Positions 1-64,000 of a stretch of DNA of 64,000 bases are shown piece after piece. Source of the stretch: Antedon mediterranea (Eukaryota; Echinodermata; Crinoidea; Comatulida; Antedonidae). The number at the start of each line of letters is the position of its first letter. The stretch's first letter is position 1. The stretch lies in contig NC_092671.1 in NCBI RefSeq assembly GCF_964355755.1, positions 7,637,001 to 7,701,000 on the forward strand. The letters are read 5' to 3'. The position numbers were made by a program, and so were the translations under genes. Below the pieces are notes generated by a model. That model searched no databases and was not told the DNA's origin. It saw only the letters and a list, made by a program, of their open reading frames with translations.

Positions 1-68
1 TCACTCCTGAGGACGACGATCAACATTATATCAACATTTGATTTCGCCATGCAAACCTTCAAACAACA
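1..68. repeat. Dispersed repeat fragment at the window edge
   Basis: About 38 bases (31-68, ATCAACATTTGATTTCGCCA...) reappear in reverse orientation at about 28972-29007, next to the hairpin at 29021-29081. This is probably one end of a mobile element cut by the window boundary. Confidence 0.5.
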
Positions 69-200
69 CCAACTTTACCATAGCAATACAGTTTTCGTTT
101 GATTTGTTTAAGTTTCAACTTAGGTAAATTAAAAGTAGTTAAAATTGATAGAGGATCTGAATTAGCAATGTAATAAAAAACCATGCATTTCATGATTGCA

Positions 201-260
201 TGAACATTACCAACAAGTACAAGCTAGTTCCCAATGATAGCATTTTGTTGAAATTATATC
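201..260 (+). other. Small open frame ending at a good donor; possible upstream exon
   Basis: An ATG at about 201 opens about 20 codons (MNITNKYKLVPNDSILLKLY) that run into GG|GTGAGT. It could be an upstream exon of the zinc-finger gene or chance. Confidence 0.2.
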
Positions 261-777
261 GGGTGAGTGCTTTTACAATTTGTTTAAGACCTGCACTGGA
301 ATAACAGTTTACTATCAATAAAATAAACATTTTGTGCATTCTAGCCAATATATTCCCAAAAAATATGCTAAAAACTTATTCAATTTTAATATTACTTTTT
401 AGGATCGTTCACCTTTAAGAAAAAAATATTTGTTATGAAAATGTCGTTCATAGAATTCTACTAGGCCTACTGAACGAATCTAATACAAACTGATAATACG
501 GGAATTCCAAATAAAGACACACAAACAAAATAAATATACAAATGAAGAAATTATATATATATATTTATAATTGAAGAACTTTACTTCTCATCAAACTTCA
601 TTTGTTATAATTGTTAATATTCTAATGACGCCGATTCGTAAAAATAAAACTTTTTGGCACATATGGCGTGTCAAACTTGAGCTGGGGTGGAACGCCCGCT
701 GGTGGTGGTTCTTTTTTAATCTGTCGTGCTTTTTTTCAACAATTCGATCGAATATATATTGGCGATCAGATAAAAAT

Positions 778-868
778 ATGGATGATCACAGTTACAGCAA
801 AGCTCATTCAAGATCGAAATCTATACTTTTCACAGCTCAAGTTTTTGGGGAAGCAATACCGGATGAAG
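778..868 (+). CDS. Zinc-finger gene: probable first coding exon
   Basis: ATG at 778, 30 codons plus one base, then donor G|GTTAGA at 869 in phase 1. This joins cleanly to the phase-1 acceptor of the next exon. The encoded start is MDDHSYSKAHSRSKS. The same frame is open back to an ATG at 625, but that stretch is odd (WWWFFF run) and is better read as 5'UTR. No signal peptide is visible. Confidence 0.6.
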
Positions 869-3800
869 GTTAGACTATACTATGGGATGTTATTAAGCCT
901 TAGGCCTATTCCCGTCTTGAATAAAAAAGTTTCTAGCAAGCTACAGCAGTGAGTAGAGCTAGGCTAGGCCTAGCCTAGCTAGGCCGGATTAGGCCAAGTT
1001 GAGCCGCCGACAAGTTGAGCCGCCGCCAGAAAAACGTTATTTTCTATGAAACGCCAAATGCTAACTTTCGCCGGTGCTCGTTTTTTATTTAATAGAAGTT
1101 CTATTTTCATTAGGGATAACGAAGTTTATATATCACACTTTTTAGTATAGTATTAAATATTACACTTTAAAGAACTATAATATGAAAATCTGACTTGTAC
1201 TTGTAGATTCCAAAATAAAAGACCTAAAACATCACCGAAAATGATCGTTTTTAGCCAAAAATGACGTAAACATGTTGCCCCCTCAGGTTAAATAATTACA
1301 TAAAATCACCGTTTTTTAGGAAAATATTTTGTGTATTAAAATTGTAAAATTCAATAAAATATGATATTAAAAGATAGTAAATAAAAGATATTAATTATTT
1401 AACATCATTTTAAGAATATCAATACTCTATTAGTCTTTTGGGTAGGCCTACACGTCCACGCCAGACAAATATAGAGTGCACGGCATTTTTACCTTGAAAG
1501 ATTACTTTCCTTTGCTGTGTTGTTTATGGTGGTTCAAACCAACATTGTAGTATGTAATTATATATTATTTATTTTCATGACACAATACACATAAAGACCA
1601 TGAACTTGTACTAGGACACCGCTCTAATCACTACGCGAAATGTCGTAAAAGACGCGCTGGGCGTTTCATAGAAATTACCGGCGGCTCAACTTGTCGGCGG
1701 CCCAACCGGTCATATGCCGCTAGGCCTAGTCTAGCGTCGGACAGGAAGGAGGCCTAGCCTAGGCATATAGGCCTAATACTAGGCTAGGCCTAGTTAATAA
1801 ACCGGTATAGGCATTATAGCCTAGTCAGTGGCTAAAAAAGCTAGGCCTAGTACCTACAGTAGGCCTACCTTAGTTTATTAGGTAGGCCTAATTCAAATTT
1901 AAAAATTGCATATTTTAATTTTATTCTCAAATTTTCTACGGTCTCTTTACAGGTTCACCCCAATTCTTAAACCCAGAAAAGCACATAGGCCTACGTCAAG
2001 TTAATGAATGCTGCATTATTAAGTGTGCGGAAAAAGAGCATTGCGAAGGATGGCATTGCCCCCTCTGTAACATGACTAGATCAAGATATCGAATGAGGAA
2101 CCATTTCTTCACAGTTCATTGGGCGTCTCGCGTTACAATTGGTGGTAACTATTTTTCTTACATAATTGTTATTAACATATTTTTAGATTACAATCAAACT
2201 ATTTATAAAATGTAATTATTTAGTTTTCATCATGTTACTTTGAAACATTGCATCTATTTTTTACTTGGTTATTTTTTAATAATGTTTTTGAAACAGAAAT
2301 CAATTCGTTGCTTTGCAAGTGTGAAATCCCGAATGTGACGACACCTCGCCATTGGCACTGTCCATTCTGCAACACTAAGCCGTATTTCAAACTGAAGTAT
2401 TTGGTTTTCCACATTGGCCGTGTACACAAACCTAACAAAACAGTGCAAGGATATACTCAACGAAAACTTGCTTACACCGTTGATTCTACCACCAACGCTG
2501 ATGAAACGAGTGCTGATACGACAACTAATGATAATACCCTGGATGTCAAAAACATTCGTTTATTAACTTGGACACCCAATAGTAAAGACACCAAAGATAT
2601 TTCTTTTCTTGGTTCTCATGGTTAGTATTGTTCAATATCTATTACCGTATATCCTCTGGTATAATCCCGCCCCCTAGAACAGGAAACTGGGCCAACTTTG
2701 GGTGGTGGGACTATACCTGCGAAAAGCCTGGTTAAGGAAATCAATGATTGGTACAGTATTAGCATTTCTTGTAAAAACTCAACTGGCTAGAGAGGTCTAC
2801 ATTCAGAACAAAAGTCAATACTGGGGCTATACCTGGGGATATGCCTGTTTGTGAAATCAGACATAAAGTAGAGGGTAGAGATTAGACCCGAAGTGGGATT
2901 ATACACGAGGATATACGGTATTATTATTCATAAAGAGGTCCCCCAGTATAAAGAAGAAATAAATAATACAATAAAAATATTTTAAAAATGTTAACCATAC
3001 TTGTAACCTGTCACTGATGACATGTTTTATTAAACTATATAAACTAGCTTGGTTTGACCAGTTTAATCTATTTGACCACAGGTTGCAAATTGATTCGTTG
3101 TACAGACCCTGGTCACTGTGCTGGCTGGCATTGCTCTCTATGTCCACATGCTACACAAAAACATAGAGTTAGAAGACATTTACTATCTACGCATTGGGCA
3201 TGTAGGATTGAAGTCGGCGGTAAGTTAAATGATATTATCCCTATAAAAAGGGGATACTTTTTTTGGTTCCGAAGGTGTCCCCTTAAAGATATATTGTCCC
3301 CCTTGGAAAAATATTTTTTTAAAATTTTTTTTGTTTGATATGCCAATTTAATGTCACATAATAGTTATTCACTTTGATCAAAAATTGGATTGGAAAACAT
3401 TTTTTTCTGGAAAACTGTAATATAAAGCAAAATATAGTCAAATCGAATGGAAGTCATGTTTTTTGGTTGAATTTAACAGTTTATTTAGTCTTTTTATGAG
3501 TGAAAACATTGTTGTTTTAGTTTTTTTTTCTATGGTAATGTGATTAACTTTATTGAAACTGCAAAATGGCCTATTCAAAGTCTTTTTTTGTTAATCTTAT
3601 CTGTTCATGTTTGTGAGGGACAATACTGTCAATTACACTGTATATATGGGCTGTATTGTAGAACAAACCTTACATTATTACATACAAATAAGTAGATTGT
3701 TTACAAAACAAATAATACATTTTGCATGTATGACATTTTATTGGTTTGCAGATAAAGTGGCAGTAATGTGCAAATGTGATCAGATTTCAAGATCTGGCTT

Positions 3801-6800
3801 AAGGCATTGGCATTGCCATTTCTGCAATAAGAAAATATCTCGGCCTAAGAAATTAATATTGCATTTGATGAATGTCCACAAACCAGACGAGCTTGTGAAA
3901 AGATATTCAATGGGAAAACTTCACAGCTCTTTTAACACAAGTGGTATTGTTACAGTACCACAAGCAGTGGACGACAAACAAGAATTTCCAATACAAGGTA
4001 TAGACATTTTGAATGATAAGAATGTTAACACACAATTTGGTGATCTAAATGTTCCCTAGTTTTATGTGTAAGTTTTGTTGTGTATTTATTTGTTGCCAAT
4101 ATAAGAATAAGAAGTGAGTATGCCTGTATATGGAATTTATCTAAGTTTAGCAAAAAAAATCATCTTAAGTTTGTTTGTTTTGTTTGTAAAGTTGGTTTTA
4201 AAATAACCTCACTAACTAATTTTACATGTTTCCTTTTTAAAATAAAACATCAGTTTTTTCACTTAAGCACTTCTTAACTATCTTGATTAAAGTAAAAATA
4301 TAATACCATCTAGGGTTTATAATTAGTTGTTTTATAATTTCAGTGCCTTCGTTTGACTGTGAGATTATTAAATGCCTTGAATCTGGTCATTGTAAGGGAT
4401 GGCACTGTCCCTTGTGTACCGTAAATGGTAGAAAATATTATATAAATACTCATCTGCAGACTGTTCATTTTGGTTCCAGATTGGAATTTGAAGGTAAAAT
4501 TCTTTATAGTTAATTGTTCTTGTCGGGAAATTAAATATCCCACAATATCTCACTGTCACATCAGTAAGCATGAGTTGTGAAACATGAAATTGAAATTACT
4601 TTTAGAGAAATTTAGAAGAATAGTAACTTGCATTCTTCTAGTATGTACTATAATATTTGTTTCTGAAATCATTGGACAAATTGGAGGCAAGTCTCTCAGA
4701 GAGACCACATAGTCGTTAAGGCCAGTGGCTAATTAAGCATTCTCCCTTAAACTAATCTCAATCACAACAACAAACAAATCTTCTTGATTTTGACAGATAA
4801 AGTCTCAGTTATGTGCAAGTGTGGCTCAAATGGAAAAAAAACTCCCAGGCACTGGCACTGTCCACTATGCACGAATACACCATACGTCAAATCCAAAATG
4901 CTTATGAATCATGTTTTATCTGTGCATAAGCCACAAACAACTGTGAGACGTTATTGTCAAGGAAAGTTAGTGACAGTTATTAATCAAGGTGAAAAACCTG
5001 ATCCACCAAAAAGAAAGAAAGAGAAACCAAACTTGACAGAGTCACTATTATACAATGGTTCAAGTAAGTATGTAAAATGATGATGATTATAAATACTGTA
5101 CAATGACCTTGATTAGGATGGCTTTATTTCAATGAAATACATTAGTTGAGTTCAACCCTTTTATTTAAATATAGAGGCACCGCAATGTTGAATCCCTTAG
5201 CAAGACCCTTATCCACCTTCCTTGCTCTTTCCCACAAAGGTGACAATGGGTACTGGTGTGTAAAAATACTGCCTAATCCTCCTTCAAGTCCCTCCTCCCC
5301 TACCAACAATAATACACATTTAGTGGAGTCTGCGCACAAACATTAAGAAAATAGAGTTGGCACCAAATTGACCTGACCTGTTGACCTTGGTAGATACCTC
5401 TACCCTCTGTAGCTGCTATGGGCCTGTACAGCCATAATCAGTGCATCCATGATTTGTCGATGTCGATTGGTTGATGAATTAAATGGCGAATCAATATCAA
5501 TGTACTATATCTTACTGTTTTTATATTTCAGCGATTGACATTATTCCGTGTGAGTTAGACGTTCACTGTGAGGGATGGCATTGTCCATTGTGTGATAAGG
5601 CTGCTAGGAAATACATCATTAAAAGACATCTATATGCTGTCCACTGGAGTTCTCGAGTGCAAGTGGGAGGTAACACTAATTGTTAATGATTTAATTTTTA
5701 TAGAATTCATCATCATCATTCATCTATCATTTTATTTGCACAAAATAAAATAAACTCTTATGAAATATTGTTTTAGGTGCAGCTCTTGTGTGGTTGAGAA
5801 TTTTTACTAGCCCTAATTTTTCATCACTCCTACTTTTGCACTACCCTAAACTATACTATTATTGTGAATTAATATATTTAATTCAGAATGTTGTTTTATT
5901 ATCTTTATAGATATGAAAGCACTGCTATGCAAGTGCCTAATGACCAAGTTAAAAGCATCACGCCACTTTCATTGTCCACTCTGCGAAAACGTAGTATATT
6001 CTAAGTCTCTGCAATTGCAAAAGCATATTCTACGTGAACATTCGCCGACTGCTGACGTCTACCAGTATTTCAAGGACCAAGCCATAAGCATTCTAAAAGG
6101 CATACCTCAGCGCGAGTCATTATTAATGATGGATGAAGATGAAGATATACAAACCGTTGATACCACAATGGAAACAACAGAACTTGCAGAAGCGACAGAA
6201 ATCTTACAAACAACAGAACCAACAACGTCAGAACCAATTACCACAATTGTTAGGAAAGACCAAGATTGCCAAAATGGTAAAGAATATACATTTTAAAATT
6301 AAATTTTTGGAAGTATTCATATAGGCAAGTAACATTTACACATTTGTATAACCAAGCCAGAGACGAGGCATAGATGCTTTAAATGTAATTATTAATATCA
6401 AATATGATGATCTGTGTAGGGGAATTGGGGTGGATGGTTAAAATTGAAATTTCAGACAAGGTGAGCCCCTCGTCTGCCTCATATTGGCTATGGCCCACTA
6501 GAAGTTTGTCTCACAAGGACCCCAAATAAGGTATATTATATGACATTTAATAGCAAAAAATAAATTAAACTAAAATGAATATACTTTACATATAATATAT
6601 AAAACTCCTCATAACTAAAATGTGTATGTAGGTTTCGTTTTTTGACCACTACATTGTTTGGTCAAAGTTTACAAGAAAAGCTTGTAAAGAATTCACATGA
6701 TCAGTCACAAATATGCATTTTGAAATAGAATTTGGATTTAAAATTTGTATATTCTTGCTTTCTTAGTGTGGGATATGGTGAAATGTGCTGAAACAGAACA

Positions 6801-8966
6801 TTGTGAGGGATGGCACTGTACCCTTTGTACCATGACTGGGAATATGCCAAAATTAAAGAAACACTTTCGTATTAATCATCGTAGCTCTCGTATTGAAGTT
6901 GGTGGTGAGTTTTTATTGTTTACTGTTTGTAGCGTTGCACTAAAGTATATCCTCAAGTGCGTGAAATATATATGAAAAATTGAAAAGATCTAGGGAGTCA
7001 ACTTTGTTCTTCTCGGTTAACTACACCTTATTACTAAAATTTGTCGGCGACGCAACGAAGTGATACTATGTGGCTACAGATACTACGCGTGTGAAATGGA
7101 TTTAACCGTAACATACTATTTCATTAATTAACAATAAAATTACACCTTTGAATAGCTGAATTGTCTAGCTTTACAGGGTTGTAAATAAATCATATAAATG
7201 AAAATTTCTTTAAGCTAAAATTATGTGTTTTGTAGAGCTCTCTACTAATTCGAGTTTTTCACAAACGCATGGTTATGTCAAATGACTACGCGGTTAGTAT
7301 CTCTTTGTGGTGTGGTTGACAAATTCTATTTTATTTTACTGTTATTCTATTCATAGGGATGGCCATTATTGCATGTATGTGTAGGAAAGTATCCGGGCTT
7401 GGACATCAACACTGGCACTGTCCTTTGTGCGTTAATCGAAGTTTTTCAAGAATTCTTAGCCTTGAAGATCACTTTGTAGCCACACACAAGCCTATAGCTG
7501 AAGTGAAGAGGTTTGCTAGGGGTAACATTATAACTGTAAAGGACTATGCCAATCCAACGAAATTCAACCAGCAGTTTAGCAACGATGATGACAAAGTTGA
7601 TGGTACATATGCTTTGTTGGTAATTATGTATATAATACAAGGAGCCAGTCAGCCCGGACCCCTATAAATTAAGTTCAGCACTTTATTTTACACTACTTTA
7701 GGCTCTGGGGCTCCATATTTCAAAATCCTGGGTCCACCCTGGAATATGGTTAGCAGATTCTCGGTATTGTATCTAACTTTCCTCATTATCCTAGGAAAAT
7801 TCTGTGATACAGCCTCACATGTGATATCACATATCATAGACTCTAACCAAACCTTACATGAAACATATGAGCGGCTGTATTACAGAGTTTGCAAATGATA
7901 CTGGACAAATATTGTTTTTTTGTAGAGATACAGCATTGAGAATCGGGTGCTATTGTTTAGATGTTCATTTCATTCATCAATCCTACAATAATAAATTATT
8001 TATATTTTTTTATCAAATTTAGAACCTCCACCAAAACAGGATTGTACTGTGCTCAAGTGTACATTGGACGGGCATTGCCTTGGATGGCATTGTCCATTTT
8101 GTTCTGTAAATGGAGAAAGGTTCCGAGTAAGGAATCATATTAAATCTGTGCATTGGGGGTCTCGTATAGAGATGGGCGGTAAGTTTCCAAAGTAGTACAG
8201 TACATTTGTTTTATTACAAAGGATAATATGCCTAGCCATTTTTCCTTCTATTTTAGGAATATTGTCAAGGATAACTATACATGATTACATTCACTGTCCC
8301 CAAAGGTGCTAACTGTGTTCATAGTACAAATATATAGGCAGTTGTTTGATTTAGATTTTTCCACTTTATTTTAATTTTTTATAATACAGTCAACTTTTCC
8401 AATACTGGACACCCTTCTTGGGCTGACCTAATATATCTAGTTTTCTGGAAAGTGTGGTATACAAAATGCGTTTTTAATGGTATAGATCAATTTTCCGGTT
8501 TTCAGAGAGGTATTTGAAGAGTTTTCTGTATTAAAGATCTTATAATGAATAATTGTAATTTTTAGATACATGGTCAGTTTTATGCAAATGTAAAAACGCA
8601 AATAAGACAACGCCACGACACTGGCATTGCACTTTCTGCGCAGACTCTACGTTTTCAAAGTCACACATCCTGGAAAAACATTTGATGCACATTCACAAAG
8701 TCACAACTGACGTAAAACGCTTTTCAAGATGCAAGCTTGTAGCAGTGAATGGGGTACCATTAAATGGCGAGACAGCTATGTGTAGCACTGTTACAGAAGA
8801 AGACGGTCAGCTTTCACTGATTCCCGAGAACGTTGACCTAGTAATACCCAATGAAAATGTAGTCGTACATGAAGAACAACCAATCGGAGAAGATGAACAA
8901 CCCACAGTATCGGAGGAAATTTTAAAATTTACCTGTGTAAGACAATTGTATCATACCATTTTATAA
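778..8966 (+). CDS. Unrecognised multi-exon gene with six tandem pairs of zinc-finger exons (spliced)
   Basis: Reconstructed from splice sites and repeated motifs. Coding exons: 778-868, 1953-2144, 2297-2620, 3082-3219, 3752-3997, 4344-4493, 4797-5063, 5532-5669, 5911-6276, 6767-6904, 7357-7602, 8023-8178, 8566-8966 (or an internal donor). After the leader, exons alternate between type A (HC-x-GWHCPLC, then H-x4-H, ending SR-x-x-x-GG) and type B (CKC, HWHCPLC, a second H pair, then HKP and a V-x-R-[YF]-x-x-G-K-L-like stretch). Each CPLC plus two His looks like a C2H2-type zinc site, with extra upstream Cys/His. Every complete internal exon is in phase 1-1, so pairs can be duplicated without a frameshift. 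Type-B exons end in variable Thr/acidic or basic linkers, including a possible nuclear localisation signal in B3. I do not recognise the family. Nucleic-acid binding in the nucleus is an inference from the fingers. The 3' end is uncertain. Confidence 0.82.
1006..1700. mobile_element. TIR element (about 0.7 kb) in intron 1 of the zinc-finger gene
   Basis: The left end (1006-1054, CCGACAAGTTGAGCCGCCG ... TTTCTATGAAACGCC) matches the reverse complement of the right end (1660-1700, GGCGTTTCATAGAAA ... GGCGGCTCAACTTGTCGG). The interior is AT-rich with no transposase frame, so it is a non-autonomous DNA element. It is flanked by dense AGGCCTAG-type repeats (955-1000 and 1710-1890). Confidence 0.7.
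1953..2144 (+). CDS. Zinc-finger exon A1
   Basis: Acceptor CTTTACAG at 1945-1952; donor GGTG|GTAAC at 2145. Encodes 64 residues with HCEGWHCPLC, then H-x4-H within FFTVHW, then SRVTIGG. It is longer than the other A exons because of about 18 extra N-terminal residues. Confidence 0.8.
2297..2620 (+). CDS. Zinc-finger exon B1
   Basis: Acceptor GAAACAG at 2290-2296; donor GTTAGT at 2621, phase 1-1. Contains LCKC, RHWHCPFC, an H-x4-H pair and HKP, then a tail of about 60 residues rich in Thr, Asp and Asn that looks disordered. Confidence 0.82.
2644..2919. mobile_element. 276-bp MITE in an intron of the zinc-finger gene
   Basis: Ends ACCGTATATCCTCTGGTATA and TATACACGAGGATATACGGT are near-perfect inverted repeats of about 24 bases. 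The flanks show a possible ATT duplication (2641-2643 and 2920-2922). No coding content. Confidence 0.7.
3082..3219 (+). CDS. Zinc-finger exon A2
   Basis: Acceptor GACCACAG ends at 3081; donor GTAAGT at 3220. 46 codons with GHCAGWHCSLC, RRHLLSTHW and RIEVGG. Confidence 0.83.
3752..3997 (+). CDS. Zinc-finger exon B2
   Basis: Acceptor GTTTGCAG ends at 3751; donor GTATAG at 3998. 82 codons with MCKC, RHWHCHFC, LHLMNVHKP and VKRYSMGKL. Confidence 0.83.
4344..4493 (+). CDS. Zinc-finger exon A3
   Basis: Acceptor TAATTTCAG ends at 4343; donor GTAAAA at 4494. 50 codons with GHCKGWHCPLC, THLQTVH and SRLEFEG. The usual W after the last His is F here. Confidence 0.8.
4797..5063 (+). CDS. Zinc-finger exon B3, with basic tail
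   Basis: Acceptor TTGACAG ends at 4796; donor GTAAGT at 5064. 89 codons with MCKC, RHWHCPLC, NHVLSVHKP and VRRYCQGKL. The tail contains PPKRKKEKP, a possible nuclear localisation signal. Confidence 0.84.
5532..5669 (+). CDS. Zinc-finger exon A4
   Basis: Acceptor TATTTCAG ends at 5531; donor GTAACA at 5670. 46 codons with HCEGWHCPLC, KRHLYAVHW and SRVQVGG. Confidence 0.83.
5911..6276 (+). CDS. Zinc-finger exon B4, with long Thr/Glu tail
   Basis: Acceptor CTTTATAG ends at 5910; donor GTAAAG at 6277. 122 codons. Core LCKC, RHFHCPLC, KHILREH, with HSP in place of HKP. The tail is low-complexity and rich in Thr, Glu and Asp; this is the longest linker of the set. Confidence 0.82.
6351..6495. repeat. 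Dispersed repeat, copy 1 (intron of the zinc-finger gene)
   Basis: About 145 bases beginning GAGGCATAGATGCTTTAAA and ending in GTCTGCCTCAT align with 55655-55816. Both copies have GAGGCA near the left and TGCCTC near the right, suggesting short inverted ends. Confidence 0.6.
6767..6904 (+). CDS. Zinc-finger exon A5
   Basis: Acceptor TTTCTTAG ends at 6766; donor GTGAGT at 6905. 46 codons with HCEGWHCTLC, KHFRINH and SRIEVGG. The W after the last His is replaced by R. Confidence 0.83.
7357..7602 (+). CDS. Zinc-finger exon B5
   Basis: Acceptor ATTCATAG ends at 7356; donor GTACAT at 7603. 82 codons with CMC in place of CKC, QHWHCPLC, DHFVATHKP and VKRFARGN, then a short Asp-rich tail. Confidence 0.82.
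8023..8178 (+). CDS. Zinc-finger exon A6
   Basis: Acceptor CAAATTTAG ends at 8022; donor GTAAGT at 8179. 52 codons with GHCLGWHCPFC, NHIKSVHW and SRIEMGG. The extra N-terminal residues resemble those of A3. Confidence 0.83.
8566..8966 (+). CDS. Zinc-finger exon B6, probable terminal exon
   Basis: Acceptor TTTTTAG ends at 8565. Core LCKC, RHWHCTFC, KHLMHIHK and VKRFSRCKL, then an acidic tail. The frame runs to a TAA at 8964-8966, with AATAAA at 9075-9080, so the exon may end the gene. A strong donor, TGT|GTAAGA, at 8937 (phase 0) and a weaker phase-1 donor at about 8806 could instead splice to acceptors at 9231-9232 or 9303-9304. Confidence 0.75.
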
Positions 8967-9074
8967 AATGCATAAATAATGTCAAATAAGAATTCTTTTC
9001 CGTACACTATTGCATGAATTAAAATAGTTATTATTCATACTCACGTAATTATTAAATTTAAACCCTATATATAG

Positions 9075-9080
9075 AATAAA
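9075..9080 (+). terminator. Candidate poly(A) signal AATAAA for the zinc-finger gene
   Basis: AATAAA lies 109 bases after the B6 stop codon. It is a short motif in AT-rich DNA, so the support comes only from its position. Confidence 0.35.
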
Positions 9081-9232
9081 TAAATACAATTATATATCAG
9101 GTAACACTTTTGTATAAAACTGATATGAGCTTGGAGTCAAATGTTTTAATGTAACGGTTAATTCGTGCAGGAAAGAGTTAAATTAATTTCCTTTTTCCTG
9201 ATTCGTGTGAATATTTAATATTCTTTAAACAG

Positions 9233-9363
9233 GTGATGAAAAAGTTGTGGGAGGATACGCTAAATACGATAAATAATCATGTACTATTCAATTATTCTTT
9301 TCAGGCTTGGAAGCTTTTAGAAGAGATTGCAGAAAACTAATTTTACCACCAGTTGAGAAGTAA
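9233..9363 (+). other. Candidate alternative 3' exons of the zinc-finger gene
   Basis: Two acceptors follow B6: TTTAAACAG ending at 9232 and TTCTTTTCAG ending at 9304. From the B6 donor at 8937, the first opens a frame to TAA at 9338-9340 (VMKKLWEDTL...). The second, entered in phase 1, gives a short basic end, LEAFRRDCRKLILPPVEK, with TAA at 9361-9363. Which, if any, is used cannot be decided from sequence alone. Confidence 0.35.
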
Positions 9364-9460
9364 ATACAGCCTGCTGCAACATGTTACATATAGCTGAACA
9401 TTATTCTTTGAGGAAACGCTAGTCAAGATTTATCAATTTCTTAAAATGTTGACTAATTCG

Positions 9461-9640
9461 TATTGTGATACACATCTAGTTGTATTCATGCAATTTGATT
9501 GGTTAATTTCGCATCATGTGTCATTTGGTATTAGTTCTACCTAATCTAACTATTTATTCTCAAATTATTAGTTGTTATTGTTATAAGTTAATAGGTATAG
9601 AGAAACTCTAACCCACCCAGTGATATACTGGAAAATTTAA
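9461..9640. repeat. Dispersed repeat family (ATTGGTTAAT type), copy 1
   Basis: Shares CAATTTGATTGGTTAATT, TGTCATT-GGTATTAGTTCTA and GATATACTGGAAA with 29612-29805. It has a degenerate start compared with the TTATAACACACC ends of the other copies. Confidence 0.6.
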
Positions 9641-11989
9641 ATTGTTATACTAACGTAAAAGTGATGATAATAACATGCTCTAATGCACATTCAGCTTTCT
9701 GTAAACATTATTATTTTTTTTTAAATGGCTAAAACACCAAGTTTTTAAAATGTAATTATATGCAATAATGTTGCTATATATAACCATATATTGCGTTATC
9801 ATCATCTTATAGTGCCATAGAAACCAGCTTTACGGCGAAAAATAAAAAGGTTGAAATTTGACCATTTCTGAAAAAATCCATGTACTATACTGCCCCGTCA
9901 TGAAAGAACGACTCAACTGCATAAAGCAAAGTTTTGAGATAATCAACACAACGTGTTCTTGTTTTAGTTCTTCACGTGTGTAGATAATATTATTTTGATT
10001 AGCATAATAAACATGCGCAGAGGTGAATAATGGGTTCTGAGCATGTCCATTGTGCTATAGTAACCAGTTTTATCGAAAAATAAAAATGTCGAAAATTTGC
10101 CATTTTTTGAAAAATCCCTAGGGAAATTTTCGAAAAATTGCCGATTTTCGACCCTTTCATTTTTTGACATAAATGGTTACTATAGCATAATAAACATGCG
10201 CAGAGGTGAATAATGGGTTCTGAGCATGTCCATTGTGCTATAGTAACCGGTTTTATCGAAAAATAAAAAGGTCGAAAATTTGCCATTTTTTGAAAAATCC
10301 CTAGGGAAATTTTTGAAAAATGGCCAATTTTCGACCCTTTTATTTTTTGACATAAAAGGTTACTATTGCATAATAAACATGCGCAGAGACGAATAATGGG
10401 TTCTACGCATGTCAATTGTGCTATAGTAACCAGTTTTGACATAAATGGTTACTATAGCATAATAAACATGCGCAGAGACGAATAATGGGTTCTACGCATG
10501 TCAATTGTGCTATAGTAACCAGTTTTGACATAAATGGTTACTATTGCATAATAAACATGCGCAGAGACGAATAATGGGTTCTGAGCATGTCAATTCTGCT
10601 ATAGTATAACCAGTTTTGACATAAATGGTTACTATAACATAATAAACATGCGCAGAGTCCACTAATGGGTTCTGCGCATGTTAATTGTGCTACAGTAACC
10701 AGTTTTGACATAAATGGTTACTATAGCATAATAAACATGCGCAGGGGCGACTAATGGGTTCTGCGCATGTTAATTGTGCTATAGTAACCAGTTTTATCGA
10801 AAAATAAAAAGGTCGAAAATTTGCCATTTTTGGAAAAAATCCCTGTACTATAGTACTGGGAAATTTTCGAAAAATGGCCGATTTTCGACCCTTTTATTTT
10901 TTGACATAAATGGTTACTATTGCATAATAAACATGCGCAGAGACAAATAATGGGTTCTGCGCATGTCAATTGTGCTATAGTAACCAGTTTTGACATAAAT
11001 GGTTACTATAGCATAATACACATGCACAGAGACGAATAATGGGTTCTGCGCATGTCAATTGTGCTATAGTAACCAGTTTTGACATAAATGGTTACTATAG
11101 CATAATAAACATGCGCAGAGTCCACTAATGGGTTCTGCGCATGTTAATTGTGCTATAGTAACCAGTTTTATCGAAAAATAAAATGGTCGAAAATTTGCCA
11201 TTTTTTGGAAAAAATCCCTGTACTATAGTACAGGAAAATTTTCGAAAAATGGCCGATTTTCAACCCTTTTATTTTTTGACATAAATGGTTACTATTGCAT
11301 AATAAACATGCGCAGAGACGAATAATGGGTTCTGCGCATGTTAATTGTGCTATAGTAACCAGTTTTGACATAAATGGTTACTATAGCATAATAAACATGC
11401 GCAGAGTCCACTAATGGGTTCTGCGCATGTTAATTGTGCTATAATAACCAGTTTTATCGAAAAATAAAAAGGTCGAAAATTTGCCATTTTTTAAAAAATC
11501 CCTGTACTATAGTACAGGGAAATTTTCGGAATATGGCCGATTTTTGACCATTTTATTTTTTGACATAAAAGGTTACTATTGCATAATAAACATGCGCAGA
11601 GACGAATAATCGGTTCTACGCATGTCAATTGTGCTATAGTAACCAGTTTTGACATAAATGGTTACTATTGCATAATAAACATGCGCAGAGACGAATATTG
11701 GGTTCTGCGCATGTCAATTCTGCAATAGTAACCAGTTTTGACATAAATGGTTACTATAGCATAATAAACATGCGCAGAGTCGCTAATGGGTTCTGCGCAT
11801 GTTAATTGTGCTATAGTAACCAGTTTTGACATAAATGGTTACTATAACATAATAAACATGCGCAGAGTCCACTAATGGGTTCTGCGCATGTTAATTGTGC
11901 TACAGTAACCAGTTTTGACATAAATGGTTACTATAGCATAATAAACATGCGCAGAGTCCACTAATGGGTTCTGCGCATGTCAATTGTGC

Positions 11990-14317
11990 TATAGTAACCA
12001 GTTTTTGACATAAATGGTTACTATAGCATAATAAACATGCGCAGAGTCCACTAATGGGTTCTACGCATGTTAATTGTGCTATAGTAACCAGTTTTATCGA
12101 AAAATAAAAAGGTCGAAAATTTGCCATTTTTGGAAAAAATCCCTGTACTATAGTCCAGGGAAATTTTCGAAAAATGGCCGATTTTCGACCCTTTTATTTT
12201 TTGACATAAATGGTTACTATTGCATAATAAACATGCGCAGAGACAAATAATGGGTTCTGCGCATGTCAATTGTGCTATAGTAACCAGTTTTGACATAAAT
12301 GGTTACTATAGCATAATACACATGCACAGAGACGAATAATGGGTTCTGCGCATGTCAATTGTGCTATAGTAACCAGTTTTGACATTAATGGTTACTATAG
12401 CATAATAAACATGCGCAGAGTCCACTAATGGGTTCTGCGCATGTTAATTGTGCTATAGTAACCAGTTTTATCGAAAAATAAAATGGTCGAAAATTTGCCA
12501 TTTTTTGGAAAAAATCCCTGTACTATAGTACAGGAAAATTTTCGAAAAATGGCCGATTTTCAACCCTTTTATTTTTTGACATAAATGGTTACTATTGCAT
12601 AATAAACATTCGCAGAGACGAATAATGGGTTCTGCGCATGTCAATTGTGCTATAGTAACCAGTTTTGACATAAATGGTTACTATAGCATAATAAACATGC
12701 GCAGAGTCCACTAATGGGTTCTGCGCATGATAATTGTGCTATAGTAACCAGTTTTATCGAAAAATAAAATGGTCGAAAATTTGCCATTTTTTGGAAAAAA
12801 TCCCTGTACTATAGTACAGGAAAATTTTCGAAAAATGGCCGATTTTCAACCCTTTTATTTTTTGACATAAATGGTTACTATTGCATAATAAACATGCGCA
12901 GAGACGAATAATGGGTTCTGCGCATGTCAATTGTGCTACAGTAACCAGTTTTGACATAAATGGTTACTATAGCATAATAAACATGCGCAGAGGCGAATAA
13001 TGGGTTCTGCGCATGTCAATTGTGCTATAGTAACCAGTTTTATCGAAAAATAAAAAGGTCGAAAATTTGCCATTTTTTGAAAAATCCCTGTACTATAGTA
13101 CAGGGAAATTTTCGGAATATGGCCGATTTTCGACCATTTTATTTTTTGACATAAAAGGTTACTATTGCATAATAAACATGCGCAGAGACGAATAATCGGT
13201 TCTACGCCTATCAATTGTGCTATAGTAACCAGTTTTGACATAAATGGTTACTATTGCATAATAAACATGCGCAGAGACGAATATTGGGTTCTGCGCATTT
13301 CAATTGTGCTATAGTAACCAGTTTTGACATAAATGGTTACTATAGCATAATAAACATGCGCAGAGTCGCTAATGGGTTCTGCGCATGTTAATTGTGCTAT
13401 AGTAACCAGTTTTGACATAAATGGTTACTATAGCATAATAAACATGCGCAGAGTCCACTAATGGGTTCTGCGCATGTTAATTGTGCTATAGTAACCAGTT
13501 TTATCGAAAAATAAAATGGTCGAAAATTTGCCATTTTTTGGAAAAAATCCCTGTACTATAGTACAGGAAAATTTTCGGAATATGGCCGATTTTAGACCAT
13601 TTTATTTTTTGACATAAAAGGTTATTATTGCATAATAAACATGCGCAGAGACGAATAATGGGTTCTACGCATGTCAATTGTGCTATAGTAACCAGTTTTG
13701 ACATAAATGGTTACTATTGCATAATAAACATGCGCAGAGACGAATAATGGGTTCTGAGCATGTCAATTCTGCTATAGTAACCAGTTTTGACATAAATGGT
13801 TACTATAACATAATAAACATGCGCAGAGTCCACTAATGGGTTCTGCGCATGTTAATTGTGCTACAGTAACCAGTTTTGACATAAATGGTTACTATAGCAT
13901 AATAAACATGCGCAGAGGCGACTAATGGGTTCTACGCATGTTAATTGTGCTATAGTAACCAGTTTTATCGAAAAATAAAAAGGTCGAAAATTTGCCATTT
14001 TTGGAAAAAATCTCTGTACTATAGTACTGGGAAATTTTCGAAAAATGGCCGATTTTCGACCCTTTTATTTTTTGACATAAATGGTTACTATTGCATAATA
14101 AACATGCGCAGAGACAAATAATGGGTTCTGCGCATGTCAATTGTGCTATAGTAACCAGTTTTTGACATAAATGGTTACTATTGCATAATAAACATGCGCA
14201 GAGACAAATAATGGGTTCTGCGCATGTCAATTGTGCTATAGTAACCAGTTTTGACATAAATGGTTACTATAGCATAATACACATGCACAGAGACGAATAA
14301 TGGGTTCTGCGCATGTC
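11990..14317. repeat. Higher-order repeat copy 1 (2328 bp) of the satellite
   Basis: Landmarks at 12296, 12468, 12754, 12936 and 13501 recur exactly 2328 bases later (14624, 14796, 15082, 15264, 15829). The boundaries are chosen, since the start of a tandem unit is arbitrary. Confidence 0.8.
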
Positions 14318-16740
14318 AATTGTGCTATAGTAACCAGTTTTGACATAAATGGTTACTATAGCATAATAAACATGCGCAGAGTCCACTAATGGGTTCTGCG
14401 CATGTTAATTGTGCTATAGTAACCAGTTTTATCGAAAAATAAAAGGGTCGAAAATTTGCCATTTTTTGGAAAAAATCCATGTACAGGGAAATTTTCGAAA
14501 AATGGCCGATTTTCGACCCTTTTATTTTTTGACATAAATGGTTACTATTGCATAATAAACATGCGCAGAGACAAATAATGGGTTCTGCGCATGTCAATTG
14601 TGCTATAGTAACCAGTTTTGACATAAATGGTTACTATAGCATAATACACATGCACAGAGACGAATAATGGGTTCTGCGCATGTCAATTGTGCTATAGTAA
14701 CCAGTTTTGACATAAATGGTTACTATAGCATAATAAACATGCGCAGAGTCCACTAATGGGTTCTGCGCATGTTAATTGTGCTATAGTAACCAGTTTTATC
14801 GAAAAATAAAATGGTCGAAAATTTGCCATTTTTTGGAAAAAATCCCTGTACTATAGTACAGGAAAATTTTCGAAAAATGGCCGATTTTCAACCCTTTTAT
14901 TTTTTGACATAAATGGTTACTATTGCATAATAAACATTCGCAGAGACGAATAATGGGTTCTGCGCATGTCAATTGTGCTATAGTAACCAGTTTTGACATA
15001 AATGGTTACTATAGCATAATAAACATGCGCAGAGTCCACTAATGGGTTCTGCGCATGATAATTGTGCTATAGTAACCAGTTTTATCGAAAAATAAAATGG
15101 TCGAAAATTTGCCATTTTTTGGAAAAAATCCCTGTACTATAGTACAGGAAAATTTTCGAAAAATGGCCGATTTTCAACCCTTTTATTTTTTGACATAAAT
15201 GGTTACTATTGCATAATAAACATGCGCAGAGACGAATAATGGGTTCTGCGCATGTCAATTGTGCTACAGTAACCAGTTTTGACATAAATGGTTACTATAG
15301 CATAATAAACATGCGCAGAGGCGAATAATGGGTTCTGCGCATGTCAATTGTGCTATAGTAACCAGTTTTATCGAAAAATAAAAAGGTCGAAAATTTGCCA
15401 TTTTTTGAAAAATCCCTGTACTATAGTACAGGGAAATTTTCGGAATATGGCCGATTTTCGACCATTTTATTTTTTGACATAAAAGGTTACTATTGCATAA
15501 TAAACATGCGCAGAGACGAATAATCGGTTCTACGCCTATCAATTGTGCTATAGTAACCAGTTTTGACATAAATGGTTACTATTGCATAATAAACATGCGC
15601 AGAGACGAATATTGGGTTCTGCGCATTTCAATTGTGCTATAGTAACCAGTTTTGACATAAATGGTTATTATAGCATAATAAACATGCGCAGAGTCGCTAA
15701 TGGGTTCTGCGCATGTTAATTGTGCTATAGTAACCAGTTTTGACATAAATGGTTACTATAGCATAATAAACATGCGCAGAGTCCACTAATGGGTTCTGCG
15801 CATGTTAATTGTGCTATAGTAACCAGTTTTATCGAAAAATAAAATGGTCGAAAATTTGCCATTTTTTGGAAAAAATCCCTGTACTATAGTACAGGAAAAT
15901 TTTCGGAATATGGCCGATTTTAGACCATTTTATTTTTTGACATAAAAGGTTACTATTGCATAATAAACATGCGCAGAGACGAATAATGGGTTCTACGCAT
16001 GTCAATTGTGCTATAGTAACCAGTTTTGACATAAATGGTTACTATTGCATAATAAACATGTGCAGAGACGAATAATGGGTTCTACGCATGTCAATTGTGC
16101 TATAGTAACCAGTTTTGACATAAATGGTTACTATTGCATAATAAACATGCGCAGAGACGAATAATGGGTTCTGAGCATGTCAATTCTGCTATAGTAACCA
16201 GTTTTGACATAAATGGTTACTATAACATAATAAACATGCGCAGAGTCCACTAATGGGTTCTGCGCATGTTAATTGTGCTACAGTAACCAGTTTTGACATA
16301 AATGCTTACTATAGCATAATAAACATGCGCAGAGGCGACTAATGGGTTCTGCGCATGTTAATTGTGCTATAGTAACCAGTTTTATCGAAAAATAAAAAGG
16401 TCGAAAATTTGCCATTTTTGGAAAAAATCCCTGTACTATAGTACTGGGAAATTTTCGAAAAATGGCCGATTTTCGACCCTTTTATTTTTTGACATAAATG
16501 GTTACTATTGATTAATAAACATGCGCAGAGACAAATAATGGGTTCTGCGCATGTCAATTGTGCTATAGTAACCAGTTTTTGACATAAATGGTTACTATTG
16601 CATAATAAACATGCGCAGAGACAAATAATGGGTTCTGCGCATGTCAATTGTGCTATAGTAACCAGTTTTGACATAAATGGTTACTATAGCATAATACACA
16701 TGCACAGAGACGAATAATGGGTTCTGCGCATGTCAATTGT
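14318..16740. repeat. Higher-order repeat copy 2 of the satellite
   Basis: Matches copy 1 at an offset of 2328 up to about 16032, then at 2417 (for example 13922 to 16339 and 14257 to 16674). It has therefore gained one extra 89-bp module near 16033-16121. An older partial copy lies at 10751-11371, 1300 bases before 12051-12671. Confidence 0.78.
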
Positions 16741-18600
16741 GCTATAGTAACCAGTTTTGACATAAATGGTTACTATAGCATAATAAACATGCGCAGAGTC
16801 CACTAATGGGTTCTGCGCATGTTAATTGTGCTATAGTAACCAGTTTTATCGAAAAATAAAATGGTCGAAAATTTGCCATTTTTTGGAAAAAATCCCTGTA
16901 CTATAGTACAGGAAAATTTTCGGAATATGGCCGATTTTCGACCATTTTATTTTTTGACATAAAAGGTTACTATTGCATAATAAACATGCGCAGAGACGAA
17001 TAATGGGTTGTGCGCATGTCAATTGTGCTACAGTAACCAGTTTTGACATAAATGGTTACTATAGCATAATAAACATGCGCAGAGACGAATAATGGGTTCT
17101 ACGCATGTCAATTGTGCTATAGTAACCAGTTTTGACATAAATGGTTACTATTGCATAATAAACATGCGCAGAGACGAATAATGGGTTCTGAGCATGTCAA
17201 TTCTGCTATAGTAACCAGTTTTGACATAAATGGTTACTATAGCATAATAAACATGCGCAGAGTCGCTAATGGGTTCTGCGCATGTTAATTGTGCTATAGT
17301 AACCAGTTTTATCGAAAAATAAAGAGGTTGGAAATTGGCCATTTTTTGGAAAAAATCCCTGTACAGGGAAATTTTCGAAATTGTGCTACAGTAACCAGTT
17401 TTGACATAAATGGTTACTATAGCATAATAAACATGCACAGAGACAAATAATGGGTTCTGCACATGTCAATTGTGCTATTGTAACCAGTTTTGACATAAAT
17501 GGTTACTATAGCATAATAAACATGCGCAGAGTCCACTAATGGGTTCTGCGCATGTTAATTGTGCTATAGTAACCAGTTTTATCGAAAAATAAAATGGTCG
17601 AAAATTTGCCATTTTTTGGAAAAAATCCCTGTACTATAGTACAGGAAAATTTTCGAAAAATGGCCGATTTTCAACCCTTTTATTTTTTGACATAAATGGT
17701 TACTATTGCATAATAAACATGCGCAGAGACGAATAATGGGTTCTGCGCATGTCAATTGTGCTACAGTAACCAGTTTTGACATAAATGGTTCCTATAGCAT
17801 AATAAACATGCGCAGAGGCGAATAATGGGTTCTGCGCATGTCAATTGTGCTATAGTAACCAGTTTTATCGAAAAATAAAAAGGTCGAAAATTGGCCATTT
17901 TTTTGAAAAAATCCCTGTACAGGGAATTTTCATAATTCAATTATGCGCTCATTTCGTTATATTTACACTAAATATATTTCCTTATAATTATGTTATGTCA
18001 AAATATAATGGGGGAAAAATGGGCCCTTTATTTACATATTTACTGAGACTGAAACATCCAAAATAGGCAGAGCTGATTAATAAATATGATTCTATTATCA
18101 AACACTATAAAGAAATCAATAAATATTCACTATATAATTACATACATTCTTTATAGAAAGAAGGTTAATCATATCCCTGATTATTATTTAAAAAAAAAGT
18201 TATACTGTACATGATAACAAGGTAATCCAAGAAAGATAAGCCTTTTTACAGGCCTTTTTATGATTTGAGGGAAAATAATCTTAGTTAATTATGTAGTGCC
18301 TAGCATAAGCAAGATGATGAGCTACATAAGGTGGAGTAGAATAAAAACATTAAATAAATGAAAACAACTTGGAAAGGAGAGTCTTCAGTTAAGAAAATGT
18401 TAATTTCGATATAAAGAATGATATGCCAACATGATGTTAATATCTCATTTGTGTATGTACAGTATTGGTTTAATTGGAATGATTTTAGAGTAGGGGAAAT
18501 ATAAATTTGGTAATGTCCAATACAACACTGGCATGGAACAATAATATGGCATCAACTCATTTTTCCTAGGATTTTCATAGTCAGACATATATATTATCTA

Positions 18601-18810
18601 TTATAACACACCTGCTTGTAATCTTGTCTTTCGATTGGTTAATTACACATCATGTGTCATGTGTGCATTGATTGAACGTTTTAGATTCTTTTAGTTTTCA
18701 AAAGTTAGGGTGTTGACACACTTTTTTAATGGCCTCGCTTCCCGGCCTAGCCTTTGAAAATGATTCAAAATGGATTAATTGAATATTTTAGGACATTGGG
18801 TGTGTTATAA
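18601..18810. mobile_element. 210-bp element with TTATAACACACC inverted ends
   Basis: TTATAACACACC at 18601 and GGGTGTGTTATAA at 18798-18810 form short inverted ends. The first part (GATTGGTTAATTA, CATCATGTGTCAT) matches the repeats at 9461 and 29612. It is followed at 18815-18912 by an imperfect inverted repeat of AACAAATAATGAATG. Confidence 0.55.
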
Positions 18811-19322
18811 AACAAATAATGAATGTTCACTATTTGTTTGAATGGTGAGCTCTATTTAAAAATATGAAATATTCTCACCATCCAACTCATAACCATTCAT
18901 TATTTGTATATTTTTACAGTAGTGGTAGACAGTGTATTTAATTTATAAAATCTCTCGACTGTTGAACTTAACAAAAATATTATAAAATAGAGAGAGAACA
19001 TTTTGTTACGCCCCAGCACCAACAGGATTTCAATATTAATCACAGAAAGACATATTTTCAAATATATTTATCATTCATTATTCACTGACATACCATTAAT
19101 TTATCTGGTCAATATTATTATACATATATATTATTTAAATAAAAACATTTTTCTGATAATATCAATAAGATGAATAGAATAATTTTGAACAAGAGTGTAA
19201 ATCATTCTGAACTAATCATTATTAGCTGGCCCACTGACTTTGCTGTTATAATGTTATATACAATGGAATTTATTGGTCAAGATATTAGGCAATTAATGAG
19301 ACAGTAATGTTATCTTATATAA

Positions 19323-19501
19323 AGCTTGGTTCCCACTAGAATGTAACGCAAGGACGTAAATGCAACGCAAGCGTTTTAACCAATGACAAGCGAAGTTATA
19401 GACAGTTAGCAATCACAAGCGAATAAGCCATCGCTTGTGATTGGTCAATTCACTTGCGTTGCGTTACGTCCTTGTGTTGCGTCGCTAGTGGGAACCACGC
19501 T
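19323..19501. mobile_element. 179-bp MITE, AGCTTGGTTCCCACTAG family, copy 1
   Basis: Ends AGCTTGGTTCCCACTAG and CTAGTGGGAACCACGCT, flanked by TAA on both sides (19320-19322 and 19502-19504). The TAA duplication resembles PIF/Harbinger-type elements. An internal inverted pair carries AATCACAAGCGA / TCGCTTGTGATT. It lies just downstream of the myosin stop, probably in or near its 3'UTR. Confidence 0.85.
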
Positions 19502-19908
19502 TAACAATCAATGAATCATATGATTGTTGTCTTTTCTATTCTGCTAGCTCCTTCACAACATATACTAATGTTACACAGCAAATATACTAAATATAAATTT
19601 AACACAACACACAGTTGCTACAGTCAGTCCTTAATTTTCATTCCATTTTTAGAATCATTTGTTTCAACAATTTTTTTAAGAACATTAAAAAATATAATAC
19701 TTATAATTATTATTATTATGTACATAAATGTTGTCATGACGGTAAGCAAGTTTTAATCAGGCAAAATGTAATTAATGTTTTACAATTTATACTTGTCTTG
19801 TAAAATTACAATCATTTCCAAGAATTACACATCAGTTTTTACTGCGTACCTTACTTTGATTTTTACTGGTTACCTTATTTGGTTTTAACTGGTTATTTTT
19901 TATGTAAG

Positions 19909-20029
19909 TCACGCCATGATATCTAAGCGCTTGCCTTTCCTTTTACATTGTGGGGCTGGATTAATTTCATGAATGTTTTTGGTACAGATAGTTGCTTGGA
20001 TACTACTGCCATTAAAATCCAGATTAAAC
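19909..20029 (-). CDS. MYO1B: Myosin-I exon 27: C-terminus
   Basis: Encodes [20 protein letters not shown] through [12 protein letters not shown] and TGA at 19909-19911; the ending resembles CKRKNNRLLEVAVP of MYO1B. Confidence 0.93.
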
Positions 20030-23000
20030 CTTGAAAAAAAAAATATGATACAATAAATATTAAATTATAAAATTACTAATATTTTTCTGACAGCTATTTA
20101 TATAGATTCATTATAATATATACTTAGTCTATCACCCATTATTATAAACTTTGCGCTGAATCCTAGCTGTCCTAACTATAGGACTATGTTTCCATACATG
20201 TATGATCCAAAAAATGACCAGGGTAATAATGTGCAGTGCATTGAGAGCTTCTTATATGCGATATAATGAATAACTATTATTATTATTTATTATTAAAAAG
20301 TTCAAATTTATCTTTATTTAAATATATACTTAAAACCAATGTTCTTTAAGTGATCTTTATCAATACAATGCTTTCTTACATTGGTATCAAATGTTTTGTG
20401 GCAGCAAAGTATATTAAATCATTGTGTTGATTATCAGAAGGTGTGATAACATACATTGGTAACCTTACTAACACTAAATAAAAATTCTTAATAAATTAAA
20501 ATGGCTTTCCTAAAATAATCCACCTACCCTTTCTTATCAAATACTTTATATAATAAAACAAGGCTTTAAATGAACTTACCTATCTGCTATTTGAACGACA
20601 TTTTGTTTACTGGTCTCCATTTGTAAAGCTCGACTAAATCGTGTCAGAATTTCTATAACCTTCAAGGATATGAATACAAAGTCACCCTTCTTTGTAAATT
20701 CTCCACCCTGAAAAGTAAATGTTTTTGTTTTTAATATTAATTAATAAAAGATATTTGGTAAAATAATAGTCAATTTGTTATTACAACTCCAATATTCCTG
20801 AACAACAAATTGTCAGCGATACCTAACTACACAAAATGATTTATTTGAAGAAAACTATTGCTATTTATAGTTTTGCCGATATATTTGCACTTTATTGCTT
20901 CAGTCTGTATGCTAAACTATGTCTTTTCAACATTTAATTATAATAAATGTATTTGATTTGTTCAAATAAAATATAGCTTACTTTAGTAACATGTACAACA
21001 AATACGCCATCGCTGTATGGACTGCACGTGATCCTTGTAATCTCATTTAGTGGAATACGATATTTGATTGCTAGCGTCTTTTGATCCATTATGAGGAATG
21101 ACTTGGAACTTAGAACTAGTAACGTGTGTGTCGTCTAAACAATAAATTTGTATACAAGTTAATAAACGATTTAACAAATGAAATATTTCAACAATGCATT
21201 TTTCTAAAAAAACCTATATATATCCCGTTCACATTAAACATCATGAATAAAGCTTGGTTCCCACTAGAACTTAACGCAACCAATTACAAGCGAAGTTATT
21301 GACAGTTAGCAATCACAAGCGAATAAACCATCGCTTGTGATTGGTCAATTCACTTGCGTTGCGTTACGTCCTTGTGTTGCGTCGCTAGTGGGAACCACGC
21401 TTAAACTCTGGAGAAACAGCGTGTCTCTAGAGAACTAGTACTACATTGACTAGAACGCTGCAGAGATCCTATTCACATCAATCCTGAACCACTGCAATTT
21501 AACAATAACAAAATAGCTTAACTACTGCCCTATATGTCACTATGAATGATAAACATAATATAATAAAAGAATTTTTGGTTGAAGGTGGCTTCTGACCATA
21601 AAAACACCAGTGTCGGTACATTGCACATTGTATCTCTGGTTCAGAAGAGGGTAGCCTTCTGACCATAAACACACCAGTGTCCGTATATTGCACATTGTAT
21701 CTCCGGTGTGTCTTTGGTACGTTCCAGAATTTTCAGGTGTTCAGCACTGGTGAATTTAATTTTTGAATTTACACCTAAACAGAACAGTAGTGTTGACGTC
21801 CTGTGTTTGGGTTTTGGATAATAGTGTGCCTATTACCTTGCCATTGTTTCTGTTAACCTTATCAACGACATCAGCAAAGTGAATCTTTTGATCTTCAGTT
21901 TGCACGGCTATTTTGCTATATTTGGTGTTGTTTCGTAACCGCACATAGTCGCCACGGAATTGCACAGATATTCTACAAGAGTTAGAAAATAAAATATAAT
22001 GGATAGGTGTCTATCTATTAATTTGATAGGAATTGGCTGTGATTTCTGTATGTAAATAAAGTTAAACCAAAGAGTCGCAATAAATTCACTAATCCAAATA
22101 TCTAATGTCTCATTATATTATCAATCCATCATCAATTTCAATCGTCACTCCTTTCAATTCACTTTTTATGTTTTATAATAAATTCAAAATAACTTACGAG
22201 GCTGGATAACTTGATTTCTTCTCTTTAAATAGGTCACTTGCAGTGACCTTTGTCCCAAGAATTTCTCTTTTTTGCTCATCAACTTGGCTTCTGTATACGG
22301 TTGCCTATATAGCAACAAAAGATTGAAATATACAGTACAGTATTACTTTACATTATATTCATTAAAAGTGGGTAATTGTATGTATGTTCTATCAACCATA
22401 TGTCCTAGCACTACATAATAATATTTATAAACAGTCATTGCATAAATGTTTATTTGAACCTACACAAAAACTGTAACTTAATTATGTTAAATCTATTAAG
22501 TCATTGGCTGAAATACAATAAGCACAAGAATTCATACCCTCCATCGTCTGAATACATCTTTCAGCTTTAAATGCGCTGACTTGTGAATAGGTGAACATGG
22601 TGGCCAGTTCTTGTCTGTTGGCGACATGGACGGTAACTGGGTTTTTAATTTCAACAAATACTTTGAAATCTATTTATAAAAAATGTACATATAAATCATT
22701 AATATTGTAAACATTTTCTGATCTAAAGGAAGAGGCACTAAATAGAGAAGTATATAAGACTGGAAAAAGACAATTGGCATTGGTGTACTGGAAAGACAAG
22801 GTTTATCTTTATACATACCACATATCGCCGCATAAAGGCAACAATCTTTGGAGCTGCATTGGCACTGAATAACTTTCTGTATTCTCTTCGTACCTATGTT
22901 GAATTAAAACATGAAAAATAATCTACAAATAATGAACGATTAGGAGATTTAATGGTGAGAATTTGTTCATGAATTAAAAGATTGAGTGGTCTATTCGAGA

Positions 23001-26000
23001 AGTTTGTGCTCGAAATTTGCAGCAGTGCAGCGCACACATTACAGAAGTAAATAAATACTTAATTTTGTGTGCAAAAATGTTACCATTCTGACATAAAAAT
23101 GTACTCACTCGCCAACCAATGAAAAACTTCTTGATAATGCCAACAGCCCAGATACACTTTGCCTCGTAACGCAAACGTTTGTACTCTTTCCGTGCAAGGT
23201 ATCCACGCCATAGAGACGTTATCAAGATACATGACATTCGCATTTTGAGGTACTTTGATTTGGCTTTGTAGCCTTTGTAGTGTGCTGCGATTTGCGTCAC
23301 ACTCGCTCGCATCTTTTGGTATTTCTTACAATCTCGATGTCCTTTGTAAATCTTCTGTATTAGTGTGGCGAGGTAGTGCATGCGATGGTGGCGTCGTTTT
23401 TCTAAGTCAAAGAGCTGTAAGACAGACAGATTATTAATTGTTATAATAAATTGTATTCCACATGTTTGAAATGTATATTATTATTCGCTTACTGTACTTA
23501 CTATATACCATATTAAATCATTATAGTAATGACAACATGTTTATTTAAAATTGTAGAAAAAAGGCAATAAATAAACAACTTACTGTTCTTGGATTCCTAA
23601 TGAAAATTTTAGTTCTTCCAAAGGCATACTCCTCCTTCTTGTATCCAAGATGTTTGAAGAGTTGGACCATTCCTTCTCTGGCCGGGCCATTCCAATTCGG
23701 CCAAGTCTTTGGACAAAGCATCTTGTATCGTGAGAGACACAGCTCATACGATTGTCTGAATGCATAGCCTGCCCTCCTTACTCGTACATTCTCCATTAAA
23801 CTATAAGTAGAAAGATATTGTCCAATGGTTACTAGGTTGCGAGACCTTCTTTAATTTGGAGAGATGTTTGTGTTTGGTTGTTAATAAACTTAACCACTTA
23901 AAGCGCACATCTATTTTACTTTCCTCTGTACATAGTTGCATATGGCTTTTGATTTAATATTATAATTATTTTTATAGATTACAATAGTGTACATTAAAAA
24001 TATAATTACCCTAAATATCGGACTTGGTGTCTTACTAGTGCCTCATTAAAATCATTTGGTGCTTTGTCATCATTTGGCTGTTGAAAAAAAATAAATTTAT
24101 TAATTGCAATGTAATATTTAAAAAAAGAACAAATATTTACAAACCAATCAGCTTTATACTTTCAGCAACAAACACATATTGAAACGGGGTAGTTATGAAA
24201 GCTATCACAACTGGTTGGGTATGTATTTACATGTTACTTAAGTTCCTTGGTAGATCTATCAGTTGATACTTATGGATTACGAGTCCAAATGTAATGATGT
24301 TGAATTGCTTGTATACATAAGGACCAAACATAATAGTACACCTATGATCAATATTTTGCAATATTCTAGGGCCTCTTTATTTTTTAGCCATTATATTTAA
24401 TTAAATTGTTTTTAAAATATGTTAATAATATAAGATAAAAATAACATCAATATGATTTTCTGTATTTTTCTGTATCTGGTATATAAATAAGACCCCATTT
24501 ACACTTCAGCTTTTAGCGAGCCCGAAGCCGGCTCGAGGCCGGCTCTGAGCCAAAAGTGCACAAGTGTAAACACTCTGGGAACAACCGAGCCGGCCTCGAG
24601 CCGGCTCAAGTTTGAGCCTAGTCTAGAGTAGGCTTCGGGCTGGCAATTGCGGGCTTCGGGCCGGCACTTCGTATAGTGTAAACACTCTCGGTAATAAAAT
24701 GAACGTTCTAGGTCAACTATAGCTTTAAGTTTACGAAAATTATTGCTGATGAATCGGAAATTCTTCATTGAAATTAAATTGGTGAAGATAGTATACGCCT
24801 TTTTCACGAAACGAAGACATCTTCGATCTATGACAAACAATGCCGTGCAACGAAGCGTAACCAACAGAAATAACATAGCGTTTTCATGGGATTTCAGGAC
24901 ACCATGCGGCGTCTATGCTTATAAACTGTGGTGTTTTTTTCGATGGACTTAAGAAGTGAAAAAAACAATTTTAATTTTTTTTTAATCACACAGTTATATA
25001 GGCTAATCTTTAAAGAACATTTTACAGTACAAATTTTGTCCATACGACTGTCCGTTGAGGAGTTACGAATTTTTAAGTAACTTGTCCTCCGAAAATAGGC
25101 TGAAAACGCTATGTTATTTCTGTTAGTTGCGCTTCGTTGAACGGCATTGTTTGTGTTTTCATCGATCGAAGATGTCTTCCGTTTCGTAAAAAAGGCGTAT
25201 TATCTACTACTATTCTTTAGAAAACGAGACGCAAACATTAAGTAGTAAAGCAATAATACAATTGTTTTGATCCATATTAAATACCGTTATTTGATTCTTT
25301 TTTGATAAAGTTGATAGGCCTAGGCCTAGTGTAGATCGACAACTTTTTAACTTTTTAAGACGCACATAAGCGGATATGACGTGAATGTAGCGAAATCGTA
25401 TCATCGAGCACTCTTCCGCGAGAGCAAGTGTAAACACAATAGTAGGGGCCCGAGGCCGGCTTTTTGGGTAAGTGTAAACACATTGCAGGCTAAAAAGAAA
25501 GCCGGCGTCGGGCCGACTTCGGGCCGGCTAAGAAATCGTCGATGAAGTGTAAATGGGGTCTAATTGTATTTGTGTGTACGAGAGGTTCAAACAGATGAAG
25601 AGCAATGACCATCCGTCATATAGAAGGTGTCCACACAGTGAGGTTCAATACTGTATATATTGAGTTCACTGGGTATTAATTCAAATCCACTACTCACCTT
25701 GATACATCGGATGTAATTAGGATCCTTACATACTAGATTCTTCATTAACTGTGCTATAGAAGACTGAATACAAATATAAATAAATGATAAATAATAAAAC
25801 TATGATAACTAAAATCTGCAATATGTATAAAATCAATTCAATATAACATTTATTCAATAATGGTAAGACAAATAATAAAAGAATAATAAACAATAAGAAA
25901 CAGTAATACAATACAAAAACAAGAAGAGGTAAATAAAAGTTACTACATTGGCCAAGGTTTTCATGATGTATTTAATAGCCTTTCACACTGGGACGCATTT

Positions 26001-29000
26001 GTGTCATCAACCTAGTGTGTGTAAACTTGTTTTGACTGCGTATGGAGAATGTTTATCAATATAAATATAAAAAAAATACATTATACACATGTGCAGGGTT
26101 AAAATAGACTAATGAAACCTATTTTAAAACCATGTGATCAAGTAAGTAAGATTTATTGCTTTCCAAGAACAGAACAATATAGCATAAAATATGAATGAAA
26201 ATACATACGTAGAAGAATACAAATGTTAAACTTGAAATTAAACATGGAAAGCAGGCGATCAAGAGATGGAAAAGCTGACACTTCCAGAGTAAGTAATCTC
26301 ACCTTAAATTGGAACGCAGTCGTTGGTGGTCGTTTCTGTGAATTATGTTTGGGGTTGCCTTCTGGAAAGAGAGTCTTGAGTAATAGATGGTCACACTTGT
26401 ACATTAATTGAGATAGATCACGGAATAACAGATCGTTGTTCTTATCAATGAAACCATTTACACAATAGTTTACCTGAAAAAAACAAAGTATATTCAGGAA
26501 TTATATATAACAAAGTTATTTTGCTAAAATCATAATAAAACAATTACAATATTGCAGCAATAAATACATCTTGAAATAATTCATCTGGTTTTCAAATAAA
26601 TGTTTGAGAATTATTCTTTTCAAACTAGTTTGACAAAAAAAGTGTGATGTGTCCAAATATGGTAGCGGTATTCCCAAATATGGTAGTGGTATGACATCAT
26701 CATGTCCATATATGGGCACATTACATTTTGTTATCATATACAGTTTGATAGTGTAGACAGAGCTTTACAGACATCAGTATGTTGACTTTTGTATTTCAAT
26801 ATCTTATAATTTTAAGGGTAGACTACCATCAGGCTCAAGCTACCATCATCGAGTTTGTATGTGTTTCCTTTTTATCTCTTTATCAATCTGTTTTTCTTTT
26901 CTGATGTTTCTTTATATTTTGATGATAACGATAATGAATAAAAAAAAAGGCAATATTAAGGCAGAGAAGGGCTGATCAATCCCAGTCAAAAATGACTGGT
27001 TGCACTGTTGCTGTTTACATTAAAAAGTCGCTGTTTCGTCAATTAAACAGCACTTGAGAATGTGACCTGAGAGTGTTGGTAGGTTTTACCAACATTTTTA
27101 CCTAGAAAAATTCTCAAAATAAAAACATCTCCTGTGAGAACTTACATTTCCTGCATAATGCTTTAGTCTGAAAGACTCATGGTCGATGGTCTTGTCTGAT
27201 TTGCACTTTGACCTACTCTCGTAATGAGGATGTTTTATGATTGACTTTGTGGTATTCATCTTGTTTAAGAATGTGCTGTCTGAGACATCACCAGGGCGCA
27301 GGCACTCCTCATCCAGCATGGACAGGATTCCTACATTACTCTGCAGTAAAAATAATGTATAATATAAATTATTTTTCATTTAAAATGAAAAATTACAATC
27401 TATTCTAAATCAAGATTTTTTATACTCGGATTGCCTCACATCATTAAAATAGGACTTTATGCCATTGATTTGCTTAAAAGTGAAATATGTATATAATGTT
27501 TAAGGTTACCTTTTCAATTAGATCACATATTGCAATGTTATTAAAGAATTCAATGTTGGTCCATTCAATGCCTTCCACAATGTACTCTTCTTGTTCCTCC
27601 TTTAGCGTCAACTCAATGAAGATTTGTTGAAGCTTCTCATTGCAATAATTGATTATGAACTGTTCAAAGCCGTTTCCCTAAAGAAAAACAGTTGTTTATG
27701 TTAATTCATAAGAGATGCATCCAAGATGAAAAACTAAAACCATACAAATTAGCAATTTGCCCACTACACTTAAAACCCAGAATAATATTTTACCATGGTG
27801 TTCTACTGTATAACATAGGTTGGTGACCAATGTAAGTAAAAGTGTTTGCAGAACATGGAGGAGCTAACTGAACATGCAACAAAACTAACCTCAAATATTT
27901 CAAATCCATAGATGTCCAGAACACCCATGACTTTCCTTCCTGAACCATCACGAACCTGATGAAAGAAGATGAAAATATTTAAAATACTATTATTATTTTA
28001 TACATATCTTTTGTAAAGGTAAAGATATTCATTATCGTCCTCCTCATAATTAATTGGAAACAAAGGAAATTCGGAAAGAGATACTTTTTTCCCCACACAA
28101 ATTGTTCTCAATGCACTGTACATTCAGTCAAATTATGAGTAGTGCAAAACATTCAACTTTAAACAAGTCATACATATGATGGATATAACTGGTTGGTTTG
28201 TTTCAAAATTGAAATCGCAAAATTCATTGAATGGACAGAAAAAGAAACTGCTATATATGTGTGGGAATTTTTGGTTTGGTGTCTATAGTGCTTACAAGTT
28301 ACATGAGAGATTTAGGTTCAAATCCTTTTGAATCCTAAAATCTCTATCACATGCCAACACAATTACTAGCATGCAATAAGACTTTGACTAGACTTAGCTA
28401 GCCTTGGTTGACATAAGTGAAAAAAAAAAGCCAAGCGTGCTACCAAAGAATAAAGGTAAGTGTTCACAACCAGGAAATAATCATTTTTAAAAATTGCAAA
28501 TGTGGTTCTTCATTAATGATTACAAAATAATTCTATAATTGATGGCCAATTATGGCAATATAGAATCCTTTTTCGAACATAGATTAAGGGACTTGCTTAA
28601 GCTATGTCCCCACATCATGTTATATCACTACCATTGGCCATATCACGACCATATTTGGGCATATCACACTTTTTTTTCCCAAACTAGTTTGATAGTGTAT
28701 ACAGAGCTTCGGACCTTGGAACAATAACTAAAAGTACATGGTTGATGGTGATAATGTGATGGACTTCAGGCATCTACAATACATGCATTTAAGTGTGATT
28801 TTGGGGGGATACAGTAGGTCAAAGGTGAAATAACCCATAGTTAAACAAGGTGAAAGGTCATTGTTGTGAATATATATTTATGTATGTGTGTATACCTTCT
28901 TTCTTGTATAAGACTGACAGGTAAAAAGATATATAAGGAAAAGTATTACAATAATGATAAATATTGTTTGAAGGTTTGCATGGCGAAATCAAATGTTGAT

Positions 29001-32000
29001 AGAAATTTTCTACACCACGTATATTAGTTCTGAAAAGAACTGTTGAGTTTCTCTCTCAACAGTTCTTTTCAGAACTAATATATTTGGGTACCGCAACATT
29101 TATATCAAAAATGATAAATGTATGATACCTAATACAGTAGAATATATATATGTAAATTTACGTAAGGGTAAAATTCTAAAATAATAATGTATGTATCTTA
29201 AACCAATCATGCATTTGTATTTAACTATTTATATTATGATATCTGTTTATCAGACTAAATCCTTGTAAAATAAAAATTTTTTACCAAATTGTAATAAAAT
29301 TAATTTATAGTGTAAGAAGCAAACACCATAACATATTAAATAGTAGATATATCTTATCTATTTAATAAAATATAAGTAAATAAATTATTATTAGATTCTT
29401 CCACCATTTAATATATACGTGCATACAATATGTTTCCATAGTTACATAACTTTTTCAAATGTTTTGCTGTAAAGATTTTAATTATATAACCTTATATATT
29501 ATATTCATAGAATTATATATATTTATTATTTTTTTATATATTATTATACATCCCAAATATTAATATGTTTTATTTTACCAAAGCAATATAATATTGAACT
29601 ATCATTATGTATTATAACACACCTGAGTGTATCCTTGCAATTTGATTGGTTAATTATGCATCATATGTCATTCGGTATTAGTTCTAACCTATTTATTCTC
29701 AAATTCTCTTAATTATTATTAATGTTGTTATTGTTATACGTTAATAGGCATAGAGAAATTCTAAACCGCCAAGTTGATATACTGGAAACTTCTATTGTTA
29801 TATATACTGTTATATATAATATATAATTACTATGTTTATTACAATACAACTAAAAATACTAGTATTTTCATTACAAATTGTTTTATAATAATGGGTTGTT
29901 ATATATATTATATATATTTGTTTGTATAATATTAAAGCACCAGATTAGAGTACCAAATTAGAGTATTTTTGTAATACCGGTACCTTATTTTTTGCATTGT
30001 CTTTGGATTCCTGTGTTTAAAATAAATAAATTAATCAATGATTACTACTAAACTTGATTCTTTACAAGGTTACAACAAGTGGGGTTAATATTAAAGTTTG
30101 CTTGAAACACAATAAACGATACAGAAAATATAATTAAACAAGTTAAAAACTTATAAGATATAGTACAGACTAGATAAACAAATAAAAACTGAGTAAGTTC
30201 AAGACTGGTTAGTATAACGAACGATAATGACACTTTCAATGACTGTAAGATGATCGGCACATACGATTGGTAGTATGTAGATGAAATTACATATCTTTAA
30301 AAGTATAGACTAAAATTTATAAAGGAAAATGGGCATTTTAAACAGGTATTGAAAAATCTACAAATGAACTCAACAGATTTCAATTGGGACACAAGATGAG
30401 AAAGGGAAGACGAAATGGGAAATATATACAGTATGTACAGTATGTTAATAATAATCCACCAGTAATTCTTTAAAGCTCTGTCTACACTATCAAAATTTAT
30501 GTGACAAAAAAATGTGATGTGCCCATATATGGACATGATGATGTCATATCACTACCATATTTAAGCATATCACTACCATATTTGGGTACATCACACTTTT
30601 TTGTCAAACTTGTTTGATAGTGTAGACAGAGCTTAAGAAATGAATAACAATTATTTAGTAAATCACAAATTTCTTATTTTAAAAGCTATAAAGTCTTACA
30701 AATTTTATTTTACAATTTGATTATTATTGTCGTCTGAAAATTATGACGTTTATATAACTCATAAACATTTATTCTTTGTTTAGGTATAATAATATGTACC
30801 AGTATTTTTATAATGGACATATATGGCAACAGCACTCAAGTACAAACAAGGGTTGTAATGAAATCTTCAACAATTTCATAAGCTCTGCTATGCTTGTATT
30901 TCCAACTGGAGTACTCAAATTGAGGTTGTGTTGTAGTTGTTAGGTTGAACAGTAAAAATTGTTGTTGTCAATACATAAATGTAATAAAATTAACATTAGC
31001 TTTTACAAACAAGAAATTTGCCATCTACTAAATAAGCTAAAACTAATCTGTTTGATAATATTAGTATCAACAATATATGTTAGGATGATAGATAATTACT
31101 ACATAAAGAAAGAATTAGTTATTTGGAAACATCTAAAAATGATATACAGACACACAAAAATATACACAAGTAAAATATTAACACAACATTGTGCTATGCA
31201 AACTCTCACCTCCTATTTTGTAGCCAAGAAAATCCAGCATGAAAAGAATTAAAACATAAAAACAATAAAAACCATAAAAAGAAATCCGCAATTAAGAAAT
31301 TAAGTAAAATGTTAAACAACCATATTTTAATATTCCTTTTTTAAAAATTTATTTAAATAACTTTTTCATTTATTTTTGGCAAAACAGAGAATTTCCAATT
31401 GAATGTAAAAAACATTGAAAGTTTTAAAAAACCATACTAATCCATTATACTCCCAATAGCCTATTAAATATAAAGATGTATTTTTTCTCAATGAAAATGA
31501 CAAAAAACAATGCAACTCAAAGCCTCATGGTCAAAGTAAGCTCAATTTAATTTTTATGACTTTATTTTTGCAATTTTCAAGAGGTAATACATCTTTAAAA
31601 TGTACATAAATAATTTATCACTATATATAAAAGAAAAAATTATTCCCAATTTTAATATTATAAGTATAGTTCATACATTTTGTTGCATGAAAAAATGTCT
31701 CCAGCAGGATTTGAACCAGTATTGTGTAATTGACAGGCTAAGCTTCATACATTACTTTCAATGATTTGAAAACCACAGAGACATTGTTTTATACAACAAA
31801 CGCTAGTTTATACATACCCGTATACTGCTGTTGATCGTTTTGATGGCCCAAGTAAAGAGTCGGTCGTAGATAGCCTTACAGAGGGCATCACGGGCATACG
31901 ATGCTTGCGATGGCGTTAACGTTGTTGTAACCTTCTCACCCTTCTGTCCGATAGTCCGTTTAGTTAATGCATGAATCATGTCCTGTTGCGAGCATTCCAG

Positions 32001-35000
32001 CTGATCACAAACATCTAAAAGTTCTAAAAGACATCAATTACAATTCAGTATAAAAATGAGATACATGCAAATGAAAACCAAATGACAATCATATGTAGTA
32101 CATGATGTATTTCTTATACTTTCCATAATATAGAATTCTAGTTTTATAAATCAAATTCAACTCCAAAATCAACTTTAAACCTATAATCATGATCATATTC
32201 ATTACCACTGCAGTGTTACATCAAGGCAACCTAACAACAGAACACTGAGCTCGCCTTGCCAAGATAGGAACTCTTAACAGTCATTTGATCTTATGTCTGT
32301 TGTAAAATACCACCAGTACGGTACTATGTACATATTCTATGTGACACACAGTGCCTGTTAAGGGGTGTGGAACTGATCGTGTTATAGCAACAGATAAACC
32401 CTTTGATCTCCGGAGCTCAGCAGCTTGTTGATAGATTTCCTTGGTTATATATTCTGAAATCATCTTGCAGAACCTTTATACCATTTTTGTTATTGTCACC
32501 TTTAACCAGTTATCTCACTGAAGGCAGTAAAGGACATTCAGAATTGATATAGCTACATTAAAAAATTGTAACTTACCATTTTCTCGTTGAATTTTGACTC
32601 CATCTGTTCCATTCATTGTATTGAAGCTGTTAAATTCAACATTACCAAGCTTCAATATACTACCTAAAAGTTTATAAACTGAAAGAATTTCCTCATCTGT
32701 AAAACCAAGAACTTGCATTGCTTTCTGTAGATAAATTATATACAAAACAGTTAGCAATTTGTGCATTTAAGGGTACTATTGACATTGGAGATGTTTCATT
32801 CATCAGTGTTCATAATGTGTACTAGACAGTCTTTAACAAAAGATGCAGAACTAGAAATAGAAGTATTTTACTATATTACATATACACTGTATTGTAATAT
32901 TTGAAATAAATTTGATGGTTCACATTGGAGAAATCATGTATAGCTATATATGTTTGATGAATCAGTGTTCTAATGTGTACCAGACAGTCTTATAAAAATA
33001 TGCAGACCTACTGTAGAAGTATTTAACTATATTACAAATTGACTGTATACTTTATTAGAATTTAAGTTGATAACACTTGCAAACAAATTATAAATAATTC
33101 TTGTGTGGGACTCAAACCAACAACCTCCAGGTCACTAGCCTGGGGTTCATACCTAGACCACCGATCTGACGTTGAGGGCTAGGGGCCAAGGAAGTAGCGA
33201 GTACACCAACAATGTTTCTTACACACGTAAGGGCACCTGAATATCAACTGGTATTATTCTGTCCAGATGGAAGGGTTACTTTCTAACCTGTGTGACTGCT
33301 AACTGCTCTTTGTCATTGATGTTGTCTATTTGTTGCGTTCCACTCTGATTCAAATAATGGTAATCATTTGGATTTCTGGTCAAATCTAACTCATCTGTGG
33401 ACAAATATTAATACCATAAGCATTAAAAAAACGTGGTACTGAATGTTGGCCTTAACTATAATGCTTGGTACCCATCAGGCTTCCTCTACCACTCCAAACG
33501 TTATATACAGGTTTGTTACTGTTAAATAATTCATAAATACATATGCCATTGCTGCAGAGTGTAGTTCTTTTATGGTTAGTTTCGGTTACGTGTGCACATT
33601 TTGTTTAATACCACACAAAAGAACCAGAGAATTAGGATATATATATTTATATATATTTATATATATATTTCAATTAAAAACTCAATGAAGGTTTGTATTG
33701 TATTTAAGTTGAACAAAAGAATAATTGGATTTGAAATCAATTTAATTATTAAATATTTTAGATTAAATATATTAGAGATTGAAGAAAATTAACCAACATA
33801 CCATCCAAAAAGGAAAGCAACAAAAGAAAATAAGAACTTAGACAGTAAAAAACGAAAATAATAATAATAAAAAGAAAATAAAGTATCAATCATAAACATA
33901 ATATTAATAATGACTAATTTTACATTTCAAATTTCACAAGTTTTCAAGTTTGAATCTCAGTTAGGTGGCTTTTTCTCATTATCCCAGATCAGTATATCAG
34001 AAGGCAGTTTAGATTTTTAATCAATTTGATCTTCTTAATTCACTTTTTTGAATTGTGGATGCTGGACCCAAAACAAGTATAATGAACAAACAGCAATTTA
34101 TTTTAAATGAGCATTTTAAAAAAGGTTGTAGTTGTATATTTCAACCTTTCCAACCCTCTGAATAATAGCAGAAAACATAAACAAATACAGACTGACTATT
34201 ATTAAAAACTAAACAATATCTACATCATTTCAGTAACTAATGATAATTAATAGCAGAACACAATCAAAAAGGGTACTAATCAGCTATTGTCAAATAATGA
34301 TGGTGAAATCTTTATTGTACTGTATAAGCATGTTAAAAGTGACGTAAGATTTTAACTTTTATATATTAAATAACACAATATTGTATTAGTACATATATTG
34401 TGCTATCTAAGATAACACAGTAGACAGGCCTTCTGTCTTAAGGCATAGTGCGAACACACACACCTAATACACACAGAGAAAAGGCGATTGAGGTAAACTT
34501 CTACACACCAAGATATGACAAACAGTACAACTCTGAATGCGTTGAGTACCATTTAAAGCACACCTGTCATTTTTAAAGGACTAGGCATAAGTAGGCCTCT
34601 AACATTTCTAGAATTTTGAAGCAAGCCAATGACTACAGTATCAATCCACCAAGTGTCACATTAACACCACTTCTTTTATAGCCTATTTAAATAAAATTTC
34701 ATTTACATTGTCTACACACTATTGATTTATTTCAAAGCCTTCTGTTAAATTTCATATATCTAAAAATAACTCAACTTATTACAGTTTAAATATGGCAATA
34801 TCTGCTACAGCATTTAACAAAAAACTATTCTATGATGTGGATTCAAATACTACATTATGAAATTATAATTAAAAAGCATAACAGTATTAAGGCGTATTGT
34901 GACTAAACCTATGATTACATCTTGACGGAAGCTCGGAAGACAAAGAGCAGAAAAAAGCTTAATAACCAAACAAAAGATACTGATATTTTGTTAATACACA

Positions 35001-38000
35001 ACTATAGCGTACGCTTTGTAATTTTCCAATCTATTTTAATTCAAGCATTTGAATCTGAGCTAGAGTATTCTGACATCGATTTTGAGTCAATTTGAAAAAT
35101 ACACATTCATTTAACTGATTTACTGTCAAGTTAAATCTAATTCAAATATAAATATTTGATAATGAACACTATAATTAGGCGTGTGTATGCTACAAATTGG
35201 GCGTGGCCACTTATTATACATGGTGACAATCCTATAATGAGTGTAAAATTTAAAAGTTTACGAAGCAATATGAATTATTGTGAAAAGTATGTTATGAATG
35301 TGTTATATATTATGAGTTAATTAATAAAAGAAAAATGTAGACAAAACCACAAATAATACTAATGTTAACAGAAAATGAACAATCTTCTATTAATGTATTT
35401 TGAAAATCGTTATGTAGCAAATAAAATGGAACAATAAAGCACACATCTTAAATAGAGCCAAGTAATCATGAGGTTGGAATTATGAAATAATAGTAGTACA
35501 GTATAAGTAGTTTCATTTTTCTTTACCTCTATATAAGAATAAAACATGTTTATATCACAAGAAAATTTATAAAAGCCCCATTTTTTTATAGAAAAGCAGT
35601 AAAATAAACCACACAGCAAAATAAATCAAATTATATAGGTAAGTAACTGCAATTGAAATCAAACATAGAAACAAAATAAAGATTTGATGTATATTTTCAA
35701 ACCCTGCAAATTTAGTACCAAATCATATTTAAAGAATGTAGAAAATGTGTGAAGACGAAGTGATTGACTGCTTTTGCGTGCTATAGCAGCAGATATGAAT
35801 TACAGTGGACTAATATCTCTTCATTAAAATTGTTTGAGCCGACTAGCCCATGATAGCAATCAATGTAAAAAAAGAAAAATAGCAGAAAATGGATCCCAGC
35901 TGACACACTTGACTGGTATGTTGTACTTACCCTCTGAAGAAAGGACAAGTGTACAATGAAAGAGAAAATAGACAAAAGGGATGGTCATAAAATATATTCC
36001 TCAATCACTCAGAACACAAAACAGATGCATGTCTGACTTTGCAATGCATAATTATGGATTTTTAGGAAAGAAAATGGTTTATAAATTTGGAAATAAGAGA
36101 GAGGTATAAAATAAATTAGTATAAACATGTGACGGATGTTTATCTATTTAAGATGCAGTGTATTTTAACATTTCAACATGGTTTGAAAGTTAGTGATGGT
36201 AGAGTACAGTATTTAATATACATTTGACAGTTAAACTCTTTTCCATTAAAATCTTATATATTGTAATGAAGAATCGCTTTTAAACATCCTTGCATCATAG
36301 CAAGATATCATCAAAGAAAAGTATTATGACATCATCAATGCCAATTAGTCAGACATAATTATTATAAATACAATCACATTTTTTATTAATTAAAACCTTC
36401 ACAAAATAAAGAAAACCAGGTTGATTAATCATCATATTCATGAAAAATAAAGTAAAACACATTTATCATAATACATATCTTTCTAGAAGTTGTTTAATGA
36501 GAAACAGACAAGAATAAATTATTATGGAATTAATTAAATATTATTATCTACATAATGTCTGACCTAAATGTAGTTAATCAGTCACCCAACTAATTTGCAT
36601 ATTGAGTCATACTTACTCATCAAAACATCTGGGGCACCTGCCAGCAATTGATAGAAGATGTGAAAGTTCCTTTCTCCTGGAGCTTGTGTTACCACTCTGG
36701 ACTTCTCTAGTAAATCTTCAAAACAGATGAATTGACAATAAGTTGGTTTATATAATAATAATAATAATAATATTTCAGTATGCGATTATATTTTTGTCCA
36801 ACAGTAACTTTTTAATCAATTACATGATGGATAAACTATATCATACTTAAAAGTCTCATTTTAGGCTTAAAGAGTGGAGTAGAAACAGTATTACCGGTAA
36901 ACCTAGCACCTTTGGATTTGAAGGCAAGGACATTAAAGAGGGTTTAATGCACCACAAAGACAGATGGTGGGGTACCAATTTGTTTTCATATTAAGATAGT
37001 TAAATATAATAAGACTTAAAATCAGTTTCACTATCTTAATGCACATAATATTAAAAAGTGAGTATTCACAACATATCTTTTATGACTCACTCATCAATGT
37101 TTTCTTACGCATTGTCAATGATACCAGGAAATCGGAACAAACTCTATTCATGTACAAACATATATTCCCATTGTACGTGCAAGATTTGCGTACGAATATG
37201 CAACGGTTTGATGCTTCCTGGTGCTAGTATTTATATACAGTATTACATTAAAGGGACACTTTCAAGAACAAACAATGAGTCCCCTTCATAGGTGTGACCT
37301 AGAATAGATTTCCCCTCACATAATTCATGGGAAAGTATCCCCTTAATATGGGTATCCCAAAAAGAGGGGTTCATTTTGTTTGTATTTAGGATACATTTCT
37401 AATAATCTTACAGTTTGTGATAACTCCACCCATTGGGTCTCCTTTAAAGTCAAATTCAATGTCCATATACTTTCCCTGAAAGAAAATAAATATAAAACAC
37501 ACGAGTGAAAATCCATAACTAATTTTCAACTTAATAAAGTCATTTATTTTTTTTTTTTAAATCATGAAAAGCAAACAATAAGAGATTAAGTGATCTTGTA
37601 TTTTATTAATTCAATCCTATTGTAATTAATTCCGTCTTTGAAGTAGTTTGAGTTTAATCTCAAAATGTCTAGTAGGGATAACTTAACCTTGTCTTTAAAC
37701 ATGGAAATTGTATATTTGATACTACATAGTCTTGCAGGCTTAATATCACTCCTTATTTAATCCAATAAAGCCATTTTGAGTGCTTATTTGAAAGTTAAGT
37801 GATTACCCATAAATCAGATGTTAAAGAAGTAGAGGGGCTAAGTCTCAACGCAAGTCTGTCAACGATCCAAGTATTTTTAAGAGAACATTTAACAATGTCA
37901 AAAGAATGTTATTGATTGATCACTTTATTTCAGAATAAATATTCCATACATATAACAAATACAAAACGGAAAATCACACTAAAATAGGACTTTCTCCCAT

Positions 38001-41000
38001 TTAGTGAAGAGATTTGAACATTCAGCCAAATAATTTATTTATAAGTTATACATAACGGGTAAATAAACAAACAATACAATATCAATATTGAAGTGATAGC
38101 CAATCATAGCTAAGGGGCAGCAGGTGAAGAAAATACTGAACCAAACATTGAAGGGATAGCCAAGAAAAGCTATTGGGCAGGGTAAAACAAATATTGAACA
38201 ATTATTCTATGAAAATAATATTATTAAATTAAAAATGATATGTAAGCAGAAACAATATGTTTAGCCAAGCTAAACTTGCATTAGCTCGGCAAGTAGCACA
38301 GAAGCCTACAGTGTCACATAGATAAATCACACAAAACAACATAAATGGCACTTTTTAGCCTAAGGATAAAATGATATTCGTATTAAATGTACAATCTAAT
38401 AACAAATTTCATACATTATTACTATTTTTCTTCCACAATGAAACATTTTAGAACCATGCAGGTGTGTTCATTCAAAATAAAAACTAGGCTATATTACTCA
38501 AAACCAGTAGGACATGCTAGGCTGTGTTTTCTTAGGCCAAAGCAATACCGAGAGTTGTATACTACAGGCCTATATGTTGACATAGGTAGGCTACTAGCAG
38601 AGCAGTATCGATGCTGAATGGACACTACTTGTCCCTGTGGATCTTAATAGATGACAGAGTGCCATAGGTACTTTTTTTTTAGGTTCCTGATAAGCACATG
38701 GGTGACTAACCTAACGTTTTTTGCCTTAGTAGTCGAGTTATAGATAATATGAGGTATTGGATGGTTTTTCAATATGATAAGTTTCTATTGAGTGATCTAT
38801 TTTAAATCTTGTCCACTGCTGGTCAGCGATAACTATCAGTACCCTCTGTAACATGCACTTAATGTACAATCTATGACTAGATAGGCAATCCACATTCATC
38901 ATAAACTAGAACGGCACTCCGAGAGTGCATACCTACCGCCTACTGTAAAATTTCCATACATAAGATTTCTCTTGAAAATATATATATTTTTTTCACTTTA
39001 CTTAATTTCACTACAACTTTGTGAATGTGAGTTTGGTGTAATGGTTATATATCCATGGTTCAATTCCTGCTGAGGATCCTTTTTCTTCCATCATCTTTTT
39101 TATTTATTTTTTAAAATTTTATTATTATTATTATTTTTCAGCACTAGATATCCATGTTTGAACACTAGCAAGTCTTGAAAATAATAAAACTAAGTGGTCC
39201 AGAATTGGGATCCTGGTCCGGACTGCCTCCAAAATTTAATTAAGTGGCCCTTGACCAGATATCTACCTGTGGTTACAATTATTTGGTAAAGATCTGGCAA
39301 TAACTTTTTGATTAATCCTACTAACAAACAGACTCGCACACACACGATCAACTACATGGTGGTAATAATGGAAGATTCAAACTTTTAGAAGTATCTTTTG
39401 TCAGTAGGTATAATAAACATTTATACTTACAAATCGTGATGAGTTGTCGTTTCTATTTGTTTTTGCATTTCCAAAAGCTGTAAGAAATTTTCAAAACCAT
39501 TTTCTTTGTCAAATATATGTGTATAATATTGAATATATATGAACAACACTAAAAGAATTATTTCATTTCTAGGGACAATAAAATTCATCTTGGAATTTTT
39601 GGGCTATTAAATAATGAAAACAATCTTGAGAATGAAACATGTAGGTATGAAAAATTTGAAAGTTTGACTTCATAAATTTTATAAATTTCTGAATTTGAGT
39701 TTCTTGAATTTTTATCAAATCTAATTTTTTTCTTAAATGATATAATTAAAGACAATTTCATCATCATAAACAATCCACTTGTAACAGGCGTATCTTGTTT
39801 CGAAACACATGAATTCTTGCCACGCAAGCATCGTTTCATTGATAACAAGTGCGTAATTGAGTTGTGAAATGAGACAACTGAATGCTTAGCCCTTAGGCAT
39901 GGAGGCTAAGATATCAGAAGTGGATATCCATCAGCTAATCACTGCTCAATTACCTACTGATTCAGGTAGATCACGCATCTTAGGCTGCCAATCTCAACAA
40001 GGCCAAAGGTTGCATGCAAAATCACACAACATTACCGTAACATATTACAATAATTGGGTATACTATGGTATCTTAGATATCAGCAGAGATATTGTGTATT
40101 GAATAGTTCATATTTTGATATCATATTTCAAGGCAAAGTAGGCCAAATATTTATATAAGGTGAAACACATTAAAATCTAAGTAGAAAGTACTTGTGGAGA
40201 TACAGTATAAGCCCATGTTGAGATATAAACCAAACTCTTGTCCCATCCTGGGGTAAAGCCCAACCCACTACTGTATACTGTTCCTCAGTTACAAGTCAAC
40301 CCAATTTCAATTTCTAAAAACAATATTTAAAAATTCTTGTAGACAACCTATATTTTAAATAAGTCACTGTTACTGCTCATTTCTACAAACAAATCTATTA
40401 ATTAGCTCTTATCTTTGTCACTTTCAATGTTACGTCAAAATAATCCTCTTGATACTCATTCACCTTGTCTAGCTTACCTTCGAGCACCGGATTACTCTGA
40501 AGAAGTTGCTCTTTGACTGTATCCACATCCCTGCCCTTACCACAAACTGCAGCGACATACTGCATAACAATCTTACTTGCCTCTGTCAAGATCAAGTCAA
40601 AATAGTGTTAAGCTCTGTACCCAAATATGGTAGTAATATGACATCATCATGTTCATATATGAGCACGTCACATTTTTTTATATCTAAAGTTCTGAGAGTG
40701 TAGACAAAGCTTCAACATACACAAAAATGCTAGACAAAGATCCGATTAAAATCGGAGTGGTTAAAGCCAAATACAAGGATCCTCCATATGACATTTGATT
40801 GCATTAAAAAAGATACTGACCTGTTTTTCCTGCGCCAGACTCGCCAGAGATTATAACGCATTGATCACGGTTTTTGTCCCTCATTGCCCGGTATGCATCG
40901 TCTGTAATCGCGTATCTAAATTGTAAAAGTAATATTAAATTTGATTACAGTATAAGAATTAATGACACTGTACTGTAGTTAGGAATTAATTTGCATGGGC

Positions 41001-41912
41001 GTTGAGTGCAATTCTAGTTCTAGTATCAGGACTTTGTCTGTACCACAATCTAAATATGAGGCATGCGAGTGCGATCAAAAGCCTAACACACACGTAAAAG
41101 CGCCTTCAGAGCAAATGAAAATTTGGTTTTAGTCGTGATATGTTTTTAGTATCAGTATGAGATAGTTAATAGAACATAATGTTATACTTACATATGGGGA
41201 GGTAACTCATACAAGTTCATTCCGCGATACTCGCTAATATTATTTTGTGAAAACAAAGGCAGAGGTTTGTAGGGGTTCACTGATACTACAACTTTGCCAA
41301 TATACGTCTGAAAAAAAGGGAAAAAAATTGTTTTTAATTATACATTATAATAGTAAAGGACACCATTGGAATTAAGCTGTTTCAGCTTTATGGGTCATCC
41401 TGGTATTTTTGTTGTATTTCTTGAGTACCGAATGAAACAAACAAACAAACAAATATACCATAAGCGATATCATGAATCACTCAGCCTGAATCGTGTGGTC
41501 AATAATTTAAAATCTTTACGTCAAAAATTCATGTTTTTTTTGTTTTTTTTTATTCTATAAAGTGGTACTGCAATTTTTACCAGTCAATAACCTTTCATGT
41601 TACTCTACTTTTTGATATTTTACATGCAAATAAAATCTGTTAGGAGACAGTTATTTTTTATTAGTAGTTATCTGCTGTTAACAAAACCTTTGAAACTTTA
41701 TTATATAAAACAAACAATACATTGAGATCTTTATCTAGATAGTAGATACTCACATATATCTCGTTTGCTTTAAATCTTTTTTGCAAGTTTTCAACAAACG
41801 CGTCTTCGGTCAATGGTTCAAGGAGGACGCAGTCACTGACTCCAATCATATTGTCCAGCAACGACATCATCTGGCTGTCCCCCGCCCTTGACGGGCCGTT
41901 AGAAAGCGCCAT
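19909..41912 (-). CDS. MYO1B: Unconventional myosin-Ib-like (class I myosin), complete coding region in 27 exons
   Basis: Single-headed actin motor; known family members link membranes to actin and bind calmodulin light chains. Exons (transcript order, right to left) are listed separately; all phases agree. They total 3,300 bases including stop: 1,099 residues with both microexons, 1,084 without, compared with about 1,078 for vertebrate 4-IQ MYO1B as I recall. Motor: GESGAGKT P-loop, NDNSSRF switch I, LDIYGFE switch [14 protein letters not shown] converter entry. Neck: four IQ-like motifs. Tail: basic TH1 domain including [11 protein letters not shown] and [12 protein letters not shown] at the end; no SH3 domain, so short-tailed class I. 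The start is [17 protein letters not shown], closely like MYO1B. Orthology to MYO1B versus the MYO1A/1B ancestor cannot be separated here. The transcript begins further upstream (5'UTR acceptor at 41936-41937). Confidence 0.96.
20580..20707 (-). CDS. MYO1B: Myosin-I exon 26: TH1 tail
   Basis: Encodes [20 protein letters not shown], then [12 protein letters not shown]; parallels KGDFLFSSDHLIEMATKL of vertebrates. Confidence 0.93.
20982..21134 (-). CDS. MYO1B: Myosin-I exon 25: TH1 tail, PH-like region
   Basis: Encodes [20 protein letters not shown]...[10 protein letters not shown], the lipid-binding PH-like strand region of TH1 by homology. Confidence 0.92.
21251..21401. mobile_element. 151-bp MITE, AGCTTGGTTCCCACTAG family, copy 2
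   Basis: Same ends as 19323-19501 and nearly identical interior, with a deletion of about 28 bases. Flanked by TAA at 21248-21250 and 21402-21404. Sits in a myosin tail intron. Confidence 0.85.
21583..21705. repeat. Tandem duplication of about 66 bp
   Basis: Two adjacent copies of CTTCTGACCATAAA-ACACCAGTGTC-GTA-ATTGCACATTGTATCTC with few differences, in a myosin intron. Confidence 0.75.
21837..21972 (-). CDS. MYO1B: Myosin-I exon 24: TH1 tail
   Basis: Encodes [20 protein letters not shown] through [14 protein letters not shown], matching MYO1B AEVVNKINRANGK. Confidence 0.95.
22198..22304 (-). CDS. MYO1B: Myosin-I exon 23: TH1 tail
   Basis: Encodes [20 protein letters not shown], then [16 protein letters not shown] (family motif LEASELFKDKKALYPSS). 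Confidence 0.94.
22538..22669 (-). CDS. MYO1B: Myosin-I exon 22: TH1 tail start
   Basis: Encodes [20 protein letters not shown], then NWP and [10 protein letters not shown], like MYO1B LSPIDKNWPS...LKRIFHLWR. Confidence 0.93.
22819..22893 (-). CDS. MYO1B: Myosin-I exon 21: end of neck
   Basis: Encodes [20 protein letters not shown], completing the fourth IQ; it aligns with vertebrate VRREYRKFFRANA. Confidence 0.94.
23109..23414 (-). CDS. MYO1B: Myosin-I exon 20: IQ neck
   Basis: 102 codons: [20 protein letters not shown], then IQ-like units at [46 protein letters not shown] and the start of a fourth ([12 protein letters not shown]). IQ motifs bind calmodulin-type light chains. Confidence 0.96.
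23584..23800 (-). CDS. MYO1B: Myosin-I exon 19: converter
   Basis: Encodes [20 protein letters not shown] through [17 protein letters not shown], the converter and start of the lever arm. Confidence 0.97.
24010..24077 (-). CDS. MYO1B: Myosin-I exon 18
   Basis: Encodes [20 protein letters not shown], then YLG split across the junction (SH1-helix region). Confidence 0.95.
24491..25560. mobile_element. 1070-bp TIR element with TAA duplication (Harbinger-like, non-autonomous)
   Basis: Ends GACCCCATTTACACTTC / GAAGTGTAAATGGGGTC, flanked by TAA at 24488-24490 and 25561-25563. GC-rich subterminal blocks repeat GAGCCGGC / GGGCCGGC words. Two internal arms of about 100 bp (24790-24887 and 25101-25202) are inverted copies, sharing GAAGACATCTTCGATC-like and GAAATAACATAGCG words. 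No transposase frame. Sits in a myosin intron. Confidence 0.85.
25698..25763 (-). CDS. MYO1B: Myosin-I exon 17
   Basis: Encodes [28 protein letters not shown] is the conserved motor motif. Donor GTGAGT. Confidence 0.95.
26303..26473 (-). CDS. MYO1B: Myosin-I exon 16
   Basis: Encodes [19 protein letters not shown], then [23 protein letters not shown], typical of the loop-2/actin-binding area of MYO1B. Confidence 0.95.
26619..26765. mobile_element. MITE, AAGCTCTGTCTACACTATC family, copy 1
   Basis: The right end TTTGATAGTGTAGACAGAGCTT and interior words (ACCATATTTGGG, CATGATGATGTCAT) match the other copies. The left end has decayed. Confidence 0.7.
27146..27340 (-). CDS. MYO1B: Myosin-I exon 15
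   Basis: Encodes [20 protein letters not shown] through FRLKHYAGN, including the LDEECLRPG motif shared by class I myosins. Confidence 0.96.
27510..27677 (-). CDS. MYO1B: Myosin-I exon 14: relay helix
   Basis: Encodes [20 protein letters not shown] and then [12 protein letters not shown], the relay helix region; 56 codons. Confidence 0.96.
27890..27955 (-). CDS. MYO1B: Myosin-I exon 13: switch II
   Basis: Encodes [20 protein letters not shown] with LDIYGFE (switch II). Donor GTTAGT. Confidence 0.96.
28599..28709. mobile_element. MITE, AAGCTCTG family, copy 2
   Basis: AAGCTATGTCCCCACATCAT at the left and AACTAGTTTGATAGTGTA...AGAGCTT at the right. Internally deleted relative to copy 3. Confidence 0.75.
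28896..28913 (-). CDS. MYO1B: Myosin-I 18-nt microexon (SYTRKK)
   Basis: Acceptor ACCTGTCAG, six phase-0 codons SYTRKK, donor GTATAC. Same insertion point as the 27-nt microexon, and equally frame-neutral. Less certain because of its size and weaker donor. Confidence 0.45.
29021..29081. repeat. Perfect hairpin, 27-bp stem and 7-base loop
   Basis: The left arm 29021-29047 (ATATTAGTTCTGAAAAGAAC...) is the exact reverse complement of the right arm 29055-29081, with loop TTTCTCT. Each arm contains AGTTCTTTTCAGAACT, which resembles the histone mRNA 3' stem-loop (6-bp stem, TTTC loop) with the usual CAAC on its 5' side. Lies 20 bases from the dispersed repeat shared with 1-68. Confidence 0.9.
29612..29805. 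repeat. Dispersed repeat family (ATTGGTTAAT type), copy 2
   Basis: Begins TTATAACACACCTGAGTGTA, then GATTGGTTAATTATGCATCA, and ends near GATATACTGGAAACTTC, matching 9461-9640 over most of its length. Lies in a myosin intron. Confidence 0.6.
29984..30010 (-). CDS. MYO1B: Myosin-I 27-nt microexon (ESKDNAKNK)
   Basis: Between AAACACAG (acceptor) and GTACCG (donor): nine phase-0 codons, ESKDNAKNK. Inserts just before switch II strand [11 protein letters not shown], where vertebrate MYO1B has a short linker. Likely a cassette exon; usage cannot be judged from sequence. Confidence 0.6.
30473..30634. mobile_element. MITE, AAGCTCTG family, copy 3 (most intact)
   Basis: AAGCTCTGTCTACACTATCA and TGATAGTGTAGACAGAGCTT are perfect inverted ends. 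Trimming one base gives AGCT ends with flanking TAA on both sides. 162 bp, no coding content. Confidence 0.85.
31693..31760 (-). repeat. tRNA-like SINE fragment
   Basis: On the minus strand, GGTTCAAATCCTGCTGG (a pol III B box) follows a tRNA-like A-box region about 35 bases earlier. No complete cloverleaf was confirmed. Confidence 0.35.
31818..32023 (-). CDS. MYO1B: Myosin-I exon 10
   Basis: Encodes LLDVCDQLE...[18 protein letters not shown], then [20 protein letters not shown] and INSSIR. Ends in phase 0 at CGG|GTATGT, directly before the microexons. Confidence 0.94.
32577..32724 (-). CDS. MYO1B: Myosin-I exon 9
   Basis: Encodes [20 protein letters not shown] and [11 protein letters not shown], the LHLGN-equivalent helix. 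Donor GTAAGT, phase 1. Confidence 0.94.
32795..33050. repeat. Diverged tandem duplication of about 140 bp
   Basis: 32795-32900 and 32930-33050 share ATCAGTGTTC-TAATGTGTAC-AGACAGTCTT and GAAGTATTT-ACTATATTACA in the same order. In a myosin intron. Confidence 0.65.
33093..33185 (-). repeat. tRNA-like SINE fragment
   Basis: On the minus strand, GGTGGTCTAGGTATGAACCC ... GGTTTGAGTCCCACAC resembles tRNA A and B boxes. Lies in a myosin intron. Confidence 0.4.
33288..33394 (-). CDS. MYO1B: Myosin-I exon 8
   Basis: Encodes [19 protein letters not shown] and then [16 protein letters not shown], matching the YxYL...INDxxxF/L region of class I motors. Confidence 0.9.
33636..33670. repeat. AT microsatellite
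   Basis: ATATATATTT units repeated three times in a myosin intron. Similar short simple repeats lie at 36752-36771 (ATA) and 44007-44034 (CTTT). Confidence 0.8.
36617..36715 (-). CDS. MYO1B: Myosin-I exon 7
   Basis: Encodes [20 protein letters not shown] and [13 protein letters not shown], with the [12 protein letters not shown] motif. Phase 1 at both ends. Confidence 0.95.
37412..37475 (-). CDS. MYO1B: Myosin-I exon 6
   Basis: Encodes [20 protein letters not shown]; acceptor TTTCAG, donor GTAAGA. Confidence 0.94.
38091..38205. repeat. Tandem duplication of about 60 bp
   Basis: Two copies of TTGAAG-GATAGCCAA...AGCTA-GGGCAG, with an AAATA-TGAAC end, in a myosin intron. Confidence 0.6.
39028..39085 (+). 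repeat. tRNA-like fragment (Gly/Glu-type A box)
   Basis: TGGTGTAATGGTTA is like the A box of Gly/Glu tRNAs and is followed by GGTTCAATTCCTGCTG (B box). The spacing is too short for a full tRNA and the acceptor stem is not evident, so this is likely a SINE or pseudogene relic. Confidence 0.4.
39431..39477 (-). CDS. MYO1B: Myosin-I exon 5: switch I
   Basis: 47 bases encoding [16 protein letters not shown], with the switch I loop NDNSSRF. Too short for ORF calling; found by splice phase. Confidence 0.95.
40478..40582 (-). CDS. MYO1B: Myosin-I exon 4
   Basis: Encodes [17 protein letters not shown]...[13 protein letters not shown], very close to vertebrate MYO1B. The frame beyond the donor at 40477 is intron. 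Confidence 0.96.
40610..40712. mobile_element. MITE, AAGCTCTG family, copy 4
   Basis: AAGCTCTGTACCCAAATATG ... GAGTGTAGACAAAGCTT, in the intron between the P-loop exon and the next coding exon of the myosin. Confidence 0.75.
40821..40915 (-). CDS. MYO1B: Myosin-I exon 3: P-loop
   Basis: Contains [15 protein letters not shown], the ATP-binding P-loop. Ends in phase 1 at GTCAGT. Confidence 0.96.
41192..41307 (-). CDS. MYO1B: Myosin-I exon 2
   Basis: Encodes [19 protein letters not shown]...[12 protein letters not shown], the conserved YIG...NPY region. Donor GTAAGT. Confidence 0.95.
41754..41912 (-). CDS. MYO1B: Myosin-I exon 1 of coding region: N-terminus
   Basis: ATG at 41912 is preceded by an acceptor at 41936-41937, so there is a spliced 5'UTR. 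Encodes [17 protein letters not shown] and ends ANEIY|GTGAGT. Confidence 0.95.
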
Positions 41913-44900
41913 TTTCTAGTTGATAAGAATCAGATCTGAAAGATAAAATTATTAAATAATTTCACTGAACAAGAAAAAAGTCATATTGTTTAACAAGAAT
42001 AACAATTTTAAATATAAAACATAAATAAGAAACGAGAAATTGTTTCAAATTTAATACATACGGTAATACAAATAAACACAATTTTAAAACAACATCATGA
42101 TGTAAAAAAAAAACAATACAGTACTGTATATCGTTTCATTTGTAACAAGACTTTATCAAAATACAGCTGCTTGTGTTATTAAATTTGTTTTGGTACTATT
42201 ATACTTGAATTCGATTACGGTACTTTATTTCTGTGAAATCAACAAATTGTTTTCTTAGAAAAATGGAACAATACAAAATTCTATGAAATTTCACAAAAGT
42301 TGTATTTCTAAAAATACTTAGTTTGCTGTTTTTCTAACATAAGATGTCGAACAACAAATTTTGACAAAAATCACATTTATTTCTCATAAACCCACCCGCC
42401 AACTCAGAATGAAACGACTGTGAATTTGTGTGCTCATAATACCTACATAATGTATCATGTTTATAGCATGCAAAGTGTAATAATTCAAAAGAATGTGTTG
42501 CTATAAAGAAAGTGATTTGGTCGTGGGCTGCATTGGTCTAGTCTAAGAGAAGAAGGAGACTCCTAACACATTGATATTACTCACAGCAGGTCCTAAACAC
42601 AGCACTAGCTTTATCTCATGAAGGGAGCACCAAAACATTAACTGTCACAATATAGGGGCTTACCTATCAATTACATGCTACGTCATACTGACCTACATTC
42701 AATGGGTATAGGAAGGGCATGTTATTAAATGGGGTGGTGAATGTTTGTGTTCACATTAATGTTGGCTTGAAGGGGGTGAAATAATAATTGCCTAACATAC
42801 ATTGGAAAGGTCTCATTCATAACCAATTGTGTAACAGCTATACTTTATAAAATAAAAATATAATAAGTTTATAAAATAAAACTTTAATTCCGTGCCCCTT
42901 TTTTCATCAAATTTTTCAGCCTTATTACTGTACTTTTTTATATATTATTTCAATCTTTTTTCCTTTATGGTTACAGTATGGCCACTGGATTTTAACAAAA
43001 ATATTTTTGTCTTGTCCTCAAGAATGATCAAAAACTCAAAACATTTGAATAATACATTTTAGACAACTTGGCCGATACTGTAATTTTTCCAGATGACATT
43101 ACATTAAAAAAAAAAATCCTGAAACATAGTTTTTCGTATTTTACTCTACAAATAAAAGTATAATAGCGTTAACCATCAGGTTGATAACCCTGAAGTATCA
43201 TTCAATCAGTCCCAATATGGCATTCCAAAATGCTGATATCATATTCATATCGTTTGAAACAAAACACTCCCCCATATCTCATACAGAAATATTTGTATCA
43301 AATGAAAATTAAATTTGAAAGAATCAATCAAAGAAAGGGTATTGACTTGCTAGCAAATTAACTACAAAAAGTATAATAATATCTATTTTCTAACAGTTTG
43401 ATTCAATTTGGTGGAATATGAAAAATGGCAGAAAAACAAGAGAAAAACATTTACAATTACCCAATTAGCGCCAACTTCTTTGCAAATGTTAATGTGTTAA
43501 ACAAATCAACAAACAAAAAGTAGAATTGTTGTATAATACCAATAACTGAAATATTTACATAAATTTATATAAACAATTGCTGGAACTTAGAGCCTGTTCA
43601 GGCCTACAGAGGAAATTTTTTTGTATCATATGCGGTGTAGGTCTAAATATATCCTTAGATATAAAATAAATATGCAAAGATTTTAACAAAATATGTATAA
43701 AGTCAGAATTAACTAATTTTTCTTACTCTCTGTCAACAAAAAATTACACAATCAATCAAAAAAAAAATTATTAAAAAAAATTCCCCAAAAAAAAAAATTA
43801 AAAGCAAATACACATAGTAGGTATTCCACAATGTTAATTGATAGACACCCAAGACACCTACTGTAGTGTGTGTTTGTTGATATAGGTGTAAACCACTGTG
43901 TCCTACATACACAGGTTAAATGGAGTCAATCTCATTTGCCAATGAAGACACATGATAAATGATTAATGGAGATAGTGTATCATACAATATAGCACAGTTC
44001 CCTTTCTTTCTTTCATTTCTTTCTTTCATTTATTTGGCATCTCAATACATAACATTAAAAATACATCAATAATATATATAATCACCTTAAATATTAAAAT
44101 ACATCAAAAAAGCAAATAAAAATGGCGGGATAAATGAAGTCTGACGATGCACGGGAAAACACATAAAGTCGTTTAAAGTAAAACAACTTAATTCCAATGT
44201 GGTCCCTAAAAAGATAGTAATTATAATTTTAACAAAACAAACATTATAAGATGGGGTTCATAAATATATAAGCATATAAGCAAAACATCTGATAAAATGG
44301 CACAATAATAATTTATCTATGTTTAATTTTGTAATATTGTTTCAATTCAGTTTTAAATTTAGATGTGTTGGAAATTTGTTTAATACACAATGAGTACTAA
44401 AGGCTTTGATACTGCTTCATGGATCAAAATTACTATAAACACATATATATATACATTGCATTACACATTTTAATAAATAAATTTTGTCTTTTGGCAACCA
44501 TCATTTCAGATCTAAAGTGTTCATCTAATGGTAAAAGTAGTATTTTGTGGGATTTGTGATGGAATGTACCATTATATTTTTTTACAATGGCATTTACTGT
44601 ATTATGGAAAATCTTACTCTCCTTGAGGTGGTCAATGGTAGTTTATTCAGGTAAGTATTCGGATAATAGACATTGATGAGATACAATTGTTTACTGTAGT
44701 TTATAGTAGGTGCAGTTGTGAAGGAGCAGGTGTTTTAAAAGTGCATAAATTATAATCAAAATAGATAAATATTTTGTGCATAAAATCTATTACATTTCTT
44801 GTCTATAGTACTTAAACATATCTCAGCTGGCTGAATGATTTATAATTTTAACTTCTAATCTCTTCTTTAGATTCATTTAATTCTAACTTCTTCTAACAAG

Positions 44901-47900
44901 TTTCACAGTTAAAATCGGTTGTAATTCAACTCTGATAGGTTTCAGAATGCAACATTAGGCAAGCGCTTTTCAGGGGGAGTGGGGAGGCGGACACTGTACA
45001 TATTTCATACTGTTGTATTTGAATGTAAAACTGGTTAAACCACAATTTAACTCTGATTTGAACTCAAGAATTTATAGAGAACTGTTTACTACTACAGTAC
45101 TATATCTGTGGTTGGTCTTCAAATGGAAAAGATGTGGTTTTAAAATAACTAAACAAACATCACCAAAACCACAAACATAAGAGTGAGGCATCCTCACAGG
45201 GCGTGGCTAGTCTTTCCATACATATTGTATACAATTAGAACTGCTATTAGATATTCTAATCTATGAACTATTACTTTGTCTACTTGAGAATTATCATCAG
45301 ATAAACTTAAACTATCACATTAAAAATTTATATTAAGGCGTGTCCAAGGTTCAATTGATAACAATAATAATCGTATGGCGGCATAATTAGTCCACCATCT
45401 TGAAACAAATAAGCCTTAGACTTAGAGCCTGTTCACACATACTGTAAGGCACACTGTACATAGAACTATGTATAAATATTTCAAAAGGAAACTAAATACT
45501 GGAAAAATAAAACTACTAAAGTGTACACGATTCAATAATTTATTAGAATGTTATATTTTTGTAAATAATTATAATAACTATCATTTATAATACACACAAC
45601 AAAGCAGGAAATATCCCTCATGAATATTAAAATATGTGTTTTTTCAAGCACAATATTGTACAGTAGGATAAATGTGTTGATGTTTGCTATATACCCTAGA
45701 TTTCAGACATTGTTTTGATTAACTTCACTAAATTCACTAAATTCATTCCTCCAATGAATGTATGTAATGAAACATCAATCAAAAACATATAAATAAACAA
45801 GGCAATTACTGTACTAGGTTTTAATTACAGTAGGATTAATTGTAAAATAAACTAATACATAATGATCAATTAAAAAAGTTATAATTGTTACTTATACTGT
45901 ATAAGACATGCAATTAAAAAATGTAATAATGATTAGTAATAAGGTTACATGTTGAAATAAAAACATGATTTATTTCATCTACAGTGTACTGAACCAATAA
46001 ACATATGCTTCAATCTATGGTATGAGAAAATAACTTGTGCTGCATACACAGTATATCATAAAAATCTGGTTGACACAAATTTCCATTTTTAATTTGAGGC
46101 GATGCAACTTGTGGAGAGTTGACAAGTTGCGGGAGGTGCCGAACAAATGTGTAAAACCATATGTATGCAAAAATGTCAATGTGCGCATAACAAACTTGTG
46201 AATTGTGCGTAACCTAATGTTCCAGAGCTTTGCCTGCCATGCAGTTGTTAGTCGATTGTATTTGGCTATACAGTAGAATATACTTTACTTTCTGCATGGA
46301 TTTAGAATGATAGACCTACTGTATGCAGAACATGTGGATAACATAGCGTATACAGTAATATTGTGTAGTGTTTACACAAGGTGTAAATTATTCATAAAAT
46401 ATAAATACCACCTAAATGCAGAGCAGTGTGAAAAGAATGTTATGTGTCAATGGGATAATTAGTACATTATAATCCCTGCATATGTCACATAAGGTACTGT
46501 AGGCAAAACGATTGAGTATTCCTGAAATCATGACTTCAAATGTTATCATTTGGTGTTTTGTCACTTGATGGACAAGACAAACTCTTTGCACACGTACATG
46601 AACATTGGTACCAAAAATGATGTTTCAAAATATTATTTATTAAAATGTATTTATGATTTATTACTCAAGTTTTTGGGAACAAGAGGTTTGTGGAAATGTT
46701 ATTACTTGATTAGAGATTGTATGTACATAATATCATTGGTTTCCGCTTGAAGGCTATAATGATCCTGTAGCAATGAAATGAAACATTTTCCTAACTACCT
46801 ACCCACGAAGATGCATTAAAATTCTTCCTCCACAGGAAGCTCTGCGGACTTATTAACCTTATCAGGGTTCGTCTCGTCTCGCTACGTAGCTACCTACAAC
46901 CTACTGGACATCAGTCGAGGTCAAGTGTCCAAATTATCTGATAATGGTGGTTATGAGATTGAGATGACCAACTGAAATTGAGCCAGGTGGTCAGAGGTTT
47001 TTTTTGCAAATTATCCACCTGTCTTAATTAAGGTACATGTAAATGAATAAAACCAAGATGATTGATTTAAACACGACCACCTGTAATCAAATTGACTAAT
47101 ATAATAGATACTTTAGTAGTTACTATAACTAAGTACAGCTATGCTATTTCAAATTATTTAATTCTGATGCCAAGACTTAACCCATTTAGTTTATCACTTC
47201 TATAATAGGCTATAACATTTAGTTGTTGTAATAATAGTTATTTTAATCTACTGTAGGTACAACATATTAGTAGTATGAAAAATATTGTATTTATGTGATT
47301 TACAGTTTGAAGTCAGATATATCGCATAATTATATATATTTTAGGCTTACATTACAGTACAAGTTAAAAAAAAAAATATGTTTTAGCAGCAGAGAGGTTA
47401 AAATGTAGAAGAAATTTGGATTCAAATGGCAAACTCAAAACTGATGAAAAGAGAAATATGTTTACAGTACAAAGGAAATGATATTTACAGTGTCTGGCTT
47501 CACATATGTTTACCAGTACCAGTTCATTTAATTGTTGAATATTATATCGGCGCTAGTACTCAAACCTAACCATAATACATTCCTACTTTGTGTTAGGGAT
47601 GGCATTAGGGTTAGGTCACCATCAACACCTACTAGTATGACCATGCACATGGCATATGAACCAGGGAAGAGTTTCACTTGTCCCTGCTATGAATGTATTA
47701 TTTCGGAATAAAAACTGTTCATTTCTAGAATATGTTATGAATTTTTATTTAAAAAAATACTTTGAATTACCTGTTATACTTTCACCCTGGCCGACTAAAG
47801 AGCAAATACACCTACTACCTGTAACCGTTTCCTGTACAATATTTGACAATTAAATGGTTGTACAAAGAGGAGTAGGATAAAGGATAGACAGTGGTAAACC

Positions 47901-48273
47901 ACAGGTACAATAGTGTGGTATTGTGACGGCCTGATGATTCATTATCCAATCATGCGAGGCGACACAGATTGGTGGTTACATACCATACATTCATCTACAG
48001 TTTATTATGTTTGACTGGTACTGTACCGTACATCCAAGAATGGATACTAAGGGGCACCCTTAGTTACTGTAAAGACGGTCAAGCTACGTGATGGTGGTTT
48101 TTTAATATACAGTATTTTGCAGTGTATACTGTACAATGTTTATACCAAGATTAGTGATAATTACAATTACTCGTTATATCTAAGGATTGTGGTATTAGGG
48201 ACAACCTAATGATAGGAGCTTTAGCTGGTGGTCTAAAACATAAACGCACATAAAATTCTACTATTGTAGCATT

Positions 48274-48474
48274 CAGTGGCATAACGGCTATGAGCGCTCA
48301 CTGGCTAAACCCAGGGGGGCCCGGAGCTTATGGGGTCCCTGAGCAGTGCCCAGACGAAAAAAAACAGGCAATAAAATATGTTGAAAAAGACTAAAAACAC
48401 CCGAGGCCTCCAGCGTTGGAGGGCCACTTAAGGTTACTAAACCAGGGGCCTCAGGTCTCTATGTTACGCCACTG
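48274..48474. mobile_element. 201-bp MITE with CAGTGGC ends
   Basis: CAGTGGCATAACG and its partner ATGTTACGCCACTG are inverted ends of about 12-14 bases (one mismatch), of the kind seen in hAT-like non-autonomous elements. No clear 8-bp duplication, so the superfamily is uncertain. Confidence 0.6.
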
Positions 48475-51400
48475 AGTTATACATGTTAATACAGCAGTTA
48501 TGAGGTAATTGTTCCATTCACAAACCACCAAGTATAAAATTGAATTCAAATGACTTTTACAGTATGATAGGTTATGAACTTGAAAACAATAGAACAGGAA
48601 GGCATGATATTTACAAATAAGATCTTGATTATAGCTTATATATTGGTTTAAATGAAGCGTAAATGTAATATTTTAAACGAAAATGGAGTATTCTACATTG
48701 ATTTTCATAACATTTCAGTCATTTACACCTTCGTCACTCTTTCTATTTAAAAACTGGGTGTATGTTTACAGTGGGAAAGCCACTTCGCGTTTTGACCGTT
48801 AAATCGTGTAAAATCGACTTACTTCCGCATTGACGATTTAGAAGCGCCACCTATCGTTGAAAACTGAAACCACGATTTTTCGTCGCCTAGCAAATAAGTG
48901 CTGTTTTATTTTAAGCTCCCAACATTACCTATTATGGTAAAAGCATTTGCTAATAAGTATAATTGAATAACCAATCGGTTTCCTTCAAAGAAACCGAAGC
49001 TAATACAATACATTCGGCGACTGAAGTCGGGACTCGTGAAATTTATAAATGTGGTACGATTTGACTACTGTTTTGTTGTCCATTTTCTGAATAGTCGGAG
49101 GTGCATCCCAACAAATTAAAAAAATTATAATCAATTGTTTTATCAAGAATAATATTAGTTTAATCGAGTATGATATATTTCTATCCTGTTCAAAATGTGT
49201 TGGTGTATTCTCAGGCCTCGAAAGGTAGGTACATTTTCTAGCTGTGAGCGTGGTTTCGGCAACGCGAGACACGTGTGTCAGTATAGGCGATAGCGAGACG
49301 TGTGTTGTACTGTGTTGATGCTGATCCGATAGTCGTTAGTTGTACTGGTTAAGAGTATCATTGGTCCTGGCCGGCCTAGCCTGGTGATCTGATCCCCCCC
49401 AAAAAAATACTTTTTTTCAATGAGTATTAATTTTATTTTTCATTTATTATTTGATTTATTAGGCTCAATAGATGCCTAGCTAGGCTACTAGTTAGTAGGC
49501 CTAGATTATATAAATAATAATAGTAAATACTGTAATATTAATTAATAAAATACAGCTTCCATTTCCCTTACTTTTATGTCATCATATAATATATTATAAT
49601 TATATATACAACCAGACATTAACATTTTTTTAAAAATAATATTTATTATTTTTTCTGACACTTTCAGGAAGCGTTGATGATGCAGAGTTCTTTGTCTTTG
49701 TGACTTCAAACTGAGAGTGAAGTGGATAAAAAGATGACACCGGTACCTACCGACATTGTCATATACCCAAACTATAATTTAATTATTTAAAACAAAATGT
49801 TGAATTACAAATATGTATGTTGCAGAGGATTTAGATGAATTACAATACAAATATTTATGTTGAATGCAAACCTACTACACTATACTCTGTAAATTATGTT
49901 ATTGTCATGTGGTAGACCTTAAAAATTGAATATTTATTGTATGTTAGGCCTATTTTATATTTTATTAATACTGTATTAATAATAATACTATTAATTTATA
50001 TTATACAGTACTAGTTTGTACATGTTTTTACCCCAAAAAAATGAATAAATAATTTGTTATTCAATCTAATTGCTTGTTTGTTCATCAATAACAAAACAAT
50101 TGTAAGCAAGTATATAACAGTTCTTGTTAGCCGCTTATTTCAGGTCATATTATTAATATTAGCTAGGCCCGACGCGCCCGATCACAACGTCACTAAGTGA
50201 CTTTCCGCCCCTGGAACAATCGCTCGCTAATAGGGCTAGGCCTCGGACTCGTATAAAAGCTATTATAATAGTTATGATAAATATTCCTCAACTAAAATGT
50301 ATACTGTGATAAATAAACAAGTAAATAATATACGTTGTATTGGAATGTATTTATTTATATGAATTCTTATACGCGGACAATTATAAACATCGCGTATATC
50401 GTTCGCTATAAATAAATTCATAAACACGATGACGATGTGTTTACAAAATGGCGGTTTCGCTAGTTTTCGATGGAACAAATAGTGGTACCTTTAGTTTGAA
50501 TAGTCGGAGCTGCATCCCAACCACCGAATTTTGTATCTTAATATCGTATTCTGTAGATTATTAATTTTTCTAACAGGGATTTTAAATTCAGGACTGTTCA
50601 ATTTTTCTAAATATTTTATTTTAACGATTTTCTAGGGTACAATTTCGGAAAAAAGACATTGGTTGATTTTGCCGTTAAATTACAGATTATCGTTTTGTTC
50701 AAATACATTTAATTTTACATAACAATATATTAAAACCATTTATGAATTCATTTCACTAACAATATTTTTCCGATAATCAGCTAAATTTACAAATATTGTG
50801 TTTTTCCAACACCCTAAAATTTAGCAATTTTGAACTAAATTAGAAAAGTAGGGCGCCCTCTCCGAGTCGAAATTTGACACGATTTGTCGACTGGCTGTCT
50901 CACTGTTTATGTTTCACAATATTAGATACCTGGAATATACCATTGAATAGATTACATGGTTTAATAACTTAACACTGGAGTACACCGTCACACCTTTATT
51001 AAATCTTTCCTGTACTATATGTCTCTGACAACCATACATCCTGTATTATCTAATAAAACTTTTTTTTTTATTCTTTGGAAATCTAATCTATTGAATTATC
51101 TGGAATGTACTGTCATTATATGGTATTGGTACTATCTTTACCTACTGTACCTGAACAAACCTACAATAGCCTATTATTAAACCAGTGAGGAGAAAACCAT
51201 CTATAAGAATAAACAAACAAAACTATTGTACAAATTGACCACTCACCCACATGTATAGAGTAATGGGTCATACAGTACAATGTGTACATAAAACTCATAT
51301 AAAGAAACATATTAATATTTCAACTGACAGTACCAAGTAGGCTCAATTTGATGGCCACCTCAAGTACAGATTTAAAGCTACTGTACTGTAGGTATACATA

Positions 51401-53217
51401 CAGTACATCCATTGCTAAAATAAATCATGCGCTGTGAGCTTGTGCTTAAAGCACAAAGTAAACATATCCCAGTGAAAAAAAATTCTCTTTACACAAGGAT
51501 AGCATCCGATTCTATTAAATAAATAGTAAAGTCTATTTATCTATTGGCCCCTGGATTATATTTTAATAGCAGAACACAAGAAATATGGAGACAACCTGCT
51601 CTACCAATGCAAACGATACAGTTATTCCAGTACAATCCAAAAAGAGTTTTGCATTATAAAACACAATTACATATTACATATATAGTAAGGAAAGCTTTCT
51701 TTTTCACAAAAACCTATAAAATGTTTATTAATTTTAATCTTACAAAAGATAGTCAAAAGAAATGGTTCTAATATATTGAATTAAAATAATTTTATGAATG
51801 GCATTCTACAGTATAATCTTAATCCAGTCTGGGTCAATAGTTGCAGTTTACAATTATACAGTACTATATAACAATATGAATTAGGGCAACCGAACTTCTG
51901 TATATTTCCATTACACACCCACTTCACCTGAATACAAAGGAAGGAATTCCTGGACCAGCACACATGTAAATTATATGGACGAATTAACTTTACTGTACTG
52001 TAACTGTAAGAATTGATATCTTCATAACAGTGTACACTAACTATTATGAGGACTAATTTATGAATAAATAAGCACGGATTCAGGCTGGGGCTAAACAGGC
52101 TTTAGCCCCCATCCCCTAAAATATCTTTTAAAAATAAATTAATGACTATTTCTATATGCAACCCTACATTTTTATCGTTTATGAAATATTAAGCCCCCCA
52201 AATCTATAAAGCTGGATCCGCCCCTGTAAATGACTGTCCAATCACTATACTATATGTACCTCCCTGGCCAAACAGAATTAGATCATTTTGAGGCTGACAA
52301 CCAAGGATGTACAATAATGTGCTGGGCGTGTTTGGACAGCAACCCCCACCTTTAAAGTCTTCAGCCTACTATACCACAGCCTAATTTAACCACGGAGGAA
52401 TTGTATTTTAACATAGTACCCATCCAAGAAAAATCTTGATATTTAAAAAAGTACCTTTAATACCACCCATCCTACTGTACAGTATTGTTCTTTTATGTTC
52501 AAGTATGAAAAGTATGATTCATTTGCAGTAACAAATAATCTCTCATCCTTCTAAATAAAAATGTCAATCAATAACTACATAATATCGCCCTTATAAATAT
52601 TAATGAATGAAGGGGCAACCAATGGTGTAAATATTGTTTTATACAAATCATCTTCTGTACAGTAAAAAATTGCAAAAAGTAATTTTACTAATGGCATTAT
52701 GAATTAAATAATGCCTGGTAGATTACCAGCAATATACGTTAGGTCTATGCACTTTATTTATTTGCAAGTTCATTTTAGCGGAATATTGTTTAAATTTTAT
52801 TATTTATGTTGTTATCTCTGTTCTTATTTCAATCATACACACTGTCTGTGCATGTTACCATTTAAGTTATTGTAAATGTAGAGTATGATTATTCTATGTA
52901 TTGAAAAGTTTCTAAATAAATGTTGAATGAATTAAAAAATGTACAAATTTGGTATCCATATTTGAAAAGATTGTTTGACGCTGATGGTGCTATGGTATTG
53001 TCTTAATGGCGATAGTAATACATAGTCCTTATATTTCACTAGCTCACCAAGCATAAAATGACAGTATGTATACTGTAGTAGTCCACAGGCCTAATGATTT
53101 GGACATTGGAATAATATTAAACCACGGCCTGAATAGGATTTTTTCTAAGCTAATTCACAATATCAACCCGGTGTCATACTGTAGTCATTTTACTAACCAT
53201 AAAACCCAAACAATATT

Positions 53218-54028
53218 ACCGTATATTTCGGTGTATAAGTCGCACTTTTGACACGCAAATTTGACCTCTAAATTAAGGGTGCGTCTTATACACCGAACAT
53301 AAATGCCTCACCATACAGATTGTACATAGGCCTAGGCCTAGGCTATCGTCACCTCGTTTGCTAGGCCTGAGTAGGCTAGGCCTAGCTAAAGTAACTAACT
53401 AACGTAACGGCAACCTGCTTCTGCCTAGTTTTCAAGGCATTTTAGCATGATGTTATACTAAAAATATGATGAAAAGATTTGTTCATTATGGCGATAAAAT
53501 TTCATTTGTAAACGTTTACGTACGATTGGAATAGTATTTATTTATACAGTAGTTATACGCACGATCGCCGTACCCCCAGCGCAAGCCCTTCTTGGCGGCC
53601 ACATGGTGTACGGTATTCGACTAGTATATTCTCCAGGTGATTATAGCATGGACCTAGCGTACACACTTCTCGGATACATAGATACTAATCGAATACGATT
53701 GTCCGTGAAAACGTCCGCCCTCTCGAAATGATCGAGCGAGGCTAGCCCACATATACGTGTTACACACATGGTCATGCACTCGATGTTGCGGCTGTTGAGG
53801 CTGGGCGCGGCCGAGCCTAGGTAAGAAAAAACCTAAATAAAGGACGCCGTTGCAGATATAACAAAATATATTATTACAATAATATTGATTACAATTTAAA
53901 AAAACATTGTTTTGATGAAATATAAGGTGCGTCTTATACACCGACGATATAAAAAATACCGATATTTTACTCTCAGTTAGGGGGTGCGTCTTATACACAG
54001 GTGCGACTTATACACCGAAATATACGGT
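53218..54028. mobile_element. About 0.8-kb TIR element, ACCGTATATTTCGGTGTATA ends
   Basis: The left end ACCGTATATTTCGGTGTATAAGTCGCAC reappears inverted at the right end. GGTGCGTCTTATACACCG-type words recur inside near both ends. The open frame at 53654-53998 on the minus strand includes no transposase motif. Confidence 0.8.
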
Positions 54029-55654
54029 ATGCATTCAACACTCTAAATAAACTAACGGTGATCATATATGGTTCCTGTCCATCTCATTAAACTCAGATTC
54101 ACAGGGCAGTATACATTTTATGACTAAACACAAGCACCCTTATAGATTAAAAAAATGACCAACTGCAAAGTATTAAAATATGCAATATGAACAATAGACC
54201 TTGTTTCTAGTGAGATCTATTGTGGTACAGTAAAACAGAAAATGTATTGTCTACTAGCATTAATAGGATATTTGTGATTGGTAACGTAATATAATATAGT
54301 AACTGTTCAATCCATCATGGGTAGACTAGCACAAACTAATCGTTGACAAATGTTTTCATAAATTGAATTTCACAAATATGATGTACGGTAGACATTAATT
54401 CATCAAAAAGAATATTTAAAACAAATTGTCTCACCACTATTGTTATAATATCCTTCGAAATACTGTAGGACGTAATGTTTTACTTATGAATGATGGATGA
54501 CGTCGTCCCATCAAAGACAGTGGAATTGAATATTCAACAATATTACAGTATAGTTATCACTTATTATACAAAAGCAACGATCAACCAGATTCGTTTTACA
54601 CCCCCTGCGGCCCTAAAATTTCACCCATGAGTCACCGATTGTGGTATTCAACTGTTGTTACATTGACCTTTATATTATTGTTGGAGGAGACGAGGACCAC
54701 ACTCAAAGTTACTTATTTTACTGATAACAAACAAATTTATAAATTGTTTACACTGTCAACAATTTATCTTTGATACCATTAAATAATATAAATATTGTTT
54801 ACTATAGATATTAGTTTAAGGAGAAAAAAAACATCATTTTTCTCAGAATATTTAAGTTAAATACTGTTTGGTTTTATAATGTACAGGAGATAATAATAAA
54901 CAGTAGCCTACTGCACCAATACTGTGCAAACATTATTAATAGTTAAAACTACAGTAATCAATCATTACACCCAGATTAAAGCTATTAAATAACTAATAAA
55001 TTATCAGAATATCAATAAAATATCATACAGTAGATTAGATTAGAAACTCCAAAGGCCAATTATTTTTCCGCGCCAAAACAAATGTTCTGTAAGAGCCCAT
55101 TTCCGCTGCAACAAATAACCGATTAATACTGTACCATGTGAATAAATTACTCCCTATTTATTGTGCAGCAGAAAATAGTCAGTTAAAAACAAAGCACAAA
55201 CCTAGCAGAAATGCGATTTTTGCTATCAATTTTCATCAAATAAAAGTTTGAATTTTGCGTTAGGTAGCAGAAACAGGTACTGCAGTAGAAGAGAAAATAT
55301 GCAGACATTTTGGTTTTTATACGTTAGTTTTTCTTTTCAATTTTAAACGCTTGTAGCAAGGTAACGCTTGTAGATTTCACAAACTAATGAGGTAAGTCAG
55401 TAAAACAAGGCAACCTGAAACTTATCAAACAAATGGCAACCTAGGTGTAGGGTGTTGTGAATGACCCTTTTGCTAATTAGCTTGTCTCTTGCTATTCAAC
55501 AAGATCCTCCTTGTTGAGAACAAACAGTGCATTAAAATATTTAATTCTAAAGCACAACAAATCATAAATCTAATTGAAAAAGAAGAATGCATGTCATTTT
55601 TGTTGATATTTGTTTCTTTACAAAGTATAGGATTTTGCTACAGAATAATACAAG

Positions 55655-55816
55655 GCCATAGCGCGAGGTTAAAAACAGATGAGGCAAAGATGCTTTAAAA
55701 ATAATTATTAATATAAAATATGACGATCTGTGTTGGGGAATTGGGGGAGGGGGAAAGCCATGAAAATTAAAAGTTTCAGACGATGCGAGTTACCTTGTCT
55801 GCCTCATGCTGGATAC
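55655..55816. repeat. Dispersed repeat, copy 2
   Basis: Same family as 6351-6495: shares the blocks GATGCTTTAAA, ATTATTAATAT and GATCTGTGT, and the G-rich stretch. Lies in the long 5' intron region of the myosin. Confidence 0.6.
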
Positions 55817-58529
55817 GGTCCTGCAATATCCTTATAATAGAGAAATAGCAGGTTCAAATCAGTCATCATTTGTAGATGGGGAAATAAGCTAACTTTTGTA
55901 ATAACACAAAACTAATACATTTATTGTAGTTTGGCCAAATCAGTTGGTAGATCCAGGATTTTGAAATAGGGGTGTGATAGGCTTAAATAATTGTCAAATG
56001 AAGTGCTAAACTCAATCTATTTTTTTATCAACTCTCTCAAAGCAGAGATCGGAGAACCAATGCACTTTTGTGTTTCTGGTCATGTTTCTCATCCAGTAAT
56101 CTTTTCTCAAATATTCATTACATAATATTGGAAACTACAAATTAATGCACTAAATACCTAACTGTCTATCTTGTCAATATTAGTTGAAATACTGTACATT
56201 TTGTATGGTTCTGTTTTTTCAAACATGCGTTAATAAAAAGCTGGATGGATGGAGGTTTTGAAGTGTGATTCAGCCTTGCTTTAGGAATACCACACAATAC
56301 CTTTGCTAAGGTTCACCTATTGTTCAATTCACACGTACATGACAAAAGACTCAATTGGGTAATCATGGATTATGCAAATTACATGCCTTCTACGGATATC
56401 ATATTTTAAAATTAATTTTTAAAGCATTTTTACAGTATAGTATTTAGTAAACATATTCAATAACATGGAGGAATTCCCTCCATTAGGCTATAATACATAT
56501 ACAGTATAGTATGTATGTATAGTATGGATATAACATTATGTGTAGTGCTATTATAATGTATTGTAAGTAACCAGAGCCATATTTAAAAATCTAGACAATA
56601 AACATATGGGAAACATCAAATTTGGCGAACATTCTATCAAATTGAAAAAGTTGCTTTTGTTTATAAATATTAAATATAAAGCTTTCTATCAATCTTTTTC
56701 TAATAACACAATTTCATAGCATATGTTCTAGTGGGTGTGTAACGCAGAATAACTCTACCTTTGTACCAAGAGTCGTTAAATATTAAATTAAGATACAGAG
56801 TTCAAGATATTGAGCTGATTATCTCTGTTTACATAGTACCACTGATTGTAAACCTGGGTTAATATTCTATAAGGCATTTAACATACTTAAAATTAATTAT
56901 TTTGCCAGATTTTTTACCAAATTCCTATGTACGTTATACATTTGGTCTGTTAATTTTTTAAAAGCTCAATGTTGTTTAAATAATTAGAGACTATATTTCA
57001 AAATGAAATTTTGTTATTATAAAACTGTGGGTAACAATATTCTATAAGGCATTTAACATTTCAAAATTGCTTATTTTGCACGATTTTTGTGTTGCACTGT
57101 ATAACAATACCAAGGTCATGTATAAGACTCATTTATAAGCAGACTTCTAATCAATATTATTGCAATGAAACACATCATACAGTAAGTAAATATTTAACAC
57201 AATTTAACGATACTTTTAAACATGAATCATTCATTAACTAATGTTCCAGTACAATACATTGCAGGCCTGCATTATACTAACTTGGAATGTCTGGGCACTC
57301 ATTTATCTGTGCAGAGAAAATATTTGTTCAATGAATAATAATCAAACATAATTTTAAAAAATGATCAAATGCGCGTACAGATATCTTGAAATTTGCTATA
57401 TAAATGAGTTTTTAATTAATTTTGAAATGAATCAAAAGATGGCAGTTGATTTTAAAGAGAGTATGCAGCAAAGAAAAATGTATGCACCGTAAGTCTTAGC
57501 AAGTAAACTTGGGACAGCAATGATGATCAGAGGAGTGAAGGGCGACGAGATGGAACAAGTTGGGAAAAATAAAGTTATAAGCTTGAAGATACAGGTTTTT
57601 TAATGGGAGGCCAATGAATGCCAATGGTAACCGGAGTGATGAATTACTGTCCCTGATGTGTTATTTTATTTTCTGTAAATGTCCTTAAAATATAGGGACA
57701 ACAAAGTTATCAGTATAAACTGCGATTGTTTTGTTACAAAAATTAAAAGTTAATTAAAAAAACATCTGAATTCAATTTATTTATCTGAAATATTGATAGA
57801 AAATTAGGATTGTCAGTTAAACTCATTAACATTAATATTCAAAATGTGTAGGCCTATGTAATTTATAATCCTGACTGTATTTCAGTAATTCAATTGTAAT
57901 TACCTCCCACATGAGAATAATAAAAATTGTTTTAATTTTATAATTAAATTATTTATCAGATTTCTACGTGCTATGAAAGCTGACCTACTGTAAGGTCCAA
58001 TGCAGGACATGGTATGGAAGCATATTATGGTCCCACTGGAGTGAATTATAATTTAAGAGCTGTTATCTGGCTTAATATTTAGTAAACAGATATTATAAAC
58101 ACAACAGGCAAAGAACATTAATTCTAAACCGCCCGGTGATATACTGAAATTTAATTAATTAATTTGAAACGATAAAGATGAGGAAATCTGTGAGATTGAG
58201 AAAAAGTATAAATTATATCAAAATAGAGAAATAAAAATAGTGTAGTGAAAATAAAATTCTTCCATATGGTAGGCTTAGCTTAGTTAGCATATCTTATTAT
58301 GAAGACCACTTGTTGAGTATCGTGCTAAAACTGTATGTACTACTGGATTCAAATAAAAAGGGCTGTTACCATTTTGGTCCTTACAAATAAAATGTGTGTG
58401 ATGGATAAAATAGCATTGTAAAATAAAACATAATAATATAGTAGTTAACAAAAGAACTAACACTTAACATATATCATCATACACTTAGTATCAGAAGAGA
58501 AGTTCCCAGTTTCATTTTCCCTAGCCTAC

Positions 58530-58860
58530 GGGTTTCCGTTACTTACGCGCACCGGAAACAACAACCATCACCTTTTGACAGCCACCCGGTATACCAAAAC
58601 ATGGCAAGTGTGGTGCTAAGCACAGGTGAAACTGGGGGTAAGAACATATAGGCCTACACACTGCAAAACATGTACATAATATCAAGCTTACCTGATTTTT
58701 CTACACGGTTTACCGTCTCTTAGTTACTATATACATTCACATTGACCGAAAGTCGCTTGGGAATGACGAGAGATAGCAATATATATTCGTTATGAGATTA
58801 TCTCCTTCTCTACGAACTACCTATCGCGGTAGAGCTCGCGTCTTCTTCGTCTATGAATGG
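58530..58860. promoter_or_regulatory. Candidate promoter region, possibly bidirectional
   Basis: Locally more GC- and CpG-rich than its surroundings, with CCGGAAAC (ETS-like). On the minus strand there is a potential 5'UTR exon ending ATCAG|GTAAGC at 58692. On the plus strand, ATG at 58601 opens 12 codons (MASVVLSTGETG) to G|GTAAGA at 58638. Both are predictions from splice-site appearance only. Confidence 0.3.
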
Positions 58861-59146
58861 GCGGACCGACTACCACGGAAGTATATGATGTCAAAGGTTG
58901 TGTGATCATACAGGTGTACAAAGGCGGTATTGAAGCGCCTACTGAAATAAATTCGTTTTCACTTGCATTTCCTTCAAATAATAAAGACGCATTCTTAATT
59001 AACAATAATATATCTAAGGACGTTTTATTTAAACATTCGATATCTTCATGGACCATTGTTGTAATGTATTGAAGATGAGGAGACCTTTCCGTTTTTGTTA
59101 GTGAGGATAAGTCAGAGTAGGCTAGATAAGAGAGGCATTTGGCCAT
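58817..59146 (-). CDS. Hypothetical 109-residue frame, uncertain
   Basis: The longest unexplained open frame on the right side: ATG at 59146 to TAG at 58817-58819. It starts MAKCLSYLAYSDLSSLTKTE and ends in a basic HRRRRRELYRDR stretch. No domain recognised, no signal peptide or membrane segment. An overlapping plus-strand frame (58857-59072) competes with it, and at most one is likely real. Confidence 0.25.
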   Translation of the reverse strand: MAKCLSYLAYSDLSSLTKTERSPHLQYITTMVHEDIECLNKTSLDILLLIKNASLLFEGNASENEFISVGASIPPLYTCMITQPLTSYTSVVVGPPIHRRRRRELYRDR

Positions 59147-60390
59147 ACAACATCGTACTTAAAATACATTTGTCATTGGCAAAGCGTTACTTACTAATAA
59201 ATCATAAATTAGGCAAAATAACTATATATATTTTTTTGTAGATTAGTAATTTGGCCATACAAAATTTGAAAATGTAATTTTTAATATAATTATTTTTTGA
59301 TATTAGGCCTTTTTTAAAGCGACTGGGAGGAGCGCGAAGTCAACAAGTCAAGTTAATTAATACTCCTCAATCAAGAAAGCTTTTCTGTGAATTAATATCG
59401 CATGCTTGATTATAGCAAAACAAATAATCTCACGAACAAAATCGTTAGTTAATTAAAATCATTTATTACAAAAGAAAAAAAGTAACCAAATATCGTACTA
59501 AAACATCTAAGTTTGATTCTTCACGCAATGCCTAGGAGGCGCTATACAAATTATCTAGGAATAAGATTACAGTTATCGTATACGTAATTTTAATTTTATT
59601 AATTTTTCTTTTATTATTTTTAACCTATAAACAAATTATTTGGGAAATTCGTATGCTATGCATTTCATCTGTTATTAAAAAAAAGCGTAATATTGTTTCA
59701 ATAATTAGGCCAATATTTCAAAATGAAATTGTTTTATTCAATTAATCATACCTACATTTCAAAAAGAACTAAACAGTTTTTCTTGGAAACTATTTCTTAG
59801 CTTTCGGTTTTGCCCAATCGATATTCGCAATTAACTTTACAATAACATTTCCATATTCCGAAAAATGATAATTTAGAGTTCAAGACAAAATAATGCTTAA
59901 CTGGGTTTAAGCCTGAACTTATATAAATATGGATTTTCCGTTTTCCATTTATGTAACCGCGGTTTCTTTATATTTTCCAGATACTGTTTTCAAAACACTC
60001 GCTTTTGAGAACCGCGAGTTGCTCTGGATTAACTCGCTCAAAAATCTGCATATTCAACAATCTGGTGAAATCGTTCAGCCATCTTTTCGTATATTTTTTT
60101 CTTTTTCTTTCGAGTTCAACCAAACTTGCTAAAGAAAAAACAAACGACAAACAAACAAAACAAAAAACAAACAAGCACAAATAATACACAATTGAAAACA
60201 AAATAATCTAAAACCGAATCAATCAAGGCAAAACGTTCTTATTCATTCAACTTAGAAATAAATCATATTCATGTTAATATTGTTATTGTTTCATAATCTT
60301 ACCAACGTTACGGTTTTTGTATTTTACCTTTTTCTTCTAAGCTTGTTTTATGTTATCATTATATCAAACTTTTAGTGGACCATCTAATTA

Positions 60391-60500
60391 AAGCTTGGTT
60401 TTGAATGACACGCGGCGCGAGGGACCAGATTGTCGTTTTTCGTTGGTCAGTTGCGTTGCGTTTACAGTACGTCCTTGCGTTGCGTCTGAAGTAAAACCAA
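60391..60500. repeat. Degenerate relative of the AGCTTGG MITE family
   Basis: AAGCTTGGTT at the left, and the shared block GTTGCGTTGCGT...TACGTCCTTGCGTTGCGTC at the right, match the other copies. The right terminus has decayed. Confidence 0.5.
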
Positions 60501-62534
60501 AATGAAAGGAGAGGAAAAAAAACTTTCGCTTTCTTAAATTTTGCCCGAAAGAAATTTGAAAGAAAGATAAACAAATGTGTTTTTAATTGTTTGACTGATT
60601 TATCCTGGTCAATGTCACGAGAAGATATAAATAAACAAAAATTATATTTATAATGTTTAATAAGTATTTATATCAATAGAACAATTATTTTATAAAATGT
60701 TTTTATTAATTCAACGAATCTGTTTAGACACCATAACAATGACAAAGAAAATATTTGTGTAACCCACAGTACGATGTATACGCAAAACTCTCCAATTCGT
60801 TTTAAAATAAATTAAAACAAAGTATATTTACATTTAATCACATTAACAACACAGCACTTCAAGCTTCACTGTTACCCTACACCTTATGCAAATTTTTATT
60901 TGCATAAATTTAAATTGCACGCTTCACTGAGTTTCATAGCTATTTACAGTTTAATAACATCTAATTATTAATACAATATTAATATTTACTAATGCATTTG
61001 TTAATGCATGTCAATTAATTAATATAAATAATAAACATTTATTTTATGTATTAAGTAAAATCGATAATTATTAATTGTTAATTCTTGGTTTAAAAATGTA
61101 ATAAAAGGTATACTTAAATTTAAAACTCAAAATTATATTAATTAAACTGTAATATATTCAAACAATAATAATAATTAGAAAACATTTATTTACAAAACAG
61201 CACTCATTTTAAATGGGAGATAAAAAAACTAAATAATAAAGAACATTTGATTTACATTCATAAGGGATAATAAAAAACATATTTACATAATTATAATTTG
61301 TATTAGTTTAGGTACATTTTTGGTTAGCAGTCTATCTATATGATATAAAGGCTTTAATTGTAATACTACCATGGCCTTAGAAGATAGTGTTTTTGATGTG
61401 CGAGAGTTTTCTTCATCCAATAAGGCCTTATTTCAAATTATACTTGAATCTAATTTCCACCATGGTATTGTGGGTTTGCACCGTGTCTATCCACTCCCCT
61501 GGACATTAATATCTTGACAAGTGTACTTTTGTTGCATGAATTTTTACAGCTAAATACAGTAACTAAATATTTCTTTGTTTACTATACTGTACATATTTTA
61601 CAGAAAATAAATTAATATGACAATATGAACAATTTATTCATTTCTTTATATCTATTTTATATTTATACACAAGCTGTAACATTATTTGTGATTGATCTGT
61701 CCGAAAGAAAGTGTGTTTTGGTCAAATTAAATATTGGTCCTAATAAATAAAAATACAATTTTACAAATAATGTATGAACTAATATTATTTATAAAATACA
61801 CACAATTTTCTTTAAAATTGCCGAAAGGCAAATATGTTTGATTTGAATCAAACAAATAATTAATATGTATTAATTGCTGAGCGATTCAATAGTTTAAGTG
61901 TCCATTCTGATACACTCTATAGTTCTATAAATGCATAGGTCACAAAATACCAAACCCACTATAGCAAACATGTATGTTGAAAGTCACAGTGGAAAAGTTC
62001 AACAATGTATATTGGTCGATTTATGACATGTCTGCTTGATATGTCACCTTCTATCTATAAAAATGATTTTCAAGTGTCCCTAAGGAAGGGTTCTTCTGTG
62101 TACATCTTTGTCCATGTCCTTAGTTGCAGCAGCAGAGTAAATGTTGAATGTAGAATTCCAATAGGATGCAATACGAAAGCTTAGGTACAGTGCTTTCACC
62201 ACTGACTTGCCGACTAAATTTAGATTCACTACGTCTATGATGGTCAGCGTGTCTTGGTGTATACCATCGACTGTATTAAGAAATTATTTTCTTCACTGTT
62301 GCTTAGTTGGTCCTTTAGTGTCTATCTATCATTTAGTGTCTTTAGTATCTAACAGATCTTGACAAATCATCATTTTCAAAAGCACAGTCAGCTTTTAGCC
62401 TGGTTTTCAAATCTAATTGTCTGTTCTTCTAAAAGCCTGTCTTGGCATATTATACAGTAGCAAGTGTGAATGATTCTCTTCTTTGTCACCTAATAGGCCA
62501 GCTAGCGTCTATCATAAACATATCTTTCAAAGAT

Positions 62535-62540
62535 TTTATT
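62535..62540 (-). terminator. Candidate poly(A) signal of the membrane-protein gene
   Basis: AATAAA on the minus strand, 338 bases after the stop codon. Short motif in AT-rich DNA. Confidence 0.25.
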
Positions 62541-62877
62541 ATAAGCTGCGACATATTAAACATTTAAAATTGTAGTCTGGTTTGCAGATGTAATTGTTGT
62601 CCTTGCAAATATAACATTTTCTAGCTTTTCTAAAGTGTAACTCTTGTAGTCAGTATTAGACCTCTCAATTACTACAAAACTTGCATAATGTCTTGAGATC
62701 AGCACCGTCTTTGTATGACCTCAAGTAGTGTTAATAAACTCATATAACTATAACTATAATAAATGTTAAAAATACAACTATATACGGCAAAACAAAAGAC
62801 TTGGAGGTCTGAAATATTATCCTCTACCATCACACTTCTTTCAAAAACTATTAAACTGCTCAGCAATCAACCGTATA

Positions 62878-62998
62878 TCAGACATGAACACCATCCATAT
62901 ACTTCCTTTTGGCTGTGTCATCCCAGTAAATAGAGTGATCTAACTCTAAATGTTTCTGTTGTAGAGTTGGTTGCTTGTTTTTCTTTTGTTTTCCACAA
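62878..62998 (-). CDS. Membrane-protein gene: cytoplasmic tail, last exon
   Basis: Follows a strong polypyrimidine tract and TTTTTTTAG. Encodes CGKQKKNKQPTLQQKHLELD, then HSIYWDDTAKRKYMDGVHV and TGA. Confidence 0.65.
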
Positions 62999-63814
62999 CT
63001 AAAAAAGAAAAAAAAGATTATTCCTTGTTCATTATTTGTGTAAACATGATTATTAAGACCAGATCAGCACACATCAAGGAGATGATCCCCTACACGTTTG
63101 AAAATACATTGGAACCCTTAATAGGGAAGATTGAACTCCTGAATAGGAGTTGGCCTATTGTTAAAAAATATATCACCTTTTTTTGTTTTACAGAAAATTG
63201 TCTCACTATTTTAAAGCTCTGTCTACACTATCGAACTAGTTTCGTCATTGTGTCCATATATGAGCACATCACCTGTTTTTGTCACATAAAGTTTGATAGT
63301 ATAGATAGAGCTTTATTCCAAAGGAGTGGTGGTACTGTAGTTTCCTTTTTTTTTACAAGGAACCAAAGACTAATTAGAGGAACTAGGTGATGTGGGTATG
63401 ACAAACAGAACTGACAGGTCTTGAATAGGTTGTCCCTTCAATACCATTGTGCTAACAAACATTGTACTCACCAAGTGCAATATATTAGAATTAGCATAAT
63501 AATGATTATTAGAAGAGCACCTCCAGCAGTAGGGTACATCCAAACTGGAATAGAATCTAAAAAAAAAATTGAATTTGTAATGTTCTTTGTACTATACTAC
63601 AAACAGATATCAGACTTGATCTCCCATGGTGTGATCAAATATGTAGTTTGTACATAAAAATAAAGTTGATAGAATATGTTACAAACCAAAAATGCCTTTC
63701 TGATCGTCTGGTTCTGTTTGGTTTTTGACATTCTCGGCTACTTTTCCAGAGCCTGGTTTCTCGGTTATCAATTCATCAGGACTTGCACATCGCAATATGT
63801 CCCCAGATGTAGTA
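62878..63814 (-). CDS. 3' end of a single-pass membrane protein gene (three exons, partial)
   Basis: Exons in transcript order: 63687-63814, 63472-63556 and 62878-62998, with consistent phases. The first encodes an extracellular-looking stretch (SGDILRCASPDELITEKPGS, then an N-glycosylation site NQT). The second encodes a membrane span, PTAGGALLIIIIMLILIYC. The third begins with a Cys-rich and Lys-rich stop-transfer, CCGKQKKNK, then a cytoplasmic tail ending KYMDGVHV and TGA at 62878-62880. The RCASP motif resembles the end of an LRR C-terminal cap, so a leucine-rich-repeat receptor is possible but unproven. The N-terminal part lies beyond the window. The donor of the first exon (GTTTGT) is weak. 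I do not recognise the family. Confidence 0.6.
63214..63313. mobile_element. MITE, AAGCTCTG family, copy 5
   Basis: AAGCTCTGTCTACACTATCG ... TTTGATAGTATAGATAGAGCTT, in an intron of the membrane-protein gene at the right edge. Confidence 0.8.
63472..63556 (-). CDS. Membrane-protein gene: transmembrane exon
   Basis: Acceptor TTTTTTTAG, donor TTG|GTGAGT. Encodes DSIPVWMYPTAGGALLIIII and then MLILIYCT, about 21 hydrophobic residues. Confidence 0.68.
63687..63814 (-). CDS. Membrane-protein gene: ectodomain exon
   Basis: Acceptor TTGTACAG at the right, donor G|GTTTGT at the left. Encodes TTSGDILRCASPDELITEKP through NQTEPDDQKGIF. Confidence 0.55.
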
Positions 63815-64000
63815 CTGTACAAAAAAATACAAAACTTACAAGAAAATGTAACAAAAGATTTTAAGGAAGATAACATCAGTACCTGTAGTCTATTAAAACA
63901 TCCGTGGTGATAGGAAAATAGAGTATTTCAACCTTTTTCAAATGATTATTATACATTCTCAGCATAAAACATGATTAATAAAGAAATACACAACAGTATA

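Follow-up and report, generated by a model that had tools for sequence, protein, structure and literature searches.

What is the origin of a gene built from six tandem pairs of zinc-finger exons, and what might its product do? The question is raised by a locus of the crinoid Antedon mediterranea, which we analyzed within a 64,000-nucleotide stretch of the genome (the window; positions refer to it unless another locus is named). Joining the 12 alternating exons, designated A and B (1953-8966), to a likely first exon (778-868) yields a single open frame of 950 amino acids with its stop codon at position 8966. All 12 introns have GT-AG borders, and each of the 11 internal A and B exons is in phase 1-1 with a length divisible by three, in agreement with the initial annotation, which had described six strict A-B alternations and complete internal exons in phase 1-1. 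As far as sequence alone can show, the 12-exon array, with its probable first exon, is one real gene. The start at 778 is less sure than the A and B exons, given an in-frame ATG at 625, which lies 3' of an in-frame TAA at 568 and provides an alternative start. The features are as follows, with the A and B exons placed by the joined frame and the alignment of the pairs.

778..868, plus strand: E0, probable first coding exon, ATG at 778, phase-1 donor GTTAGACT, joins A1 without a stop
1953..2144, plus strand: exon A1, HC-x-GWHCPLC finger, phase 1-1
2297..2620, plus strand: exon B1, CKC...HWHCPFC finger and Thr/Asp-rich linker, phase 1-1
3082..3219, plus strand: exon A2, phase 1-1
3752..3997, plus strand: exon B2, phase 1-1
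4344..4493, plus strand: exon A3, phase 1-1
4797..5063, plus strand: exon B3, phase 1-1
5009..5020, plus strand: KRKK basic stretch in the B3 linker (PPKRKKEKP), candidate nuclear localisation signal by motif
5532..5669, plus strand: exon A4, phase 1-1
5911..6276, plus strand: exon B4, FHCPLC variant and acidic linker (71-aa stretch, pI 4.1), phase 1-1
6767..6904, plus strand: exon A5, phase 1-1
7357..7602, plus strand: exon B5, phase 1-1
8023..8178, plus strand: exon A6, phase 1-1
8566..8966, plus strand: exon B6, acidic tail (78-aa stretch, pI 4.1) and stop codon
9075..9080, plus strand: AATAAA, candidate polyadenylation signal by consensus match

ATTAAA also occurs at 9018 and 9051, 3' of the gene. 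The predicted protein is basic overall (pI 8.7) and contains the two acidic stretches and the single KRKK linker stretch; both values of pI 4.1 were calculated from the fixed stretches of 71 and 78 residues in the B4 linker and the B6 tail, respectively.

Several features of the surroundings were also recorded. Just downstream of the gene lies a nested tandem array (9972-17931) with periods of 89, 178-183, 284-286, 367-375 and 464 bp, which is rich in CATGCGCAGA and TCTGCGCATG. Two introns carry dispersed repeats: that at 3283-3626 has, in whole or in part, at least 41 matches in the genome at 76-82% identity, and that at 2652-2927 has one, at 84%. Further downstream, on the minus strand, 22974-23477 and 26153-26500 resemble coding parts of a myosin-like gene, with matches to an IQ motif (39 bits) and to Myosin_head (32.2 bits, just short of the cut-off of 33.3), respectively, and these predicted exons are an ordinary gene setting.

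We evaluated the conservation of the six pairs within the window. The pattern [WF]HC..C.{8,18}H.{2,6}H, applied to all six frames of the window, gave 12 matches, all inside the A and B exons, and none in any of 200 dinucleotide-shuffled versions of 1953-8966. The WHC-x-x-C core with a following H-x4-H pair, which had been ascribed to every exon, thus recurs in 12 of 12 as a core, but the WHC spelling itself holds for 11, since B4 has FHC, with Phe replacing Trp. Across the six pairs, 21 of the 108 aligned columns do not vary; 16 of these hold Cys or His, and at 18 of the 21 two or more codons are used, indicating that the conservation acts at the protein level and that the core looks kept by selection. 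The pairs are 34-48% identical to one another, and a repeat search (at least 40 bases) reported no intron similarity between them, suggesting that the pair duplications are old. Growth by duplication of exon pairs, as the initial annotation had proposed, fits this evidence. The Nei-Gojobori (NG86) dS was saturated, and hence undefined, for the window pairs tried, so that no dN/dS is given for them.

Next to the core, the arrangement of the ligands defines the module. All four C2H2 ligands (CxxC-x(n)-H-x(3-5)-H) are kept in all 12 halves. N-terminal to them stands a second invariant Cys/His set, C-x4-H-C-x3-H in the A half and C-x-C...H-x-H in the B half, and the 16 invariant Cys/His residues of a pair are accounted for by these two four-ligand sets in each half. 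In the A half, the second set is present with all four ligands in the window pairs and in the pairs of relatives on C1 and C4, and is missing with all four in relatives on C6 and C7 (these relatives are described below). That the ligands are present or missing together suggests that they jointly make up a single second zinc site. In the B half, one of the four is lost in the C6 relative and a different one in a truncated C1 copy. AlphaFold models built from six rows were poor (mean pLDDT 55.9 for the A half and 61.6 for the B half), so the second zinc site stays putative.

The initial annotation had placed the gene in no named family. This stands for the whole 950-aa protein, on which no Pfam model exceeded its cut-off (a DUF4442 hit was a chance match only and was rejected), but the B half of the module is a C2H2-type finger by profile. 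Against solved C2H2 fingers in the PDB, the best match of the B-half profile was ZFAT (E 7.3e-6); the A half alone gave E 0.11 or worse. In a Foldseek search for the beta-beta-alpha fold with the B-half model (pLDDT 61.6), the best 50 of 65 matches were mostly C2H2 fingers, none of them under E 1. When the six pairs were searched singly, zf-C2H2_4 appeared in four of the six (best E 5.2e-4), and pair 1 scored 15 bits, below the curated cut-off of 27.

To find relatives of the pair, the genome was searched with one pair, which gave 23 candidate matches. Twenty were at E<1e-3, comprising the 12 window exons and eight A or B halves from four further loci (C1:2.94M, C1:12.42M, C4:31.81M and C4:32.00M); the remaining three were weaker (E 0.24-1.16). 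As this search scores only the best candidates, there are at least four A-B loci outside the window, and among its matches the window is the only locus with several pairs. The WHC..C pattern proved too unspecific as a genome-wide DNA probe (94 matches versus 38 in the reversed control) and was rejected, and in scans of viral and prokaryotic contigs, none of 32, 15 and 53 pattern stretches was confirmed as a relative.

The four loci are two near-identical copies on C1 (L003 and L004) and two on C4 (L001 and L002), and at all four the A and B exons are followed 3' by transposase-like exons. The whole A-B pair thus recurs, in the same genome, ahead of the transposase part of CxC4/KDZ-type (Kyakuja-Dileera-Zisupton) genes, which overturns the earlier view that it had no known relative; a transposase-related origin of the pair had not been suspected in that annotation. 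The window profile matched the C1 pair with a hhalign E of 1e-32 and 45% identity. The intron between A and B splits the same codon (G|AT, phase 1) in the window gene and at four of the four C1/C4 loci, so that these genes agree with the window gene in intron site and phase. L001 contains a SAP domain (29.9 bits, cut-off 23.9), and L003 a CxC4 match just below its cut-off (26.3 versus 26.9 bits). L004 matches L003 over the 5' part only, has no match to the transposase core and is a truncated copy. The two C4 copies lie in opposite orientation about 194 kb apart and are 95-99% identical over the longer matching blocks. A fifth related locus, L007 on C5, has the later exons, and no A-B pair was found there. 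The window gene differs from these CxC4/KDZ-type genes in carrying six pairs, and neither CxC4 nor SAP nor a transposase core was detected in it: the KDZ transposase domain model (PF18758) had no match at the window locus, and no similarity to transposases below E 0.1 was seen in the window beyond the B exons. Upstream of the A exon in the C1 genes, shifted matches suggest a tandem repeat of about 157 bp (L003 1-2055, L004 1-3364).

The transposase core also matched several broken copies and two intact, intronless frames of 1280 and 1354 amino acids on C7 and C6, respectively.

L005 (C7), 3088-6930: intact, intronless transposase-like frame with CxC4 and a C-terminal SprT-like metallopeptidase domain
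L006 (C6), 915-4979, minus strand: intact, intronless transposase-like frame with CxC4 and a C-terminal SprT-like metallopeptidase domain

In the genome search, CxC4 (PF18717), which Pfam describes as KDZ transposase-associated, scored 39.0 bits on C7 and 33.5 on C6 (cut-off 26.9), with the C1, C4 and C5 copies below the cut-off; hmmscan on the whole proteins gave CxC4 at 36.0 for L005 and, for L006, only CxC5 at 17.4, below its cut-off. The SprT-like domain is at the C-terminal end of both frames, barely over the cut-off in L006 (25.8 versus 25.6), and in L005 it matched Spartan in the PDB (E 0.001). An Ulp1-like stretch was seen by eye only, and NCBIfam gave no match on either frame.

Both frames start with a plain C2H2 finger followed by a CK-[CL]...HYHC..C finger, a simpler version of the A-B pair. 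A profile made from the window pairs alone scored 23.5 bits on C6 and 19.4 on C7 over both halves, with 9.8 as the best of 3000 shuffles, and hhalign of the window profile with the C7 pair gave E 5.9e-8. With the A-half profile alone, C6 and C7 were undetected, its eight best rows being shuffles; the B-half profile alone found C7 at 16.0 bits, with C6 outside the top eight. Part of the score on C6 and C7 is, by this comparison, generic to C2H2 fingers, since the same profile gives the ZFAT finger 23.2 bits. This value, as high as that of the C6 pair, would fit an ordinary polydactyl C2H2 gene that had converged with the transposase finger on the C2H2 fold, and the match of the B half to ordinary C2H2 fingers and the weak matches of the Pfam C2H2 models point the same way. 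Such convergence is nevertheless very improbable: the HC-x-GWHC and CKC...HWHC extensions and the A-B order are common to the window and the C1/C4 genes, and for the latter the same intron site and phase argue strongly against it. For C6 and C7, homology with the window pair is the better reading, given the common position, order and CKC part. Taken together, the compared sequences give good support to homology of the module with the finger pair at the N-terminus of a CxC4/KDZ-type transposase lineage in the same genome.

How firmly the KDZ label applies is a separate matter. PF18758 matched none of the C1, C4, C5, C6 and C7 relatives in the genome search, nor L005 and L006 in hmmscan; its five genome matches fell only at C2:34.40M, C6:11.856M and C6:11.871M, the last under its cut-off. 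The KDZ label is therefore based on CxC4 and a general likeness. A candidate D-D-E triad, with catalytic residues picked by eye in the core alignment of the relatives, is kept as D in six, D in five and E in six of six rows. We found no clear terminal inverted repeat at L005 or L006, so the mobility of these frames stays putative; a 22-nt, 91% complementary pair rich in T/A runs (498-519 and 5110-5131) flanks the L006 frame, and the L005 candidates, among 25 of 53 pairs, were mostly AT repeats. Transposase fragments at C3:27.165M and C10:4.956M have equal scores and identities and may be a recent or an assembly duplicate. Satellite-like long arrays with open frames adjoin transposase copies (L006 6607-7260, L008 816-2032, L007 49-1956), and the repeat peptides of the L006 and L008 arrays are alike.

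We then considered which way the pair moved. Trees gave no decision: with the intronless pairs included, the window pairs formed one clade in 1% of 200 bootstraps, a topology that was not rejected (p-AU 0.43), and without them the window and transposase pairs separated in 76% of the bootstraps. By its supports, the tree would neither prove nor refute a transposase-to-host direction. At 50% identity, pair 6 of the window is closer to the C1 pair than to any other pair in the array. We also aligned the tail of each B exon with the C1 protein C-terminal to its finger pair; 13 of 500 shuffles reached the score of B6, compared with 66 for B4, 104 for B5, 376 for B3, 469 for B1 and 480 for B2. Pair 6 could thus keep an old junction with the transposase, a likeness that is not significant after six tests and, B6 being one of six tails tested, counts as a hint only.

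The same identity of pair 6, slightly above any value between window pairs, would also be expected if a transposase-like gene had received its A-B pair, perhaps from pair 6, as a targeting domain from an ancient host multi-finger gene, and the tree does not clearly place the transposase pairs outside those of the window. We consider this reverse transfer unlikely, because the far more distant intronless CxC4 relatives on C6 and C7 already start with a simpler A-B pair, suggesting that the pair is older in the transposase lineage than the form in the window. The window gene and the C1/C4 genes have in common the A/B intron and the elaborated form of the A half, and the intronless transposases have the simpler pair. 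The simplest history would be that the pair was first in a transposase, was elaborated and acquired introns, and then gave rise to a six-pair gene without the enzyme; by these comparisons, we regard the transposase-to-host direction as likely.

A further possibility concerns the status of the intron-bearing loci themselves, which might all be old host genes, in which case domestication of the C1, C4 and C5 relatives had already taken place and the window gene would be a paralogue from which the enzymatic half was lost. Their introns, their low copy number in the genome searches and the element ends that were not identified are consistent with this, and the truncated L004 and the opposed C4 copies look like segmental duplications. 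The copies are, however, spread over three chromosomes, and KDZ-type (Zisupton) elements with several exons are described in the relevant passages of PMC9297572, which leaves this alternative with a minor share of the probability. It overlaps the explanation that we prefer, and the odds of the readings consequently do not add to 1. That explanation, to which we assign a probability of about 0.62, is that the host gene is a co-opted and multiplied N-terminal finger pair of a CxC4/KDZ-type transposase and probably encodes a nuclear DNA-binding regulator.

In the mechanism that we propose, the A-B pair, bounded by phase-1 introns, would have become separated from the transposase, with the transposase half lost or never copied into the window gene, and the A-intron-B unit would have been multiplied by tandem duplication, in which the symmetric 1-1 exons keep the frame. 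Each half would combine a C2H2 finger with the second conserved Cys/His set, so that a module could bind at most four zinc ions and the protein at most 24. The 12 C2H2-type fingers, the basic pI of 8.7, the acidic stretches and the KRKK stretch fit a nuclear DNA-binding regulator, and the nucleic-acid-binding role suggested in the initial annotation is compatible with them. The protein is probably nuclear and may bind DNA modularly, making contact through the finger pair with which the transposase would recognize element ends, and the acidic linkers and tail may serve as regulatory regions.

That hosts domesticate transposase DNA-binding domains is well established (PMC10027918), and the window gene can be compared with several described systems. 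Fish F-box-CxC7 genes resemble it in that a zinc-binding domain is common to KDZ elements and host genes, with the direction of sharing left open in the passages of PMC12062965 concerned; they differ in their cysteine cluster (CxC7) and F-box fusion, and those passages describe no tandem array. FLYWCH factors are likewise zinc-finger DNA-binding proteins, said in the relevant part of PMC10027918 to come from a Mutator transposase. They differ from the window gene in the transposase superfamily and in the type of zinc finger. The window gene shares the C2H2 core (CxxC...H-x4-H) with polydactyl C2H2 proteins such as ZFAT, CTCF and Zif268; unlike them, it adds a further Cys/His set to each half, has long linkers and exons that alternate in pairs, and its whole protein has no Pfam C2H2 match. 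Tandem copies are also found in some FLYWCH factors (human FLYWCH1). Among the titles and abstracts listed from the open-licence literature, we found no description of a sixfold array of a KDZ-type finger pair, or of a KDZ pair amplified in a host gene. As far as this literature shows, transposase-domain domestication and a zinc cluster common to KDZ elements and hosts are known, and the sixfold array of a KDZ-type finger pair appears to be new.

Tentatively, the gene might represent a new source class of transposon-derived transcription factors, in which the N-terminal pair of a CxC4/KDZ transposase first exchanged a single C2H2 finger for an A half with two sites and then became a sixfold, 24-zinc array that may recognize the parent elements, or genes in which the ends of those elements occur, and hold them in check; we hold this broader proposal to be doubtful at present. 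For the orphan zinc-finger gene itself, the analysis provides a testable origin, namely a transposase DNA-binding module taken up and multiplied by its host, and as the presumed parent and the derived forms reside in one genome, their DNA targets are directly comparable.
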